Assembly (NCBI GenBank): GCA_027459505.1
Contig: DAIDIE010000016.1
Span: forward strand, 62,001-126,000
DNA length: 64,000 nucleotides
Reading direction: 5' to 3'
Origin: Acidobacteriota bacterium
Lineage (GTDB): Bacteria > Acidobacteriota > Terriglobia > Terriglobales > SCQP01
The notes under the pieces are model-generated. The model was not told the DNA's origin. It worked only from the letters and a program-made list of their open reading frames with translations, and searched no databases. Both the position numbers and the translations under genes were made by a program. This document shows, in pieces, positions 1-64,000 of this stretch. How positions within the stretch are numbered: position 1 is the first letter of the stretch; every line of letters begins with the position of its first letter.

Positions 1-212
1 AGTTGGTTTTAGGCAAGCACTCCGGCCGCCACGCTTTGCAGGCGCGGCTGCGCGCGCTTGGGTTTGAGCTGAGCCGTGAGCAGTTGCAGGCGGCCTATAA
101 CCGTTTTAGCGCGGTTGCGGATCAGAAAAAGACAGTACGGGAAGACGATCTCCGCCTGATCGCCGAACAGGTTGGCGCCACCGTGGCGGAAAAGCCCGTG
201 GCCGCGGTCTAG
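1..212 (+). CDS. leuA: 2-isopropylmalate synthase family protein, C-terminal end (5' truncated by window)
   Basis: Only the last ~70 codons are visible, read from base 3. They carry the family signature LVLGKHSGRHA followed by a helical segment ending in DDLRLIAEQVG, as at the end of the catalytic and linker part of 2-isopropylmalate, citramalate and homocitrate synthases. These enzymes condense acetyl-CoA with a 2-oxo acid; LeuA opens leucine synthesis. The protein stops about where the C-terminal allosteric LeuA dimer domain would normally begin, so it is either a short LeuA without the leucine-sensing domain or a homocitrate-synthase-like paralogue. Family assignment is firm; the exact substrate cannot be read from this fragment. 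Confidence 0.72.
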   Translation, partial: LVLGKHSGRHALQARLRALGFELSREQLQAAYNRFSAVADQKKTVREDDLRLIAEQVGATVAEKPVAAV

Positions 213-222
213 CATCCAATAA

Positions 223-243
223 CCAGCGCTCCCCGGGCGCTGG
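223..243 (+). terminator. Short hairpin after the LeuA-family gene
   Basis: CCAGCGC and GCGCTGG form a 7-bp GC-rich stem with a 7-nt loop, 11 nt after the stop codon. There is no proper T-tract behind it, so it may be only a weak terminator or a stabilising 3' hairpin ahead of the cupin gene. Confidence 0.35.
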
Positions 244-280
244 TACGGGAGTTTTCGGTCCAGTTGCAGAGGAAGCTTCA

Positions 281-550
281 ATGTCCGCGCAACATAGAAT
301 CCACACCATCCATGGGCACTTCGAGCACCTTACGCCCGGCGAGCGTGTGGAGAAGACCGCCGAGCAGCGCACTATTGCCGCTGTGGTGCGGGGGCATCTG
401 ACCCTGCGAGTCGCCCAGGAAGAGGTGGTTTTGCGCGCCAGTGACGCGGCCACCATTCCCGCCCGTTCTTCCTACGTCATTGAGGCCATGGAAGACAGCC
501 TGATGTACCAGTACGAAGAGCCGGCGGAAGAAAGTCTCTGGGGCGTCTGA
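281..550 (+). CDS. Small single-domain cupin protein
   Basis: An 89-residue protein with the beta-rich pattern of a cupin: a GHLTLRV strand, VVLRASDAATIPARSSYVIEA, then an acidic tail ending at EESLWGV. Such small cupins usually bind a metal or a small ligand; the substrate is unknown. The usual GX5HX4E histidine cluster is not evident, so enzymatic activity is doubtful. The ATG is preceded by GAGGAAG at good spacing, which supports the start. It lies 68 bp after the LeuA-family gene on the same strand and may be co-transcribed with it, but no functional link is known. The cupin call rests on overall pattern and is moderate. Confidence 0.55.
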   Translation: MSAQHRIHTIHGHFEHLTPGERVEKTAEQRTIAAVVRGHLTLRVAQEEVVLRASDAATIPARSSYVIEAMEDSLMYQYEEPAEESLWGV

Positions 551-643
551 CGGCTACTCGGGGATGAACCGAACAGCCACTTTGCTCATGCGGGGCTGCT
601 CCGACGGCCTGCGTGCCCGCTACACTAGGCCGGGGGGTTGCTT

Positions 644-1606
644 ATGCGCATGCTCGTAACCGGTGGGGCGGGCTTCATCGGCTCGCATCTCGCCGACACC
701 CTGTTGCAGAAAGGCGAACAGGTCGTTGTCGTTGATGACCTGAGTACCGGAGTTCGGCAGCAGGTCCCTCCGGGGGCAGTTTTTCATCACGGCGATCTCA
801 CCGGGGCGTTGGACTGGGACCGGCTGCTGGGCGGCGTGGAAATAGTCTTTCACCTGGCCGCCATCGCTTCCGTACCACAGTCCTGGAACGATCCGATCCG
901 CGCTCATCAGGTCAATACCACCGCCACGCTAGAACTACTGCGGCAGGCGAAAACTCATGGCGTGCGGCGAGTGGTATTGGCCTCCTCCGCCGCCGTCTAC
1001 GGCAGCGAGGGGCAGGTGCCTTGCCGGGAGGACGCGCTGCCCGCGCCCGAGAGTCCCTATGCCGCCGCTAAGCTGAATTGCGAGTCCCTGGCGCGTGTGT
1101 ATGCCCGCGCCGGTCAGGTCGAAACGGTGGCGCTGCGTTTTTTCAACGTGTACGGGCCACGGCAGAACCCAGCCTCGCCTTATAGCGGAGTGCTTTCGCG
1201 GTTCATTTCCTGTTTTCTGAGCGGACAATCGCCAACTATCTTCGGCGACGGTCTTCAGACGCGCGACTTCGTCTTCGTCGCTGACATCGTGGGCGCACTT
1301 TTGTTGGCCGCTCAGGCGCCGGTGGAGCGGGTAAACGGCCGTGCGTTCAATGCCGGCACCGGCAAGAGCGTGACATTAAAGGAAGTCCTGGAACTGCTGG
1401 AAGAGATCTTTGGGAGCGCCTTGCCTCCTCGATTTGCACCTGCGCAGGCCGGGGACGTGCGGCACTCGCGCGCGGAAACAACCGCGGCTCAGGCTGCTTT
1501 GGGTTTTTCCGCCTCTTGTGCCCTGCGGGACGGGTTGGTCTCGACTGTGCGCTGGATGCGCACGCACCCGGCTTCGGCGAGGAGCGCGCCCCTGGGGGGC
1601 CGCTAG
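644..1606 (+). CDS. NAD-dependent epimerase/dehydratase (UDP-glucose 4-epimerase-like)
   Basis: Extended short-chain dehydrogenase acting on nucleotide sugars. The N-terminal Rossmann motif is TGGAGFIGSHL, followed by the substrate-proximal HLAAIASVPQSW and the catalytic set S-S-A...YAAAK (Ser, Tyr, Lys). The cofactor-domain segment RFFNVYGPRQNP and the C-terminal RDFVFVADIV are typical of GalE/WbpP-type UDP-hexose epimerases. The frame opens at a TTG at 638, but the ATG at 644 lies directly behind a GGGGGG Shine-Dalgarno and is preferred. A TACACT -10-like box at 621-626 would give a very short leader. The product probably feeds UDP-sugars to the surface-polysaccharide genes nearby; epimerase versus dehydratase cannot be settled. 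Confidence 0.85.
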   Translation: MRMLVTGGAGFIGSHLADTLLQKGEQVVVVDDLSTGVRQQVPPGAVFHHGDLTGALDWDRLLGGVEIVFHLAAIASVPQSWNDPIRAHQVNTTATLELLRQAKTHGVRRVVLASSAAVYGSEGQVPCREDALPAPESPYAAAKLNCESLARVYARAGQVETVALRFFNVYGPRQNPASPYSGVLSRFISCFLSGQSPTIFGDGLQTRDFVFVADIVGALLLAAQAPVERVNGRAFNAGTGKSVTLKEVLELLEEIFGSALPPRFAPAQAGDVRHSRAETTAAQAALGFSASCALRDGLVSTVRWMRTHPASARSAPLGGR

Positions 1607-1629
1607 GAGGAACGCGATTGCCGCTTTCG

Positions 1630-1659
1630 TTGACTCCATCGCACAACTCCCTCTAGAAT
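1630..1659 (+). promoter_or_regulatory. Sigma70-type promoter of tRNA-Met
   Basis: TTGACT at 1630-1635 and TAGAAT at 1654-1659 are separated by 18 bp. Transcription would start near 1666, about 10 nt before the tRNA. This is one of the clearest promoters in the window. Confidence 0.7.
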
Positions 1660-1675
1660 CGAAATTTGCGTTTCT

Positions 1676-1752
1676 GGCGGCGTAGCTCAGCTGGTTAGAG
1701 CGAGGGTCTCATAATCCCTAGGTCAGTGGTTCGAGTCCACTCGCCGCCACCA
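1676..1752 (+). tRNA. tRNA-Met (CAU), probably the elongator
   Basis: A 77-nt cloverleaf with a 7-bp GGCGGCG/CGCCGCC acceptor stem, a D-arm containing AGCTGGTTA, a TTCGAGT T-loop and a genome-encoded CCA at 1750-1752. The anticodon CAT is at 1710-1712 in loop CTCATAA. The full acceptor pairing and D-arm resemble elongator tRNA-Met rather than the initiator. A lysidine-modified tRNA-Ile2 also carries CAU and cannot be fully excluded, and tilS, which makes that modification, lies 3.5 kb downstream. The last anticodon-stem pair (31:39) appears to be U-U. Confidence 0.9.
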
Positions 1753-1899
1753 ATCCTCCTCCTCTCTTCTCTTGCAACAAACGGTTGCAGTCGCACGTGC
1801 ATCGTAGGTTTTGGAGTGGACGGGTGTCCACGTAGCCAAAGGGTGGATTCGCTTGCCAGAGGTGTGGTCGCCAGCTAAAGTGTTGGCCGAGGGGCTGTT

Positions 1900-3288
1900 A
1901 TGAAAATTTGTGTCATTGGTACCGGCTACGTCGGGCTGACCACCGGACCCTGTTTGGCCGCTTTGGGGCACGAGGTGATCTGCACCGATTGTGACAGCGC
2001 GAAAATCGAGCTGTTGCAAAGCGGGGGCATGCCGCTGTTCGAAAAGGCGCTGCCGGAAGTCGTGCAGCAGGGTGTCAAGGCGGGTCGCCTTTCCTTCACC
2101 GCCGATGTGCGCCACGCAATTGAGGCCTGCGATGCCATCTTTGTCTGCGTCGGCACCCCTCCTGACGCGGATGGCAAAGCCAGCATGGTTGCCATCGAGA
2201 GTGTTGCCCGCCAAATCGCCGAAACCGCCTCTGGCTACAAACTCGTTATCGGGAAAAGCACGGTGCCGGTGCATACCGGCGAGAGAATGCGGCGAACGCT
2301 GGCCACCTACAGCCGTGGCCGTTTCGATTTTGACCTTGTCTCCAACCCTGAGTTCCTGCGGGAAGGCACGGGAGTGTATGACTTTTTCCACCCCGACCGC
2401 ATAGTGGTGGGTGTCGAATCGGAGCGCGCACAAAACCTCATGCGCGAAATTTATGCTCCGGTGCTGGATGGGGTGTTCCACTGCCCCTGGCATGGGCAGA
2501 CGGCGCGGGGCTGCGGCTGGAAGGCGCCGGCGTGGCTGGTTACGAATATCAACAGTGCGGAACTGATCAAGCACGCCGCGAATTCGTTCTTGTCGCTGAA
2601 AATCTCCTATGCCAACGCCATCGCCGATCTGTGCGAACTCACTGGCGCCAATGCTGAAGAAGTTTTGCGGGGCCTCGGTTTGGACCGGCGTATTGGCAGC
2701 GAATTCCTGCGCCCCGGCATTGGGTTTGGCGGCTTCTGTTTCCCCAAAGACCTCAGCGCCTTCATTGAGATGGCCAACGATATTGGCTATAACTTCCGCT
2801 TGCTGCGCGAGGTGCAGGCCATCAACGCGAGCCGGGTGGAGCACTTCATCCACCTCATCCAACAGGAACTCTGGGTGATCGAGGGCAAGACCATCGGTGC
2901 GCTGGGCCTCGCCTTCAAGCCCGAAACGGACGATACCCGCCTTTCGCCGGCCTACGCGATCATTCGAGAGCTGCAGCGCCTGGGGGCCACCATCAGGGCC
3001 TATGATCCGCAAGCCATGCACAAAGCCAGCCGCGAGCTTCCCGCGGTTGAGCTGGTTGCGAGCGGTGAGGAAGTCGCCCAAGGCGCCGATGCAGTCCTGG
3101 TGCTGACCGAGTGGCCGCAGTTCCGTCAACTGGACTGGGCTCGCATGGGCGAAACGATGCAGCGGCGGGTGGTGTTTGACGGCCGCAACCTGTTTGCTCC
3201 GGGAGAACTCGATCGCTACGGTTTTGACTACTTCAGCATCGGGCGTCAACCGCACCGCGAGCTGAAGCCCGTGGCGGCGAGCCATTGA
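1900..3288 (+). CDS. ugd: UDP-glucose/GDP-mannose dehydrogenase family (UDP-glucose 6-dehydrogenase)
   Basis: 462 residues. It oxidises UDP-glucose to UDP-glucuronate with NAD in two steps, supplying uronic acids for surface polysaccharides. Visible are the N-terminal nucleotide-binding GTGYVGLTTGPCLA, the SAELIKHAANSFLSLKISYANAIADLCE helix region with its catalytic lysine, the active-site cysteine motif GFGGFCFPKDL, and the C-terminal domain with LGLAFKPETDDTRLSPA. The ATG follows GAGGGG at good spacing. Around residues 194-213 there is a Cys/His/Trp-containing insertion (HCPWHG...GCGW) between APVLDGVF and WLVTN, longer than in typical members. Other UDP-sugar dehydrogenases (UDP-GlcNAc, UDP-ManNAc) are possible but less likely. 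Confidence 0.9.
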   Translation: MKICVIGTGYVGLTTGPCLAALGHEVICTDCDSAKIELLQSGGMPLFEKALPEVVQQGVKAGRLSFTADVRHAIEACDAIFVCVGTPPDADGKASMVAIESVARQIAETASGYKLVIGKSTVPVHTGERMRRTLATYSRGRFDFDLVSNPEFLREGTGVYDFFHPDRIVVGVESERAQNLMREIYAPVLDGVFHCPWHGQTARGCGWKAPAWLVTNINSAELIKHAANSFLSLKISYANAIADLCELTGANAEEVLRGLGLDRRIGSEFLRPGIGFGGFCFPKDLSAFIEMANDIGYNFRLLREVQAINASRVEHFIHLIQQELWVIEGKTIGALGLAFKPETDDTRLSPAYAIIRELQRLGATIRAYDPQAMHKASRELPAVELVASGEEVAQGADAVLVLTEWPQFRQLDWARMGETMQRRVVFDGRNLFAPGELDRYGFDYFSIGRQPHRELKPVAASH

Positions 3289-3340
3289 TCCCGGCCAGAA
3301 CAGCAGTCGGTCGGCCCTGAGGCCAGCATAAGCGCAAGCC

Positions 3341-3470
3341 TATAATGGAGGCTTGGCCGGGGTTGATCCCGGCCGGGCCATTCCTTTCCCTGGCGTGCGA
3401 ACATCGGGAAAGGGGTGGCCTCCGCCCCGTACTCCTGCCGTCTTGAAGGGAAGCCGGGCAAAGGCCTTCC
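3341..3470 (+). promoter_or_regulatory. Perfect -10 box and structured 5' leader of kdsA
   Basis: TATAAT at 3341-3346 is a consensus -10, though no good -35 is seen. The ~118-nt leader can fold into GGCCGGG/CCCGGCC (3355-3361 with 3368-3374), CCTTTCCC/GGGAAAGG (3383-3390 with 3406-3413) and GGGGTGG/CCGCCCC (3412-3418 with 3422-3428). The second and third share bases 3412-3413, so they compete. A last GAAGG/CCTTC pairing reaches the bases just before the ATG and could hide the ribosome site. Regulation is inferred; it matches no riboswitch class I recognise. Confidence 0.45.
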
Positions 3471-4310
3471 ATGCCAAAACAGATTCGTCCTGTCCAAGCT
3501 GGCCCCTATCAAGTGGGTCCCGGCCATCCCTGGCTTCTGATTGCCGGCCCTTGTGTCATTGAGAGCGAGGAGCACGCGCTGATGCTGGCGCGCAGCCTGG
3601 CCGCGCAGGCCGCCGAGGCTGGCGCCAATTACGTCTTCAAAGCGTCCTTTGACAAGGCCAATCGCAGTTCCGTGAGCTCCTACCGCGGTCCCGGCTTAAC
3701 GGAAGGATTGCGCATCCTGCGCCGCGTCCGTGATGAGGCCGGCGTGCCCGTGCTGACCGATATCCATGAGCCCGCGCAGGCCGGACCGGTTGGGGAGGTC
3801 TGCGATATCGTGCAAATCCCCGCCTTCCTATGCCGCCAGACCGATTTGCTGCTGGAGGCGGGGCGCCATGCGCGCTGCGTCAACGTCAAGAAGGGGCAAT
3901 TCCTTGCTCCTCTGGACATGCGAAACGTGGTCGAAAAGATTCACAGTACCGGTAACGCCAACCTGCTGCTTACCGAGCGCGGCTCCTCGTTTGGCTACAA
4001 CAATCTGGTTGTGGACATGCGAGCCCTGCCGCTTATGCGTAGTTTGGGCGTGCCGGTCATCTTCGATGCCACGCACAGCGTGCAGCTTCCTGGCGCGCAG
4101 GGCAACGCCAGTGGGGGCCAGCCGCAGTTCATTCCTGGCTTGGCCCGCGCCGCCATGGCAATGGGCGTTGATGGCATCTTTTTTGAGGTGCACGAGAATC
4201 CCGCCGCCGCGCTCTCTGATGGCGCCAACGCGCTACGCCTGGATGGGGTTCCCCAGTTGCTTCGTGCGCTGCAGAGTATTCGCGCAGTGCTGACAGCGGA
4301 GGCGCAATGA
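3471..4310 (+). CDS. kdsA: 3-deoxy-8-phosphooctulonate synthase (KDO-8-P synthase)
   Basis: 279 residues, the usual length for KdsA. It condenses phosphoenolpyruvate with arabinose-5-phosphate to give KDO-8-phosphate, the precursor of the inner-core sugar of lipopolysaccharide. Recognised by LIAGPCVIESEEHA, the substrate segment FKASFDKANRSSVSSYRGPG, LTDIHEPAQ, CRQTDLLLEAGR, VNVKKGQFLAP and FDATHSVQLPG near the C-terminus. The C-R-Q-T segment without the metal-type Cys at the equivalent N-terminal site does not by itself settle metal dependence. The stop overlaps the kdsB start by 4 bp (ATGA), so the two KDO genes are translationally coupled. Cytoplasmic. Confidence 0.97.
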   Translation: MPKQIRPVQAGPYQVGPGHPWLLIAGPCVIESEEHALMLARSLAAQAAEAGANYVFKASFDKANRSSVSSYRGPGLTEGLRILRRVRDEAGVPVLTDIHEPAQAGPVGEVCDIVQIPAFLCRQTDLLLEAGRHARCVNVKKGQFLAPLDMRNVVEKIHSTGNANLLLTERGSSFGYNNLVVDMRALPLMRSLGVPVIFDATHSVQLPGAQGNASGGQPQFIPGLARAAMAMGVDGIFFEVHENPAAALSDGANALRLDGVPQLLRALQSIRAVLTAEAQ

Positions 4311-5059
4311 AGGCAACCGGAAATGTTCTCGGCGTCATCCCCGCGCGGCTGGCTTCCACCCGGCTGCCCCGCAAGCCTCTGGCTCTCATCGCCGGTAAAC
4401 CCATGGTGGTGCGCGTCTATGAAGGAGCGCGCGCCTGTCAGGGATTGAGAGAACTCGTGGTTGCCACCGACGCGGAGGAGATTCGATCCGTCTGCGCTGA
4501 GGCTGGTATTCCCGCCGTACTCACCTCTTCCGCGCACGTTTCAGGGACTGACCGGGTTCATGAGGCGATGCAGGCGTTTCCCTGGGCGGAGGCGATTGTG
4601 AATATCCAGGGTGACGAGCCAATGGTCCGCGGCGCAATGATTGACGCGCTGCTCGGCGCTTTGTTCTCTGACGAAGCGCGTCAGGTGGCGACTTTGAGCA
4701 CGGCGCTTGAATCGACCGATATTCATGACCCGTCAGTGGTCAAAGTCGTCGCGGCGCGCACAGGCGAGGCACTTTATTTTTCCCGTGCCGCCATTCCCTT
4801 TGCCCGTGCAGGCCAGCCGCGGTATCAAAAACACCTGGGCTACTACGCATACTCGCGTGCCGCGCTGGAGCGCTTCCACCACCTCCCGCCCTCCATGCTG
4901 GAAGCGGCTGAAATGCTGGAGCAGTTGCGCCTTCTGGAAAACGGCATTGGAATTGGGGTGGTCAGCGTGCCGTTCGACACCATCGCGGTGGACACGTCCG
5001 CTGACCTGGAAAGGGTGGAAGCCGCTCTGCGGAAACAGAGCACCGCGCCGGGAATATAA
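4307..5059 (+). CDS. kdsB: 3-deoxy-manno-octulosonate cytidylyltransferase (CMP-KDO synthetase)
   Basis: 250 residues. It activates KDO with CTP to CMP-KDO, the donor for lipid A glycosylation. The N-terminal nucleotide-binding motif is VIPARLASTRLPRKPLALIAGKP, followed by VVATDAEEI, the metal-binding VNIQGDEPMV, YFSRAAIPFAR and the conserved end region VDTSADLERVE. It begins within the kdsA stop codon (ATGA overlap). A GC-rich hairpin follows 3 nt after the stop. No kdsC phosphatase or kdsD isomerase is next to it; those must lie elsewhere. Confidence 0.97.
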   Translation: MKATGNVLGVIPARLASTRLPRKPLALIAGKPMVVRVYEGARACQGLRELVVATDAEEIRSVCAEAGIPAVLTSSAHVSGTDRVHEAMQAFPWAEAIVNIQGDEPMVRGAMIDALLGALFSDEARQVATLSTALESTDIHDPSVVKVVAARTGEALYFSRAAIPFARAGQPRYQKHLGYYAYSRAALERFHHLPPSMLEAAEMLEQLRLLENGIGIGVVSVPFDTIAVDTSADLERVEAALRKQSTAPGI

Positions 5060-5062
5060 AAC

Positions 5063-5085
5063 GGGGCGGGGAATTGCCCCGCCCC
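5063..5085 (+). terminator. GC hairpin after kdsB
   Basis: GGGGCGGGG and CCCCGCCCC form a perfect 9-bp stem with a 5-nt loop directly after kdsB. No T-run follows, so it is either a non-canonical terminator or a 3' stabiliser. About 200 bp of non-coding sequence follow before tilS. Confidence 0.55.
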
Positions 5086-5289
5086 ATTGAACTGGTTTCA
5101 CTGGCCTCGTTCTCAAGAGAGCGTGTCAATCCGCGCATCGAGGCTCGCTTTGAAAGCCAGTCCGCTCCACACACTGCATCTTCTGAGGATCGCTCCGCCA
5201 ACTGTATCCGGTTAAGCAATCTGGCTGCCAATGCTGGAAGGCGCATTTGCCTCAATATCGCCGTACTCTTGACCACAGGAGATTTCATT

Positions 5290-6333
5290 TTGCGGAGTAC
5301 GCCAGAGGAGAATACGGTAAGTGGAAGCGTGCTGGCCAAAGTTGCCGCGTGCTTACGGCAACACCAGCTCCTGACGCCCGGCGCGCGCCTCGGCGTCGCC
5401 GTTTCAGGCGGGGCTGACTCTGTTGCATTGCTGTGCGCGCTCCAGCAACTTTCACCTGAATGGGCGGCCGAGCTCAGTGTGGTCCATGTGGATCACGGAT
5501 TGCGTCCACAGTCGCGTTGCGATGCCGAGTTCGTGGCCTCTCTGGCGGCGCGCTCCGGGTTGGCCCTACATTCGCGTACTCTGCGACTCGCGCAGCAAAT
5601 GCAGCCGGGAGACAACCTGGAGCAGGAAGCGCGTAGCGCCCGCTATGGCTTCTTCGACGAGTTGCTCTCCAGCGGCGCCGTTACTCACATCGCCACTGCT
5701 CACACCGCCGACGATCAGGCGGAAACCGTTTTAATGCGGCTGCTGCGCGGTTCCGCCACGCGCGGGTTGGCGGGCATCTGGCCACGTCTGTCCCGGCCGG
5801 GCGGCTGCATCATTCGACCGTTCCTCAAGGAAAGCCGAAGCGAATTGCGGGTCTGGCTGCGGGAGATGGGACAACCCTGGTGTGAGGACGAGAGCAATCT
5901 CGACGTGAGCCGAATGCGCAGCCGCATCCGGCATGAGCTCCTTCCCTTGCTGCAGGAACGATTTGCTGCCGGGGTCGTGGGTGTGCTGGCGGCCGCGGCT
6001 GAGATTGCTCGACAGGATGAGGAGTGGCTGGAGGCGGAGTCCAGCCGTGTGGCTGCCGCGCTCTGGTCGTGCGACATGGACGATGACGGGCAAAGCGCCA
6101 TCTGGCGCGCCAGCCGTTCAGCCCTTAGGGGGCTGCCAGAGGCGTTATGCCGCCGAGTGGTCAGAGAGGGCATTCAGGCCTGTTCGTCCAGCTTGCGAAA
6201 CGTCAGCTCAGAAAAGATTCTGCAGTTGGTCTCGTGGCTTCACGATGCCGAGCGCCATCCCCGCCACCTGCGATTTCGTGACCTCGATCTGATGGTCACA
6301 AGCCGCGAGATCACTATTCGTCATCTCAAATAG
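5290..6333 (+). CDS. tilS: tRNA(Ile)-lysidine synthase
   Basis: 347 residues from the chosen start. It attaches lysine to C34 of tRNA-Ile(CAU), changing both its codon reading and its charging. The PP-loop ATP-binding motif is AVSGGADSVALL; VVHVDHGLRP and ATAHTADDQAETVLMRLLRG are the other hallmark segments of the N-terminal catalytic domain, and a shorter, poorly conserved C-terminal domain follows. The open frame extends 72 codons further upstream, but that part lacks TilS character. The TTG at 5290 sits 7 nt behind a strong AGGAGA (5277-5282), so I take it as the start. It is separated from kdsB by a hairpin. Confidence 0.9.
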   Translation: MRSTPEENTVSGSVLAKVAACLRQHQLLTPGARLGVAVSGGADSVALLCALQQLSPEWAAELSVVHVDHGLRPQSRCDAEFVASLAARSGLALHSRTLRLAQQMQPGDNLEQEARSARYGFFDELLSSGAVTHIATAHTADDQAETVLMRLLRGSATRGLAGIWPRLSRPGGCIIRPFLKESRSELRVWLREMGQPWCEDESNLDVSRMRSRIRHELLPLLQERFAAGVVGVLAAAAEIARQDEEWLEAESSRVAAALWSCDMDDDGQSAIWRASRSALRGLPEALCRRVVREGIQACSSSLRNVSSEKILQLVSWLHDAERHPRHLRFRDLDLMVTSREITIRHLK

Positions 6334-6658
6334 AGGGCGGCAGATGAAGTGCAGCACGTTGTTTAGCAGCTTCTAACCGTGCAGGCGTGAGGTGGGATGA
6401 ATCGGCTATACTGAGCTGAAACCCTCTGAAGAGGGGATTAGGACTGTTTCCAGCCTGTTTCCGCGCAAGCGGACAGCAACTCCAGGCGGTCAGTTCTGGA
6501 AGGCCGCTGCAACTGGGACGCTCCGACGTGCGTATCCGGTTTGTGGGCTGCCGCGGCGATGTTCCGACCTTCTATCCGTATGTAACGGTGGAGGCCCGGA
6601 GGCATCTAAATGAGCAGTTGGCTGCACCTGCCAGTGGGCGCCTGAGAGGAAGTTTTCA
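6334..6658 (+). other. Gene-free leader region ahead of ftsH
   Basis: 325 bp without a credible gene. A TATACT -10-like box lies at 6407-6412 without a clear -35. If used, ftsH has a leader of about 240 nt, which contains a CCCTCT/AGAGGG hairpin near 6422 and other short self-complementary stretches. I recognise no known riboswitch or small RNA. Confidence 0.35.
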
Positions 6659-8572
6659 TTGAATTCAACCGTCAAAACTGTAGTGCTTTGGGTCGTGCTG
6701 GTCACGGTGGGTTTTCTGCTTTGGGAGATGGTGCGCACCTCCGGAACCGAGGCTCATGTTCAAAAGATCGCCTTTTCCGAGTTCATGAACCAGGCGCAGG
6801 CGGGCAACGTCGCATCGGTAACCATTACCTCTCAGGATGCGCAGGGCACCCTGAAGCAAAACAATCAGAAGTTCGAAACCCGCATTCCGGCCAACTATCC
6901 CGACGTTTACCGTGTGCTGCAGAGCAAGGGCGTCTCGGTCGACATCAAGGAGCCTTCCAATAACACGTGGCTGGCCTACCTCATCAACGGGATCCCCATC
7001 CTGCTGATTGTCGGGATCTGGATTTTCATGATGCGGCAGATGCAGGCCGGCGGCAACAAGGCTTTGTCGTTTGGCAAGAGCCGGGCCCGGCTGCTTTCAA
7101 CGCAACAGAAGAAGGTTACGTTCAAAGACGTTGCCGGCGTGGATGAGGCGAAGGAAGAGCTGCGCGAGATAATCGAGTTTCTCAAGGAGCCGCAAAGGTT
7201 CCAGAAGCTGGGCGGCCGCATCCCCAAGGGTGTGTTGCTGGTCGGTCCTCCAGGCACCGGAAAGACGCTGCTGGCCCGCGCCATTGCCGGTGAAGCCAAT
7301 GTGCCCTTTTTCTCCATCTCCGGCTCCGATTTCGTGGAAATGTTTGTTGGCGTAGGCGCCAGCCGTGTCCGCGATCTGTTTGAGCAAGGCAAGAAGAACG
7401 CCCCTTGCATTATTTTTATCGACGAAATTGACGCCGTGGGCCGCCATCGTGGCGCGGGTCTGGGCGGCGGACACGATGAGCGCGAGCAGACCCTCAACCA
7501 GCTGCTGGTGGAAATGGACGGTTTCGAAAGCAATGAGGGCGTGATCCTCATTGCCGCTACCAACCGGCCCGACGTGCTGGATCCAGCCCTGCTGCGGCCA
7601 GGGCGCTTTGATCGCCGGGTGGTGGTTTCCCGTCCGGATGTGAAAGGCCGTGAAGAGATTCTGCGCGTGCACTCGCGCAAGATTCCCCTCGGCGATGATG
7701 TGAACCTCAGCGTATTAGCGCGTGGCACCCCGGGCTTCAGTGGCGCCGATTTGGCCAACCTGGTCAATGAGGCCGCCCTGAATGCCGCCCGCTATAACCG
7801 CAAGTCGGTGAGCATGGGCGATTTTGAAGGCGCCAAAGACAAAGTGCTCATGGGCGCCGAGCGCCGCTCCATGATCATCTCCGAAGAGGAGAAGCGCACC
7901 ACCGCGTATCACGAGGGCGGTCATGCCCTGGTGGCGGCGATGATGAAGCACGCCGATCCCCTGCATAAGGTGACCATCATTCCCCGCGGCATGGCGCTTG
8001 GTGTGACCATGCAGTTGCCCACCGACGACAAGCACAACTATTCGCGCGACCATCTGGAAGCCGATCTGGCCGTGCTGATGGGGGGCCGGATCGCCGAGGA
8101 GCTGTACCTCAGCCAGATGACTACCGGCGCCTCGAATGATATCGAGCGCGCTACCGAGATGGCACGGCGCATGGTCTGTGAATGGGGAATGAGCGACCTG
8201 GGGCCGCTAACCTTCGGCAAAAAAGAAGAGCAAATCTTTCTGGGCCGCGAGATCGCCCAGCATCGCGATTTCTCGGAAGATACGGCCATCCGCATTGATC
8301 AGGAAGTGCGCCGTTTGGTGATGCTGGGCTATGAGCGCGCTCGCGATATCCTGACGCAGCATGGGGACATCCTGCACCGGCTGGCGGCGGCGTTGCTGGA
8401 GCGGGAAGTGCTTGACGCGCAGGAGATCAAGGCTATTATCGAAGGCCGGGAATTGCCTCCCGTCCAGTCCAGTAGCGGCAGCAATTCCGGCGGGGAAGGA
8501 CATCAGGTGGTGTTACGTCCCGAGCCGGGCCGCGCTCCCGGAATCGCCGGCGAGCGCCCGCAGCCGGCATAA
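6659..8572 (+). CDS. ftsH: ATP-dependent zinc metalloprotease FtsH
   Basis: 637 residues. Membrane-anchored AAA+ protease for quality control of membrane proteins and selected cytosolic substrates. Two membrane segments (residues ~8-24 and ~100-120) flank a periplasmic domain. The AAA module has Walker A GPPGTGKT (196-203), Walker [12 protein letters not shown] and the second region of homology [21 protein letters not shown]. The zinc site is HEGGH (418-422), with Gly where many homologues have Ala. The start is a TTG with AGAGGA 8 nt upstream; no ATG fits in frame without losing the first membrane segment. A Gln/Ser/Gly-rich tail follows the protease domain. Confidence 0.97.
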
Positions 8573-8594
8573 GCCGCAAACTTTCATCGCGGAG

Positions 8595-8630
8595 CGCAAA
8601 GCGGGGCTGCCATGGCAGCCCCGCTTTGCG
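8595..8630. terminator. Bidirectional palindromic terminator
   Basis: A perfect 36-bp palindrome, 18 bp per arm, centred on CCATGG, lies between the convergent ends of ftsH (+) and the M16 gene (-). It can fold on either transcript. T-tracts are short on both sides. Confidence 0.75.
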
Positions 8631-8646
8631 TTCTGGGCGCGTCGTC

Positions 8647-10146
8647 CTAGTGGCGGACTACCTTCGGTATTCCCTCGGCTGGGAACGTTCCCAAGATCTG
8701 CCCTCGCTCATTGAGGATCACCACTGGCGCCGGACTGAACTGGGTCAACGCCGCTTGGATCCGGGCCGCGTCTCCCACGACGATGATCGCCGCATGCGCC
8801 GGATGCATGTACTTTTGCGCCGCCGCACGCGCCTGCGCGGCCGTGACGCTTTGCACCCGCTGCACAAACCCGGAGAGATAACGCTCTCCCAGACTCTGCT
8901 CGGTGATCAACAAAAACTCGTCGGCGATTTCGCCCTGAGCCTGCAGGTTGCGCACAAAGCTTCCACTCAAATAGTTCTTCGCCTGGCGTAGAGCGTCGGC
9001 GGAAATCGGAGCGGAACGGAATTGCCGCAGCTGTTGCAGCGCGGCTGCGATCGCAGGGCCGGTGACCGCGTTGCGAACCTGCATCTCCACCAGCCAGGAG
9101 CCCCGCTTTAGCAAGGGCCGGTTGACGCTGTACACCCCGTAGGTATAGCCCAGCTTTTCACGCAGGTTCTCCATCAGCAGCGAGTTCATGCTGCCGCCCA
9201 GCACCTGGTTGGCCACCAGTAAGGGGAAGTAGTCGGGATTTTTGCGGGTCACACCCAGGTTGCCAATCACAATGGTCGCCTGCGCCGATCCAGGCCGGTT
9301 GACCAGATACACGCGCCTGGCCGCACTGCGCGGCAGTGCGCCTGTTTGGGGTGCGGGGGGTGAGCCAAACCGCCAATCACGGAAGTACTGATCGGCGAGT
9401 CCCCGTGCCTCGCCCCGGCTGATGTCGCCCACAACGATCAGCATCGCGTCATTGTTCGGAAGCAGCAATTGCTGGTGCAAGTCGATCAACTGTTGCCGCG
9501 TAATGGAGCGAATCGAGGACTCGGTGGGGGCGATCCAGGAGTAAGGATCGGAACCGTAGACCGCCTTGGCGAACTGCTGGGCTGCGAGGAACCCGGAAGA
9601 ACTGCGCCGCAGCGCCAATTCCTGCAGCATGTTCTGCTTGCGAAGCGCCACTTCGCCGGCGGGAAAAACCGGGTTCAAAACCACATCGGCCAGCAGGCGA
9701 AAGATGGCGTCTTTGTGGCTGGCAAGCCCTCCGGTACTGACGGAAAGGAAATCCGGTCCCGCCGCTCCCTGGATCGAGCCGCCGAACAGTGCCGCAGAGG
9801 CGGCAATCTGTTCCGCGCTGAACCCGCGCGTGCCCGAGGTCAGCAGGTGGGCCTCCGCCTGCAGCAGTCCAATCTCGCTGGGTTTGACCATCCGCCGCCC
9901 AGCTTTGACGGCGAAGCGCAGGCTGATCATTGGGAAGCGGTGATCCGAAACCACCACCAGCTTCAGACCATTGGGCAATTGGTCGGTGAACATCCGCGGG
10001 GGTTCATAGGAGGGCATGGGTCCTATGGACGGCGGCGCCTGCTGCGCGGAAATTGCGCCAGGGCTGGTTTGCGCGCCGCTTGGAAACCAAGCAATCAGCG
10101 CTGAAAACAGCGCCGTGGCCAAAACCGTTGCGCGGGTCGTTTTCAC
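8647..10146 (-). CDS. M16 family peptidase-like protein, catalytic motif lost
   Basis: 499 residues with an N-terminal signal peptide (hydrophobic stretch to about residue 25, then SGAQ). It has the two-lobed M16 (pitrilysin/processing-peptidase) fold signals: PNGLKLVVVSDHRFPMISLRFAVKAG near the N-terminus and a NYLSGSFVRNLQAQGEIAD region in the second half. The zinc motif HxxEH is missing; the aligned segment reads LLQAEAHLL, so it is probably the non-catalytic subunit. The GTG start overlaps the stop of the upstream HxxEH-bearing gene by 4 bp, which fits a two-subunit periplasmic or membrane-associated protease. Substrate unknown. Confidence 0.85.
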   Translation of the reverse strand: MKTTRATVLATALFSALIAWFPSGAQTSPGAISAQQAPPSIGPMPSYEPPRMFTDQLPNGLKLVVVSDHRFPMISLRFAVKAGRRMVKPSEIGLLQAEAHLLTSGTRGFSAEQIAASAALFGGSIQGAAGPDFLSVSTGGLASHKDAIFRLLADVVLNPVFPAGEVALRKQNMLQELALRRSSSGFLAAQQFAKAVYGSDPYSWIAPTESSIRSITRQQLIDLHQQLLLPNNDAMLIVVGDISRGEARGLADQYFRDWRFGSPPAPQTGALPRSAARRVYLVNRPGSAQATIVIGNLGVTRKNPDYFPLLVANQVLGGSMNSLLMENLREKLGYTYGVYSVNRPLLKRGSWLVEMQVRNAVTGPAIAAALQQLRQFRSAPISADALRQAKNYLSGSFVRNLQAQGEIADEFLLITEQSLGERYLSGFVQRVQSVTAAQARAAAQKYMHPAHAAIIVVGDAARIQAALTQFSPAPVVILNERGQILGTFPAEGIPKVVRH

Positions 10147-11525
10147 TGCTTGCCCCCATTCTGCTCTGGCTGGTCCAACACTTCCGCCACCAGTTTCGGG
10201 TCGAGGTATTTCGCCGCCGCGCGCTGCACGTCCGCCATGGTGACTTCGTTAATGCGCGCAAGAAAACGATTGGCGGCGGCCGGAGAATGGTCAACCAGGG
10301 CCGCAGTCGCGAGCATCTGCGCCCGTCCCAGTGTCGTTTCCTCGTTGCGGATCCAATCCGCCGCGATTTGCGCTCTGGCCATGCTCATTTCCGAACGTGA
10401 GGGCCCGTCATCGCCGATCTGCTGAATCTCAGCGAGGACCAGGTGCTTAATCCGTTCCGCGCTGCCGCCCTGCTTGTAAATGATTGAGCTGCCAAAAATT
10501 CCGGGTGAGCGGTAATCGGTGTAGTCGGCGGTCGGAAACCCGAGCCCGCCATCCACTGAAATAGCCAGTTTGTCGCGTTTGACCAGCAATTGATAAAGCC
10601 GGGAGCTCTTGCCGTTAAACAACAGCTCGCCCAGCAGCGTCATCGCATAAAAATCCTGCGAGTGCCGCTTGGGCCCTTGCCAGCTCAGCGCGATCTCCGG
10701 CAAATGCGCCTGCTTGTCCTGCAGCAGCAGCGGGGGTTGTGGCCGCACTTTCGGCTCTTTGGTGGAAACCTTGTTGGGGGCTGGAGCGCGGTTGGGAATC
10801 GCTCCGAAATAATGTTCCACCATCGCCTGCGCCGTGGCGGGTTTGAAATCACCGGCAATGACCAAAATGATGTTCCGCGGGGCGTAGTAAGTCCTGAAGA
10901 ACGCCTGGACTTCACTCAGCGTGGCCGCGTTCAGATCATGGAACGAGCCTATTACCGAATGCGCGTTATGCCAGTTGCGGAAGGTCGCGCGTGGAATGCC
11001 GGCGTAGAGAACAGCCCCGTAGGGAGCGTTGTCCACCCGGTAGCGCTTTTCCTCTTCCACGACCGCCACCTGGTTGTTCATATTTTTTTGTGTGACGTTC
11101 AGGTGCGCCAGCCGGTCCGAATCCAACCACATCAGGATGGGTAAGGCATTGCTCGGCATGGTTTCAAAGTAGAAGGTGTAGTCAACGTCGGTCTGCGCGT
11201 TATCTGTTCCCCCGTAGCCCTCCACCAGCCGGTCAAAAACACCCTTGGGGGCGTGCAGCGAGCCTTCAAACATGAGGTGCTCAAATAAATGAGCGAAACC
11301 GGCGTGGCCGGGCTGTTCGTCCCGGCTGCCCACCTTCACCATCATGGCTTCGGTCACCACCGGAACGGAATGATCCGGCGCGAGAATGACCTGCATGCCG
11401 TTTCCCAATTTGAAGGTCGTAAACGATACTGAAGCGTTGAGCGTTTGCTGCGCTTGCGCGCACGGCACACAAACGAGGGCCGCCAGCAGCAGTCCCAGGG
11501 ACAGACGGGCTTTGAGGACAAGCAT
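10143..11525 (-). CDS. M16 family zinc peptidase, catalytic subunit
   Basis: 460 residues. A signal peptide (MLVLKARLSLGLLLAALV, cleavage near AQA) directs export. The inverted zinc motif HLFEH is at residues 79-83 and a downstream glutamate cluster EEEKR at ~157-160 supplies the third ligand, as in insulinase/pitrilysin-like peptidases. The second lobe contains a NIILVIAGDF strand and a C-terminal KYLDPKLVAEVLDQPEQN segment. The open frame runs further upstream antisense to the maltokinase gene; the ATG at 11525 directly precedes the signal peptide and is preferred. It is coupled to the inactive partner through a GTGA overlap. The pair is divergent from the maltokinase gene with 108 bp between them. 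Confidence 0.9.
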   Translation of the reverse strand: MLVLKARLSLGLLLAALVCVPCAQAQQTLNASVSFTTFKLGNGMQVILAPDHSVPVVTEAMMVKVGSRDEQPGHAGFAHLFEHLMFEGSLHAPKGVFDRLVEGYGGTDNAQTDVDYTFYFETMPSNALPILMWLDSDRLAHLNVTQKNMNNQVAVVEEEKRYRVDNAPYGAVLYAGIPRATFRNWHNAHSVIGSFHDLNAATLSEVQAFFRTYYAPRNIILVIAGDFKPATAQAMVEHYFGAIPNRAPAPNKVSTKEPKVRPQPPLLLQDKQAHLPEIALSWQGPKRHSQDFYAMTLLGELLFNGKSSRLYQLLVKRDKLAISVDGGLGFPTADYTDYRSPGIFGSSIIYKQGGSAERIKHLVLAEIQQIGDDGPSRSEMSMARAQIAADWIRNEETTLGRAQMLATAALVDHSPAAANRFLARINEVTMADVQRAAAKYLDPKLVAEVLDQPEQNGGKQ

Positions 11526-11633
11526 AGAATCACCAAGGGCGTGAAGCGGCTTCCGATGTTCGGGGCAGCCGCAACGCAGCCGCGGAACCAACAGGGTGGC
11601 ACTGATTGTCATCCTATACCACACAGGGTTGAC

Positions 11634-13187
11634 ATGACATCCACCAGCTACCCCAACTACAAGCCCATTCAATTGGCGGCGCTGACGGAGTGGCGCTCTG
11701 CGGAAGTGCGCACCAACCTGCGCGCGTGGATTCCACGGCTGGCGCCCGCCTATCTGCCGTGGCAGCGTTGGTTTGCCAGCAAAGGACGAGCCATTGCCCA
11801 GGCGATGTTGCTGGATGCCATGCAGTTGGAGTTCAACGCCAGCGAGGCGGTGTGGGTCTGCCTGATCGAAGTGGAGTTGGAGCGTGGGGGCAAGGAGACC
11901 TATCTGCTTCCGCTGGTTCTCAGCCGTTCCGCGGAGCGTTCCGCCGAGGAGCGGGTGATCGCCAATCTGGGGCCCTCCAGCGCCGGCGAGCAGTTGCGGC
12001 TTCTGGATGGCGTTGCGGAAGCCAGCTTCCGCTCCCGGTGGCTGCAACTGCTGCTCAGCGATACAACCCTGACCGGCAAGTATGGTCAGCTTCGTTTCCA
12101 TACCGGTTCCGGCGCCGCCGACCGCCTGCCCGTGGTCGCGCATAGCCGCGTAGGCTCGGCCGAGCAGAGCAATAGCTCTCTGCAGTACTTCTCCGCGCCA
12201 GGTAATCCCCCGGCGATGTTGGCGAAATGTTTCCGCAAGCTCATGCCAGGTTTGAATCCCGATGTTGAGGTTACAGGTTTTCTTTCCCAGGCGGGCTTTC
12301 GTAATGTCCCCTGGCTGGCCGCCTGGGCCGAATATGCGACGCCGCTGGAGCGCTACACGCTTTCGGTGCTGCAACCCTTCGTGCCGAACGACGGTGACGG
12401 CTGGGAGTACATGCTGCGCCGTTTGGCCGTGATTTCCAGTATTCCCGATCTTGATGAGGAGATTGCCAGCCTTGCACAGCGCACTGCGGAAATGCACGCT
12501 TTGCTCGCCACCGGAGATGAGGCCGACTTCGTCCCCCAGCCCGTCTCGCCACGCGACATTCAGGAGTGGTCGCATTCCGTGCCGCTGCAGGCGCGGCAGT
12601 TTGCGGATGAATTGCGAAATTCCGGCCTGCCGTCCGGCATTTCCGCCATAGCGCAGCGCGTGGCGCCACTGTTGGAGCGGCTGGAATCGCTGCCGGAGTG
12701 GCTGCGCGGCTTACAAAGCGGGACGCGGAAGATCCGCATTCACGGCGATTACCATCTCGGTCAGGTTCTGCGGGTGCCCGGTGATTTTGTCATTGTGGAT
12801 TTCGAGGGCGAACCCGCCCGGCCCTTGGAGTTTCGCCGCCGCAAGCACAGCGTTCTCAAAGACGTGGCTGGAATGCTGCGCTCCTTCGACTATGCCGCCA
12901 ACGCGGCTCTGTTGGCGTTGCCCGAGGAGCAGCGCGCCGGGCGTGCCGGTCTGCTGCTGGGCTGGCGTGATCATGCGAGCGCATTTTACTGGAACGAATA
13001 TCAGCGTGCCCTTGCCGGGGCCAATCGCAACCACGTTCCACTCTTGCCGCAAAGCCCCGGCGAGTGCGCACGCGCTCTCGACTTTTTCGTTCTGGAAAAG
13101 GCCGTCTACGAACTCGGCTATGAACTCCACAATCGCCCTGGGTGGTTGTCGATTCCGCTGCAGGGACTGTTGCGTCTGCTGGGCTGA
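11634..13187 (+). CDS. mak: Maltokinase (aminoglycoside-phosphotransferase fold)
   Basis: 517 residues. It phosphorylates maltose to maltose-1-phosphate with ATP, the donor used by GlgE to build alpha-1,4-glucan. The N-terminal part has PRLAPAYLPWQRWFASKGRAI, typical of maltokinases. The kinase core has IHGDYHLGQVL (369-379) with the catalytic Asp at 372, followed by VIVDFEGEPARPLEFRRRKHSVLKDVAGMLRS, whose DFEGEP takes the metal-binding role. The ATG at 11634 is preceded by AGGG; the frame is open upstream but has no maltokinase character there. It is not fused to treS, unlike many homologues. A GlgM-like gene at 42.2 kb belongs to the same pathway. Confidence 0.9.
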   Translation: MTSTSYPNYKPIQLAALTEWRSAEVRTNLRAWIPRLAPAYLPWQRWFASKGRAIAQAMLLDAMQLEFNASEAVWVCLIEVELERGGKETYLLPLVLSRSAERSAEERVIANLGPSSAGEQLRLLDGVAEASFRSRWLQLLLSDTTLTGKYGQLRFHTGSGAADRLPVVAHSRVGSAEQSNSSLQYFSAPGNPPAMLAKCFRKLMPGLNPDVEVTGFLSQAGFRNVPWLAAWAEYATPLERYTLSVLQPFVPNDGDGWEYMLRRLAVISSIPDLDEEIASLAQRTAEMHALLATGDEADFVPQPVSPRDIQEWSHSVPLQARQFADELRNSGLPSGISAIAQRVAPLLERLESLPEWLRGLQSGTRKIRIHGDYHLGQVLRVPGDFVIVDFEGEPARPLEFRRRKHSVLKDVAGMLRSFDYAANAALLALPEEQRAGRAGLLLGWRDHASAFYWNEYQRALAGANRNHVPLLPQSPGECARALDFFVLEKAVYELGYELHNRPGWLSIPLQGLLRLLG

Positions 13188-13226
13188 TGATTGCGATCGG
13201 GGCACACAGCAAAAGGGTGCAGGAAC

Positions 13227-13877
13227 TCATTGCCGCAACGTGAAGGCCTTGCCAGCCGTGTCCGCCTCAGGGTGGCTGCATAACCGCAGGGCCCCGGCGT
13301 GCTGGCAGTAATGCAAGCGGCAAACGGTGCAGCAAAAAGCGCGCGGTGGCCGTGGCTGCAGCCGTTTGCCGCAGCGGCACACCCATCCCACGCAGCGCGC
13401 AGGGCAACCCGCCATCAGGGAATGTCCGGGAGCATCGTGGGTCAGCACCGCGCCTGCCGCGATGAGCGCGAATGGTCCCACTTCATGCCCGCACAAAATG
13501 GTACTGTTGGCGCCAATCGTGGCGCCCCGCCCAATGCCGGTTGGCAGGAGCGCTTCGCTCTCGCGCCTTAAGAACGCGCGCGGCGACAGATCATTGGTGA
13601 AAACCGCGTTGGGGCCAACGAAGACATCATCGGCGATGCGCACGCCGCGCCAGATGCTTACGCCATTCTTGATGGTTACGCCGTGGCCGATCTCCACCTC
13701 ATCTTCCAAAAAGCAGTGATCGCCGATATTGCACCCACATCCCACGCGCACGCCGGGTCGCAGATGAGCAAAGGCCCAGATGCGGGTACCCGATCCGATA
13801 TGCGGCGTTTCGACCAGCGCCTGGGGATGGATATACGGCGGCACCGCGACACTTACGGTGTGCTCCTCAGGGTTCAT
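13227..13877 (-). CDS. Left-handed beta-helix N-acetyltransferase (WbpD/WlbB-like)
   Basis: 216 residues. The first ~160 are hexapeptide repeats (IGSGTRIWAFAHLRPGVRVG, IGDHCFLEDEVEIGHGVTI, IGANSTILCGHEVG) typical of acetyl-CoA-dependent sugar acyltransferases acting on UDP-3-amino sugars. The C-terminal tail is Cys-rich (CRCGK...FCCTVC...CQH), a possible zinc ribbon. The ATG at 13877 has GGGAGG five to six bases upstream, and it overlaps the Gfo/Idh gene by 11 bp. The pair recalls WbpB/WbpD of diacetamido-uronate synthesis, but the aminotransferase of that pathway is not next to it. The role in polysaccharide precursor synthesis is inferred. Confidence 0.8.
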   Translation of the reverse strand: MNPEEHTVSVAVPPYIHPQALVETPHIGSGTRIWAFAHLRPGVRVGCGCNIGDHCFLEDEVEIGHGVTIKNGVSIWRGVRIADDVFVGPNAVFTNDLSPRAFLRRESEALLPTGIGRGATIGANSTILCGHEVGPFALIAAGAVLTHDAPGHSLMAGCPARCVGWVCRCGKRLQPRPPRAFCCTVCRLHYCQHAGALRLCSHPEADTAGKAFTLRQ

Positions 13878-14943
13878 TTGCACCTCCCGCCCCCACCGAC
13901 TTGAAATGCGGAGACTGGGTGATCTCCAGCGGCGCCGCCAGGACGGGCTTCATTGGCGAGCAGTTCTGCTCCCACGAGCGCTGCAGCCTTTCGAGCGTCT
14001 CGACCACCGAAATTCCAAAGGTCGCGTCGGAGCGCAGCGCCGTTCCCCCCCGAACCGCATTGATGAAATCACGCAATTCCAATTCCAGCGGTTCGCCCCG
14101 CTCCAGTACCGGGCTGGAGGCGTGAAAGCCACCCAGGCTGGGGTGGAAACGCTGCGCGTCAACGATGTTGGGGTACGCCGGATAAAAACGGAGTCTTTCC
14201 AGCGCCTGCGTGTCGTCCAGCACTGCTGTCGCGCGCGAAGCGCTGACTTGAATGCGCCGTGTTTTGACCGGAGCTGCCCAGCTTACTTCGACGTTGGCGA
14301 TTACCCCTGCGCCGAACTGCATCATGATGAAGGCGATGACCGGCACCGTTCCCGACCCTCCGGTATTGCCGTAGACGTAGACATGCGATGGGGTCTGCTG
14401 GAACCAATACTGCAGGATCGAGATGTCATGCACCGCCAGATCCCAGAGCACTCCCCAGGGCTGCAGGCGCGTGTCCCGGTTGAGCCGCTGCGAGCTGACT
14501 GCGCGTACCGTTCCCAGCACGCCCCGCTGTAACGCCGAGCGCAACGCCACCACCGCGGGGTTGTAGACGAAAGTGTGCCCAACGCCGAGTACGGCGCCCT
14601 TCTTCTGCGACAGTTCCCGCAACTCGCGCCCCTGTTCGCTTGCCAGACAGAGAGGCTTTTCCACTAACACATGCACGCCCTGTTCCAGTGCGCAACGTGC
14701 CAGTGCGTAGTGCGAGTCAATCGGCGTTGCCAGCACCAGGGCCTCGGCGCCGCTCTGCTGGAGCGCTTCCGGGACTCCGCAGTACGCCGGGACGTCCGGA
14801 TGCGCCCGCCGTAACCGCTGCCTTGCATGCGGCAACGGGTCGCAACAGGCCACCAGCTCTACTTCCTCGATTTCGCGTAGGGAGCGCACAATCATCGGTC
14901 CCCAGTACCCGTAACCCGCTACCGCCACTCGTGTTGCTTTCAT
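13867..14943 (-). CDS. Gfo/Idh/MocA family oxidoreductase (WbpB/WlbA-like)
   Basis: 358 residues. NAD(P)-dependent sugar or sugar-nucleotide oxidoreductase. The N-terminal Rossmann fold carries VAVAGYGYWGPMIVRSL, then ATPIDSHYALA, the catalytic-lysine signature VLVEKPLC and GVGHTFVYNPAV. The segment WDLAVHDISILQYW holds the conserved active-site His. In this setting the likely reaction is oxidation at C3 of a UDP-hexuronate or related sugar. The ATG at 14943 was preferred over an in-frame GTG 15 bp upstream because the fold begins immediately. It overlaps the acyltransferase gene and lies 67 bp downstream of the glycosyltransferase fusion. Confidence 0.85.
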   Translation of the reverse strand: MKATRVAVAGYGYWGPMIVRSLREIEEVELVACCDPLPHARQRLRRAHPDVPAYCGVPEALQQSGAEALVLATPIDSHYALARCALEQGVHVLVEKPLCLASEQGRELRELSQKKGAVLGVGHTFVYNPAVVALRSALQRGVLGTVRAVSSQRLNRDTRLQPWGVLWDLAVHDISILQYWFQQTPSHVYVYGNTGGSGTVPVIAFIMMQFGAGVIANVEVSWAAPVKTRRIQVSASRATAVLDDTQALERLRFYPAYPNIVDAQRFHPSLGGFHASSPVLERGEPLELELRDFINAVRGGTALRSDATFGISVVETLERLQRSWEQNCSPMKPVLAAPLEITQSPHFKSVGAGGANEP

Positions 14944-15010
14944 GCCCAGTTCCCCCACTCATCGTCTGAGGCGCCGGCCGCCGGCGATCAAGACACCTTA
15001 TGCAACGGCC

Positions 15011-16825
15011 CTAGTAATTTCCCGCCGCTCGCAACGCGTAATCCTCTTCAGGGGCCTTGACCGCATTCCTGGTGGTTCGTTCGCTGAATTCACCGGGTAC
15101 CAGCCCCCGCGCCGTGATCGAGCCGGTCACGAAGCGCCATGCCGTTTTCAACAAAATGTGAGCGTCCAGGCGCACACTCTGCGTTTGCAGGTAGCGCAAA
15201 TCCAGTTCCGTCTTCCGGGGTGTGCCCTCAGTGTCGCAGTAGCCCAATTCCAACTGAGCCAGTCCGGTGAGCCCAGGTCGCGCTGCGAAGCGCCGTGTGT
15301 AGCCGGGAATCTGCTGCGAAAAAAGGCGCGTGAACTCCGGCCGTTCCGGACGCGGTCCCACCAGGGTCATATCTCCGCGCAGTACATTCCACAACTGCGG
15401 CAGTTCGTCCCATCGCGTTTTGCGGAGGGCCGCCCCCAGCCGGGTCACGCGCTCGTCGCCGGCTACGGCAAAGCGCGGACCGCCCTGCTCGGCGTCTTCC
15501 ACCATGGTGCGCAGTTTCCACATCCGGAACCGCAGTCCATCCTTGCCGGTACGCCACTGCTGGTACAGTGGCGCGCCTGAACTCTCACCGAGGATCGCCA
15601 GCAGCAGCACGGCCAGCAATGGGGAGAGCAACAGCAGGCCGGCCGAGGAGAGTGCAATATCAAGGACTCGTTTCCCGCGCGCCCCTTTTGGCTTGGCCAT
15701 CGGTGGCATTCCGCTTTCGTTGCCACCGCTCCTGAAGAATACCGTCTGCCACCTCGCCGGTTCCCTGACTAGCTGTTCAGCGCACCGCAGGACCACGGCC
15801 GGGGCAATGCTCTTGAGACAGTCGCCGGTTGAGCAGCAGTAAGCGCTGCCGCGCAGACCCGCACTGGGGGAATAGCAGGGGCCGCAACCGGCGTAACCCT
15901 GGATGGCGAAGCCTCGGGTCCGCGGTGGATGCACCAGACGCGCCGAGGTGGGGCCGTAAAGCGCAATCACGGGAACACCGCGCGCGCTGGCCAGGTACAA
16001 CGGCAAGGAGTCGTTGGTGATCAGCAACTCCGCTCGCGAAATCAAAGCTGCGCTTTCTCGGATGCTGTGGCGTCGAGCTGTGTTCTCCGCCATCGTACCG
16101 GTCTGGCGGATAATCTCGCTACATTCGCTATCGTTCGCTCCTCCCACCAGAGCGACGACAGCGCCTTGCTGGGAGAGCGATCGCACGAGATCGACAAAGG
16201 AACTCACTGGCCAGCGGCGCGTCGGCATGCGTGACCAGCAGTTGGCGCCGCCGCCTGGCGCAACGACGATGCGGCGGCCGCTCAGTGGGGCCTGGGGTGT
16301 GCGCTCATGAGTGCTGCTGAGCCTCTCCCAGTACTCTTCCGCGGGCCTGAGCTCCTCGCCGGTAAGCTCTAGCCGCAGATCGTCAGGAAAGGAAAGAATT
16401 CCGATGGTCTGCAGCAGTGACCGCACTCGTGCGGCGCGTGAAACGCTTTCGTTCCAGGCCGTGCCCTGGGTGATAAAACGATCACCCCAGCTACCGCGGA
16501 AGCCCACGATGCTGTGCATTCCCGCCAACCGCGCCAACAGCGCGAGCGCGCCGCGCCGATGCAGCAAAATGAGGGTGGAGCGCCGCTGGCGACGCAACGC
16601 GCGCCATAAATCCCACAATCCCCCAATTCCCTGGGGCCGCACGCCCCAAACCTGCTGCGCATCCGGGTTACCCCTCAGCAGCGGCGCGCACTGATGGCTG
16701 GTAATCACGCCGACCTTGCCACCGCTTTGCCGCAACGCGCGCAATACCGGCGTCGCGGCCAGCACGTCTCCCATGGCGCCCAGTTTCAGCACGGTATAAG
16801 CCTTTGGCTGAGATGCGGTGTTCAT
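15011..16825 (-). CDS. Fusion of GT9 heptosyltransferase-like and polyprenyl-phosphate sugar-phosphate transferase domains
   Basis: 604 residues in one uninterrupted frame. Residues 1-350 resemble ADP-heptose:LPS heptosyltransferases (GT9): KLGAMGDVLAATPVLRAL, VVAPGGGANCWSRMPTRRWP and ITNDSLPLYLASARGVPVIALYGPTS. Residues ~375-565 are a bacterial sugar transferase (PF02397 type): KRVLDIALSSAGLLLLSPLL membrane helix, then FRMWKLRTMVEDAE, KTRWDELPQLWNVLRGDMTLVGPRP and RPGLTGLAQ. Such transferases start repeat-unit synthesis by loading a sugar phosphate onto undecaprenyl phosphate; the GT9 part would add a heptose-like sugar. The gene overlaps the upstream Wzy-like gene by 4 bp (ATGA). This domain pair is unusual. 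An internal ATG lies just before the second domain. Confidence 0.85.
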   Translation of the reverse strand: MNTASQPKAYTVLKLGAMGDVLAATPVLRALRQSGGKVGVITSHQCAPLLRGNPDAQQVWGVRPQGIGGLWDLWRALRRQRRSTLILLHRRGALALLARLAGMHSIVGFRGSWGDRFITQGTAWNESVSRAARVRSLLQTIGILSFPDDLRLELTGEELRPAEEYWERLSSTHERTPQAPLSGRRIVVAPGGGANCWSRMPTRRWPVSSFVDLVRSLSQQGAVVALVGGANDSECSEIIRQTGTMAENTARRHSIRESAALISRAELLITNDSLPLYLASARGVPVIALYGPTSARLVHPPRTRGFAIQGYAGCGPCYSPSAGLRGSAYCCSTGDCLKSIAPAVVLRCAEQLVREPARWQTVFFRSGGNESGMPPMAKPKGARGKRVLDIALSSAGLLLLSPLLAVLLLAILGESSGAPLYQQWRTGKDGLRFRMWKLRTMVEDAEQGGPRFAVAGDERVTRLGAALRKTRWDELPQLWNVLRGDMTLVGPRPERPEFTRLFSQQIPGYTRRFAARPGLTGLAQLELGYCDTEGTPRKTELDLRYLQTQSVRLDAHILLKTAWRFVTGSITARGLVPGEFSERTTRNAVKAPEEDYALRAAGNY

Positions 16826-18426
16826 GCGCGAACCTCCCTGGCGGAATCCCTGGCCAGCGCCATGGATTCAATTGCGCCCAGCAGCGCCAAAGTGATGCCA
16901 AGAATGCGCGCGTTGAGCAGAACCTCGTTCGTCAGCGACGCAGCGAACAACGCCGCCAGCGCCGCCAGCGCAGCTTCCGTCAGTCTCCTGTGCAGTGAGA
17001 GCAGGTTCATCTGCGACCGGTGTTCCGGTGGGAGTGGAAAGCCGCCGGCGGCAAGCGCGCTCTCAGCGCGAAGTTGGTGGCGCCGCAAGCGCCAGAACTG
17101 CACGGCGATAGCCCCCCAGCACAACACAAAAAACGAACACCCCACAACGCCCGTTTCGGCCAGACTGGTCAGCGCACTGTTCTGCGCTCCACCAAAGCGC
17201 AGGCTTCGTCTGCGCCGGAGGAGCGCCTGAGTGGGAAACTCAACCCCCGCCAGCGAGGGCAGTCCCACGTAAAGTGCATGGCCAAATCCTAGGCCCCCGA
17301 AGCGCGCGTGCCGGAACTGCTGCCAGGCATCCTGCATGCTCTGAAAGCGTTCCGCGGTGCCGGCATCTTTCGCGGTACCGCCCGCAACAATGGTGCGCGT
17401 GGCCAGAACCGCCGCACGCACACGATTCGCCACCCGTCCCGGGAACAGCAGCGCCAGCGTTACCCCTCCTGCCACGGCCAGGAGCAATGCGGTGCGGTGT
17501 GACAGTGCGGCAAGCGTGCTCAGCCCCACCAGTAACCCCAGAAACGCTGCCCGTGAGGCACTCCAGGCAATTGCCGCCAGCACGGCGACGGCGGTGGCTG
17601 CTAGCATCGCCTGGCCAAAATGCCGCTGTTGCGCCTCGCCGGATGCCATTACTTGGTGGCTCGCTGCGTCCCTTGCCCCGGCCGCTCGCCAACCGCTCAC
17701 AGCCAGCAGCGGCATCAGCGTCGCGGCCGCGAGCGTGCCGAAGAGGTTGGGATCAAACAACAAGCCGCTGGCGCGTGGAATGTTGCCCATCTCGGCGAGG
17801 GAGCTGAACGCTTTTAGTCCTCCCCGGCACTGCAGCAGGGCTACTACCGCGTTGAGCAATAACCCCGCGGTCAGAAGGCGTAGCATCGGCCGCGCTCCCA
17901 TCGTCGCCATCCAGCCCGCCAACCACACAAAGCCCAGCAACTTGAGCCAGTGAAAGCCGATCGTTATCAACTGCAACCGGCTGAGTTGAGCCTGCAAAAA
18001 GACGGGTGTTAATGAGAGCGGGAGCACCAGAAAAAGGCAGAACACAGCGCGGCTGCACCATGGCAGTTCGCGGCGCCGTCGCCAGATGTCTCCCAGCACC
18101 AGGGGAATGGCCAGCAGCGGCAGCAAGAAGTTGCTCAGCGTGAGTCCGTGCGACCAGAGGAGAGGCAGGCCAAAGCTCCTGCGCGAATCCATGTCGGGTA
18201 CTGCCCAAAAGGCGGCGAACAATAGCGCCGGGCCCCAGCCCTCGATTCCCGCCCGCAAGAGCAGAAGAAACGTCAGAAGGATCGGCGGCACAAACGCCAG
18301 CGGCGTGCGCGAGAGAAGTGCTGCTGCCAGCCACATCACCAGCAGGCTAACGCATGCCAGAAGCCATACCCCAGCGCTGCGCTCGCTCTCCCCGGCCTGT
18401 TCCCGCCATGTATTTGGTTGCGACAC
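16822..18426 (-). CDS. O-antigen ligase/polymerase-like multispanning membrane protein (Wzy type)
   Basis: 534 residues with about ten or more hydrophobic helices, such as VWLLACVSLLVMWLAAALLS and LLLAVAGGVTLALLF, and a long hydrophilic loop around RFQSMQDAWQQFRHARFGGLGFGHALYVG, the usual layout of O-antigen ligase/polymerase proteins (PF04932). Its likely job is polymerisation or transfer of the exopolysaccharide repeat in the inner membrane. The GTG at 18426 has GGAGG nine bases upstream and lies 13 bp after the GT4 stop, so it is preferred over starts inside the upstream gene. Wzy versus WaaL function cannot be told from sequence. Confidence 0.8.
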   Translation of the reverse strand: MSQPNTWREQAGESERSAGVWLLACVSLLVMWLAAALLSRTPLAFVPPILLTFLLLLRAGIEGWGPALLFAAFWAVPDMDSRRSFGLPLLWSHGLTLSNFLLPLLAIPLVLGDIWRRRRELPWCSRAVFCLFLVLPLSLTPVFLQAQLSRLQLITIGFHWLKLLGFVWLAGWMATMGARPMLRLLTAGLLLNAVVALLQCRGGLKAFSSLAEMGNIPRASGLLFDPNLFGTLAAATLMPLLAVSGWRAAGARDAASHQVMASGEAQQRHFGQAMLAATAVAVLAAIAWSASRAAFLGLLVGLSTLAALSHRTALLLAVAGGVTLALLFPGRVANRVRAAVLATRTIVAGGTAKDAGTAERFQSMQDAWQQFRHARFGGLGFGHALYVGLPSLAGVEFPTQALLRRRRSLRFGGAQNSALTSLAETGVVGCSFFVLCWGAIAVQFWRLRRHQLRAESALAAGGFPLPPEHRSQMNLLSLHRRLTEAALAALAALFAASLTNEVLLNARILGITLALLGAIESMALARDSAREVRA

Positions 18427-18439
18427 GGCTTTCCGCCTC

Positions 18440-19537
18440 CTATACCGCGGCCGCCAGGGAATCGTTGCTGACAGAGCCTTCGTACACCGCCATATGTGCA
18501 TCAACGGCGGCGTCCCACCGCAGGAGCGCCACGCGCCGTAATCCCGCCTCGCGGCGGCGACTTTGTTCGCGCACGTCCTGCAGGATTCCGAGCATGGCCT
18601 CCGCTAGCGCTGGCGCGCTGGCGTCACGCAGCAGAAGGGCCGCGCCTCCTCCGGCCTCGCGCAGCGCGGTGTTGTCGAACGCGATGACTGGTGTTCCGCA
18701 GGCCATCGCCTCGAGCATCGGTAAGCCCCAGCCGGCATAGGTTTCGGGAAACACAAAGACATCAGCGCCCGAGTACAGCGCCGGCATCCAGCCCTCCTCC
18801 ACGTATCCCAGCCGCAGCACTCGCCGCCCCAGTCCCAAGCGCTGAATTTCCGCCTTGACCGCCAGTCCATAGCTGGCCAGGTGCACCGGCCCGGCAAGCA
18901 CCAGTTCGTGCCGGCATACGCTTTCAATGCGCGCGAAGGCCCTTAGCAGTGTGATGACATCCTTTCGCGGCTCCAGCGCTCCCACGCAGAGGATGTATTG
19001 CCGGCCAACCCCGAGTGCCTTGCGCATTTGCGTCTGTTGCGCCGCGGTGGCTTGGCGGAAGTGTTCCCGCACCGGGTAATGAATGGTCCATAGCCTCTTG
19101 TGGCTGATGTCGAGAAGCTGGTGTGCCCGCTCCGCCGTGAAGTGGGAGGGAGTAATTACCGCGTCACAGTGCTTGGCCGTGCGAGGTAAATAGCTGGACC
19201 AGTACCAGCGCGATGTGTTGGACGCTAAGATCTCTTCGCGTTCCATCACGCTGAGGTCGTGCAGCGTCATCACTCTGCGTTTCTTTCCCCAGCGCGGCGC
19301 CGCGAATCCAGGCGTATGCAGCACGTCGATTTGCTCCCGCATCGCCGCCACCGGTAAACTCCACTGCTCGCGAATGACCTGGGCTGGCGTGGAAAGCCGC
19401 GAAGTGTTGCCGCAGGAGAAATAGACGTATTGGTTGCGCTGATCGTAGCGCTGCAACGCCGCCACCAAGCCCTGGGTATAGGCGCCCAGCCCCGAAACTG
19501 GCGGTAAAGTGCTTTGAACGTCAATCGCAATCAGCAT
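18440..19537 (-). CDS. Glycosyltransferase family 4 (mannosyltransferase-like)
   Basis: 365 residues with GT-B fold signals: N-terminal SGLGAYTQGLVAAL, TLHDLSVM, ITPSHFTAERA, ILCVGALEPRKDVITLLRAF, and the donor-binding ETYAGWGLPMLEAMACGTPVIAFD (the E-x7-E pattern of retaining GT4 enzymes). It probably adds a hexose during repeat-unit assembly on the inner membrane; the sugar is unknown. The ATG at 19537 has GGGGG about six bases upstream and precedes the first strand LIAIDVQST. It overlaps the preceding GT2 gene by 17 bp. Confidence 0.88.
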   Translation of the reverse strand: MLIAIDVQSTLPPVSGLGAYTQGLVAALQRYDQRNQYVYFSCGNTSRLSTPAQVIREQWSLPVAAMREQIDVLHTPGFAAPRWGKKRRVMTLHDLSVMEREEILASNTSRWYWSSYLPRTAKHCDAVITPSHFTAERAHQLLDISHKRLWTIHYPVREHFRQATAAQQTQMRKALGVGRQYILCVGALEPRKDVITLLRAFARIESVCRHELVLAGPVHLASYGLAVKAEIQRLGLGRRVLRLGYVEEGWMPALYSGADVFVFPETYAGWGLPMLEAMACGTPVIAFDNTALREAGGGAALLLRDASAPALAEAMLGILQDVREQSRRREAGLRRVALLRWDAAVDAHMAVYEGSVSNDSLAAAV

Positions 19538-20603
19538 CGGCGCCCCCTTCATGAGTGGCGGGTCGTGCCGCCTGCCCTTCTTTCCAAACCGCTGCTGAAC
19601 TCCGTGGCCGCCAGAACGCCTTTCTCCAGGAAACGTTGCCCCATCGCCGGCCGGGCGTCTCGCAAGTCTCGGCTGCTGCGATGCTCCGCCGTTCCAACTC
19701 CCGCAGCTTGAGGTGACGGACAATTTCGTAAACAAAGCCTAGAAAGGCGTATTCGAGGCCGGCGGCGCCATCCAGAAACGCCCCCTGCAGCACCACGCGC
19801 TTGGTTAACCTGCCTATGGCCAGTGACAACATCCGGCACACACTGAAACGTATGCCGCGCTGCCGCATCCCCTCGCTCTCTAACGTCGTGTAGCGGTCAA
19901 ATTTATGGAAGTACGCCGAGAGATCGGGATAGCTCAGGTGCAGTAACGGCGCGCTGAGATGGCCGGTTGCCCCCTTAAGCAGCAGCTTGGAGTGCACGGG
20001 CGTCTCGTCAAATCGGCCGCGCTCTCTTCTGAATAGCCGCGGCACGTTGTAATCGGGGTAGTTGCCGCCATGGCGAAGCCAGTGTCCGAACACGATATTC
20101 CGGCGAGGCAAAAAGTAGCCGGCTTGGCCGGGCGCGGCTATCGCCTCGCGTATCTGCTCTGCCGCTTCTGGCGTCAGGCGTTCGTCGGCGTCGATGAGCA
20201 ATACCCATGCGCCGTTGGCGTGCTGAATGCCGAAGTTCATCTGCCGCGCAAAGCCGTCAAATTCCCGGCGGAAGACCCTGGCGCCGTGGCGCAGGCAGAT
20301 CTCCACCGTGCGATCAACGCTGCATCCGTCCACCACCACCAGTTCGTCAGCCAGGCCCTGAACGCTGCGCAGGCATTCGGCGACGCGGGCCTCTTCGTTT
20401 TGCGCGATCACCACCGCTGAAAGCCGTGCGGGCGCCACTTGCGTCTCGACTTCACCGGCCTCGCAACGGCCCACGCCAGCCAGCGTCTGCTCCGGCGCCG
20501 GCGCTTGCGCGAGCGCCGCAACCGGGGCTGCCCCGTTCCGTAGTGTGGCTGCGCCGGCACGAGCAACAGCCGTACTGCTCAAGTCTTGATTGACTAAAAC
20601 CAC
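19521..20603 (-). CDS. Glycosyltransferase family 2 (LPS core WaaE/KdtX-like)
   Basis: 360 residues. After a ~55-residue low-complexity N-terminus comes a GT-A domain: LSAVVIAQNEEARVAECLRS, ELVVVDGCSVDRTVEI, LIDADERLTPE (the DxD-like metal site), then YNVPRLFRRERGRFDETPVH, characteristic of the WaaE/KdtX group that adds glucose or a related sugar to LPS core or polysaccharide. A C-terminal hydrophobic segment (GAAGLEYAFLGFVYEIVRHLK) suggests membrane association. GTG start with GGAG at 7-nt spacing; overlaps the Wzz-like gene by 10 bp. Confidence 0.88.
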   Translation of the reverse strand: MVLVNQDLSSTAVARAGAATLRNGAAPVAALAQAPAPEQTLAGVGRCEAGEVETQVAPARLSAVVIAQNEEARVAECLRSVQGLADELVVVDGCSVDRTVEICLRHGARVFRREFDGFARQMNFGIQHANGAWVLLIDADERLTPEAAEQIREAIAAPGQAGYFLPRRNIVFGHWLRHGGNYPDYNVPRLFRRERGRFDETPVHSKLLLKGATGHLSAPLLHLSYPDLSAYFHKFDRYTTLESEGMRQRGIRFSVCRMLSLAIGRLTKRVVLQGAFLDGAAGLEYAFLGFVYEIVRHLKLRELERRSIAAAETCETPGRRWGNVSWRKAFWRPRSSAAVWKEGQAARPATHEGGADADCD

Positions 20604-21964
20604 GCCCGTTCTCCAACAGCTGCGCGAGGTGGTTGATTCGCGGGCTGTGCGTCATTGTGCGCAGAGCGCAGTGCGGCCAGCAGCAGCCCAATTGCGCCGC
20701 CCAGGGCCATGCAGAACAACCCGTCTTGCCGGGGTTTGGGCCACGCAACTTCTCCGGGCGGGGTCGCCCGCCGCACCTGCACCGCACCGCTCTCCGGCAG
20801 CGCCATCAGAGTCGAGAGCTCCTGCTCGTGCCGCAGCAGATTCCGCAACACCTGTTCATGGGCGGCTGCCTGATCTTGAAGAAGCTGCAGCCGCGCTCTG
20901 CGTTCCGCGGCGGCGCTTATGATCCGGGGCTGGCCAAGCAGTGCCGATTGCAGAGCGGCGACTTCAAGCGTTTGCCGCCGCGCTCCCGCCTGCTGCTGCT
21001 GGCGCCGCTCGCGCTCGGTAAGTTCGATACTGTGCTGCAGGCTTGTGAGTCTTTGCCGCGCCTGCGCCAGGGGCAACGCGCGCGGCGCGTATTGCCGCGC
21101 CAGAGCCGCCGTTTGCGCGCGCACATCCGCTGCCGCTCCGCGCATGGAAGAGAGTGAGCGCTCCTCCGGGCGGTCGCCCTCGTAGCCGCTGGCCAGGTTG
21201 GCTTGCCGCTTCCAATATTCAATCTCGGCCGCGGTCTTGGCCGTCTGCAACTGTTGCCAACTTTCCTCGGCCGCCGTCATCGGCAGAGCCGGATTGCTCC
21301 GCAGAAAACGGGTCACCTGCTCCTGGGCGCGCGCATAGGCGCCCACTTGCACTCCCACTTCGCTTTGCAGCGTCGCCAGACTGGCGCGCATTTGCCGTTG
21401 CTGCTGTTGATGGCGCCAGCGTTGGTAATTGGCGATGATCAAATTGGGAATCGCGGCGCAGATCCGCGCGTCGGTGTTGTCGAAGGTCACCGTGATCAGG
21501 TGTGTTGCGGGCTGGTGCATCACCTGCACCGAGCCCTGCCAGCGGCGCGTGAGCTCGCCGGCAACCGCTGGCGACCACTGCCGCGCCCCCGCTTGCCTGA
21601 GCGCGATCGTGCGCAGCCCCTCTGGCAACTGCAGCACCGACGCACGCAGCAGCTCCGGATTGCGTAGCAGTCCCTCAGTGGTTGCCACCGCCTCGGAATC
21701 CACCGCGCTTGCCGGACGCACCGGATGCAGATCGCTCCACGCCGCGGCGCTTTGTAGCAGCATGGTGGCTTGTGCCCGGTAGTGCCCAGGTTCCCACAGC
21801 GCCCAAACTAGTCCTGCCGCTCCCCCAACGCAGGCGCACACGGTGATCAACAGCCATTGCCGCCGGCAAATGGCCGCCACCGCCGCGATGGGTTCGAACA
21901 AGCTGGCACGATTCTGCGTCGGGCGCTGCGGAGCAAAACCGAATTGAAGTTGCGGGCTGGCCAT
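20594..21964 (-). CDS. Wzz/GumC-like polysaccharide chain-length determinant
   Basis: 456 residues. A membrane helix near residues 36-55 (WLLITVCACVGGAAGLVWAL), a large Gln/Arg/Ala-rich periplasmic region with long coiled-coil helices, and a second helix near the C-terminus (GLFCMALGGAIGLLLAAL) preceded by a Pro-rich patch, the architecture of Wzz/PCP-2 proteins. No cytoplasmic tyrosine-kinase (BY-kinase) domain is fused and none is seen nearby. It would work with the Wza-like outer-membrane protein to control chain length and export. Overlaps the GT2 gene by 10 bp and follows the Wza-like gene by 38 bp. Confidence 0.85.
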   Translation of the reverse strand: MASPQLQFGFAPQRPTQNRASLFEPIAAVAAICRRQWLLITVCACVGGAAGLVWALWEPGHYRAQATMLLQSAAAWSDLHPVRPASAVDSEAVATTEGLLRNPELLRASVLQLPEGLRTIALRQAGARQWSPAVAGELTRRWQGSVQVMHQPATHLITVTFDNTDARICAAIPNLIIANYQRWRHQQQQRQMRASLATLQSEVGVQVGAYARAQEQVTRFLRSNPALPMTAAEESWQQLQTAKTAAEIEYWKRQANLASGYEGDRPEERSLSSMRGAAADVRAQTAALARQYAPRALPLAQARQRLTSLQHSIELTERERRQQQQAGARRQTLEVAALQSALLGQPRIISAAAERRARLQLLQDQAAAHEQVLRNLLRHEQELSTLMALPESGAVQVRRATPPGEVAWPKPRQDGLFCMALGGAIGLLLAALRSAHNDAQPANQPPRAAVGERAWF

Positions 21965-22002
21965 ATGTGTTGAGCTCGACTGGTCTTTCTGCGCGGCGTG
22001 CT

Positions 22003-22974
22003 TTAGTGAAAAACGATCAGACCGGTGACTATGGCGCTCCCCGTCGCCAGCGCGGTTTCTGCGCCGTGCAGCAGCACCTTGCGCCCCGTACTTTCTGGAA
22101 CGAGCAGCAGGTCGCCCGCCCGCAGCCGGGTGTTTGTAGCCGGTCCGCTGGGCGGAGTTTCGAGTGCAATAAGGCTGGTCAGCATTTGCCCTGCACCGTT
22201 CCGGCGCACCAGCACCGCGGTCGACTGCGCCCGGCCGCTACGCAAGCCGCCGGCGAGAGTGATCGCCTGGTAGACATTGAGAGGATTTGCGTTCAGGGCG
22301 TACCGCCCCGGTTTGCGCACCGCACCTCCGACGTAAACCTCGCCTCCCCGGAATACCTCAACCAGATCGTTGCCGCGCAGTTGCGGGCCGCTGCTGCCCG
22401 GCTGCTGCAGCGCGCGCAAGTCGTACCAGTCACTTCCTTCCGCCTTGCCGTGGTGGATATGTGTGACCAGCACCTGGCCGCTGCAGTGCGGGGTGGTGCC
22501 TCCCGCGCGCGCCAGGATTTGCAGCAGGGTGGTATGAGCGCCGGCGGGATAGGTCCCAGGACGGTTCACCGCCCCCAGGACGCTGACCAGGGGAATCGCC
22601 GCCCGCAGCACCAGAATCTGCACCTGGGGCGCCAGCAGATAATCTCGCAGCGCACCGGCCACCCGCCGCTGTGCCTCCCCAATCGTTAGCCCGGCTATCG
22701 GGATCCTGCCGGCTTCGGGCAGCGTGATCGCCCCACGGCGGTTCACCTGGACCTTGCCGGAAAGCTCCGGGGTGGCGAAAACGCTGACCTGCAACAGGTC
22801 GCCGGCATGGATAGGGTCTCCCGCGTAAACTCCATCGGCCGGGCGCCTCTGCGACGGGCTTTGCCCGCAGGCGGAGGCCAGCAGCAATGCGGCCGTAAAG
22901 AACTGCCGAACTATCCGGGGCTGAGATGGTGAAACGCGCCGTTGAAGATCCCGCCGTTGTGCCAAGCCAGTCAT
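22003..22974 (-). CDS. Wza-like polysaccharide export protein
   Basis: 323 residues. It has an N-terminal export signal ending at LLLASACGQSP, possibly a lipobox although position -3 is Ala. The export (PES) domain follows: DPIHAGDLLQVSVFATPELSGKVQVNRRGAITLPEAGRIPIAGLT, then two SLBB-type domains (VSVLGAVNRPGTYPAG and VYVGGAVRKPGRYALNANPLN). It forms the outer-membrane exit channel for exopolysaccharide. A C-terminal hydrophobic helix (LATGSAIVTGLIVF) fits insertion in the membrane. ATG at 22974 chosen, with GGGG upstream. It is the first gene of the minus-strand cluster. Confidence 0.88.
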   Translation of the reverse strand: MTGLAQRRDLQRRVSPSQPRIVRQFFTAALLLASACGQSPSQRRPADGVYAGDPIHAGDLLQVSVFATPELSGKVQVNRRGAITLPEAGRIPIAGLTIGEAQRRVAGALRDYLLAPQVQILVLRAAIPLVSVLGAVNRPGTYPAGAHTTLLQILARAGGTTPHCSGQVLVTHIHHGKAEGSDWYDLRALQQPGSSGPQLRGNDLVEVFRGGEVYVGGAVRKPGRYALNANPLNVYQAITLAGGLRSGRAQSTAVLVRRNGAGQMLTSLIALETPPSGPATNTRLRAGDLLLVPESTGRKVLLHGAETALATGSAIVTGLIVFH

Positions 22975-23333
22975 AATGCCGCCCCTTTTGGGTAGCCCCA
23001 TCTCAGCGCAAACCGCCAGCCCTGACAATCGCCCAAATAGGTGGGGTCGATGGCAGTCAGTTGTTGAAAGTGAGCTAAAGAGCCCGAATTTATTGGCTTT
23101 GGAAAATCGCAGGCGCCTGGCGTGCACCCCGCGGCACTCCCTCCAATTGGGTGGGGTGAGCAGGTCACGGGCCGAGCCGCGGGTCACCGCCCAGCCTGAG
23201 GGGACGGCACACATGCATGTTTACCCGCGCCCCCCACGGTCACTGCTGGGCGGCGCTGGCCGCGCGCCCCGGCTGTTTGTTATGCTCGCCACAGCGTTAC
23301 GTTCGCTACGTTCCAGTACCGTCGTTGATCGCT
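22975..23333. other. 359-bp divergent intergenic region upstream of the polysaccharide cluster
   Basis: It lies between the Wza-like gene (-) and the TIM-barrel gene (+) and should contain the main promoter of the cluster. AT-rich stretches on the minus strand around 23060-23110 could hold it, but I see no convincing -35/-10 pair. I found no match to the c-di-GMP riboswitch consensus. Confidence 0.3.
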
Positions 23334-24485
23334 ATGAAAAAAGCCAGCAAACTCAAGCGTGGCGCACTCAACCGGCGCCGTTTTCTTGCCAGTGCAGGCG
23401 GCGCTCTTGCCGCCGCTTCGTTGTCCGCGCAGGCGGCGGCGCAAGGCGCCGTGCCGGCGGCAGCCTTGGACTCCCGCGCGGCGGCGCTGGCCGCCGAACC
23501 CGGTGTGCAGCCGCCTCCCGCCTATCAGCGCTACGCGTCGCACATCAAGCTGGGGATGTTCACCTGGCCGTTCAACGACAAGCCCCTGCAGTGGGTACTG
23601 GAGTACGCGCAGGCATTGAAATTGCAGGCCTTGGAGCTGGGGACCGGCAATGATCCCGGTGACGCGCATTGTCCAACCGATCAATTGCTTGCCGATGCCG
23701 GTCAGCGCCAGGCGTACTTGCGGCAACTTGCCGGTTACGGACTGTCGATCAGCGCCTTCAGTTGCCACGGAAACCCATTGCATCCCGACCCCGCCATTGC
23801 GCGCTCCAATAACGCCGTGTTCGAGAAGACCGTCCGGCTGGCTGAGTTGATGGACGTTCCGGTGGTGGTCTGTTTCAGCGGCTGTCCGGGCGATGACCGC
23901 GGCGGCGGCCGGCCCAACTGGGTGGTCTCATTGGAAACGCCCGAGTACACGAATCTTCTGCAGTGGCAGTGGCAACAGAAGGTGCTGCCGTATTGGAAAC
24001 AGGCGGCCGCTTTCGCGCGCCGCCACGACCGCCGTGTGGCTCTGGAATTCGACCCTGGTTATTCCGTATTCAACGTGCGCTCGCTGCTGATGCTGCGCGA
24101 AGCAGTGGGTGACAACGTGGGCTGCAACCTTGACCTGAGCAATATGTTCGCGCAGGGTGTGGATGCGGTGGCGGTGATCAAGGCGCTGGGGGAGGCGGGT
24201 GCGCTTTATAGCTTCCACGCCAAGGATGCCATCCTTGACCAGCAGAATATCGCCATTAATGGCGTGCTCGACTTAACGCCCTATAGCGATGTGCTGCATC
24301 GCCCCTGGTCGTACGCCATGGTGGGCTATGGACATGACACCCTGTATTGGAAACGGACGGTTTCGGCTTTGAAAAGCGTGGGCTACGATCGCGTGCTGTC
24401 GATCGAACATGAGGACCCGGTAACCAGCCCGGAGGTAGGCGTAAGAAAATCCGCCGAGTTCCTGCGCTCGATCGTTTTGGAGTGA
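23334..24485 (+). CDS. Tat-exported sugar phosphate isomerase/epimerase-like TIM-barrel protein
   Basis: 383 residues. The N-terminus has a twin-arginine signal (LNRRRFLASAGGALAAASL) with cleavage after AQA. The rest looks like an AP-endonuclease-2/xylose-isomerase-like barrel (PF01261): HIKLGMFTWPFNDKPLQWVLEYAQALKLQALELG, SAFSCHGNPLHPD, a late VALEFDPGY and GVNLDLS-like GCNLDLSNMF, FHAKDAIL and VLSIEHEDP. These segments supply the acidic and His metal ligands. Probably a periplasmic sugar isomerase or lyase of unknown substrate. The ATG at 23334 is chosen because the Tat signal starts there. Confidence 0.82.
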   Translation: MKKASKLKRGALNRRRFLASAGGALAAASLSAQAAAQGAVPAAALDSRAAALAAEPGVQPPPAYQRYASHIKLGMFTWPFNDKPLQWVLEYAQALKLQALELGTGNDPGDAHCPTDQLLADAGQRQAYLRQLAGYGLSISAFSCHGNPLHPDPAIARSNNAVFEKTVRLAELMDVPVVVCFSGCPGDDRGGGRPNWVVSLETPEYTNLLQWQWQQKVLPYWKQAAAFARRHDRRVALEFDPGYSVFNVRSLLMLREAVGDNVGCNLDLSNMFAQGVDAVAVIKALGEAGALYSFHAKDAILDQQNIAINGVLDLTPYSDVLHRPWSYAMVGYGHDTLYWKRTVSALKSVGYDRVLSIEHEDPVTSPEVGVRKSAEFLRSIVLE

Positions 24486-24693
24486 TCATCGCGCCCGCCC
24501 CCGTGGCCGCGACTGAACCAGTGGCAGGCCAGGGGCGGGCAGGGGACGCCGTCCGACGCGGTGTTCAGCCGCGCGAAACGGCCGGCCGCGCCGGGACACA
24601 TGTCCAAGGCCCAGGTTCCGCCGCGATCGAGAACGTGCGCGCTTCGGCTCTTACGTACCGCCCTACGTTTTAACGGGCCCGCCGCGATTCTGT

Positions 24694-25035
24694 CTACTGC
24701 TTCTTCTTCTCCCCAAACCCCCGCACCGCGCACTTCACCAGCGCATCGATCTGCGCCTCGGGAAGGATACCGTCGAAAGCGGGCATAGAGCCTTTGCCCT
24801 TTTTGATCACGTTTTCCAAGGCCTCGTTTGAGGGGTGCGCCTTCTGCCATTTGGCGCTGGTGAAATCCGGCGTGCCGATGGCGGAATAGCCTTTTCCGTC
24901 CTGCCCGTGGCACATGGAGCACTTCTGCGTAAACAGGTCGCGGGTCTGAGCGCAACTGGGGCCAGCGGCCAAGGCCAGTGATGAACTGCTCAACAGGCTG
25001 GCGGCGACAAAGAAAGCGGTTTTTGACAGGGTCAT
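24694..25035 (-). CDS. Small class I cytochrome c
   Basis: 113 residues. A signal peptide (FFVAASLLSSSSLALAAG) is followed by a single haem-binding CSMCH (39-43) and a later Met-ligand region KGKGSMPAFDGILPEAQID, as in small periplasmic cytochromes c with His/Met ligation. It likely accepts electrons from a periplasmic dehydrogenase. The ATG overlaps the stop of the gluconate-dehydrogenase-subunit-3 gene (ATGA), so they are coupled. The Lys-rich tail (EKKKQ) is short. Confidence 0.88.
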   Translation of the reverse strand: MTLSKTAFFVAASLLSSSSLALAAGPSCAQTRDLFTQKCSMCHGQDGKGYSAIGTPDFTSAKWQKAHPSNEALENVIKKGKGSMPAFDGILPEAQIDALVKCAVRGFGEKKKQ

Positions 25036-25610
25036 AGTTTGTGTTCCGGGTGAGTGCAACCCGGGTAGGAGGTGCGGTATTCCTGGCTGTAGTGCAACTC
25101 GTCTACCTGGCCCACCTTGGATGTGTAATAGGCGAACATGGTGCTGCTCTTGGCAAGCTGGAAGAATTTCCAGCCCGGGCTGTTTACGGTGCTGCCCTCA
25201 AGGGCGTGCAGGAGCGAGTCCTGCTCGTCTCCACTCAGCAAGTGAAAATCCTTCTGGTAGCGCTCCTGGCTGTTGTGCAGCAGCAGCGCCAGCCCGCTTT
25301 TGAACACGGGTCCGCCAGACTTTTTGTCTCCCGCGTCGCGCTCCGCCGCGTAGACCATGTCCAGGTACTGTGGCACGCCCGCGCCCACCGCGCCCAGCGT
25401 GTCGCTGGCGGGGATGAGACGGTCGCAGAGTGCGACAACACTGGTGTACTCGGCGGGCGTGAAAAACGCGGGAGCATGTTCTCCCTGGGCTTGCCACATC
25501 CATCCGTCGTCGCCGTGATGGAAGCTGGGGTGAGCCAGCGCCAGCGAGGGAAGGGCGGTAAACACGCCAGCAGCCAGTCCAATTTTTTGTGCGGCTTCGC
25601 GCCGGTTCAT
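25032..25610 (-). CDS. Gluconate 2-dehydrogenase subunit 3 family protein
   Basis: 192 residues. The N-terminus MNRREAAQKIGLAAGVFTAL is a twin-arginine-type signal. The body has FFTPAEYTSVVALCDRLIPASDTLGAVGAGVPQYLDMV, the standard signature of the small subunit (PF13618) of membrane-bound GMC dehydrogenases. That subunit normally carries the flavoprotein through the Tat pathway. Here it is coupled to a cytochrome c, but no GMC flavoprotein gene is adjacent. ATG at 25610 with GGAG 8 nt upstream. Confidence 0.85.
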   Translation of the reverse strand: MNRREAAQKIGLAAGVFTALPSLALAHPSFHHGDDGWMWQAQGEHAPAFFTPAEYTSVVALCDRLIPASDTLGAVGAGVPQYLDMVYAAERDAGDKKSGGPVFKSGLALLLHNSQERYQKDFHLLSGDEQDSLLHALEGSTVNSPGWKFFQLAKSSTMFAYYTSKVGQVDELHYSQEYRTSYPGCTHPEHKL

Positions 25611-25656
25611 AGGCCGTCTCCTTCCTCCTTTATACCCCAGCCGGAGCCCGTCTTTC

Positions 25657-26196
25657 TCAGTACTTGACCTTCTCCCCACGATCTGCCTTCACCAGGTCTT
25701 CCCACAAGCTCTCATAACGGGTCCAGCGTGGGACATGTCCGGAAAGCTTGACGTCCGGAACGAACAGTTTTCCGTGGCCGTAGGTGCATATGTACTCGGT
25801 GTAGGGCACTCCGCCCAGCCAAACCGAGCTGTAGCTGCCCTCGACCTGCGGCATACGCAGCCGCCGGGAGCACTGCCGGCAGCGGTACATTTGATCCCAG
25901 ATGCAGAGCCGCACCAGCCCCGCTCCGAGCAGAACAAGAAAACCGGCGGCAAAGGTGAATGGCAGGTCAATACCAAACCGTGGCGCTCCCGCCAGCCATC
26001 CGCCGGGGGGTGGGGGCAGCAGATCCTGCAGCCCGAGCCAGACCACCAGCAGCAGCAACGGTATGGCCAGCAGCTTGGCGGCCAGCCAGCCCAGATAGCG
26101 CCAGCCATAGCGGCGCTGGCGGGGCGGAGACGGAAGCGGCCTGTAATTTCCATCCCCCGGTGGGCCGGCGGGCTGCTGGTGCGCTGCAGACGGCAT
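25657..26196 (-). CDS. Conserved membrane protein with a CxxC motif
   Basis: 179 residues, no function recognised. Two hydrophobic helices (AAKLLAIPLLLLVVWLGLQ and LPFTFAAGFLVLLGAGLVRLCI) with a Pro-rich loop between are followed by a cytosolic-looking tail containing YRCRQCSRRLRM and later YICTYGHGKLFVPD, which could form a small metal-binding domain (CxxC plus Cys/His). AGAGGG precedes the ATG. It lies 46 bp upstream of the gluconate-dehydrogenase subunit gene on the same strand, so it may belong to that redox operon. The link is only positional. Confidence 0.6.
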   Translation of the reverse strand: MPSAAHQQPAGPPGDGNYRPLPSPPRQRRYGWRYLGWLAAKLLAIPLLLLVVWLGLQDLLPPPPGGWLAGAPRFGIDLPFTFAAGFLVLLGAGLVRLCIWDQMYRCRQCSRRLRMPQVEGSYSSVWLGGVPYTEYICTYGHGKLFVPDVKLSGHVPRWTRYESLWEDLVKADRGEKVKY

Positions 26197-26362
26197 GCAC
26201 CCTCTTAGAACCCGTCAGCCGCAAATTAGTTCCCTAAGATTGTCCCCACGCTACTCCCCGTTCGAAGGCCCTCCCGCGGGTGGAGGGTTGCGGCAATTGG
26301 TTCCTTCCGGAAAACCACACAAAACCTGCATGGAATGCCTGTTCTCTGACGGCAACTTTCAA

Positions 26363-26368
26363 TAGAAT
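26363..26368 (+). promoter_or_regulatory. -10 box just ahead of ftsZ
   Basis: TAGAAT sits only 10 nt before the preferred ftsZ ATG at 26379. No consensus -35 is present. If used, the mRNA would start at or within a few bases of the start codon. The same box serves tRNA-Met in this window. Confidence 0.35.
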
Positions 26369-26378
26369 GATCCCAGCC

Positions 26379-27782
26379 ATGGATCAGAACCCCATTCGCC
26401 TTTCCCTCAGCGACGACATGCCCACCTCCGCCCGCATCAAGGTCATCGGCGTGGGAGGTGGAGGCGGAAACGCGGTCAACCGCATGATTGACGCGCGCCT
26501 GGATGGCATTGAATTCATCGTGGCCAATACCGACATTCAGGCGCTCAAGCAATCCCGCGCCTCCCTGAAGCTGCAGCTTGGCGCCAAGCTCACCGGAGGG
26601 CGCGGCTCGGGCTCCGATCCGGAAATTGGCCGCCGTGCCGCTCTGGAAGACACCGACAAAATCATTGAAATGCTTGAAGGCGCTGACATGGTTTTTGTCA
26701 CCGCCGGGCTGGGTGGGGGTACCGGAACGGGGGCCGCCCCGGTCATCGCCGGGCTGGCCAGTGAGCTGGGCGCGCTGACGGTTGCGGTAGTGACCCAGCC
26801 CTTCTCGTTTGAGGGCCGCCGCCGGATGGGCCAGGCCGATAAGGGGCTACGAGATCTGGCCGAGTGTGTCGATACGGTGATCACTATTCCGAACGAGCGT
26901 CTGCTGCAGGTTGCGCAGAACGCTCCCTTTCTGGAGTCTTTCCGCATCGCCGACGACATCTTGCGGCAGGCGGTGCAGGGCATCTCCGACATCATCACGA
27001 TTCCCGGCATTATCAACCGCGACTTTGCCGACATCCGCACCATCATGCAGGGCATGGGCTACGCCATCATGGGGACCGCGGTGGCCAAGGGTCCCGACCG
27101 CGCGGTCGAAGCGGCACGCCAGGCGATCTGCAGCCCACTGCTGGAAAACACCTCCATCGAAGGCGCGCGAGGCATTCTCATCAACATCAGCGGCTCCAGC
27201 AACCTCATGCTCACGGAAGTGCACCAGGCCTCGACCGTGATTCAGCAGGCCGCGCATGAGGACGCCAACATCATCTTCGGGGCGGTCCTGAACGAGGAGA
27301 TGGGGGAAGAGATCAAGATTACGGTAATTGCCACCGGCTTCCGTCCGGAATACATCCACGCCCTGCAGAGCAGCGGGACACAGGCGCGCGCGGCCAGCGC
27401 GGAAGCCGCCGCACCGAACCGCGCAGTCAATCCGAGTCGGCCGGCCCACGAAACCAGCGCTCAGGCCAAGGCGACGGCTGCCGCAGCCGGTCTGCCCGCG
27501 GCGCAAGCCGGAGTCTCCCAGGTTGCGACTTCCCAGGCACCCGCCGCAGGCGGCGGCAGCGGCTTTATCTCCGCCGCCGCGGCCGCTCGCGCGGAAGCGC
27601 TTCCCTCCGAATCCCTCCCCGGCGATGTGGAACGGCAGACGGTTTCGGCCTCCTCCGATACGGAGCGCCGCGCCGCCGAAGCCGCCCAGCCCGCCCTCCA
27701 GGAATCAAGTCCCAGGAGCGGCGGCGCTGACAGCGAAGCTGACGATCTCGATATCCCCGCCTTTTTGCGCCGCCGGCAGTAG
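26379..27782 (+). CDS. ftsZ: Cell division GTPase FtsZ
   Basis: 467 residues. Tubulin-like GTPase that forms the division ring. Visible are [18 protein letters not shown], the T4 nucleotide loop [13 protein letters not shown], the T7 catalytic loop [11 protein letters not shown] and, after an Ala/Ser/Pro-rich linker of over 100 residues, the C-terminal peptide [12 protein letters not shown] that binds ZipA/FtsA/SepF-type partners. An alternative ATG lies four codons upstream (26367); neither has a Shine-Dalgarno. ftsA is not adjacent; the upstream gene faces the other way. The fold ends near residue 325 and the linker is longer than in E. coli. Confidence 0.96.
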
Positions 27783-28014
27783 CGCGCCGGCCGTGCGAAA
27801 GGACTAAAAAAATTTCATCCGTGCCGCCCTCGCTTACGGGCGCGCGCTTCGAGGAGGCGCGGATTCGAGCCGGCTTGTGAGCGGAGATCGCGAAACGCTT
27901 CCAGGAAAGTCGCAGCATGGGAGTGAAATTCGCGGTCGCTGACTTCGCTGGCAAAGCTTTCCTCTGCGTTAATCTGTCAGCAGTCACGTCCGTGTTGTCC
28001 AGGAATCCTCATCG

Positions 28015-30192
28015 ATGAAACTGGCTTTTTTGCGTTCTCTGGCCGGCCTTCTGTTGACGCTCGCCTTGCCGCTGGCCGCTCAGTCTTCGCTCAAATTGCT
28101 CCCCTATCCCCGCAATGTTCAGCTCAGCGGTGGATCGTTCGCGTTGCGCGGCAAAGTCAAAATCGCGGTCGATTCGCGCCTCGCCGCCGATCACTTCGCG
28201 GCTTCGCTGTTGCAAAAAGAACTCAGCCAGATTGACAACCTCAAGGCGCAGGTTCACTCCGGCAAGAGCAAAGGAGGCGCCATCGTCCTGCTGCCCGCCA
28301 CCAGCAAGATGGGGATAAAGCTGTCGCGGAAGTACGCCATCAGTCTGCCGGCCGCGGCGCAGGCCGAGGGCTACGCCCTGGTGGTCACCGCCAAGCGCGC
28401 TTACATTATCGCGCCCTCCTCGACTGGTTTGTTTTATGGGGTGGAGACGTTGCGGCAATTGCTGCATCCGCAAGGGGCTCACGGCGCTGCCGCGCCCGCG
28501 CTGGTAGTGACCGACTGGCCGGCGTTGCGCTGGCGCGGCGTCAGCGTTGATATCAGCCGCGGTCCGGTGCCTACCCTCGCGGCCATGAAACGCGCCATCG
28601 CCCTGCTGGCCGAGTTCAAGGTCAATGTCTATTCCCTTTACATGGAAGACAACTACGCGTACCGCACTCTTCCAGTAGGCCCGGTGCGCGGCGGCTCCTT
28701 GAACGCCTCCGAGGCGGCGGAGCTGGTGCGCTTTGCCGCCCAGTACCATGTGAACGTGCTGCCCGAGCAGGAGTCGTTTGGGCATTTGCACATGCTGCTG
28801 CGCAATGAGCGTTTTCAAAACCTGGCCGAGCTTCCATATGGAGACGTGCTCAGCCCCGCCGCGCCGGGCTCTTTGCCGCTCATCGGCAAGTTGTTTGGCG
28901 AGCTCTCTTCGGTTTTTCCGTTCGCTTATTTGCATGTGGGCGCCGACGAGACCTTTCAACTGGGCGAGGGGCGCAGCTGGGATATGGCCGAGCGCGAGGG
29001 CACGGGCGAGCTGTTCATCCAATACCTGAAGGGCATCCATCAGCAGTTAGCGCCGCTGCATCGCAAGCTGCTCTTCTGGGGCGATATTGCGGTCAAGCAT
29101 CCCGAATTGCTGTCGCAATTGCCGAAGGACATGGTTGCGGTGCCCTGGGTTTATGATCCGCGTCCCTCGTATATGGACCAGATCCGTCCCTTCCGCCAAG
29201 CCGGTCTGCAGTGTTGGGTTTCTCCTGGAGTGAGCAACTGGCGTGTGATCTATCCCGACTACACTCAGGCGCTGCCCAACATCCGTCAATTCACAGCTGA
29301 CGGCAAAGCGGGCGGCTGCGAAGGTCTGCTCAACACCACCTGGATGGATGATGGCGAGAATCTCTTTGGCTTCACCTGGTACGGCTTGCTCTATGGCGCC
29401 GCCGCCGGATGGCAACAAACGCTCGATGACCAGGCGTTTCGCAACGCCTACGACTGGGCCCTGTATCGCGCCGACGGGCACCATTTTGAAGGTGAAGTCG
29501 AGAAGCTGACCGCCATTCACGCCGCTCTGCATGCTTCCCCGCTGCATGCACGCGGCCGAGACCGCTTTGTCTGGCTGGACCCGTTTTCTCCCGAGGGCCA
29601 GAAGATTTATTCCGAAATGTTACCCGCCGCCCACCAGGTCCGCCTCCTGGCCGAAGATGTGAGCGCGGATTTGGCGCAGAATCGCAACCGCGCCCGCCGC
29701 AACAGCGGGTTGCTGGATTACACCGGATTTGCCGCACAGCGTTTCGACTACCTCGGGCAGAAGGCCATCTACGCTATTTACATACGGCAGTTGTACGATC
29801 ATTCCCGCTCGATGGCCGCGCAAAAACAGCCCTTCTGGGGCACCATGGGCCGCATCGAGGGTGTGAATGGCCTGATCGAGGACATGCGCGACGACGACGT
29901 CTCCCTGCGCGCCCGCTATAGCGCGCTGTGGCTGCGCGATAACCGGCCCTACTTTCTCGGTGACATCCTGGTGCGTTACGACCGTGAACTCAACCTGTGG
30001 GAGCGGGAGGCGCAGCGCATGCATGATGCGGAAGTGGAGTATGGCGCCACGCACCAGTTCCCACCTCTGGTCCAGCAGCCGGCGCAACCGGGCGCGACGG
30101 GGCAGCCCGCCGTTCCTCCCCCTCCGCCGCTTGCTCCCGGCGATGTGGCGCGTCCAGCCCCGTCCAATCCTCCATCGCGGAGTCCTCACTGA
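28015..30192 (+). CDS. Exported glycoside hydrolase family 20 (beta-N-acetylhexosaminidase)
   Basis: 725 residues with a signal peptide (LAFLRSLAGLLLTLALPLAAQ). An N-terminal GH20b-type domain is followed by the catalytic barrel from ALRWRGVSVDISRG. The catalytic pair is D311-E312 in HVGADET: Glu as acid/base, Asp orienting the substrate acetamido group. It removes terminal GlcNAc/GalNAc from chitin oligomers, peptidoglycan or glycans in the periplasm or outside. The ~200-residue C-terminal region after residue ~520 is helical and ends in a Pro/Ala-rich tail. Repeat copy A starts three bases after the stop codon. The ribosome site is weak. Confidence 0.9.
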   Translation: MKLAFLRSLAGLLLTLALPLAAQSSLKLLPYPRNVQLSGGSFALRGKVKIAVDSRLAADHFAASLLQKELSQIDNLKAQVHSGKSKGGAIVLLPATSKMGIKLSRKYAISLPAAAQAEGYALVVTAKRAYIIAPSSTGLFYGVETLRQLLHPQGAHGAAAPALVVTDWPALRWRGVSVDISRGPVPTLAAMKRAIALLAEFKVNVYSLYMEDNYAYRTLPVGPVRGGSLNASEAAELVRFAAQYHVNVLPEQESFGHLHMLLRNERFQNLAELPYGDVLSPAAPGSLPLIGKLFGELSSVFPFAYLHVGADETFQLGEGRSWDMAEREGTGELFIQYLKGIHQQLAPLHRKLLFWGDIAVKHPELLSQLPKDMVAVPWVYDPRPSYMDQIRPFRQAGLQCWVSPGVSNWRVIYPDYTQALPNIRQFTADGKAGGCEGLLNTTWMDDGENLFGFTWYGLLYGAAAGWQQTLDDQAFRNAYDWALYRADGHHFEGEVEKLTAIHAALHASPLHARGRDRFVWLDPFSPEGQKIYSEMLPAAHQVRLLAEDVSADLAQNRNRARRNSGLLDYTGFAAQRFDYLGQKAIYAIYIRQLYDHSRSMAAQKQPFWGTMGRIEGVNGLIEDMRDDDVSLRARYSALWLRDNRPYFLGDILVRYDRELNLWEREAQRMHDAEVEYGATHQFPPLVQQPAQPGATGQPAVPPPPPLAPGDVARPAPSNPPSRSPH

Positions 30193-30194
30193 AT

Positions 30195-30277
30195 GTTTTA
30201 GTGACTACCGCGCGCAGGACGAGCCAAGGCCGAGTCGAACTGTCGTTGCGAATGTCCGGGGTTGCCGTACTACCCGG
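30195..30277 (+). repeat. Interspersed repeat, copy A
   Basis: It shares the core ACGAGCCARGGCCGAG followed by TCGAACTG with copy B (31.2 kb) in the same orientation, and with copy C (52.0 kb) inverted. It then lacks the middle section present in B and C and resumes at GGGGTTGCC. CCGGG (30256-30260) and CCCGG (30273-30277) flank the GTTGCC loop. The stop codon of the metallophosphoesterase gene lies in this loop. Confidence 0.7.
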
Positions 30278-31172
30278 TCCGGTTTCCGCTGGTTGCGCTG
30301 CCGTCAGCGGCTTTCTTTTCCCATTGACGTCCGGAGCGCTGGAACCAGTCTCGTCCGGCAACGATGAAGTCGCGCCGCGGCGCATGCCACACAAAGCGGT
30401 CCACATAGAGGTCCGGCAGCGCGACGCTAATCAGGTTCCAGGCGTTGACTTCTTGCCGGATGCGGGTGGAGGCCGCTGTTCCCGCCTGAATCACCAGCGC
30501 GGAATAATCCTCAATACGGTAACGCAGGGTGGTCTCGCCGATGTGGGTAACGTGCAGGTGTCCGGAGAGAAAGGCATCCGCTCCCGCCCTTGCGAAACTC
30601 GACATCGCCAGTTCCGCGCGCCCCACCACATCGTGGCCACGGTAATGGCTGGGCAGGTCAAAGGGGTGGTGGCTGACCACAAAACGCACGCGACTGGCTG
30701 GCACGGATTGCAACCGGGCGCAGGCGCGCTCGACCTGCGCGGCATTGAGGCGGCCGGCCTGGACGGTGTTGCGCCGGGTGGAGTTGACGCCCGCGACCGC
30801 CAACTCATCGTCCTGGTAGAAAGGTTCCGCATCGGGCGCGATATATCTGTAAAACCCCGCCAGGGGCGCGCGCCAGCGTTCCAGCGGCCGGAACCAGGGA
30901 GCCACATCGTGATTGCCGGGAATGACGAGCCGGGGAGTGGGAATGGCGTCGAGGAATGCCCGCGCGCTTTGAAACTCCGCCCTTCGCGCCCGTTGTGTCA
31001 GGTCACCCGAGACCACCAGCAGATGTGGCTGCAGCGTTCGCAGCCGCTCGGCCAGTGCCGCAATGATGACCGGATCAGTCGTTCCGAAGTGCAGATCGGA
31101 TATGTGCGCAACGGTACGAATAAATGCCCCCCTAAGGTTTGGTGTGACCCGAGAACGTTCGCAACGCCGCAC
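30270..31172 (-). CDS. Metallophosphoesterase (calcineurin-like, cyclic-nucleotide-phosphodiesterase type)
   Basis: 300 residues as drawn. All five metal motifs are present: ISDLHFG (D-x-H), VVSGDLTQR, VIPGNHDV, FVVSHHPF and LSGHLHVTH, typical of class III phosphodiesterases and related cytosolic phosphoesterases. Substrate unknown. The GTG at 31172 is the only conventional start, but it lies inside repeat copy B. A rare ATT at 31121, five bases behind AGGGGGG, would begin the protein right before TVAHISDLHFG and is an attractive alternative. The stop codon lies in repeat copy A, so both gene ends are within repeats. Confidence 0.88.
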   Translation of the reverse strand: MRRCERSRVTPNLRGAFIRTVAHISDLHFGTTDPVIIAALAERLRTLQPHLLVVSGDLTQRARRAEFQSARAFLDAIPTPRLVIPGNHDVAPWFRPLERWRAPLAGFYRYIAPDAEPFYQDDELAVAGVNSTRRNTVQAGRLNAAQVERACARLQSVPASRVRFVVSHHPFDLPSHYRGHDVVGRAELAMSSFARAGADAFLSGHLHVTHIGETTLRYRIEDYSALVIQAGTAASTRIRQEVNAWNLISVALPDLYVDRFVWHAPRRDFIVAGRDWFQRSGRQWEKKAADGSATSGNRTG

Positions 31173-31293
31173 TCACAACCGGCAACTGAACGAGCCAGGG
31201 CCGAGTCGAACTGCTTTGGAGTTCGAAATCGCAGGCCGAAGTCGTAGCGACAGTGCGGGGTTGCCTACTAGGTCCCGCACCCCTGACGACTAG
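31140..31293 (+). repeat. Interspersed repeat, copy B
   Basis: It contains ACGAGCCAGGGCCGAG, then a middle part (TGCTTTGGAGTTCGAAATCG, GCCGAAGTCGTAGC) matching copy C almost base for base, then GGGGTTGCC. GTGCGGG (31253-31259) and CCCGCAC (31274-31280) form a stem around the GTTGCC loop. It covers the region just upstream of and inside the conventional start of the metallophosphoesterase gene. Same orientation as copy A. Confidence 0.75.
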
Positions 31294-31376
31294 CAAAGCG
31301 CGGCCACCATCCGTGAGCTTCGGCCGAACACCGAAGCGGGTGGAATAAAAGCGGCCGTGCCGCCAACTCACGACGC

Positions 31377-32309
31377 CTATCCGTCGTGCCGCTCCGGCAC
31401 CACTGCCAGCAGCGCTTTCTCTCGAACACGAAAGGTCAGTGGCGAGGAGACGCGCAGCCGCTCCCCGTCGAGGGCAGCCGTCCAGCGGCGTCCGGGCAGG
31501 CGCACCCGCAACTCAGCGGCGCAGAACGTCTTGAGATCCTGCTGTGGCCGGATGCCGCCGAGCAGCAGCCGAGCCGCCAGACTCAGCAACGCGGCACGCC
31601 CGGTGGCCGGTAATACGTAGGCTGCCAACTGATGATTGGCCACGCATTCACTGCCGGGCAGGTGAAATTGGGCGATCTGATAACCGTTTCGCCCCACAAA
31701 AATGAGCGGAGTGCGAAGCCGTGTGGGAAGAGCGCCGGCGATTTCGATTTCCGCGGCGAGATTGACGTCAAAGCGGGCCAGCGCCAAAATCACCGACCAA
31801 TAAGCTGCCAGCCGGCTGCGCCCAAAGCGCCGGTAGGTTCCTTCGCGAATCTCCAGAACCTTTGGATACAGCCCTACACTGGCGTTGTTGAGAAACGGAA
31901 TGCCGTTGAGTTCGCCAACCGTGATAGGGCGCGCCTCTCCGCGCAACGCGTATGTCAATGCGTCAGGGGGATGCGCAGGCAATCCGTATTCCCGGGCGAA
32001 ATAATTGAAGGTGCCCAGCGGAATCGCGCCGAACTCCTTTCCGCTCTCCACGAGGGCCGCCGCCACCGCGCGGAGCGTTCCATCGCCGCCCACGGCAATG
32101 ACACGCCGCCGCGGCCCCTGCCGCGCCTGGGCAATGGCCCCCGCCAGACGTTCCGGTTTATTGATTAATAAGAACTCGCATTCTATGCCGCAGGCGGTCG
32201 CGGCCGCGCGGAGTGCCTGGAGGCTGGCCCGCGCCCTGTTCGTTCCAGAAGCGGCATTCAAGATGATCAGCGCACCCGCCGCGCTAGCCGATTGTGGGGC
32301 TCCAGACAT
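31377..32309 (-). CDS. Diacylglycerol/lipid kinase catalytic domain protein (YegS/DgkB-like)
   Basis: 310 residues. It phosphorylates a lipid such as diacylglycerol with ATP, in lipid recycling. Seen are ALIILNAASGTNRA at the N-terminus, the nucleotide motif VIAVGGDGTLRAVAAAL, PLGTFNYFAREYGLP and NNASVGLYPKVLEIRE, the hallmarks of PF00781. The end carries LRVRLPGRRWTAALDGERL, with the usual Asp-Gly-Glu. I chose the ATG at 32309, 12 residues before the domain; an ATG at 32360 in the same frame is possible, and neither has a clear ribosome site. Confidence 0.85.
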   Translation of the reverse strand: MSGAPQSASAAGALIILNAASGTNRARASLQALRAAATACGIECEFLLINKPERLAGAIAQARQGPRRRVIAVGGDGTLRAVAAALVESGKEFGAIPLGTFNYFAREYGLPAHPPDALTYALRGEARPITVGELNGIPFLNNASVGLYPKVLEIREGTYRRFGRSRLAAYWSVILALARFDVNLAAEIEIAGALPTRLRTPLIFVGRNGYQIAQFHLPGSECVANHQLAAYVLPATGRAALLSLAARLLLGGIRPQQDLKTFCAAELRVRLPGRRWTAALDGERLRVSSPLTFRVREKALLAVVPERHDG

Positions 32310-32590
32310 GCATTCAATGGGATGATGCCGCAATTGAGAGCGATGCCAGTGATTCACCATTCACCCGTTAACCGTTCCCCGTTACCGTGGGGTGTTGCGG
32401 CCGGCTGGCGTCGCGCACGGCTTGCGTAGAGGCGGCCGTTTAAGTCGCTGCACGCGGAAGCAAACATCACGATTTTCCCGTTGCAAAGGCGGGCAGGCCG
32501 TACCATTGCCGCGCCATGGACGATGAACTCTTCTCCGCGATCTCCTTCTCTGCGTTATGCTTGTGCTCGTCTATAGAAAGGAAATCGCTC

Positions 32591-33181
32591 ATGCCCCGCC
32601 ATCTCGTCCTCAGCGCTTTCTTGTCCAGCATGCTCGCCGTTTCTATTGCCGCCAGCCAGCAGCCAGCCACGGCCACCGGGACACCGCTGCCGGCTACGGC
32701 GGCGGCCTCGTCCGCCGCTTCGTCCGCTCCCGCCACCCGTGAACAGATCGTCAAGCTGTTCCACTTAATGCGCCTCGATCAGCAGGCCCAGACCATGATG
32801 CACACCATGCAGGGACTCACGCAGGCGCGCCTGGCCCACTCCAAATATACGCCGCAGCAGCGGGCCGATATGACCAAGCTCATGTCGGACCTGCAGGAGC
32901 AGGCGATGGGGAAGGATTTCGTAAACGGGTTAATCGACCTTATTGTGCCGATTTATCAACGCCATTTCACGGGCGCGGACGTGGATGCGATGATCGCTTT
33001 TTATTCCACGCCCAGCGGACAGAAGGTGGTGCGGGAACTCCCCGCCGTGACCATGGAGTTCATGGCCGAGATGATTCCCTGTATACAGAACGACATGCAG
33101 CAAGCAATGAAAAAGGTGCATTTTACCGAGCGCCTGATCGCCATCCAGGCGGAAGGCGCGCCATCGCCCGCGGCGCACTGA
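32591..33181 (+). CDS. Secreted DUF2059 family protein
   Basis: 196 residues. A signal peptide (LVLSAFLSSMLAVSIAASQ) is followed by an Ala/Ser/Thr/Pro-rich linker and a helical domain with REQIVKLFHLMRLDQQAQTMM and YQRHFTGADVDAMIAFYSTPSGQKVVRELPAVT, the latter being the DUF2059 signature. Function unknown; a periplasmic location is inferred. The ATG is chosen for AAGGAA 8 nt upstream; the frame is open for 25 more codons without coding character. A strong terminator follows. Confidence 0.85.
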   Translation: MPRHLVLSAFLSSMLAVSIAASQQPATATGTPLPATAAASSAASSAPATREQIVKLFHLMRLDQQAQTMMHTMQGLTQARLAHSKYTPQQRADMTKLMSDLQEQAMGKDFVNGLIDLIVPIYQRHFTGADVDAMIAFYSTPSGQKVVRELPAVTMEFMAEMIPCIQNDMQQAMKKVHFTERLIAIQAEGAPSPAAH

Positions 33182-33264
33182 GAACTCCACGCCGGATTGA
33201 AACAGGGCGGCAGCGACGCGTAATCGAGGCGAAGGCCAGCGTGGTGGCTCAGAGCCGCACGAAA

Positions 33265-33299
33265 ACAGAGGAAGGTCGCGGGACCTTCCTCTGTTTTTT
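33265..33299. terminator. Strong bidirectional terminator between DUF2059 gene and rpsA
   Basis: A perfect 13-bp stem ACAGAGGAAGGTC/GACCTTCCTCTGT with loop GCGG is followed by six T on + and by TTTT on -. It serves both converging genes. Confidence 0.93.
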
Positions 33300-33336
33300 A
33301 TTGCGGATGATTTGAGGTTGTTGAACCAGCGGGCGT

Positions 33337-35034
33337 TTAGGCGGGTTCTACTTCCACGCCGCGCTTTTCCGCTTCCAGTTTGATGATGCGGAAACGGCGT
33401 ACCTCGCCGGATTTCAGCTGCACTTTGCCGGCGTTTTCGTCGGGAACTGGAGCGGCCGGCTGTTGCGGCTTCCAGACCGCGGCGAGCTTGGCCGCCAGAG
33501 TGCCCTCTTCAATGCGCTTGACCGGAGGCGCAGCGGAGGGGCAGGCGGCTTCCACGCCTTCATCGAGTTCCACGCGGCCGGGATAGGCCTTAATGACCCG
33601 TCCGGTGATTTCGTCGCCGACCTTGTGCTCGGCCAGAAACGCTTCCAGCGGAGTGGGCTTCAGTTGGCGCACGCCCAAACGGATGCGGCGCTTCTCGCGA
33701 TCCACTTCCAGAACCTTGGCCTTGACCGTGTCGCCCACCTGCACAACTTCGTTGGGGCTGTTGAGACGGTTTTCCGAAAGATCGCCGATGTGGATCATGC
33801 CATCCACGCCTTCCGCCAGTTCCACGAAGGCGCCAAACGGCTGGATGTTGCGGACCCTGCCCTCGACGATCGTGCCTGGGGCGAAACGCGTTTCCGCGTC
33901 CTCCCAGGGATCACCCAGGGCCTGCTTGAGGCCTAGCGAAAGCCGCCGCTCGCCCGGGCTTACACCCAGGACCACCACTTCCACGGTGTCTCCGGGTTTG
34001 ACTACGTCGGAGGGCTTGCGCACCTTACGCGACCACGACATCTCGCTGACATGCACCAGCCCTTCGACGCCCGGCTCGAGTTCGACAAAGGCGCCGAATT
34101 CAGTGGTGCGCTGCACGGTGCCGCGCACGCGATCGCCAACATGAAAGCGCTCGGGAATGCTCAGCCAGGGGTCGGGGGAGAGTTGTTTCATGCCCACCGA
34201 GATGCGGCGCTTGTTGCGATCAATCTTGAGCACCTTCACCCGAATCTTGTCGCCAATGTGCAACAGGCGCGCGGGTTCGGGAATGTGCGTCCAGCTGATG
34301 TCGGAGACGTGCAACAGACCGTCAATGCCGCCGAGATCGACGAAGGCGCCATAGGTGGCCAGGCTCTTTACCGTGCCCTCGGTCTCATCGCCGTCATGCA
34401 AGCGCTCCAGGGCTGCCTTTTCCGCCTCTTTCTCCTCGGCCTCGAGAACCGAGCGGCGGTCCACAATCACGTTCTTTTTTTCCGGCGCCTTGGCGATGCG
34501 GGCGCGCACCTCCTGGCCGACCAGCTTGTGCATCTCGCTGGCGTCGCGAACGCCACTGCGGGATTGAGGCAGAAAGCCGCGCTCGCCGGCATCCACCGCC
34601 AGCCCGCCCTTCACCACGCCGGTGACCTTGACGTAAATGATCAGGCCCTGCTCGTAGGCGACTTTGAGGTCTTCCAGATTGCGGGGGCGGTCGGGGGAGA
34701 GGCGCGCAAGCTTGAAGTTGCCCTCCTGGTCGACGCCCTCGATGATGACCTGGAATTCGTCGCCGGGCTGAACTTCGATGTCGCCGTTCTTGGAGCGCAC
34801 CTGCTCGATGCGCAGCACGCCTTCGGATTTGGCGCCAATGTCGACCAGGACCGACTCGTCGGTGATGTTGACCACCTTGGCGTTGACGCGGTCGCCGACT
34901 TTGGGTTCTTTTGCAGCTTCGCTTTCATACTGTTCCAGAAGCTGCGCGAAATTGGCCTCTTCCGCCGGCGCAGCCTCGGGGCTGCCGCCCTCGGATGGCG
35001 AGACGGTGAGGGGAGTGTCCTTGGGATCAGACAT
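33337..35034 (-). CDS. rpsA: 30S ribosomal protein S1
   Basis: 565 residues with six S1/OB-fold repeats, the standard arrangement for Gram-negative bacteria. S1 binds mRNA and helps deliver it to the 30S subunit. Repeat-core signatures are GFLPQSRSGV, GLLHVSDISWTHI, GLVHVSEMSW and GMIHIGDLSENRL. The sixth repeat, near GDEITGRVIKAYPGRVELDEGVEAACPS, is degenerate, and the C-terminus is unusually Pro/Ala-rich. The Shine-Dalgarno (GAAGGA) is distant from the ATG, as is common for rpsA, which is often autoregulated. It is 275 bp downstream of valS on the same strand. Confidence 0.96.
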   Translation of the reverse strand: MSDPKDTPLTVSPSEGGSPEAAPAEEANFAQLLEQYESEAAKEPKVGDRVNAKVVNITDESVLVDIGAKSEGVLRIEQVRSKNGDIEVQPGDEFQVIIEGVDQEGNFKLARLSPDRPRNLEDLKVAYEQGLIIYVKVTGVVKGGLAVDAGERGFLPQSRSGVRDASEMHKLVGQEVRARIAKAPEKKNVIVDRRSVLEAEEKEAEKAALERLHDGDETEGTVKSLATYGAFVDLGGIDGLLHVSDISWTHIPEPARLLHIGDKIRVKVLKIDRNKRRISVGMKQLSPDPWLSIPERFHVGDRVRGTVQRTTEFGAFVELEPGVEGLVHVSEMSWSRKVRKPSDVVKPGDTVEVVVLGVSPGERRLSLGLKQALGDPWEDAETRFAPGTIVEGRVRNIQPFGAFVELAEGVDGMIHIGDLSENRLNSPNEVVQVGDTVKAKVLEVDREKRRIRLGVRQLKPTPLEAFLAEHKVGDEITGRVIKAYPGRVELDEGVEAACPSAAPPVKRIEEGTLAAKLAAVWKPQQPAAPVPDENAGKVQLKSGEVRRFRIIKLEAEKRGVEVEPA

Positions 35035-35238
35035 GCAGTTGCAAGTCCTTCTTCTCTTTACAGATTCGAGTATTTTCGCACAAATGATGTGGGGTGGGCA
35101 AAGAGGGGTGGACGAGAGGAGCTGTCCGAGCTCTTTTTCTGGTGGTCCGTTGGGGGTAGCAATCAGCGGCCATCAGAGGACCGCGCTCGATACTGGCGGC
35201 GGCAAGTACTTTTATTTGGCCACGTATTTGGCCACGGC

Positions 35239-35264
35239 GCCCCACCCAGGAAGTTGGGTGGGGC
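35239..35264. repeat. GCCCCACCC palindrome between valS and rpsA
   Basis: GCCCCACCC and GGGTGGGGC pair over 9 bp with an 8-nt loop, 45 bp after the valS stop. It could terminate valS, but no T-tract follows. Similar GC palindromes lie at 38199-38214 and near 45050. Confidence 0.5.
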
Positions 35265-35309
35265 ACAGGAAAGCGTCAAGCTTCGAGAAGGTGTTGAGAG
35301 CTGTCCTGG

Positions 35310-38027
<2,718 letters not shown>

Positions 38028-38282
38028 TCCGGTCTCGTTTCCCGCCCGGGCGTTGAAGGCCGCGCCGCGATGGGCGCGCGAAGGCGCTTCGCAGCCGAAA
38101 AACAGGGCGAAAGAAAATTGTACCGGAGGGGTGCGGGTGTGAGGTTGTCAGTTGCCCGGCGCGTCTGGAAAAAGTGGCGGGGCTTTGCGTAGCGTGCACC
38201 GCCCAGCCGGGCGGGGTACGGGCGTTTAAGTTTGGGGGGACCTGCGTACGCGTCCTGGCCGCGGCGGCCGGCTACGACGCAA

Positions 38283-39710
38283 TTATTGCAGCAGGGCGCG
38301 CAAGCGGCGCTCGATTTCCACCATGACTTCTTCGGCAATCATGGGGGAAAGATAGTGCGAGAGCACTCCGCGCACCACTTCTGTGACCTTGCCGATATCC
38401 GGTTTAGCGGCGGGGGGCGGCGCGGGCGCGGGCGCGGCGGCGGCCAGTGCGTCCAGCAGGGCGGCGTCGGCCTCTTTGGCGGCCTCGCTGGCGGGCGCAT
38501 CAGGAGCGGCGCCAGGTACTTCCAGATCAATGCCCTGCAGCGGATCGGCCAGCAGGCTTTCACTGGGCTGGTCCTCTCCGAAGACGCCGAACAACTCGTC
38601 AGAGCCCGCTTCAGGCACAGCGGCAGCCATAGGTTCGGCTGCAGGCTCCGCAACCGGGGGGATAGCAACACCCATTTCCTGCAGAGCGTCCGGGGAAAGA
38701 TCGTCGCCGGAGACTTCGTAGGCGTCCTGATCGGCAACGCAGGCTTCCATGGGTTGTTGCGAAGGCTCACTTGCCGCCGTAGATGGGGTGGGCGCCGGCT
38801 CTTCCGCAACGGCGCGTTCAGATTCCGCGATGGAAAATTCAGCAACGGGCGCCGTCGCCCGGCCGCCGGCCGGCTCGTTCCCGGGAGCTGCCGCGGAGGA
38901 GGCAAATTCGGGCTCTTGCGCTGGCTGCTGTGCTGGCGCCGGTTGGGCTTCTTCCCCGGCGGGCTCGTTGCCGGCGTCCTCACTGCGTCCGAGCGCGCGG
39001 GCCAGCAGCAGATCGGCCTCGCCAAGCGGGGCGCCGGTGTTGAGCGCAGGCCATGTTTCGGCCGCGGGCGCGGGCTTGGGAGCGGCGGCCGCTCCGCCCG
39101 AAGCCGGCGGAAGCGAACTGGAGGTGGCCGGAGGCGCAATTTGAGCGCGGCGCTCCTCCGGACTGGTTTCTATTTCTTCGACCTGCCAACGCGGGCGGGC
39201 GTCGGTGGCTGCGTTGCCAGCAGGCGCACTGGCTTGCGGCGCGGCGGCGGGCTCGTGGCCGGAGGGGGAGGTTTCCGGAACCGGTTCCGGTGGTGCTGCC
39301 TCTGTCACTCCCGCTTGGGTTTGTGCCGGAGCGACCGCAGGCTCACGGTCGAGGAGTTTGCGAACGGCCTCTTCCAGGTTGGTGGGGATGAATGGCTTCT
39401 GGACAACGCCATTGGCTCCGCACTCCTCCCCTTGCTTGGCGTCGTAGAGTTCGTAGGCGGCCAGGGCGAGCAGTACCGGGATGTTCTTCCAGTTGTCGCT
39501 GGCGCGCATGCGCTCGCAGACTTCAAAGCCGGTCAGGCCGGGCATGGAGGTATCGGCAATGACCAGGTCGGGGGTAAACTCGGCCAACTTCTTTAATGCG
39601 GCTGGGCCATTACTGACCGCGGTAACCTCGTAGCCCAGAGCGTTGAGGATCTCCGAGCCCATGCGCTGTGCGTGGGGGCTGTCATCGGCCAGTAATATCT
39701 TGAACGCCAC
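38283..39710 (-). CDS. Response regulator with long disordered linker and C-terminal helix
   Basis: 475 residues. Residues 1-120 form a CheY-like receiver: LLADDSPHAQRM acidic pocket, phospho-acceptor D53 in IADTSMPGLTGF and K105 in VVQKPFIPT. The usual Thr/Ser after strand 4 is Ala (LLALAAY), which may weaken signalling. Then come over 300 residues dominated by Ala, Pro, Glu and Gly, and finally a ~35-residue amphipathic helix (VTEVVRGVLSHYLSPMIAEE). No DNA-binding domain is seen. GTG start with GGAG at 6-nt spacing. No histidine kinase is adjacent. Confidence 0.8.
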   Translation of the reverse strand: MAFKILLADDSPHAQRMGSEILNALGYEVTAVSNGPAALKKLAEFTPDLVIADTSMPGLTGFEVCERMRASDNWKNIPVLLALAAYELYDAKQGEECGANGVVQKPFIPTNLEEAVRKLLDREPAVAPAQTQAGVTEAAPPEPVPETSPSGHEPAAAPQASAPAGNAATDARPRWQVEEIETSPEERRAQIAPPATSSSLPPASGGAAAAPKPAPAAETWPALNTGAPLGEADLLLARALGRSEDAGNEPAGEEAQPAPAQQPAQEPEFASSAAAPGNEPAGGRATAPVAEFSIAESERAVAEEPAPTPSTAASEPSQQPMEACVADQDAYEVSGDDLSPDALQEMGVAIPPVAEPAAEPMAAAVPEAGSDELFGVFGEDQPSESLLADPLQGIDLEVPGAAPDAPASEAAKEADAALLDALAAAAPAPAPPPAAKPDIGKVTEVVRGVLSHYLSPMIAEEVMVEIERRLRALLQ

Positions 39711-39983
39711 CAGGGGCTCCCAGGTTGAATTCGCCTGCGGCGGATAGCGATCCCGTTGCCGCCGGCGGCTCCAGGAGGGCCCTCCTCACGCATCCTGCAT
39801 CTCGCTGCTGAAAGTACCGTGTTGCAGGCGATGGGTCAAGTCCGAAGCGCATAGTGGGGTGATTTGTCGAGTTCCACCTCACCGGGATGGGGGCTCCAGC
39901 TTGGTGGACTCTAATCTGTGGAGGGGCTGTGTGGCGCGGCCAGGGGGGCGCGGAGGCGAGGGTTTTAGAATGAGGCAGATCCC

Positions 39984-41360
39984 ATGAGTGACTCTCACGA
40001 TACCATCGCGGCGCTGGCCACCCCTCACGGGCGGGGCGGGCTGGGAATTGTGCGTGTCTCTGGAACGCTGGCGGCGGAGCTGTGCGAACGCATTTTCGCC
40101 CTCGGCGAGCCGCAGCCGGGGCGCGTGCGGCACACATGGTTTTACGACGAGCAGAGCGGAGCGGCGCTGGACGAGGTGCTGGTCACTTTTTTTCGCGCGC
40201 CCCACTCCTACACCGCCGAGGACGTTTTGGAAGTCGCCGGGCATGGTTCTCCCGTACTGTTGCGCGCGTTGCTGGAGGCTTTTCTGCGGCATGGAGCGCG
40301 CCTGGCCGAACCGGGTGAATTCAGCCGCCGTGCCTTTCTCAATGGACGCATTGATCTCAGCCAGGCGGAGGCCATTCGCGACCTGATCGACGCGCAGACG
40401 CTCTTCCAGGCGCGCACGGCGGCCCTGCAGTTGCGCGGCTCGGTTTCCAGGCTGCTACAGCCCCTGCAGGAGCAATTGAGAGAGTTGATTGCGTTGCTGG
40501 AGGCGGGCATTGATTTCGCCGAAGACGATGTCTCGCTGCCGCCATGGAACGAGATTGGCAGGCGCGTGGAACTGTGCCGGCAGATGACGCGGCAATGGTT
40601 GGAAAGCTTCCAGCAGACGCGCTATCTGCGCAACGGCGTGGTCCTGGCAGTGGTGGGCCGGCCCAATGTGGGAAAGTCCAGCCTATTCAATCGCCTGTTG
40701 CGGCAGGAGCGCGCCATTGTGACTCCTCATGCGGGCACCACCCGCGATCTGATCAGCGAGGCGATCGATCTGGAAGGCGTTCCGGTTACGCTGTGCGATA
40801 CGGCCGGGGTGCGTGAAGCCGAGCATGAGGTGGAGCGATTGGGTGTTGAGCGCTCGCGACAGGCGCTTGCCGATGCGGATATCGCGCTGGCGATCTTTGA
40901 CGCCAGTCAGGCGTTGCACGCCGACGACCTGGTCCTGCTGGAGTTGCTGCGGGAGAGGCCGCAGGTCTGGGCGGTGCTCAACAAATGCGACCTGCCAACT
41001 CGTCTCGATGAGGCGGAGCTGCGGGCGGCGCTAGGCAAAGGGAGCGATTTCCCGTTACCGCGGGTTTCGGCGCAAACCGGCGAGGGACTGGAGAGCTTCC
41101 GCCAGCAGCTGCGCGCCGCGCTGCTGCCCCATGAGGGTGAGGGCAGTGGCTGGATTACCAGCGCCCGCCATGCCGGGCACCTGCGGCTCACGGACGACTT
41201 GCTGGCGCGGGTGGCCTCCGCGGCTGGCGAAAAACTGCATCACGAGTTGCTGCTGGTTGACCTTTACGCGGCACTGAAGGAACTCGGCAACATTACCGGC
41301 CAGACCACGACGGAAGACATTCTGGGACTGATCTTCTCGACCTTTTGTGTGGGGAAGTGA
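39984..41360 (+). CDS. mnmE: tRNA uridine-5-carboxymethylaminomethyl modification GTPase
   Basis: 458 residues. With MnmG it modifies U34 of tRNAs. N-terminal folate-binding domain (ATPHGRGGLGIVRVSG), then the G domain with G1 GRPNVGKSSLFN, G3 DTAG and G4 NKCD, and the C-terminal FCVGK whose Cys is required for activity. A TAGAAT -10-like box ends 12 nt before the ATG, so the transcript is probably nearly leaderless, with only a weak GAGG nearby. Well-conserved full length. Confidence 0.96.
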   Translation: MSDSHDTIAALATPHGRGGLGIVRVSGTLAAELCERIFALGEPQPGRVRHTWFYDEQSGAALDEVLVTFFRAPHSYTAEDVLEVAGHGSPVLLRALLEAFLRHGARLAEPGEFSRRAFLNGRIDLSQAEAIRDLIDAQTLFQARTAALQLRGSVSRLLQPLQEQLRELIALLEAGIDFAEDDVSLPPWNEIGRRVELCRQMTRQWLESFQQTRYLRNGVVLAVVGRPNVGKSSLFNRLLRQERAIVTPHAGTTRDLISEAIDLEGVPVTLCDTAGVREAEHEVERLGVERSRQALADADIALAIFDASQALHADDLVLLELLRERPQVWAVLNKCDLPTRLDEAELRAALGKGSDFPLPRVSAQTGEGLESFRQQLRAALLPHEGEGSGWITSARHAGHLRLTDDLLARVASAAGEKLHHELLLVDLYAALKELGNITGQTTTEDILGLIFSTFCVGK

Positions 41361-41422
41361 GGCGTGGTTGGTGATGAAGAGAAGCCAATTACGTAGTTCG
41401 ATTGAGTTGCTGACTTCCGGGG

Positions 41423-41965
41423 CTAGCGCCGGCGGCGTTTGGCGTGCTGGCGCGGACGCGCGCTGGCGGGGGGAATGCGTCCCGGAGGCGCCATGACCGA
41501 CGTTGGGTCGGTAACTGCTGGGGAGGCCTGCTGCGGGGGCGGCTGAACCAAGGTGGCCTGGGGGGTGGCCTGGGGGGTGGCCTGGAGTGTTGCAGAGTGG
41601 CCGAGTTGCTGAACGGCGTTCTGGTCGAGTTGCTGGGCGTGGGATTCGCTTTGCGCGGGGCGCGTGGTCTCACGGGCAACTTGCTCGGCAGCTGGGGCAA
41701 ACACCACCGGGGCGGAGAGGCGGCGGTCCAGCAACATGCTGTCGGCAGCGGCCAACCCCACCGCGACGCCGAACAGGGCGTCGGGAATGGCGATGAACCA
41801 AAGTCCTTCAATGGCCAGCACAATCGCGAGGCCTACCGTCACAAGACCGAGGGCGATCAGCACCATGCGCATACCGTTTAGGATGGCCCGGTAAAGCACT
41901 GCTGTTGCCCAAAAGGCGTGGGGCGCTTGAGTTGGGGCGGCAAGTGAACACTTCCGCAGCTTCAT
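41423..41965 (-). CDS. Hypothetical membrane protein with Gln/Ala/Pro-rich tail
   Basis: About 180 residues. No family recognised. Two adjacent hydrophobic segments (MVLIALGLVTVGLAIVLAIEGLWFI and IPDALFGVAVGLAAADSML) are followed by a low-complexity tail with a tandem QATP repeat and a very basic end (PRQHAKRRRR). The start is uncertain: ATG 41965, ATG 41874 and a TTG at 41998 are in frame and none has a clear ribosome site. It is flanked by mnmE and the GlgM-like gene, both on +. The membrane segments look real; whether the gene is expressed is unknown. Confidence 0.5.
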   Translation of the reverse strand: MKLRKCSLAAPTQAPHAFWATAVLYRAILNGMRMVLIALGLVTVGLAIVLAIEGLWFIAIPDALFGVAVGLAAADSMLLDRRLSAPVVFAPAAEQVARETTRPAQSESHAQQLDQNAVQQLGHSATLQATPQATPQATLVQPPPQQASPAVTDPTSVMAPPGRIPPASARPRQHAKRRRR

Positions 41966-42229
41966 GGGTGGCGTAGTGGGGCGCTGGTGGAAGTACAAAC
42001 GCTTACAGTGGGGTGAAGTGCGCAGTTCGCCTTAGGACCTGCAATTCCGGCGATGCCGCGTGATACTCTGTGAGCACTTCGTCGCGCTGACGTGGTGGAA
42101 CGCTGCACGGCGGTCCATTGGCGCAGCCGGCCATGCCTGAGCAAGACCATCCGCGGTATCCCTGTCGTAAGCGATCAACAGGTGGCTCGGCTCAGTACTG
42201 TTATTACCTCCAGTACTTTAGGAGCACTC

Positions 42230-43453
42230 GTGCGCGTAGCCCTTTTTACTCGTGAATTCCCCCCATATATTTACGGCGGCGCCGGCGTCCATGTCGATTA
42301 CCTGACACGGGAACTGGCTCGCAAAATCGAAGTCGAAGTCCATACCTTCGGCGATCAGCATCAGCTAGGCGGCAATCCGGAAGTGATCGGTCACCAGCCC
42401 TGGAGCGAAATCGTGGAAGGAACGACCGAGAAATTCAAAGGCGCCCTGGAGGCGCTGAGCGTCAACCTGACCTCGATCAAAAACCTGCGCAACGTGAGCG
42501 TGGTGCATACCCACACCTGGTACGCTTCCATGGCGGGTTTTTTGGCGAAGAAGCTCTATAACGTGCCGCTGGTACTGACCACGCACAGTCTGGAGCCGTT
42601 GCGCGCCTGGAAAGCCGAGCAGCTTGGCAGCGGTTACGCCATGAGCTCGTGGATGGAGAAGACGGCGATTGAAGACGCCGATGCGGTGGTGGCGGTTTCG
42701 AACGAAACCAAGGCCGACATCATGCGCGCCTATCCCAACGTCGATCCCAAGCGCATTCACGTCATCTACAACGGCATCGATCTGAAGGAATACCAGAAGA
42801 CCAGCGAGACCAGCGCGCTGCAGGCGTTTGGCGTCGATCCGAACGTCCCCTACGTGTTGTTCGTGGGACGCATTACGCGCCAGAAGGGCGTGACCCACCT
42901 GGTGGACGCCATTCAGTATTTCCGTCCCGGAACGCAGGTGGTTTTGTGCGCGGGCGCGCCGGATACGCCGGAGATCGCGGCGGAGATGCGCGCCAAGGTC
43001 GAGGCGGTGCAGAAGATCAACCCGCGCGTGATCTGGATTGAGAAGATGGTGTCCAAACCGGAAGTAATTCAGCTCTACAGCCACGCGGCGGTGTTCTGCT
43101 GTCCTTCGGTTTACGAGCCGTTTGGCATCATCAACCTGGAGGCGATGGCCTGCCGCACGGCGGTGGTGGCCAGCGCGACAGGAGGCATCAAGGAAGTGGT
43201 GGTCGAGGGCGAAACGGGCTTTCAGGTGCCGTTTGCCGCCGACCCGGTCACCAACATGCCGTTGCAACCGGAAAAGTTCGCGCGTGATCTGGCGGAGAAG
43301 GTCAATGCCGTCCTCGCCGACCCCGGCATGCAGAAGCGCTTTGGAGAGGCGGGGCGCAAGCGCGTGGAGGAGACGTTCAGCTGGGAGGCGATTGCCGACC
43401 AGACCATCGCACTCTATCGCACGCTGGAAAAGAAACAGCGGGCCGCCGGTTGA
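42230..43453 (+). CDS. glgM: GlgM-type alpha-maltose-1-phosphate synthase / actinobacterial-type glycogen synthase
   Basis: 407 residues. Strong resemblance to the Corynebacterium/Mycobacterium GlgA-GlgM group: MRVALFTREFPPYIYGGAGVHV, VHTHTWYASMAG, LTTHSLEPLRAWKAEQLG, VGRITRQKGVTHLVDA and PSVYEPFGIINLEAMACRTAVVAS. These GT4 enzymes transfer glucose from ADP-glucose to glucose-1-phosphate to form maltose-1-phosphate, or to glucan ends. Start is the GTG at 42230 with AGGAG 6-7 bases upstream; the frame is open further upstream without homology. It closes with a strong terminator. Together with the maltokinase at 11.6 kb it points to the GlgE pathway. Confidence 0.9.
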   Translation: MRVALFTREFPPYIYGGAGVHVDYLTRELARKIEVEVHTFGDQHQLGGNPEVIGHQPWSEIVEGTTEKFKGALEALSVNLTSIKNLRNVSVVHTHTWYASMAGFLAKKLYNVPLVLTTHSLEPLRAWKAEQLGSGYAMSSWMEKTAIEDADAVVAVSNETKADIMRAYPNVDPKRIHVIYNGIDLKEYQKTSETSALQAFGVDPNVPYVLFVGRITRQKGVTHLVDAIQYFRPGTQVVLCAGAPDTPEIAAEMRAKVEAVQKINPRVIWIEKMVSKPEVIQLYSHAAVFCCPSVYEPFGIINLEAMACRTAVVASATGGIKEVVVEGETGFQVPFAADPVTNMPLQPEKFARDLAEKVNAVLADPGMQKRFGEAGRKRVEETFSWEAIADQTIALYRTLEKKQRAAG

Positions 43454-43481
43454 GAATCCGGCGAAAAAGCCTGGAACAAAC

Positions 43482-43517
43482 AGAAGGGGCGCGCCGATGG
43501 CGCGCCCCTTCTTGTTT
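43482..43517. terminator. Bidirectional terminator after the GlgM-like gene
   Basis: AGAAGGGGCGCGCC and GGCGCGCCCCTTCT form a perfect 14-bp stem with loop GAT, followed by TTGTTTG on +, and by TGTTTGTT on - for the converging HD-GYP gene. Confidence 0.88.
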
Positions 43518-43540
43518 GGAAAAGCTTGAGAGCCCGGTCA

Positions 43541-44908
43541 TCAGGCGGTGCGCGCCAGAACGTCACTGTTTTGTTTCAGCACCGCGAAGCAGTCGCCATC
43601 CAGCGCATGCGGCACTTCGCTGGAGATGAGCTGGAGGACTTTTTCCTGCGGCAAGGCTTCGCGATAGGGGCGGGCGGCAGAAAGCGCGTCATAGTTGTCA
43701 GCCACGGCAATAATGCGGGCCGGCAAGGTCAATTGGCAGGCATACAGGCCGCGGAAGTAGCCCGAGCCATCCAGCTTTTCGTGATGCGCGCTGGCCACAA
43801 AGGCAAGGTTCTCAAAGCCGTCAATGCGTTGCAAAATTTTCTGCGTGTAGTAGGGATGCAGCCGGATGGCGCTCCACTCCTCGCGGGTGAGATTGCCGGG
43901 CTTGTCGAGCACCGAGTTGGGCACACTCAGCTTGCCGAGATCGTGCAGCAGTGCGGCGCGGCGCACCATGGTGCAGGTTTCCGGATCCAGCCCGAGCCCC
44001 TGCGCGATTAAAAGGGAGGCGCGCGCCACCCCACGCGAGTGGCGATAGGTGAACGGCGATTTGGCGTCGATGACCTCGGCGAAGGCTTCGCAGATTTCGT
44101 CCAGGCGGTCATCGTCGGCGTGAATGCTGCGCCCCGGTTCCAGGCTCATGACGTACTTGCGGAGTTCGTCGCCGCGCAGACTCTCCCAAAGATGTTGGTC
44201 GCTGCCCAGACTCGCGGCAATGCGCACCAGATCGGGGTCAAACCAGCGTCCGGCGCGTTGCCGCAATACGTGCAGCGCCTGCGCGGGCCCCTGTTCGGTG
44301 CCGAATAGTTCCCAGGTCTGGCACAGATTCATAATGCGCGAAAATAGGGGAATGCCCTGTCCGCGCAAACCGAGCGGATATCCACTTCCGTCCCAGTGTT
44401 CATCGAGGCTGCGGATGCCGGCGGCGGTGGCCTCCGAGAAGCCCATCCGCAGGGCGATCTGAGCGCCGCGTTCACAACGCAGCCCGAAGGTCTCCAAGCC
44501 GTTGTTGCGGCTGTTCATCGCCACTGAAATGATCTTGCGGGTGCGGCGCAGGAAGGGCAACTCGGGAGCGGTATTGCGACGCACGTACTGGAAGGTTTCG
44601 AGCGACGTGCGCGTCCAGTTGACGCGCCGGGACTCGCGCTTCAGGCGGCGCTCGTCGCCGCCAAAAATCTGGAACAGGCGCGCGGCGTTACTGGAGCAGC
44701 CGCTGTCTTTCAATAACAACGCGTAATAAAGGTCAGATCGGTCTTCGCGGGAAAGTTGCAGCGCGTCGGCCATGCGCATGCCCAGGGCGCAGGCGCGGGC
44801 GGAATGGCCCATGCGCTGTCCTTCCGTTAAATCCAGCGCAAAGGAAAGCGCGGAGATAATGTCGGACAAGCGAACTTCGCTGGCGCGCTCGACGGCAGAC
44901 TGAGGCAT
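43541..44908 (-). CDS. Tandem HD-GYP-like protein (cyclic di-GMP phosphodiesterase family)
   Basis: 455 residues. The C-terminal half is an HD-GYP domain: HDLGK (322-326), HHEKLDGSGY (375-384), with GYF instead of GYP. The N-terminal half is a second, degenerate copy: the HD position reads KD (67-68), but it has HWDGSGYPLGL with a proper GYP (176-178). So each half keeps a different part of the motif set. HD-GYP enzymes hydrolyse cyclic di-GMP or cGAMP. No receiver or PAS domain is present. The ATG at 44908 is chosen because a good promoter lies within the longer open frame. Confidence 0.82.
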   Translation of the reverse strand: MPQSAVERASEVRLSDIISALSFALDLTEGQRMGHSARACALGMRMADALQLSREDRSDLYYALLLKDSGCSSNAARLFQIFGGDERRLKRESRRVNWTRTSLETFQYVRRNTAPELPFLRRTRKIISVAMNSRNNGLETFGLRCERGAQIALRMGFSEATAAGIRSLDEHWDGSGYPLGLRGQGIPLFSRIMNLCQTWELFGTEQGPAQALHVLRQRAGRWFDPDLVRIAASLGSDQHLWESLRGDELRKYVMSLEPGRSIHADDDRLDEICEAFAEVIDAKSPFTYRHSRGVARASLLIAQGLGLDPETCTMVRRAALLHDLGKLSVPNSVLDKPGNLTREEWSAIRLHPYYTQKILQRIDGFENLAFVASAHHEKLDGSGYFRGLYACQLTLPARIIAVADNYDALSAARPYREALPQEKVLQLISSEVPHALDGDCFAVLKQNSDVLARTA

Positions 44909-44979
44909 GAAAATAACCGCAAAGACGGCAAACGCTCCGCAAGGAGCGTTCGCCGGCGAGACTTCGGGACCGCAAGGCG

Positions 44980-45007
44980 ATTGTAAGGGAAAACGTTGTC
45001 CTTGCAA
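44980..45007 (-). promoter_or_regulatory. Promoter of the tandem HD-GYP gene
   Basis: On the minus strand, TTGCAA (45002-45007) and TACAAT (44980-44985) are 16 bp apart. The ~65-nt leader contains an AACGCTCC/GGAGCGTT hairpin at 44931-44950. The rest of 44909-45218 holds no gene. Confidence 0.6.
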
Positions 45008-45218
45008 GCGCTTAACGGGCGGTGAGGACTAAATTTTTTCTTGCCGCCCCGGGTACCCGTCCCGGTGGGCAGGTGTGGGAGGGGGCTGTTAAACTGACCG
45101 AGGCGGAGCTTTCTTTGCGCGCGAAGATAGTTGTTGCGAGGAGTACTTTGTCAAATCCCAGTTTTTGTCTGTCCGCCTAGTAGTTTCTGGACGATAAGCG
45201 GTAGTGAGAGTTAGCGCG

Positions 45219-49052
<3,834 letters not shown>

Positions 49053-49094
49053 CGGCCATCCATGCGCAACGCCCCGCGGGCATGGTGATCCCCG

Positions 49095-50237
49095 TCAGTT
49101 CTCCCGCAGCAGTTCGCCCAACGCCGCGATGATTTCCCAGACGGCGTTATTCTGCATTCCGCGAACGTGCGCCTGCAGTGCTTGCAGACGGCCGGGCCGG
49201 AGAAGCTCTTCGACCGCGCCAGCGATATCTTTCATGGAACGCAAAACCAGCCCGGCCTGTTGCCGTTCAATCCATTCCGCGTTGTAGCGTTCCTGGGGCA
49301 GCGTCCAAAGATTGCGCTCCACGACCACCGGGACACCCAGGTGAATGGCTTCGCTGATGCTGCCCGGCCCAGGCTTTCCTATAAAGAAATCGGAGAGCCC
49401 CAATAATCCGGGAATATCTTGCGAGAACCCCACCACGTGAATCGGCATTCGCGAACTGGCGGCAAAGCTACGCAAGGCCTCCTCCTGCCGCGCGTTATGG
49501 CCGCAGACGCAGATGAGTTGCACCGGAAGGCGGGCGCGCTCCAAGGCGCGGGCGACCAGGCCAATGCGGGGCGAACCCATGCCGCCGAACAGAACCAGGC
49601 CGGTGGGCACGCCGGGCCGCAAGCCCAATTGCTCCAGGCGCGCCGCGCGCCGTTCCCCGCACAACGGGGCCAGTTCGTAAAAGCGCGGATGCAGGATCAT
49701 GCCGGAGACGGCGATGCGGCGAGGAATGCCCAAGTCCTGCGCCTGGCGCAGCGCTTTTTCCGAGCCGCAGATGACCGCCGGCGTATCGCTTTCCAGCCAG
49801 AAGTGCGGTGGGTAGTCCGCCAGATCGGTCATCAGCGTGACCTGGGGGATGCCGGGCAGCGCCCGCCGCACACTGGCATTGATGGCGCGATTAAAATTGG
49901 GCACCAGCGAGACCACCAGATCGGGTTGGGACTGTTTCCAGAAGGCGCTTAAAAGGCTGACGTGCCGCCGCAAACAGGCCCTGATCAGCAGGTGCAGGGC
50001 GACCAGCAACTGGGGTGTTCCCAGGGTCCAGCCGCGGCGGATCATGGCATTGTAAAGCGCCTCTGTGTCCAACCCCAGGTAGCGTTTGAAGATATCGGAG
50101 GGGGCCAGCACCTCCTGCAAATTCACCAGACGCATGTCCCAGGTGAGCCCTTGCCGCCGCGCCGCCTCCACCAAAGCCAAGGCGGCGGCGCGATGACCGC
50201 CACCGGCGTCGAAATAAATCAGGTCAATTTTTTTCAT
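49095..50237 (-). CDS. MGDG-synthase/MurG-like glycosyltransferase (GT28 fold)
   Basis: 380 residues. N-terminal YFDAGGGHRAAALALVEAARRQG is the glycine-rich acceptor loop of the monogalactosyldiacylglycerol synthase group; TLMTDLADYPPHFWLES, VLFGGMGSPRIGLVARAL and DFFIGKPGPGSISEAIHLGVPVVVE are the donor-binding half. It probably transfers a hexose to a lipid acceptor, making a glycolipid; MurG is excluded because the MurG signatures differ. ATG overlaps the PAP2 gene stop by 4 bp (ATGA). Last gene of a three-gene coupled operon. Confidence 0.82.
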   Translation of the reverse strand: MKKIDLIYFDAGGGHRAAALALVEAARRQGLTWDMRLVNLQEVLAPSDIFKRYLGLDTEALYNAMIRRGWTLGTPQLLVALHLLIRACLRRHVSLLSAFWKQSQPDLVVSLVPNFNRAINASVRRALPGIPQVTLMTDLADYPPHFWLESDTPAVICGSEKALRQAQDLGIPRRIAVSGMILHPRFYELAPLCGERRAARLEQLGLRPGVPTGLVLFGGMGSPRIGLVARALERARLPVQLICVCGHNARQEEALRSFAASSRMPIHVVGFSQDIPGLLGLSDFFIGKPGPGSISEAIHLGVPVVVERNLWTLPQERYNAEWIERQQAGLVLRSMKDIAGAVEELLRPGRLQALQAHVRGMQNNAVWEIIAALGELLREN

Positions 50238-50767
50238 CGTTGCAGCAGGCAAAGGCAGATGTAGCCCACCAGCGTTCCCAGCGCGGACCCCGCGATGACA
50301 TCGGTGATATAGTGCAGGCCGAGCGCGACCCGCGAAATGGCGATATTGATGGCGGAAAACAGCAGCAGAGGCTCCAGGCGGGGGTAGGCGTGCATCAGTG
50401 GGACCGACACCGCAAACGCGGTCAGGGAGTGGCCGGAGGGGAACGAGTAGCGATCCGGCGGTTTGGGCGGGGCTGCGCCGCAAGCGGTGGCCACCTGAGG
50501 ACGACTGCGGCGGAAGCTGAGTTTGATGGTCTCGAAGCTGGCGATACCGAGCAGCGCGGCCAGCGCCGCGGCGCCGAGGGCCGTCCAGCGCGCGCCGCCT
50601 CCGTCAACCAGAATCGCCAGACCAGCCATTCCCCAGAGGGGGCCATCGCCGCCGCGCGAGACCAGCAGCATCCAGCGGCGTACCCAGCGGGGAGGTCGCC
50701 AGCGCTCCACCTTCCCCATCAGCCGCTGATCGTGAATGGCAATACGCCGCAGGGCCGCGGTGGCCAT
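50234..50767 (-). CDS. PAP2-family membrane phosphatase
   Basis: 177 residues. All three phosphatase motifs are present: KLSFRRSRP (KX6RP), SFPSGHSLTAFA (PSGH) and SRVALGLHYITDV (SRX5HX3D). Several membrane helices fit an integral membrane lipid phosphatase acting on phosphatidate, undecaprenyl pyrophosphate or a phosphoglycolipid. Start ATG at 50767 overlaps the stop of the PHP gene by one base (TAATG). It is coupled to a downstream glycosyltransferase, suggesting a joint role in membrane lipid turnover or glycolipid synthesis; this is inference. Confidence 0.88.
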   Translation of the reverse strand: MATAALRRIAIHDQRLMGKVERWRPPRWVRRWMLLVSRGGDGPLWGMAGLAILVDGGGARWTALGAAALAALLGIASFETIKLSFRRSRPQVATACGAAPPKPPDRYSFPSGHSLTAFAVSVPLMHAYPRLEPLLLFSAINIAISRVALGLHYITDVIAGSALGTLVGYICLCLLQR

Positions 50768-51645
50768 TATGCCGCCTCCTCGTTCAGAAGCCGCGAATCG
50801 ATTGTGCCGCTTACGGACGGAGCGAGTTGGCCTCGCAAGCGGTTGTTCCAAAATGCCGCCCAGCCGTATTCCAAACCGGACTGGGCCAGGGTGATGGCTG
50901 GAATCAGAGGCAGCAGCGGCAAGAGCGGCCAGGCGCGGTGGCTCTCCCGCAGGCAGCTCACGGCGGTCCGCCACACGGCCGCGGTCAGGGTGGCATAGGA
51001 GCCGTGTTCTCCCTCAACGCGGCCGTGTCCGGCGCGCAAGCCGCGCAGAAACTCCTCTCGCGTGCGTGCGCCCGGCACGCGCGTCCATGTCCGGCCTGCG
51101 CCTTGCAGAGTGTGCGCGTCGCTTCCGCTCAGCGCCAGAGCGCCACGATGACTGGCGAGCCGCTCCGCCAGACGGTTGTTGATACCCGGAATGTGGCCGT
51201 TACGGACTTCCAGCGCGCCGGCTTCGAGGAGCGTCGCGAAGTCCTCCAGACGGCGGCTGCCGGTGAGCGCAGAGCCTATATGGTTTACCGCACAAAACAG
51301 CTGTTGTTCACGAACATACGCCATCAGACGCGGCCAGTCGTTACGCCGCCTCTGAATTCCCAAGTGCTGGTTCTCGTTGATGTCGTAGACCGCCAGGTGG
51401 GCCGCGGTGCCAGAGGGCAGGGTACAGGTGACCTCTTCACTGCAGAAAAAACAAGAACGGCCGCCGAGTTCTCCGGCGGCCGCAATGGAATCGTGATCGG
51501 TGACGGTGACCAGGTCCATGCCTCGTCGCCGTAAGTGCCGGTACACCTCTTGCGGCGGGCTGTAGCACTCGCGGCAGAACTTGCGCAAGCCGGGGACGGT
51601 GCAGTCGCCGGAGTGAATGGTATGAACATGCAAATCGCATTTCAT
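50767..51645 (-). CDS. PHP-domain metal-dependent phosphoesterase
   Basis: 292 residues. N-terminal MKCDLHVHTIHSGD is the first metal motif, followed by VTVTDHDSI and a later GALALSGSDAHTLQGAGRTWTRV containing the fourth motif (S-D-A-H). These trinuclear-zinc enzymes hydrolyse phosphoesters such as histidinol phosphate, RNA or nucleotide phosphates. The C-terminal ~75 residues contain a hydrophobic segment (AWPLLPLLPLIPAITLAQSGLEYGW) that could tether it to the membrane. ATG follows AAGAG. First gene of the PHP-PAP2-glycosyltransferase operon. Confidence 0.85.
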   Translation of the reverse strand: MKCDLHVHTIHSGDCTVPGLRKFCRECYSPPQEVYRHLRRRGMDLVTVTDHDSIAAAGELGGRSCFFCSEEVTCTLPSGTAAHLAVYDINENQHLGIQRRRNDWPRLMAYVREQQLFCAVNHIGSALTGSRRLEDFATLLEAGALEVRNGHIPGINNRLAERLASHRGALALSGSDAHTLQGAGRTWTRVPGARTREEFLRGLRAGHGRVEGEHGSYATLTAAVWRTAVSCLRESHRAWPLLPLLPLIPAITLAQSGLEYGWAAFWNNRLRGQLAPSVSGTIDSRLLNEEAA

Positions 51646-51787
51646 ACTCTTTGAATAGCATCGGGAGCGGTTACAACGGGGTGAATTGGCGATGAACAGA
51701 CGATGACAAAGCGGGAGTGCGGCGGCGTTGGGCGGCACGGCGCGGGGACTCCGGCCGGAGCTCACGGATTGTGCCCGCGCTTTTCTA

Positions 51788-52015
51788 GCCCGAGTTCATC
51801 ACACAACGGCGCTTCTGCGATCTGGCGGCATGCGGCTGTTCCTGTTGAGAATAGCCGCACGCTGCTCCGTCCCAACGACTCGCCTGGTGACGAACTCGGG
51901 CGTCGCCAGCGGTGCAGGGACCTAACGGCAACCCCGAACGCGGCTTGGGGCCATGGCTACGACTTCGGACAGCGACTTCGAACTCGAAAGCAGTTGGGCT
52001 CGGCCCGGGCTCGTG
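51788..52015 (-). repeat. Interspersed repeat, copy C, with nested inverted repeat
   Basis: Bases 51902-52015 on the minus strand match copy B over most of its length (ACGAGCC-GGGCCGAG, CTGCTTTCGAGTTCGAAGTC, GTCCGAAGTCGTAGCC, CGGGGTTGCC, AGGTCCC). Next to it a 15-bp inverted repeat, GCCCGAGTTCATCAC (51788-51802) with GTGACGAACTCGGGC (51887-51901), one mismatch, encloses a second stem, GCGGCTGTTC (51832-51841) with GAATAGCCGC (51849-51858). The inverted part is not seen in A or B. Bases 51646-51787 hold no gene. Confidence 0.7.
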
Positions 52016-52027
52016 GAGTAAAACAAA

Positions 52028-52053
52028 AGAGCCAGCGAGGAAGCGCTGGCTCT
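52028..52053 (-). terminator. Terminator of the penicillin-binding protein gene
   Basis: AGAGCCAGCG and CGCTGGCTCT form a 10-bp stem with a 6-nt loop; on the minus strand TTTTGTTTT follows. It lies 62 bp beyond the stop of the minus-strand gene. Confidence 0.88.
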
Positions 52054-52065
52054 TTGTTCGAACGG

Positions 52066-52126
52066 GTGAACGACGCTAGTGAACGACTCTAGTGAACGAC
52101 CCTAGTGAACGACCCTAGTGAACGAG
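52066..52126. repeat. 13-bp tandem repeat at the 3' end of the penicillin-binding protein gene
   Basis: Four full copies of GTGAACGACNCTA plus a partial fifth run from 52066 to 52126. The varying base N is g, t, c, c. The last units overlap the final codons and the TAG stop of the gene (52115-52117). Confidence 0.9.
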
Positions 52127-53527
52127 GGGCAGGCTCATCGCGGCCAACGGTTGGGCGTGATGGTTCTGCACGAAGTATTGTTCGTGATCGAGCTGGCGGT
52201 AGATGTTGCCGGCGATCTGGGCGGCACGGGGGCCGAAGACGGCGCGGTTGCCGCGCAGAATGACCACCACCACCAGTTGCGGATGCTGAATACCAAGGTA
52301 GGAGGCAAACAAACCGAAGCGGGTTCCGCCCCGGCTGCAGGTGCCGGTCTTGCCGAGGATCTCCATGCCGGGGATTTCCCGAGGTCCGATCTTGGCGCGC
52401 CGTGCGGTGCCACGCTCGACTGCGGCCATCATGCCGTCTTCCACCACGGGGACGAGCTTGGAGATATCCAGTTGGCGCTTCACGCGGGGAACAAAGTTGG
52501 CAATTTCTTCCGGAGTTGTGGGGTGCTGCAGATAATACAGCGTGCCCCCATTTGCGATGGCGGTCACGATGGCGGCCAACTGCAAGGGAGAAATGTGGAT
52601 GCCTTCGCCGAAGCTGCAAAGCTTTGCGACGCCGCCGATGCCAGGTTGACTGGGATAAATGCCGGGGTTCTCGCCGGGGATATTCCAGCCGGCCTTCTCG
52701 CCCAGTCCGAGCAGGCGTTCGTAGTGACTCACCGTGGCGAAACCCATACGATTGCCCAACGCCTCGAAATAGGCATTGATGGAGTAGGCCAAGGCGTCCG
52801 TCATGTTGGTGTAGCGGCCGGGGCCAATGCGGACGGGTGTGTTCTCGTTGACGATGCCCTGATCCAGAGCGGCCAGCGCGATGGCCATCTTAGTGGTCGA
52901 GCAGGGCTGGTAATCGGAGGAGAGCGCCAAGCCCTGATTCACCATGGCCAGGATGCGGCCAGTGTTGGGGTTGACAACCACGGCGGTACCGTTGAGGTCG
53001 CCCAGCGCCTTGACGGCGGCGGCGCGAATCTCGGGGTCTTCACCGGTCGTAACGTCGTGATCGGAGAGGCCGTAGGCAATTGGTTTGGTGGTCCAGACCT
53101 GCCCGGCAGTGGATCCAAAAATGTTGTGGCTAACCACGCGGCGGTAGTAGCGATGGCCGTGGCGGTAGTAGACGTGGCGCACGAGGTGGCGGCGCGCAAC
53201 GCGATGGCGCACAACGCGATGACGCGCAACGCGATGGCGCACAACGCGATGATGAACGGCGTGGCGCCGGATCACGCGACGCCGGACAATTCTATGCCGG
53301 ACCGGGCGCCGCTGAATGACCCGCCGGTGAATGACACGGCGATGGCGGATGTGGTAAATGCGGCGCGCGCGCCGGCTGTGGCGCAGGTGGTTCACATTGC
53401 GAGCCAGGGCTGGTGAACCGGCGCACAGAATTGCCAGCAGCAACAAGGCCAACAGGCGCAGTCCCCGCGCGGTTGGGCGAGTGATAAGGCGCGACGAGAA
53501 ATAACAAGAGTGCAGCGATCGATTCAT
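52115..53527 (-). CDS. Penicillin-binding transpeptidase with His/Arg-rich linker
   Basis: 470 residues. A signal anchor (residues ~20-42, LRLLALLLLAILCAG) is followed by an extraordinary His/Arg/Val-rich stretch at 44-131 (for example VRHRVARHRVVRHRV). The transpeptidase domain keeps the penicillin-binding triad: STTK (210-213), SIN (249-251) and KTG (393-395). No glycosyltransferase or PBP2-type dimerisation domain is seen. It probably cross-links peptidoglycan in the periplasm. A TACAAT -10 box (minus strand, 53586-53591) lies upstream of the ATG at 53527, which argues against an earlier GTG. Confidence 0.85.
   Translation of the reverse strand: MNRSLHSCYFSSRLITRPTARGLRLLALLLLAILCAGSPALARNVNHLRHSRRARRIYHIRHRRVIHRRVIQRRPVRHRIVRRRVIRRHAVHHRVVRHRVARHRVVRHRVARRHLVRHVYYRHGHRYYRRVVSHNIFGSTAGQVWTTKPIAYGLSDHDVTTGEDPEIRAAAVKALGDLNGTAVVVNPNTGRILAMVNQGLALSSDYQPCSTTKMAIALAALDQGIVNENTPVRIGPGRYTNMTDALAYSINAYFEALGNRMGFATVSHYERLLGLGEKAGWNIPGENPGIYPSQPGIGGVAKLCSFGEGIHISPLQLAAIVTAIANGGTLYYLQHPTTPEEIANFVPRVKRQLDISKLVPVVEDGMMAAVERGTARRAKIGPREIPGMEILGKTGTCSRGGTRFGLFASYLGIQHPQLVVVVILRGNRAVFGPRAAQIAGNIYRQLDHEQYFVQNHHAQPLAAMSLPLVH
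53192..53251. repeat. 15-bp in-frame tandem repeat coding the His/Arg stretch
   Basis: Four 15-bp units of the form RCGCRCAACGCGATG run head to tail from 53192 to 53251. They encode repeats of Arg-His-Arg-Val-Val/Ala in the penicillin-binding protein, so this part of the linker has expanded by repeat duplication. Confidence 0.9.
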
Positions 53528-54044
53528 GCGCGACAACCAGAATCCGTCAATTTTGTAGCGATCTTGCTGGCAGCTTTCACTAGCGATTGTACTCAGGACG
53601 GGCACATCGGGGCCTAAGTTTTTTCATTCTTTTCGGCTCCCGACCCCACAAAAATGTTTACTCATTCGACACTGGTCAGTTGGTGTTGCAGCGACCCTGA
53701 TCGAATGTCCATATGCGCTCGCGGCCAGCGGAAGCCGCGCCTTTTCGCGAGGGCTTCGGCAGCCGCGCTTTCTCATGCAGCCCACGTAATGGCTGCCGGC
53801 GGCACGGTGCGTGCCAACGAATAGGATGCATGAACTTGCGAACAGGGTAGCTGAAGCGTTCTGATTCCCAGTTTGGCATGGCGCGCGCGGAGGCGCACCA
53901 ACTTTCTGCCCAAAAACACAACCGCCGCCGTCTAAAATTCCTGAAATGATTTCCGGCGTGCCGCCATTCGTTAAAAACCGCCGCCAAAACGAGGTTGCGC
54001 GGCCCGCAAGGGGGGCTGTTGTAAAATTGAAGCGGTTGCTCAAT
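53528..54044. other. 517-bp intergenic region before tRNA-Arg
   Basis: It holds the penicillin-binding protein promoter (-10 TACAAT on minus at 53586-53591) and a possible tRNA -10 box TAAAAT at 54022-54027. A GGCAGCC/GGCTGCC pair near 53757-53796 could fold. Open frames here run antisense to the tRNA and look non-coding. Confidence 0.35.
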
Positions 54045-54121
54045 GCGCCTGTAGCTCAGCTGGATAGAGCGTTCGCCTCCGGAGCGAAAGGTCGCAGGTT
54101 CAAATCCTGCCAGGCGTACCA
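54045..54121 (+). tRNA. tRNA-Arg (CCG anticodon)
   Basis: 77 nt with acceptor stem GCGCCTG/CAGGCGT (first pair G-U), D-arm AGCTGGATA, T-loop TTCAAAT and encoded CCA. The anticodon CCG (54079-54081) sits in loop CTCCGGA and reads CGG codons. trpS begins 12 bp after its 3' end. Confidence 0.95.
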
Positions 54122-54133
54122 TTTCCCCACCAC

Positions 54134-55102
54134 ATGCCTATTGCACTGACCGGCATTAAGCCCAGCGGACAGCCTCACCTCGGCAACTACCTCGGAATGA
54201 TCCGCCCCGCGCTGGAGCTGACCCGTGCCTTCGAGTCGCTCTACTTCATTGCCGACTATCACGCGCTGACCACCTTGCATGATGGCAACATGCTGCGGCA
54301 CTGGAACCTGGACGTCGCGGCCACCTGGCTGGCATTTGGTCTCGACCCGCGGCAAACGCTTCTGTACAAGCAGTCTGATATTCCTGAAATCCTGGAGCTG
54401 TGCTGGATTCTGAACTGCTTCACCGGGAAGGGGCTGCTGGACCGGGCGCATGCCTATAAGGACGCGCTGGCCAACGGCCGCGAGGTGAGCAGCGGGATCT
54501 ATACCTATCCGGTGCTGATGGCAGCCGATATTTTGGCTTTTGGAACCAATGTGGTGCCGGTGGGCAAGGATCAGAAACAGCATGTGGAGATATGCCGCGA
54601 CATCGCCATCCGCTTCAATCACACCTACGGGGAAGACTTGCTGGTGATTCCCGAACCGCTCATCCGTGAAGAGGTGCAGACCATTCCCGGACTGGACGGG
54701 CGCAAGATGAGCAAGAGCTACAACAACACCATCCCGCTCTTTCTCGACAGCAAGGCGCTGCGCAAGAAAATATTCCAGATCCAAACTGACTCGACGCCGG
54801 TGGAGGCGCCGAAGGATCCGGAGAGTTCGTCGTTATTTCAACTCTTTCGCTACTTCGGCAGCAGCGATGAAATCGCCTCGCTGGAGCAGCGGCTGCGCGC
54901 CGGAGGAACCGGCTGGGGACAGGTCAAGGACGAACTCTACCAGGCGCTGGAGCGGCTGCTCGCAGAGCCGCGGCAGCGCTACAACGAGCTGATGAAGCAT
55001 CCCGAGCACCTCAATGAACTGCTCGCCGATGGCGCGCAACGCGCCCGGGCCAAGGCGGGACCCTTGCTGGAGAAGCTCCGGCGCGCGGTTGGCGTGCGCT
55101 GA
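54134..55102 (+). CDS. trpS: Tryptophanyl-tRNA synthetase
   Basis: 322 residues. Class Ic synthetase. Signature segments: TGIKPSGQPHLGNYLGMI (HIGH equivalent HLGN), YFIADYHALTT, YPVLMAADILAFGTNVVPVGKDQKQHVE and KMSKSYNNTIPLF. Full length. Only 12 bp separate it from the tRNA-Arg gene, with no room for a separate promoter and no Shine-Dalgarno, so the two are probably co-transcribed and the tRNA must be cut out. Confidence 0.97.
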   Translation: MPIALTGIKPSGQPHLGNYLGMIRPALELTRAFESLYFIADYHALTTLHDGNMLRHWNLDVAATWLAFGLDPRQTLLYKQSDIPEILELCWILNCFTGKGLLDRAHAYKDALANGREVSSGIYTYPVLMAADILAFGTNVVPVGKDQKQHVEICRDIAIRFNHTYGEDLLVIPEPLIREEVQTIPGLDGRKMSKSYNNTIPLFLDSKALRKKIFQIQTDSTPVEAPKDPESSSLFQLFRYFGSSDEIASLEQRLRAGGTGWGQVKDELYQALERLLAEPRQRYNELMKHPEHLNELLADGAQRARAKAGPLLEKLRRAVGVR

Positions 55103-55148
55103 AGGCGGCCGCCTAGCCGGGAGATATCGCGCAACAAAGTGATTGCAG

Positions 55149-55178
55149 AAAAAAAGGCCCCGCGCAAGCGGGGCCTTT
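55149..55178 (-). terminator. Terminator of groL
   Basis: AAAGGCCCCGC and GCGGGGCCTTT form an 11-bp stem with loop GCAA. On the minus strand seven T follow. It also lies behind trpS on the other strand. Confidence 0.93.
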
Positions 55179-55207
55179 GAAGTACTACGCGAAGTGAACG
55201 GCGCTGT

Positions 55208-57251
<2,044 letters not shown>

Positions 57252-57355
57252 GAGATCTCTCCTCTCAAACGCGATGAATTAAACCGAACCGAAATGCCCA
57301 TGCCCGGAAGGGCGGGCTCGGGAGTGAGGCAGCGGCACAGGCCGCCATTGCAGAA

Positions 57356-57382
57356 TTAGCACTCACGACTCCCGAGTGCTAA
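57356..57382. promoter_or_regulatory. CIRCE operator (HrcA binding site)
   Basis: Perfect inverted repeat TTAGCACTC-N9-GAGTGCTAA, the full CIRCE consensus. It lies just downstream of the -10 box and ~105 nt before groS, so HrcA would block initiation until heat or misfolding stress. hrcA is not in the window. Bases 57410-57611 hold nothing recognisable. Confidence 0.97.
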
Positions 57383-57409
57383 TCATAGCAAAGTGGCGTG
57401 CGCAGTCAA
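57382..57409 (-). promoter_or_regulatory. groES-groEL promoter
   Basis: On the minus strand TTGACT (57404-57409) and TATGAT (57382-57387) are 16 bp apart, a housekeeping-type promoter overlapping the upstream end of the CIRCE element. Confidence 0.85.
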
Positions 57410-57611
57410 GGCCTTACAGGCGCACCAGTAGATTTTTATCCAAAATACAACAATGCGATGAGATGAAAATGTGAGCACGTCAGGCTCAATCATTTGCGGG
57501 GCGCACGCAGGAAACAGGACAGGGTCAGAGGGCGCAAAGCCTGCGGGCGTGTCGCCGGTCGGACGAAGCGACTACGCCCAAAAGCGTCAATCGAGAGGAG
57601 GGCGGGCCAGC

Positions 57612-57809
57612 TTACTTTTTCTCTTCCGTGCTCGTGGTCGTCTGCGATGCACTAGGACTGGTGCCGGGATCGTTGATCGCCTTCTTGAATTCGCGAATGC
57701 CCTCCGCCATCCCTTTGCCCAGTTGCGGCAGCTTGGTGGGGCCGAAGACAAACAGGCAAATGATCAGGATGATGATGAGGTGGGTGGGTTGAAAAATACC
57801 GTCAAACAT
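57612..57809 (-). CDS. tatA: Twin-arginine translocase subunit TatA/TatE
   Basis: 65 residues. Single N-terminal membrane helix (LIIILIICLFVFGPTKLPQLG) with the FG-P-KLP hinge, then an amphipathic helix (GMAEGIREFKKAI) and a short acidic/Ser-Thr tail, as in TatA. It forms the pore for folded proteins with twin-arginine signals; two such candidates are encoded in this window (23.3 kb and 25.0 kb). ATG with GGAG 8 nt upstream. tatB and tatC are not adjacent. Confidence 0.93.
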   Translation of the reverse strand: MFDGIFQPTHLIIILIICLFVFGPTKLPQLGKGMAEGIREFKKAINDPGTSPSASQTTTSTEEKK

Positions 57810-58219
57810 GTGAAATCTCCGCCGGTCTGCGTGGGAACGTGGGGCCGGGCGGAAAACCCGTACCGTCCTCAGAGCCTTAGCCGCAGATCTGAGTGCTAGC
57901 CTAAGTATACTCCGCCTGTCGCACTGGAAAAGCAAACTATTGCAGCACAACGGGTAAGGAGCGAACCCAGGGGGGCTCGCCAGCGGGGAAAGAGCGCCTA
58001 TCGCAGGGCGGCAAAATTTCCTCGCCGGTAGTGGCAATGTCGGCCAGACTACCAGCGCTGTCCAGCAGTCAGCCACCGCGCGCCGATCGCCGCAAAGCAC
58101 CTGGCGCAAAGCACTTGTTAAACGTGGGGCACGCCCGCTCTCGCAGGAAGGCCTCGGTCATGGCGCGTTGGCGGTGGGTGGGGCTCGTGCCAGCGCGAGT
58201 TTCGGTTTGGAAAACAAGA
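57810..58219. other. 410-bp divergent region between tatA and the OprB-like porin
   Basis: It holds a probable tatA -10 box TATACT on the minus strand (57904-57909). The rest is GC-rich with no gene I can support. A half-match to the CIRCE arm near the tatA leader has no second arm. Confidence 0.35.
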
Positions 58220-59785
58220 ATGGTGAACAAGAGAACGTTTCAAGCACTGCGCCTCCGGCCCGCTGTTTTGCAAGCACTCACGATCATGCTGGCGGCCTAT
58301 TGGTCTCCTCTGAGGGGGCAAAGTGCGGGTATTTCAGGCGCGGCGGCCGGTGCGCCGGCTGCTGGCAAGACTGAAGCTGGGGCCAAGCGGAGCATCAACG
58401 CTGGCCGCCAGGTTGCAGACGCGGCAAGCAGTGATGGCGGCGCCGCACAGGCGAGTCCGCCCGCCGCAGGCAACAGCAAATCGCGCCGTGGGCAAAAGCA
58501 CCCTACCGTTGCGCAGGCATGGACCCCGAATTTGGCAGGCAACAGCGCCCCTTTCTGGGTATCCGCGCAATGGAACGTCATCGCCCAAGGTCACGGGCGT
58601 TTCCGTTCTCCTTACCAGGGTCCGAACAGTCTCCTGCCCGGCGCTGAGGAGGCGACGTCCTCGGTGGAGACGCTTTACACGGGATGGGACTGGCACAACC
58701 GCGTTGACCTGTTGCTCGATCTGGAATCAGCGGGCGGAAAGGGAATCAGCAATGCGCTGGGGCTGGCGGCCTTTACCAATCTGGATGTGGTTCGTAATCC
58801 CAGCCTCGGGCCGTCTCCTTACGTGGCGCGGGCATTGGTTCATGCGGTTGTGCCGCTGGACAGCGCCAGCGCTTCCAATGAGCGTAATCCGCTGGACCTG
58901 TTTTCGCGTGTGCCGCGGCGTCGGATCGAGTTGTACGCCGGCAAGTTCAGCGTGCCGGACTTCCTGGACCAAAACTCCGTGTTGAGCGACAGTCACACCC
59001 AGTTTCTGAACTGGGCGATCGACAATTCGGCCGCGTATGACTACGCCGCCGATACGCGCGGCTACACGCAGGGTATCGAAGTGGAGTACGACTCACCTGC
59101 CCTCTCCCTGAAATTCCTGGAGGCACTCATGCCGGTGGTAGCCAACGGCCTGGCATTGGATCACAACCTGCGCCAGAACCATGCCACCAACCTGGAACTG
59201 GACTGGACGTATTCGCGCAAGCACAATGGCGTGCTACGCCTGCTGGGCTACGACAACAAAGCAGCTATGGGGAGCTACGCAACCGCCATTGCCCAGTACC
59301 GGCAGGGGCTGGTTGCCGCTCCCGACGTTACCCTCTCGCGCGTAGCGGGACGCGGCAAGCCGGGGGGCGACCTCAACTGGGAACAGGAGATTTTGCCGGG
59401 TGTCACCGCCGCGGCACGGGCCGGATGGGAGCGCGACAGCGTTGAAAGCTTCGCCTATACCGAGGCTGGCAACAGCTACCTTGGCGGGGTTAAATTTTCA
59501 GCCAAGCGGTGGGGACGCCGCTTGGATAAGGCCAGCCTGGCCTTTGTCAGCAGCGGAATCTCGACACTCCATCGGCAATATCTGGCGCTTGGGGGCCTGG
59601 GATTTTTGCTTGGAGACGGCCACCTGAACTACGGCCGGGAAACGGTGTTGGAGTCTTACTACACGTTCTTCTTTAATCACAATTTCAGCCTCGCTCCGGA
59701 CCTGCAGTGGATTCACAATCCTGGCTACAACCGCGACCGGGGGCCGGCGCTGGTGGCCGCCTTGCGCCTGCACTTGGAGCTGTAA
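58220..59785 (+). CDS. Carbohydrate-selective porin, OprB family
   Basis: About 521 residues. After a signal peptide (LQALTIMLAAYWSPLRGQSAG) and an Ala/Gly/Lys-rich stretch of ~70 residues, a 16-strand porin-like region follows with alternating aromatic/hydrophobic segments, and segments such as FQVPDFLDQN-like KFSVPDFLDQNSVLSD and FFFNHNFSLAPDLQWIHNPGYNRDRGP near the C-terminus, the OprB signature (PF04966). It forms an outer-membrane channel for sugars. The ATG at 58220 has a weak GGAA; an ATG 60 bp upstream is in frame. Confidence 0.85.
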   Translation: MVNKRTFQALRLRPAVLQALTIMLAAYWSPLRGQSAGISGAAAGAPAAGKTEAGAKRSINAGRQVADAASSDGGAAQASPPAAGNSKSRRGQKHPTVAQAWTPNLAGNSAPFWVSAQWNVIAQGHGRFRSPYQGPNSLLPGAEEATSSVETLYTGWDWHNRVDLLLDLESAGGKGISNALGLAAFTNLDVVRNPSLGPSPYVARALVHAVVPLDSASASNERNPLDLFSRVPRRRIELYAGKFSVPDFLDQNSVLSDSHTQFLNWAIDNSAAYDYAADTRGYTQGIEVEYDSPALSLKFLEALMPVVANGLALDHNLRQNHATNLELDWTYSRKHNGVLRLLGYDNKAAMGSYATAIAQYRQGLVAAPDVTLSRVAGRGKPGGDLNWEQEILPGVTAAARAGWERDSVESFAYTEAGNSYLGGVKFSAKRWGRRLDKASLAFVSSGISTLHRQYLALGGLGFLLGDGHLNYGRETVLESYYTFFFNHNFSLAPDLQWIHNPGYNRDRGPALVAALRLHLEL

Positions 59786-59831
59786 GCTCAGAACGAACGC
59801 GACCGCCAGCGCGGCAAGATGGCCTGTATGC

Positions 59832-59843
59832 TAGAAATTTCTA
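59832..59843. promoter_or_regulatory. Perfect 12-bp palindrome at the gph start
   Basis: TAGAAATTTCTA lies 4 bp before the gph ATG, between a TATGCT box (59827-59832, overlapping by one base) and TACACT (59842-59847). It could be an operator, or simply AT-rich promoter DNA. No protein is known to bind it. Confidence 0.35.
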
Positions 59844-59847
59844 CACT

Positions 59848-60513
59848 ATGGATTGGATCTCCACCCTTCGCCTGCTGGTGTTTGACCTGGATGGCACCCT
59901 GATCGACTCCAGCGGCGATTTGGCTGACTCCATTAATGCCCTGCTGTCCCATTTGCGGCGCCCTCCGCTGCCCGAAGAACAAATCCTGCAATACGTCGGT
60001 AACGGCGCGGCTGTGCTGGTGCGTTTGTCGCTGGGCATGAGCGCCGAGGAGGCCAGGGAAAATCCGGAGTTTGCCGCGGCGCTGGCCTTTTTTCTCGATC
60101 ACTACCAACAGCACTTGCTGGTGCGCACGCGGCCCTATGCCGGGGTGGAGGGGCTGCTGCCGCGCTTGGCGGAGCGATTCAATCTGGCTGTGCTGACCAA
60201 TAAACCGGCGCGCGCGACGCTGGCTATTCTGGACGGGCTGAAAATGCGCCCGTACTTTCGCGCCGTGCTGGGCGGCGACAGTCTGCCCACACGCAAGCCC
60301 GATCCCTCTGGACTGCGGCAGATATGCGCGGGGCTATTCGCGACGGGGGCGGAGACGCTTATGATTGGGGATAGCGCCGTGGACATGGCGACCGCGCAAG
60401 CCGCGGGAACGCGCTCCTGCGCCTGTCAATACGGCTTTGCGCCACAGTCGTTGAACGAGATCGCGGTGGACTGGCGCATTACGTCATTTGCGGAGCTGGA
60501 GCGGCTGCTCTAA
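59848..60513 (+). CDS. gph: HAD-family phosphatase, phosphoglycolate phosphatase-like
   Basis: 221 residues. HAD signature DLDGTLIDSS (nucleophile and acid/base Asp), the second motif LAVLTNKPARAT and the fourth MIGDSAVDMATAQAAG, with a helical cap domain between. These enzymes remove phosphate from 2-phosphoglycolate made in DNA repair; a different small phosphate is possible. The ATG at 59848 has no ribosome site, and a promoter box directly precedes it, suggesting a very short leader. The longer in-frame open region upstream overlaps the porin end and lacks homology. Confidence 0.85.
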   Translation: MDWISTLRLLVFDLDGTLIDSSGDLADSINALLSHLRRPPLPEEQILQYVGNGAAVLVRLSLGMSAEEARENPEFAAALAFFLDHYQQHLLVRTRPYAGVEGLLPRLAERFNLAVLTNKPARATLAILDGLKMRPYFRAVLGGDSLPTRKPDPSGLRQICAGLFATGAETLMIGDSAVDMATAQAAGTRSCACQYGFAPQSLNEIAVDWRITSFAELERLL

Positions 60514-60555
60514 ACCGCCTCTGCCGCCTGATGGGCAGCGCAAGCGTGGCGCGCC

Positions 60556-60837
60556 TTAGTTGACGGCTTCCCCTTCGGCCGAGACCAGCGACTTGAAAAT
60601 CGCCAGCACGCGGCGGCGGTAGGCCAGAATCTGATCGGCGAGGTTGGCGAACTTGGGATCGCGCTGGCTAGTGCGCTGCCACTGCTGCAGCACCTGAGCG
60701 GGCACTTCAATATCCTGGCGCAGCTCCTGATAAGAATGGCCGCGCAGAAAAAGGCCATAAAAAAAAGCCGCTTCGCGTTCGGGAGCGTCGAAGTCCACGA
60801 CCGTGGCGGCCGGTTCGGGTTGGGGCTGTGTGGCCAT
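60556..60837 (-). CDS. Conserved hypothetical protein, small helical
   Basis: 93 residues from the ATG at 60837. No family recognised. Helix-rich body EREAAFFYGLFLRGHSYQELRQDIEVPAQVLQQWQ suggests a HTH-like or dimerisation fold: the segment SYQELRQDIEVPAQVLQQW has the look of a helix-turn-helix. A longer start at a TTG (60942) is possible, but its ribosome site is too close. Lies between gph and rsmD, on the opposite strand to gph. 60838-61068 holds a run of ten T at 61037-61046 and nothing else clear. Confidence 0.5.
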   Translation of the reverse strand: MATQPQPEPAATVVDFDAPEREAAFFYGLFLRGHSYQELRQDIEVPAQVLQQWQRTSQRDPKFANLADQILAYRRRVLAIFKSLVSAEGEAVN

Positions 60838-61068
60838 GGCGGACAATGCACAAGGCGCGGGAGAACCACTCTCGATATCGCGGTTCTCTTGCGGTGAAGG
60901 CTGGCTGTGGCCAGCTTCAGCCGCTTCTTCTTGCGCCTTCAAACTCCTTCTACTCGCAATTTCACCATTGCTGTTGAAGATGCGAAATCAATGGATACAC
61001 CGGACCGGGCGAAAAAACAATCCGCGCCGGAAGGAATTTTTTTTTTCAAGTCCCCCCGGGCGGCGGGC

Positions 61069-61725
61069 TCAACTCCGCTGTTGCGTGGACGAGTAAAAGC
61101 TAAGAGCGCTGTCGCCCTGCTCCAGCCGGCGGAAACGCCCGAGCGCGCCGTACGCGTTGCGGGTTTGATCCCGGCGGCCGTGTTCGGCAATTACCCACGT
61201 TTGATGTCCGATCAGGGGCGGAAGTTCCCCCAATTTTCCGAGAACGTTTTCGTAAACCAGGGTTGAACTGTAGGGAGGATCGAGGAAAAGGATGTCGCAG
61301 AATGGTTGCCCGCGCGTTCCGGTGAGCAACTCGGAGGCGCGCGGCAGCATGGCGGTGACTTCACCATCCAGCAACCATGCGGCTGTCGCGTCAGCATTGT
61401 TGGTTGCCGGCGCCTGCGCGCACCGCCGTGCGGAGCGCCCGCTCCGCTCTTCAAAATCGATGTGAAGATGGCTCAAGTTCTCGCGTAGCGCCTTCAGCGC
61501 CCCCGCTGCCTGTTCGATAAAGAGCACACCGGCGGCGCCGCGGCTGAGCGCTTCAATGCCGACCGCTCCCGTACCGGCGCAGGCGTCCACAATCCAGGCA
61601 TCGCGAAGACGCGGGCCCAAAACATTGAACAGGGTTTCGCGCAGGGCGTCGCTGGTCGGGCGCACCCGCAGTCCGGCGGGTGCCCGCAGGGTGTGGCCGC
61701 GAAACTGTCCGCCGATTACGCGCAC
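61069..61725 (-). CDS. rsmD: 16S rRNA (guanine966-N2)-methyltransferase
   Basis: 218 residues. RVIGGQFRGHTLRAP and RPTSDALRETLFNVLG at the start, VDACAGTGAVGIEALSRGA (AdoMet motif I) and LDPPYSSTLV (motif IV, DPPY) give RsmD. Methylates N2 of G966 in the small-subunit rRNA. The GTG at 61725 has AGGAG 7 nt upstream; the frame is open further upstream. 22 bp from polA on the same strand. Confidence 0.93.
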   Translation of the reverse strand: MRVIGGQFRGHTLRAPAGLRVRPTSDALRETLFNVLGPRLRDAWIVDACAGTGAVGIEALSRGAAGVLFIEQAAGALKALRENLSHLHIDFEERSGRSARRCAQAPATNNADATAAWLLDGEVTAMLPRASELLTGTRGQPFCDILFLDPPYSSTLVYENVLGKLGELPPLIGHQTWVIAEHGRRDQTRNAYGALGRFRRLEQGDSALSFYSSTQQRS

Positions 61726-61747
61726 CGGCGCACTCCTTGTCCCGCGC

Positions 61748-64000
61748 TCACGATGGCTTCCATTCTTCCGTGTCCCGCCAGTTGGGGCCCACGCTGACGT
61801 CAACGGTCAGCGGCACCGACAGTTGGTACACCTGTTCCATCTCCCGCTGGACCAGGGGCGCCAGTTCAGCGGCAAAGGTCCGGGGGGTCTCAAAAACCAG
61901 CTCGTCGTGCACCTGCAGCAGCATACGTGCCGGCGTTCCCCGGAGCTTGTGGTGTATTCGAATCATGGCCAGCTTCATGAGGTCGGCGGCCGTGCCCTGC
62001 AGCGGGGTGTTGACGGCGGTGCGTTCGGCAAAGCCACGCAGGGCGGCGTTACGGCTGTTGATATCCGGCAGGGGCCGCACGCGGCCAAACAAGGTCTCGA
62101 CCGCGCCCCGCTCGCGTGCCTGACGCAAGGTCTCCTGCAGGTAGGCCTGAACGCCGGAATAGCGTTCGAAATAGCGTTTGATGAAGCTGGCGGCTTCGCT
62201 TTGTGGAATGCCAAGCTGGCGCGACAGGCCAAAGGCGGAGAGGCCGTAGACGATGCCGAAGTTGACCGCCTTGGCGCGGCGGCGGTGCTCATCGGTAATC
62301 ATCATGGGCGGTACGCCAAACACCTCGGCGGCGGTGAGGCGGTGGATGTCGAGTCCTTTTTGAAAGGCCGCCAGCAGCAACGTGTCCTGGCTGAAATGGG
62401 CCAGCAACCGCAATTCAATCTGGGAATAGTCGGCGGCCAGCAATACCGAACCCGGCGGCGCGCAGAAGGCGGCGCGGATGCGGCGCCCGGCCTCCGTGCG
62501 AATCGGGATGTTCTGCAGGTTGGGGGAGTTCGATGACAGCCGTCCGGTGGCGGTGGTTACCTGCGAAAAGGTCGTGTGCAAACGCCCGGTGGCCGGACGT
62601 ATGAGCTGCGGCAGCACATCCACGTAGGTGGATTTCAGCTTGCTCAATTGGCGGTATTCCAGCACCTGCCCGGCAATCGGGTAGGCGGGCGCCAGTTCCT
62701 CGAGAATGTCAACCGCGGTGGAGGGGGCTTTGCTCTTACCGCGCTTTTGCGGTTGGGGAAGGCCAAGCTTTTCAAACAGGATGCGGGCAAGCTGCTGCGG
62801 CGAGTTGACGTTGAAGACTTCACCGGCGGCTTCCTGGATTTGGCGTTCCAGCGCGGCGGCCTGCTGTTCCAGTTCGTGCGACATGGCGCCGAGCTCGGAG
62901 GGGTTGACCAGCACGCCCGTCTCTTCCAAAGACAGCAGAACGGGAATCAGCGGCAGATCGAGTTCGTCATAGGCGCGGCGCAGTCCGGAATGTTCGCCGT
63001 CCAAGGTCAGAGGTCCGGCGAGTTGCAGCAGACCGGCCGCTTCTTCAGCGGGCGACTGGGCCGCGGCGCAGCCCAGCCGCCGCTGCCACAGCGCCGCCAA
63101 CTCATGAGAGCTTTGCGTTGGTTCGAGGAGGTAGGAACAGAGCTGAAGATCGTGCCAGCGGCGTTGCTGAACGGCGGCTTCCACCGCCGCCTCCACCTGT
63201 GCGGCGGTTGCGAAGGGCAGCAGCGCGCGCATGAAGCCCTTTAGATCACAGACGATCCACCGCTGCTTTCCATGGGAGATCTCGTTGAGCAGGAGGGGGA
63301 CAAATTCGGGCGCCTGTGCGGCGGCAAGGCTTACCGCGATTGCCGGCTTTCCCTCCCCGCCGCTGATGGCGGCGCTAAAGCCGTTTTGCGAAGCAATAAT
63401 CGCGACTTCCGCAGCTCCCCGCAGCATGGCCAGTAACTCGGTTGGCGATGCGCTTCGCTCGTCGCATTCGACTTTGGCGGTGAACAGCTCAGCTTCCGGC
63501 GTTGGTTCGGTCTCGCCATGGCTGGCCAGCAGCGACTTCAAGATGGTGGAGAATTCCAGTTCCCGGAATAACACTTGGCAGAGCTGCAGATCGGGTTGCC
63601 GGCGCCGCAGTTGATCCAGGTCCAAATCCACGGGCGCATGCGTGTCAATGGTTGCGAGCTGCTTGCTGAGCAGAATCTGCTCGCGGTTGTTCTGCAGCGA
63701 TTCGCGGTAGCGTTTGCCCTCCACCTCCGCCGCGTGTTCCAGCGCCGCTTCGACGGAGCCAAAGCGCTGTATGAGGTCGCGCGCCCCTACCTTGCCAATC
63801 CCAGGGGCGCCGGGAATGTTATCAATGCTGTCTCCCAGCAACGCGAGCAGGTCGGCGATCTGGCTGGGCTGAACGCCAGTGATTTCCTCAACCTTCTGCG
63901 CGTCGCAGAGCAGGTCACCTTTGGTTGGGTTCAGCACACAGACGTGATCGTTGACGAGCTGCAGCATGTCCTTGTCGCTGGAGACAATTACGGCCGCATG
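61748..64000 (-). CDS. polA: DNA polymerase I (5' end beyond the window)
   Basis: 750 codons visible; the gene runs off the window edge within the 5'-3' nuclease domain (VIVSSDKDMLQLV, IPGAPGIGKVGARDLIQRFGSVEAAL). The polymerase domain carries motif A LLAADYSQIELRLLAHFS, motif B RRRAKAVNFGIVYGLSAFG and motif C LQVHDELVFE. The middle 3'-5' exonuclease region has lost the DxE site (AIIASQNG where FDTET is expected), so proofreading is probably absent, as in several other bacterial Pol I enzymes. It fills gaps in repair and removes RNA primers. Confidence 0.97.
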   Translation of the reverse strand, partial: HAAVIVSSDKDMLQLVNDHVCVLNPTKGDLLCDAQKVEEITGVQPSQIADLLALLGDSIDNIPGAPGIGKVGARDLIQRFGSVEAALEHAAEVEGKRYRESLQNNREQILLSKQLATIDTHAPVDLDLDQLRRRQPDLQLCQVLFRELEFSTILKSLLASHGETEPTPEAELFTAKVECDERSASPTELLAMLRGAAEVAIIASQNGFSAAISGGEGKPAIAVSLAAAQAPEFVPLLLNEISHGKQRWIVCDLKGFMRALLPFATAAQVEAAVEAAVQQRRWHDLQLCSYLLEPTQSSHELAALWQRRLGCAAAQSPAEEAAGLLQLAGPLTLDGEHSGLRRAYDELDLPLIPVLLSLEETGVLVNPSELGAMSHELEQQAAALERQIQEAAGEVFNVNSPQQLARILFEKLGLPQPQKRGKSKAPSTAVDILEELAPAYPIAGQVLEYRQLSKLKSTYVDVLPQLIRPATGRLHTTFSQVTTATGRLSSNSPNLQNIPIRTEAGRRIRAAFCAPPGSVLLAADYSQIELRLLAHFSQDTLLLAAFQKGLDIHRLTAAEVFGVPPMMITDEHRRRAKAVNFGIVYGLSAFGLSRQLGIPQSEAASFIKRYFERYSGVQAYLQETLRQARERGAVETLFGRVRPLPDINSRNAALRGFAERTAVNTPLQGTAADLMKLAMIRIHHKLRGTPARMLLQVHDELVFETPRTFAAELAPLVQREMEQVYQLSVPLTVDVSVGPNWRDTEEWKPS

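Follow-up and report, generated by a model that had tools for sequence, protein, structure and literature searches.

The GT9 glycosyltransferase family is known mainly for the addition of heptose to the lipopolysaccharide core. In bifunctional phosphoglycosyl transferases (PGTs), the joined partners are usually members of one pathway, and O'Toole et al. 2021 reportedly placed glycosyl transferases among three common fusion partners of the monotopic PGTs (monoPGTs). The bifunctional monoPGTs (Bi-PGTs) form a named class in which the monoPGT core bears a functional domain at its N- or its C-terminus (PMC10942596), and sugar-modifying and regulatory domains have been noted for small monoPGTs (PMC12802240). 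In Brucella, the WadA protein comprises a cytoplasmic glycosyltransferase domain fused to an O-antigen ligase that acts in the periplasm (PMC9938171).

This study examined a gene on the minus strand of a 64,000-nucleotide stretch of acidobacterial DNA, which is referred to as the window at its whole length. The gene (window 15011-16825) is one uninterrupted frame of 604 aa, with its ATG at 16825 and a TAG that ends at 15011; in the genome, an assembly of 4.06 Mb in 45 contigs, it corresponds to C34:77014-78825. An earlier sequence-only reading of this DNA had given the coordinates exactly and left the strand unstated. It had described a GT9-like GT-B domain and a monotopic initiating transferase as parts of one continuous frame, and the Pfam families PF01075 and PF02397 were indeed found in one open frame. 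This two-domain architecture is far beyond chance. The features of the gene are as follows.

15011..16825, minus strand: fused gene of 604 aa, consisting of a GT9 domain, a linker and a monotopic PGT (open frame, two Pfam domains, continuous codon-position GC)
15767..16825, minus strand: GT9-type GT-B domain, aa 1-353, with the Pfam core at aa 71-317 (PF01075, TIGR02195, 3tov and 1psw)
15677..15766, minus strand: linker, aa 354-383 (about 30 residues), between the domain matches; in the codon listing it has in-frame ATGs at 15709 (M373) and 15700 (M376), both with a weak Shine-Dalgarno
15122..15676, minus strand: small monotopic PGT catalytic domain, aa 384-568, with SP at 401-402 and Asp-Glu at 473-474 (PF02397, PglC 8g1n/8e37; P402, D473 and E474 invariant in the profile alignment)
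15011..15121, minus strand: C-terminal tail, aa 569-604, and stop codon, without a family match
16832..16839, minus strand: Shine-Dalgarno AGGGAGGT, 6 nt before the fusion ATG (-11.0 kcal/mol to the anti-SD)

For the C-terminal part, hmmscan aligned aa 385-566 with model positions 1-178 of 179 of Bac_transf (PF02397; E 1.9e-57), and the score of 194.1 bits greatly exceeds the cut-off of 27; this identifies a monotopic PGT. In a phmmer comparison with PDB sequences, this part matched PglC and WbaP, and the alignment with PglC (PDB 8g1n and 8e37) covered aa 385-567 with an E-value of 1.3e-22. Both DELPQ, which contains D473-E474, and SP at 401-402 aligned with PglC; we take the former pair to be the catalytic Asp-Glu dyad and the latter to be the Ser-Pro break of the re-entrant helix. 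The PGT signature (P402, K437, R439, D473-E474 and PRP at 491-493) was invariant in a four-row profile. With its motifs intact (SP 401-402, D473-E474 and PRP 491-493), this half of the protein is expected to transfer a sugar-1-phosphate to undecaprenyl phosphate. The Pfam scan revealed no match to CoA_binding_3 (PF13727) in the 604-aa protein, and the same kind of scan found this domain in two large PGTs of relatives (loci L056 and L057). The fusion therefore has a GT9 domain ahead of a PGT core of the small type and is not a large monoPGT of the WbaP/WcaJ type. Because a second functional domain (GT9, aa 71-317) resides on the PGT core (aa 385-566) in one polypeptide, the protein falls within the Bi-PGTs. 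No third family was found in the 604 aa at E-values up to 0.001 (hmmscan, Pfam). An AlphaFold2 model of the fusion, predicted from the single sequence with no alignment, had a mean pLDDT of 34.8, too low for placing the domains.

The N-terminal part belongs to the GT9 family, as Glyco_transf_9 (PF01075) matched aa 71-317 with an E-value of 2.5e-19 and a score of 70 bits, well over the cut-off of 22 (hmmscan). The NCBIfam model TIGR02195 aligned aa 18-353 to its positions 10-338 of 339, and phmmer against PDB sequences identified 3tov (E 4.1e-16) and 1psw (E 3.3e-14), the latter being ADP-heptose LPS heptosyltransferase II. Nevertheless, all the NCBIfam equivalog cut-offs for LPS heptosyltransferases were missed: II with 77.3 of 134.6 bits, III with 75.5 of 170.2 bits and I with 43.7 of 185.3 bits. 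Since these scores fall well below the cut-offs, the plain label of heptosyltransferase is not supported for this part, which the sequence-only reading had called heptosyltransferase-like. The Gly-Asp near the N-terminus (G19, D20) is kept and was invariant in the four-row profile; the donor motif reads NDSLPLYLA in the fusion, compared with NDSGPMHVG in 3tov and NDSGLMHVA in 1psw. Four cysteines (C314, C317, C331 and C336), in the motif CGPCY...RG.AY.C....C, were also invariant in the four-row alignment, and the same motif occurs in loci L051, L053 and L054. This motif of the GT9 subfamily (aa 314-336) is a possible structural or metal site.

The fusion is located within a set of genes on the same strand, with Wzy, GT4, GT2, a Wzz-like protein and an SLBB exporter upstream, and an oxidoreductase and a hexapeptide acyltransferase downstream.

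22003..23214, minus strand: Poly_export / SLBB outer-membrane export protein, Wza-like (PF02563, PF22461, PF10531)
20594..21964, minus strand: probable Wzz-like chain-length protein, as suggested by its position, which is that in L051, and by its sequence character
19521..20603, minus strand: GT2-type glycosyltransferase (PF00535)
18440..19735, minus strand: GT4-type glycosyltransferase, ORF as listed (PF13692/PF00534); the true start is probably further in, with an in-frame ATG at 19537 that has an SD
16822..18504, minus strand: Wzy_C / O-antigen ligase-type polymerase ORF, the stop of which overlaps the fusion ATG by 4 bp (PF04932, E 5.6e-10)
13867..14958, minus strand: Gfo/Idh/MocA oxidoreductase (PF01408); the nearest described function is UDP-GlcNAc 3-dehydrogenase, at 133.8 of 450 bits for NF040723, far under the cut-off
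13227..13883, minus strand: hexapeptide-repeat acyltransferase (PF00132)

The Wzy frame as listed is over-long at its 5' end: the GT4 stop at 18440 lies within AGGAGG and is followed by an in-frame GTG at 18426, which is probably the true Wzy start. The Wzz-like protein (20594-21964) matched no Pfam or NCBIfam model; it has 456 aa in the window, compared with 722 aa for its L051 counterpart. The oxidoreductase and the hexapeptide acyltransferase (13227-14958) suggest a 3-amino sugar, and none of the seven DegT-type aminotransferase matches (PF01041) in the whole genome was on contig C34. Further along the minus strand, at window 8647-12575, two adjoining ORFs resemble M16 peptidases; the larger seems over-extended at its 5' end and contains HLFEH, presumably the M16 zinc motif. 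The sequence-only reading had located the fusion inside a complete polysaccharide cluster. A polysaccharide gene cluster does surround it, but completeness is not shown, because none of the three Wzx-type Polysacc_synt matches (PF01943) in the whole genome, the family that the flippase search covered, was on contig C34; these matches sit on C8, C43 and C1.

We compared the locus with those of relatives. In genome G003, from the same family and another genus, contig C175 (locus L051) has the order Wzz-like, GT2, GT4, Wzy, GT9 and PGT, as in the window, and its GT9 (3886-5004) and PGT (3161-3889) are two genes with a 4-bp overlap; these two were matched by BLAST, and the names of the other L051 genes rest on their position and sequence rather than on a family scan. 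In G011 (L055), the GT9 stop is at 344-346 and the PGT ATG, a start chosen from the sequence, is at 339, giving an 8-bp overlap. Because GT9 and PGT are separate adjoining genes with 4- and 8-bp overlaps in these two family relatives, the fusion is most simply a merger of two overlapping operon neighbours in the window's lineage. In G004 (L053, 7737-8747) and G009 (L058, 1-564), the gene after GT9 is GT4-like and no PGT intervenes, indicating that the GT9 is independent of an adjoining PGT; a related PGT of G004 lies on a different contig (C1:527986-528630). In L051, a second GT9-like gene (1977-3158, minus strand) lies directly downstream of the separate PGT, which thus stands between two GT9-like genes.

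On the basis of these findings, we consider, with a probability of roughly 0.6, that the gene is a genuine fusion of operon neighbours that produces a bifunctional membrane-bound enzyme, the GT9 domain of which would add a further sugar, most likely the second, to the lipid-linked product of the PGT domain. The PGT domain would load a sugar-1-phosphate onto undecaprenyl phosphate, and the fusion would tether the N-terminal GT-B domain at the membrane face, where it could add a further sugar, most likely the second, to the lipid-linked acceptor. The GT2 and GT4 enzymes would then lengthen the repeat unit, and Wzy, the Wzz-like protein and the SLBB exporter would polymerise and export the chain. 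We infer both activities, the order of the sugars and any channelling. It is plausible that one protein carries out two consecutive sugar steps, and channelling from the first sugar to the second may reasonably be proposed; a fusion of these two enzymes is most naturally read as a protein whose GT9 part adds a second sugar to what its PGT part has made. Counting against this reading are the restriction of the fusion to a single assembly, the GT9 genes of G004 and G009 that no PGT gene follows, and the departure of the donor motif from the two solved GT9 structures. A more specific version is tentative and, in our judgement, falls short of even odds: a first-seen monoPGT-GT9 enzyme, caught soon after two overlapping genes fused, in which the GT9 domain extends, by the second sugar, the undecaprenyl-diphosphate-linked sugar that the attached PGT domain has produced.

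The main rival accepts a real fusion but assigns the GT9 domain to a later position in the repeat unit, so that joining only anchors the GT9 at the membrane and equalises the amounts of two operon enzymes. The 4 to 8 bp overlaps in the relatives imply that a fusion could arise by chance, without a functional link or order between its parts; moreover, the second GT9-like gene downstream of the PGT in G003 and the GT9 genes without an adjoining PGT in G004 and G009 are consistent with this explanation. Nothing direct counts against it, and the point on the other side is the usual membership of Bi-PGT partners in one pathway. We regard the later position as a somewhat unlikely explanation and retain the addition of the second sugar as the preferred reading.

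Both of these explanations presuppose that the junction is genuine, and the in-frame GT9-PGT gene is probably a real gene fusion. The sequence-only reading had named two possibilities that would undo it, a frameshift joining two genes and translation from an internal ATG, and both seem unlikely. An assembly or sequencing indel could make two separate overlapping genes look fused: in the relatives the two genes lie in different frames and overlap slightly, one base would suffice, and the assembly, judged here from its assembled sequence, is a draft in 45 contigs. However, the GT9 homology continues in frame to about residue 353, beyond the stops of the alternative frames at codon positions 348.7 and 351.3, and a false-join indel must therefore sit after residue ~353. 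The next stops in the other two frames are at codon positions 387.7 and 453.3, with none between, and thus the GT9 gene would end at one of these positions, within the PGT core, an unusual overlap unlike those in both unfused relatives examined. Furthermore, the GC content by codon position is continuous across the junction, and the start signal that precedes the PGT of the relatives is missing from the fusion. The fusion ATG has the Shine-Dalgarno AGGGAGGT (-11.0 kcal/mol, spacing 6 nt), and the unfused PGT starts of two relatives have values of -6.8 and -10.2, whereas M373 (-5.1, spacing 12) and M376 (-3.5, spacing 8), which alone among the in-frame ATGs lie close to where the PGT begins, are within the background (1000 random same-strand positions; mean -3.1, 5% point -6.8, 1% point -10.8). 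These findings render the indel improbable. Still less probable is an additional or predominant synthesis of the PGT domain as a separate protein, with translation beginning at one of the internal ATGs (15709 or 15700); these two ATGs lie in frame just ahead of the PGT core, where a separate PGT would begin, but neither reaches the 5% point and the gene has no internal ribosome-binding site.

To determine how common the fusion is, we searched related genomes and other sequence collections. Among 14 genomes of the family, with all candidates scored, a match spanning both domains was found in one, the window's own. When the window protein was searched against 100 genomes, including its own, a match over residues 1-604 occurred only in its own genome among the matches listed. 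A profile (A2) was built from the window protein and three GT9-PGT pairs joined in silico; an alignment of separate GT9 and PGT fragments (A3) was rejected because GT9 rows had been placed on PGT columns, and the same fault was present in A1. With A2, a spanning match was found in 1 of 399 genomes of the class, among the matches listed, and in 1 of 396 genomes of the phylum, among the matches listed with E <= 1e-70, and both times this was the window's own genome. The class and phylum samples overlap, scoring took in the best three candidates of each genome, and the profile survey was confined to the phylum. None of the 1018 matching plasmid records and none of the 46 matching phage records had one place covering 80% of the query, and none of eight loci in the genome_contigs collection was spanning, all of them matching only within aa 332-579; these three scans are blind to fusions whose GT9 part is highly dissimilar or whose domains are arranged the other way round. 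The fusion is therefore known from one assembly, which is the sole genome of its genus among the relatives listed and in the 14 family genomes.

The available text of the literature searched, a scope that excludes the O'Toole et al. 2021 fusion survey, contained no description of a GT9-PGT fusion. GT9 may be new as a monoPGT partner, although bifunctional monoPGTs themselves are already established. The general picture of these pathways is unchanged, and the fusion is of an ordinary kind for enzymes. Its value lies in the hint that fused steps give about pathway order where the chemistry of a cluster is undefined. One would also expect from it that this GT9 subfamily and the PGT work jointly, an expectation that could extend to unfused pairs in related bacteria, and the fusion offers a single soluble-plus-monotopic protein for probing whether tethering aids the handover of the first lipid-linked sugar.

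Compared with known systems, the fusion resembles the Bi-PGTs in having a domain added to a monoPGT core and differs from them in that the partner is a GT9 domain. It shares the minimal PGT core with PglC (8g1n, 8e37), but PglC stands alone, whereas the core of the fusion is preceded by a GT-B domain. By sequence, its N-terminal part belongs to GT9 together with WaaF/RfaF and the other members of that family (1psw, 3tov); it differs in that it falls under all the NCBIfam heptosyltransferase cut-offs, has a changed donor-site motif and is joined to a PGT. Similar to WadA, it combines a glycosyltransferase with a membrane enzyme that takes part in assembling surface polysaccharides, although the WadA partner is not an initiating transferase. 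Further counterparts are the unfused pairs of G003 (L051) and G011 (L055), which encode homologous enzymes in an identical order and, in G003, lie in the same gene cluster too; in contrast to the fusion, each pair comprises two genes that overlap and have separate start signals.
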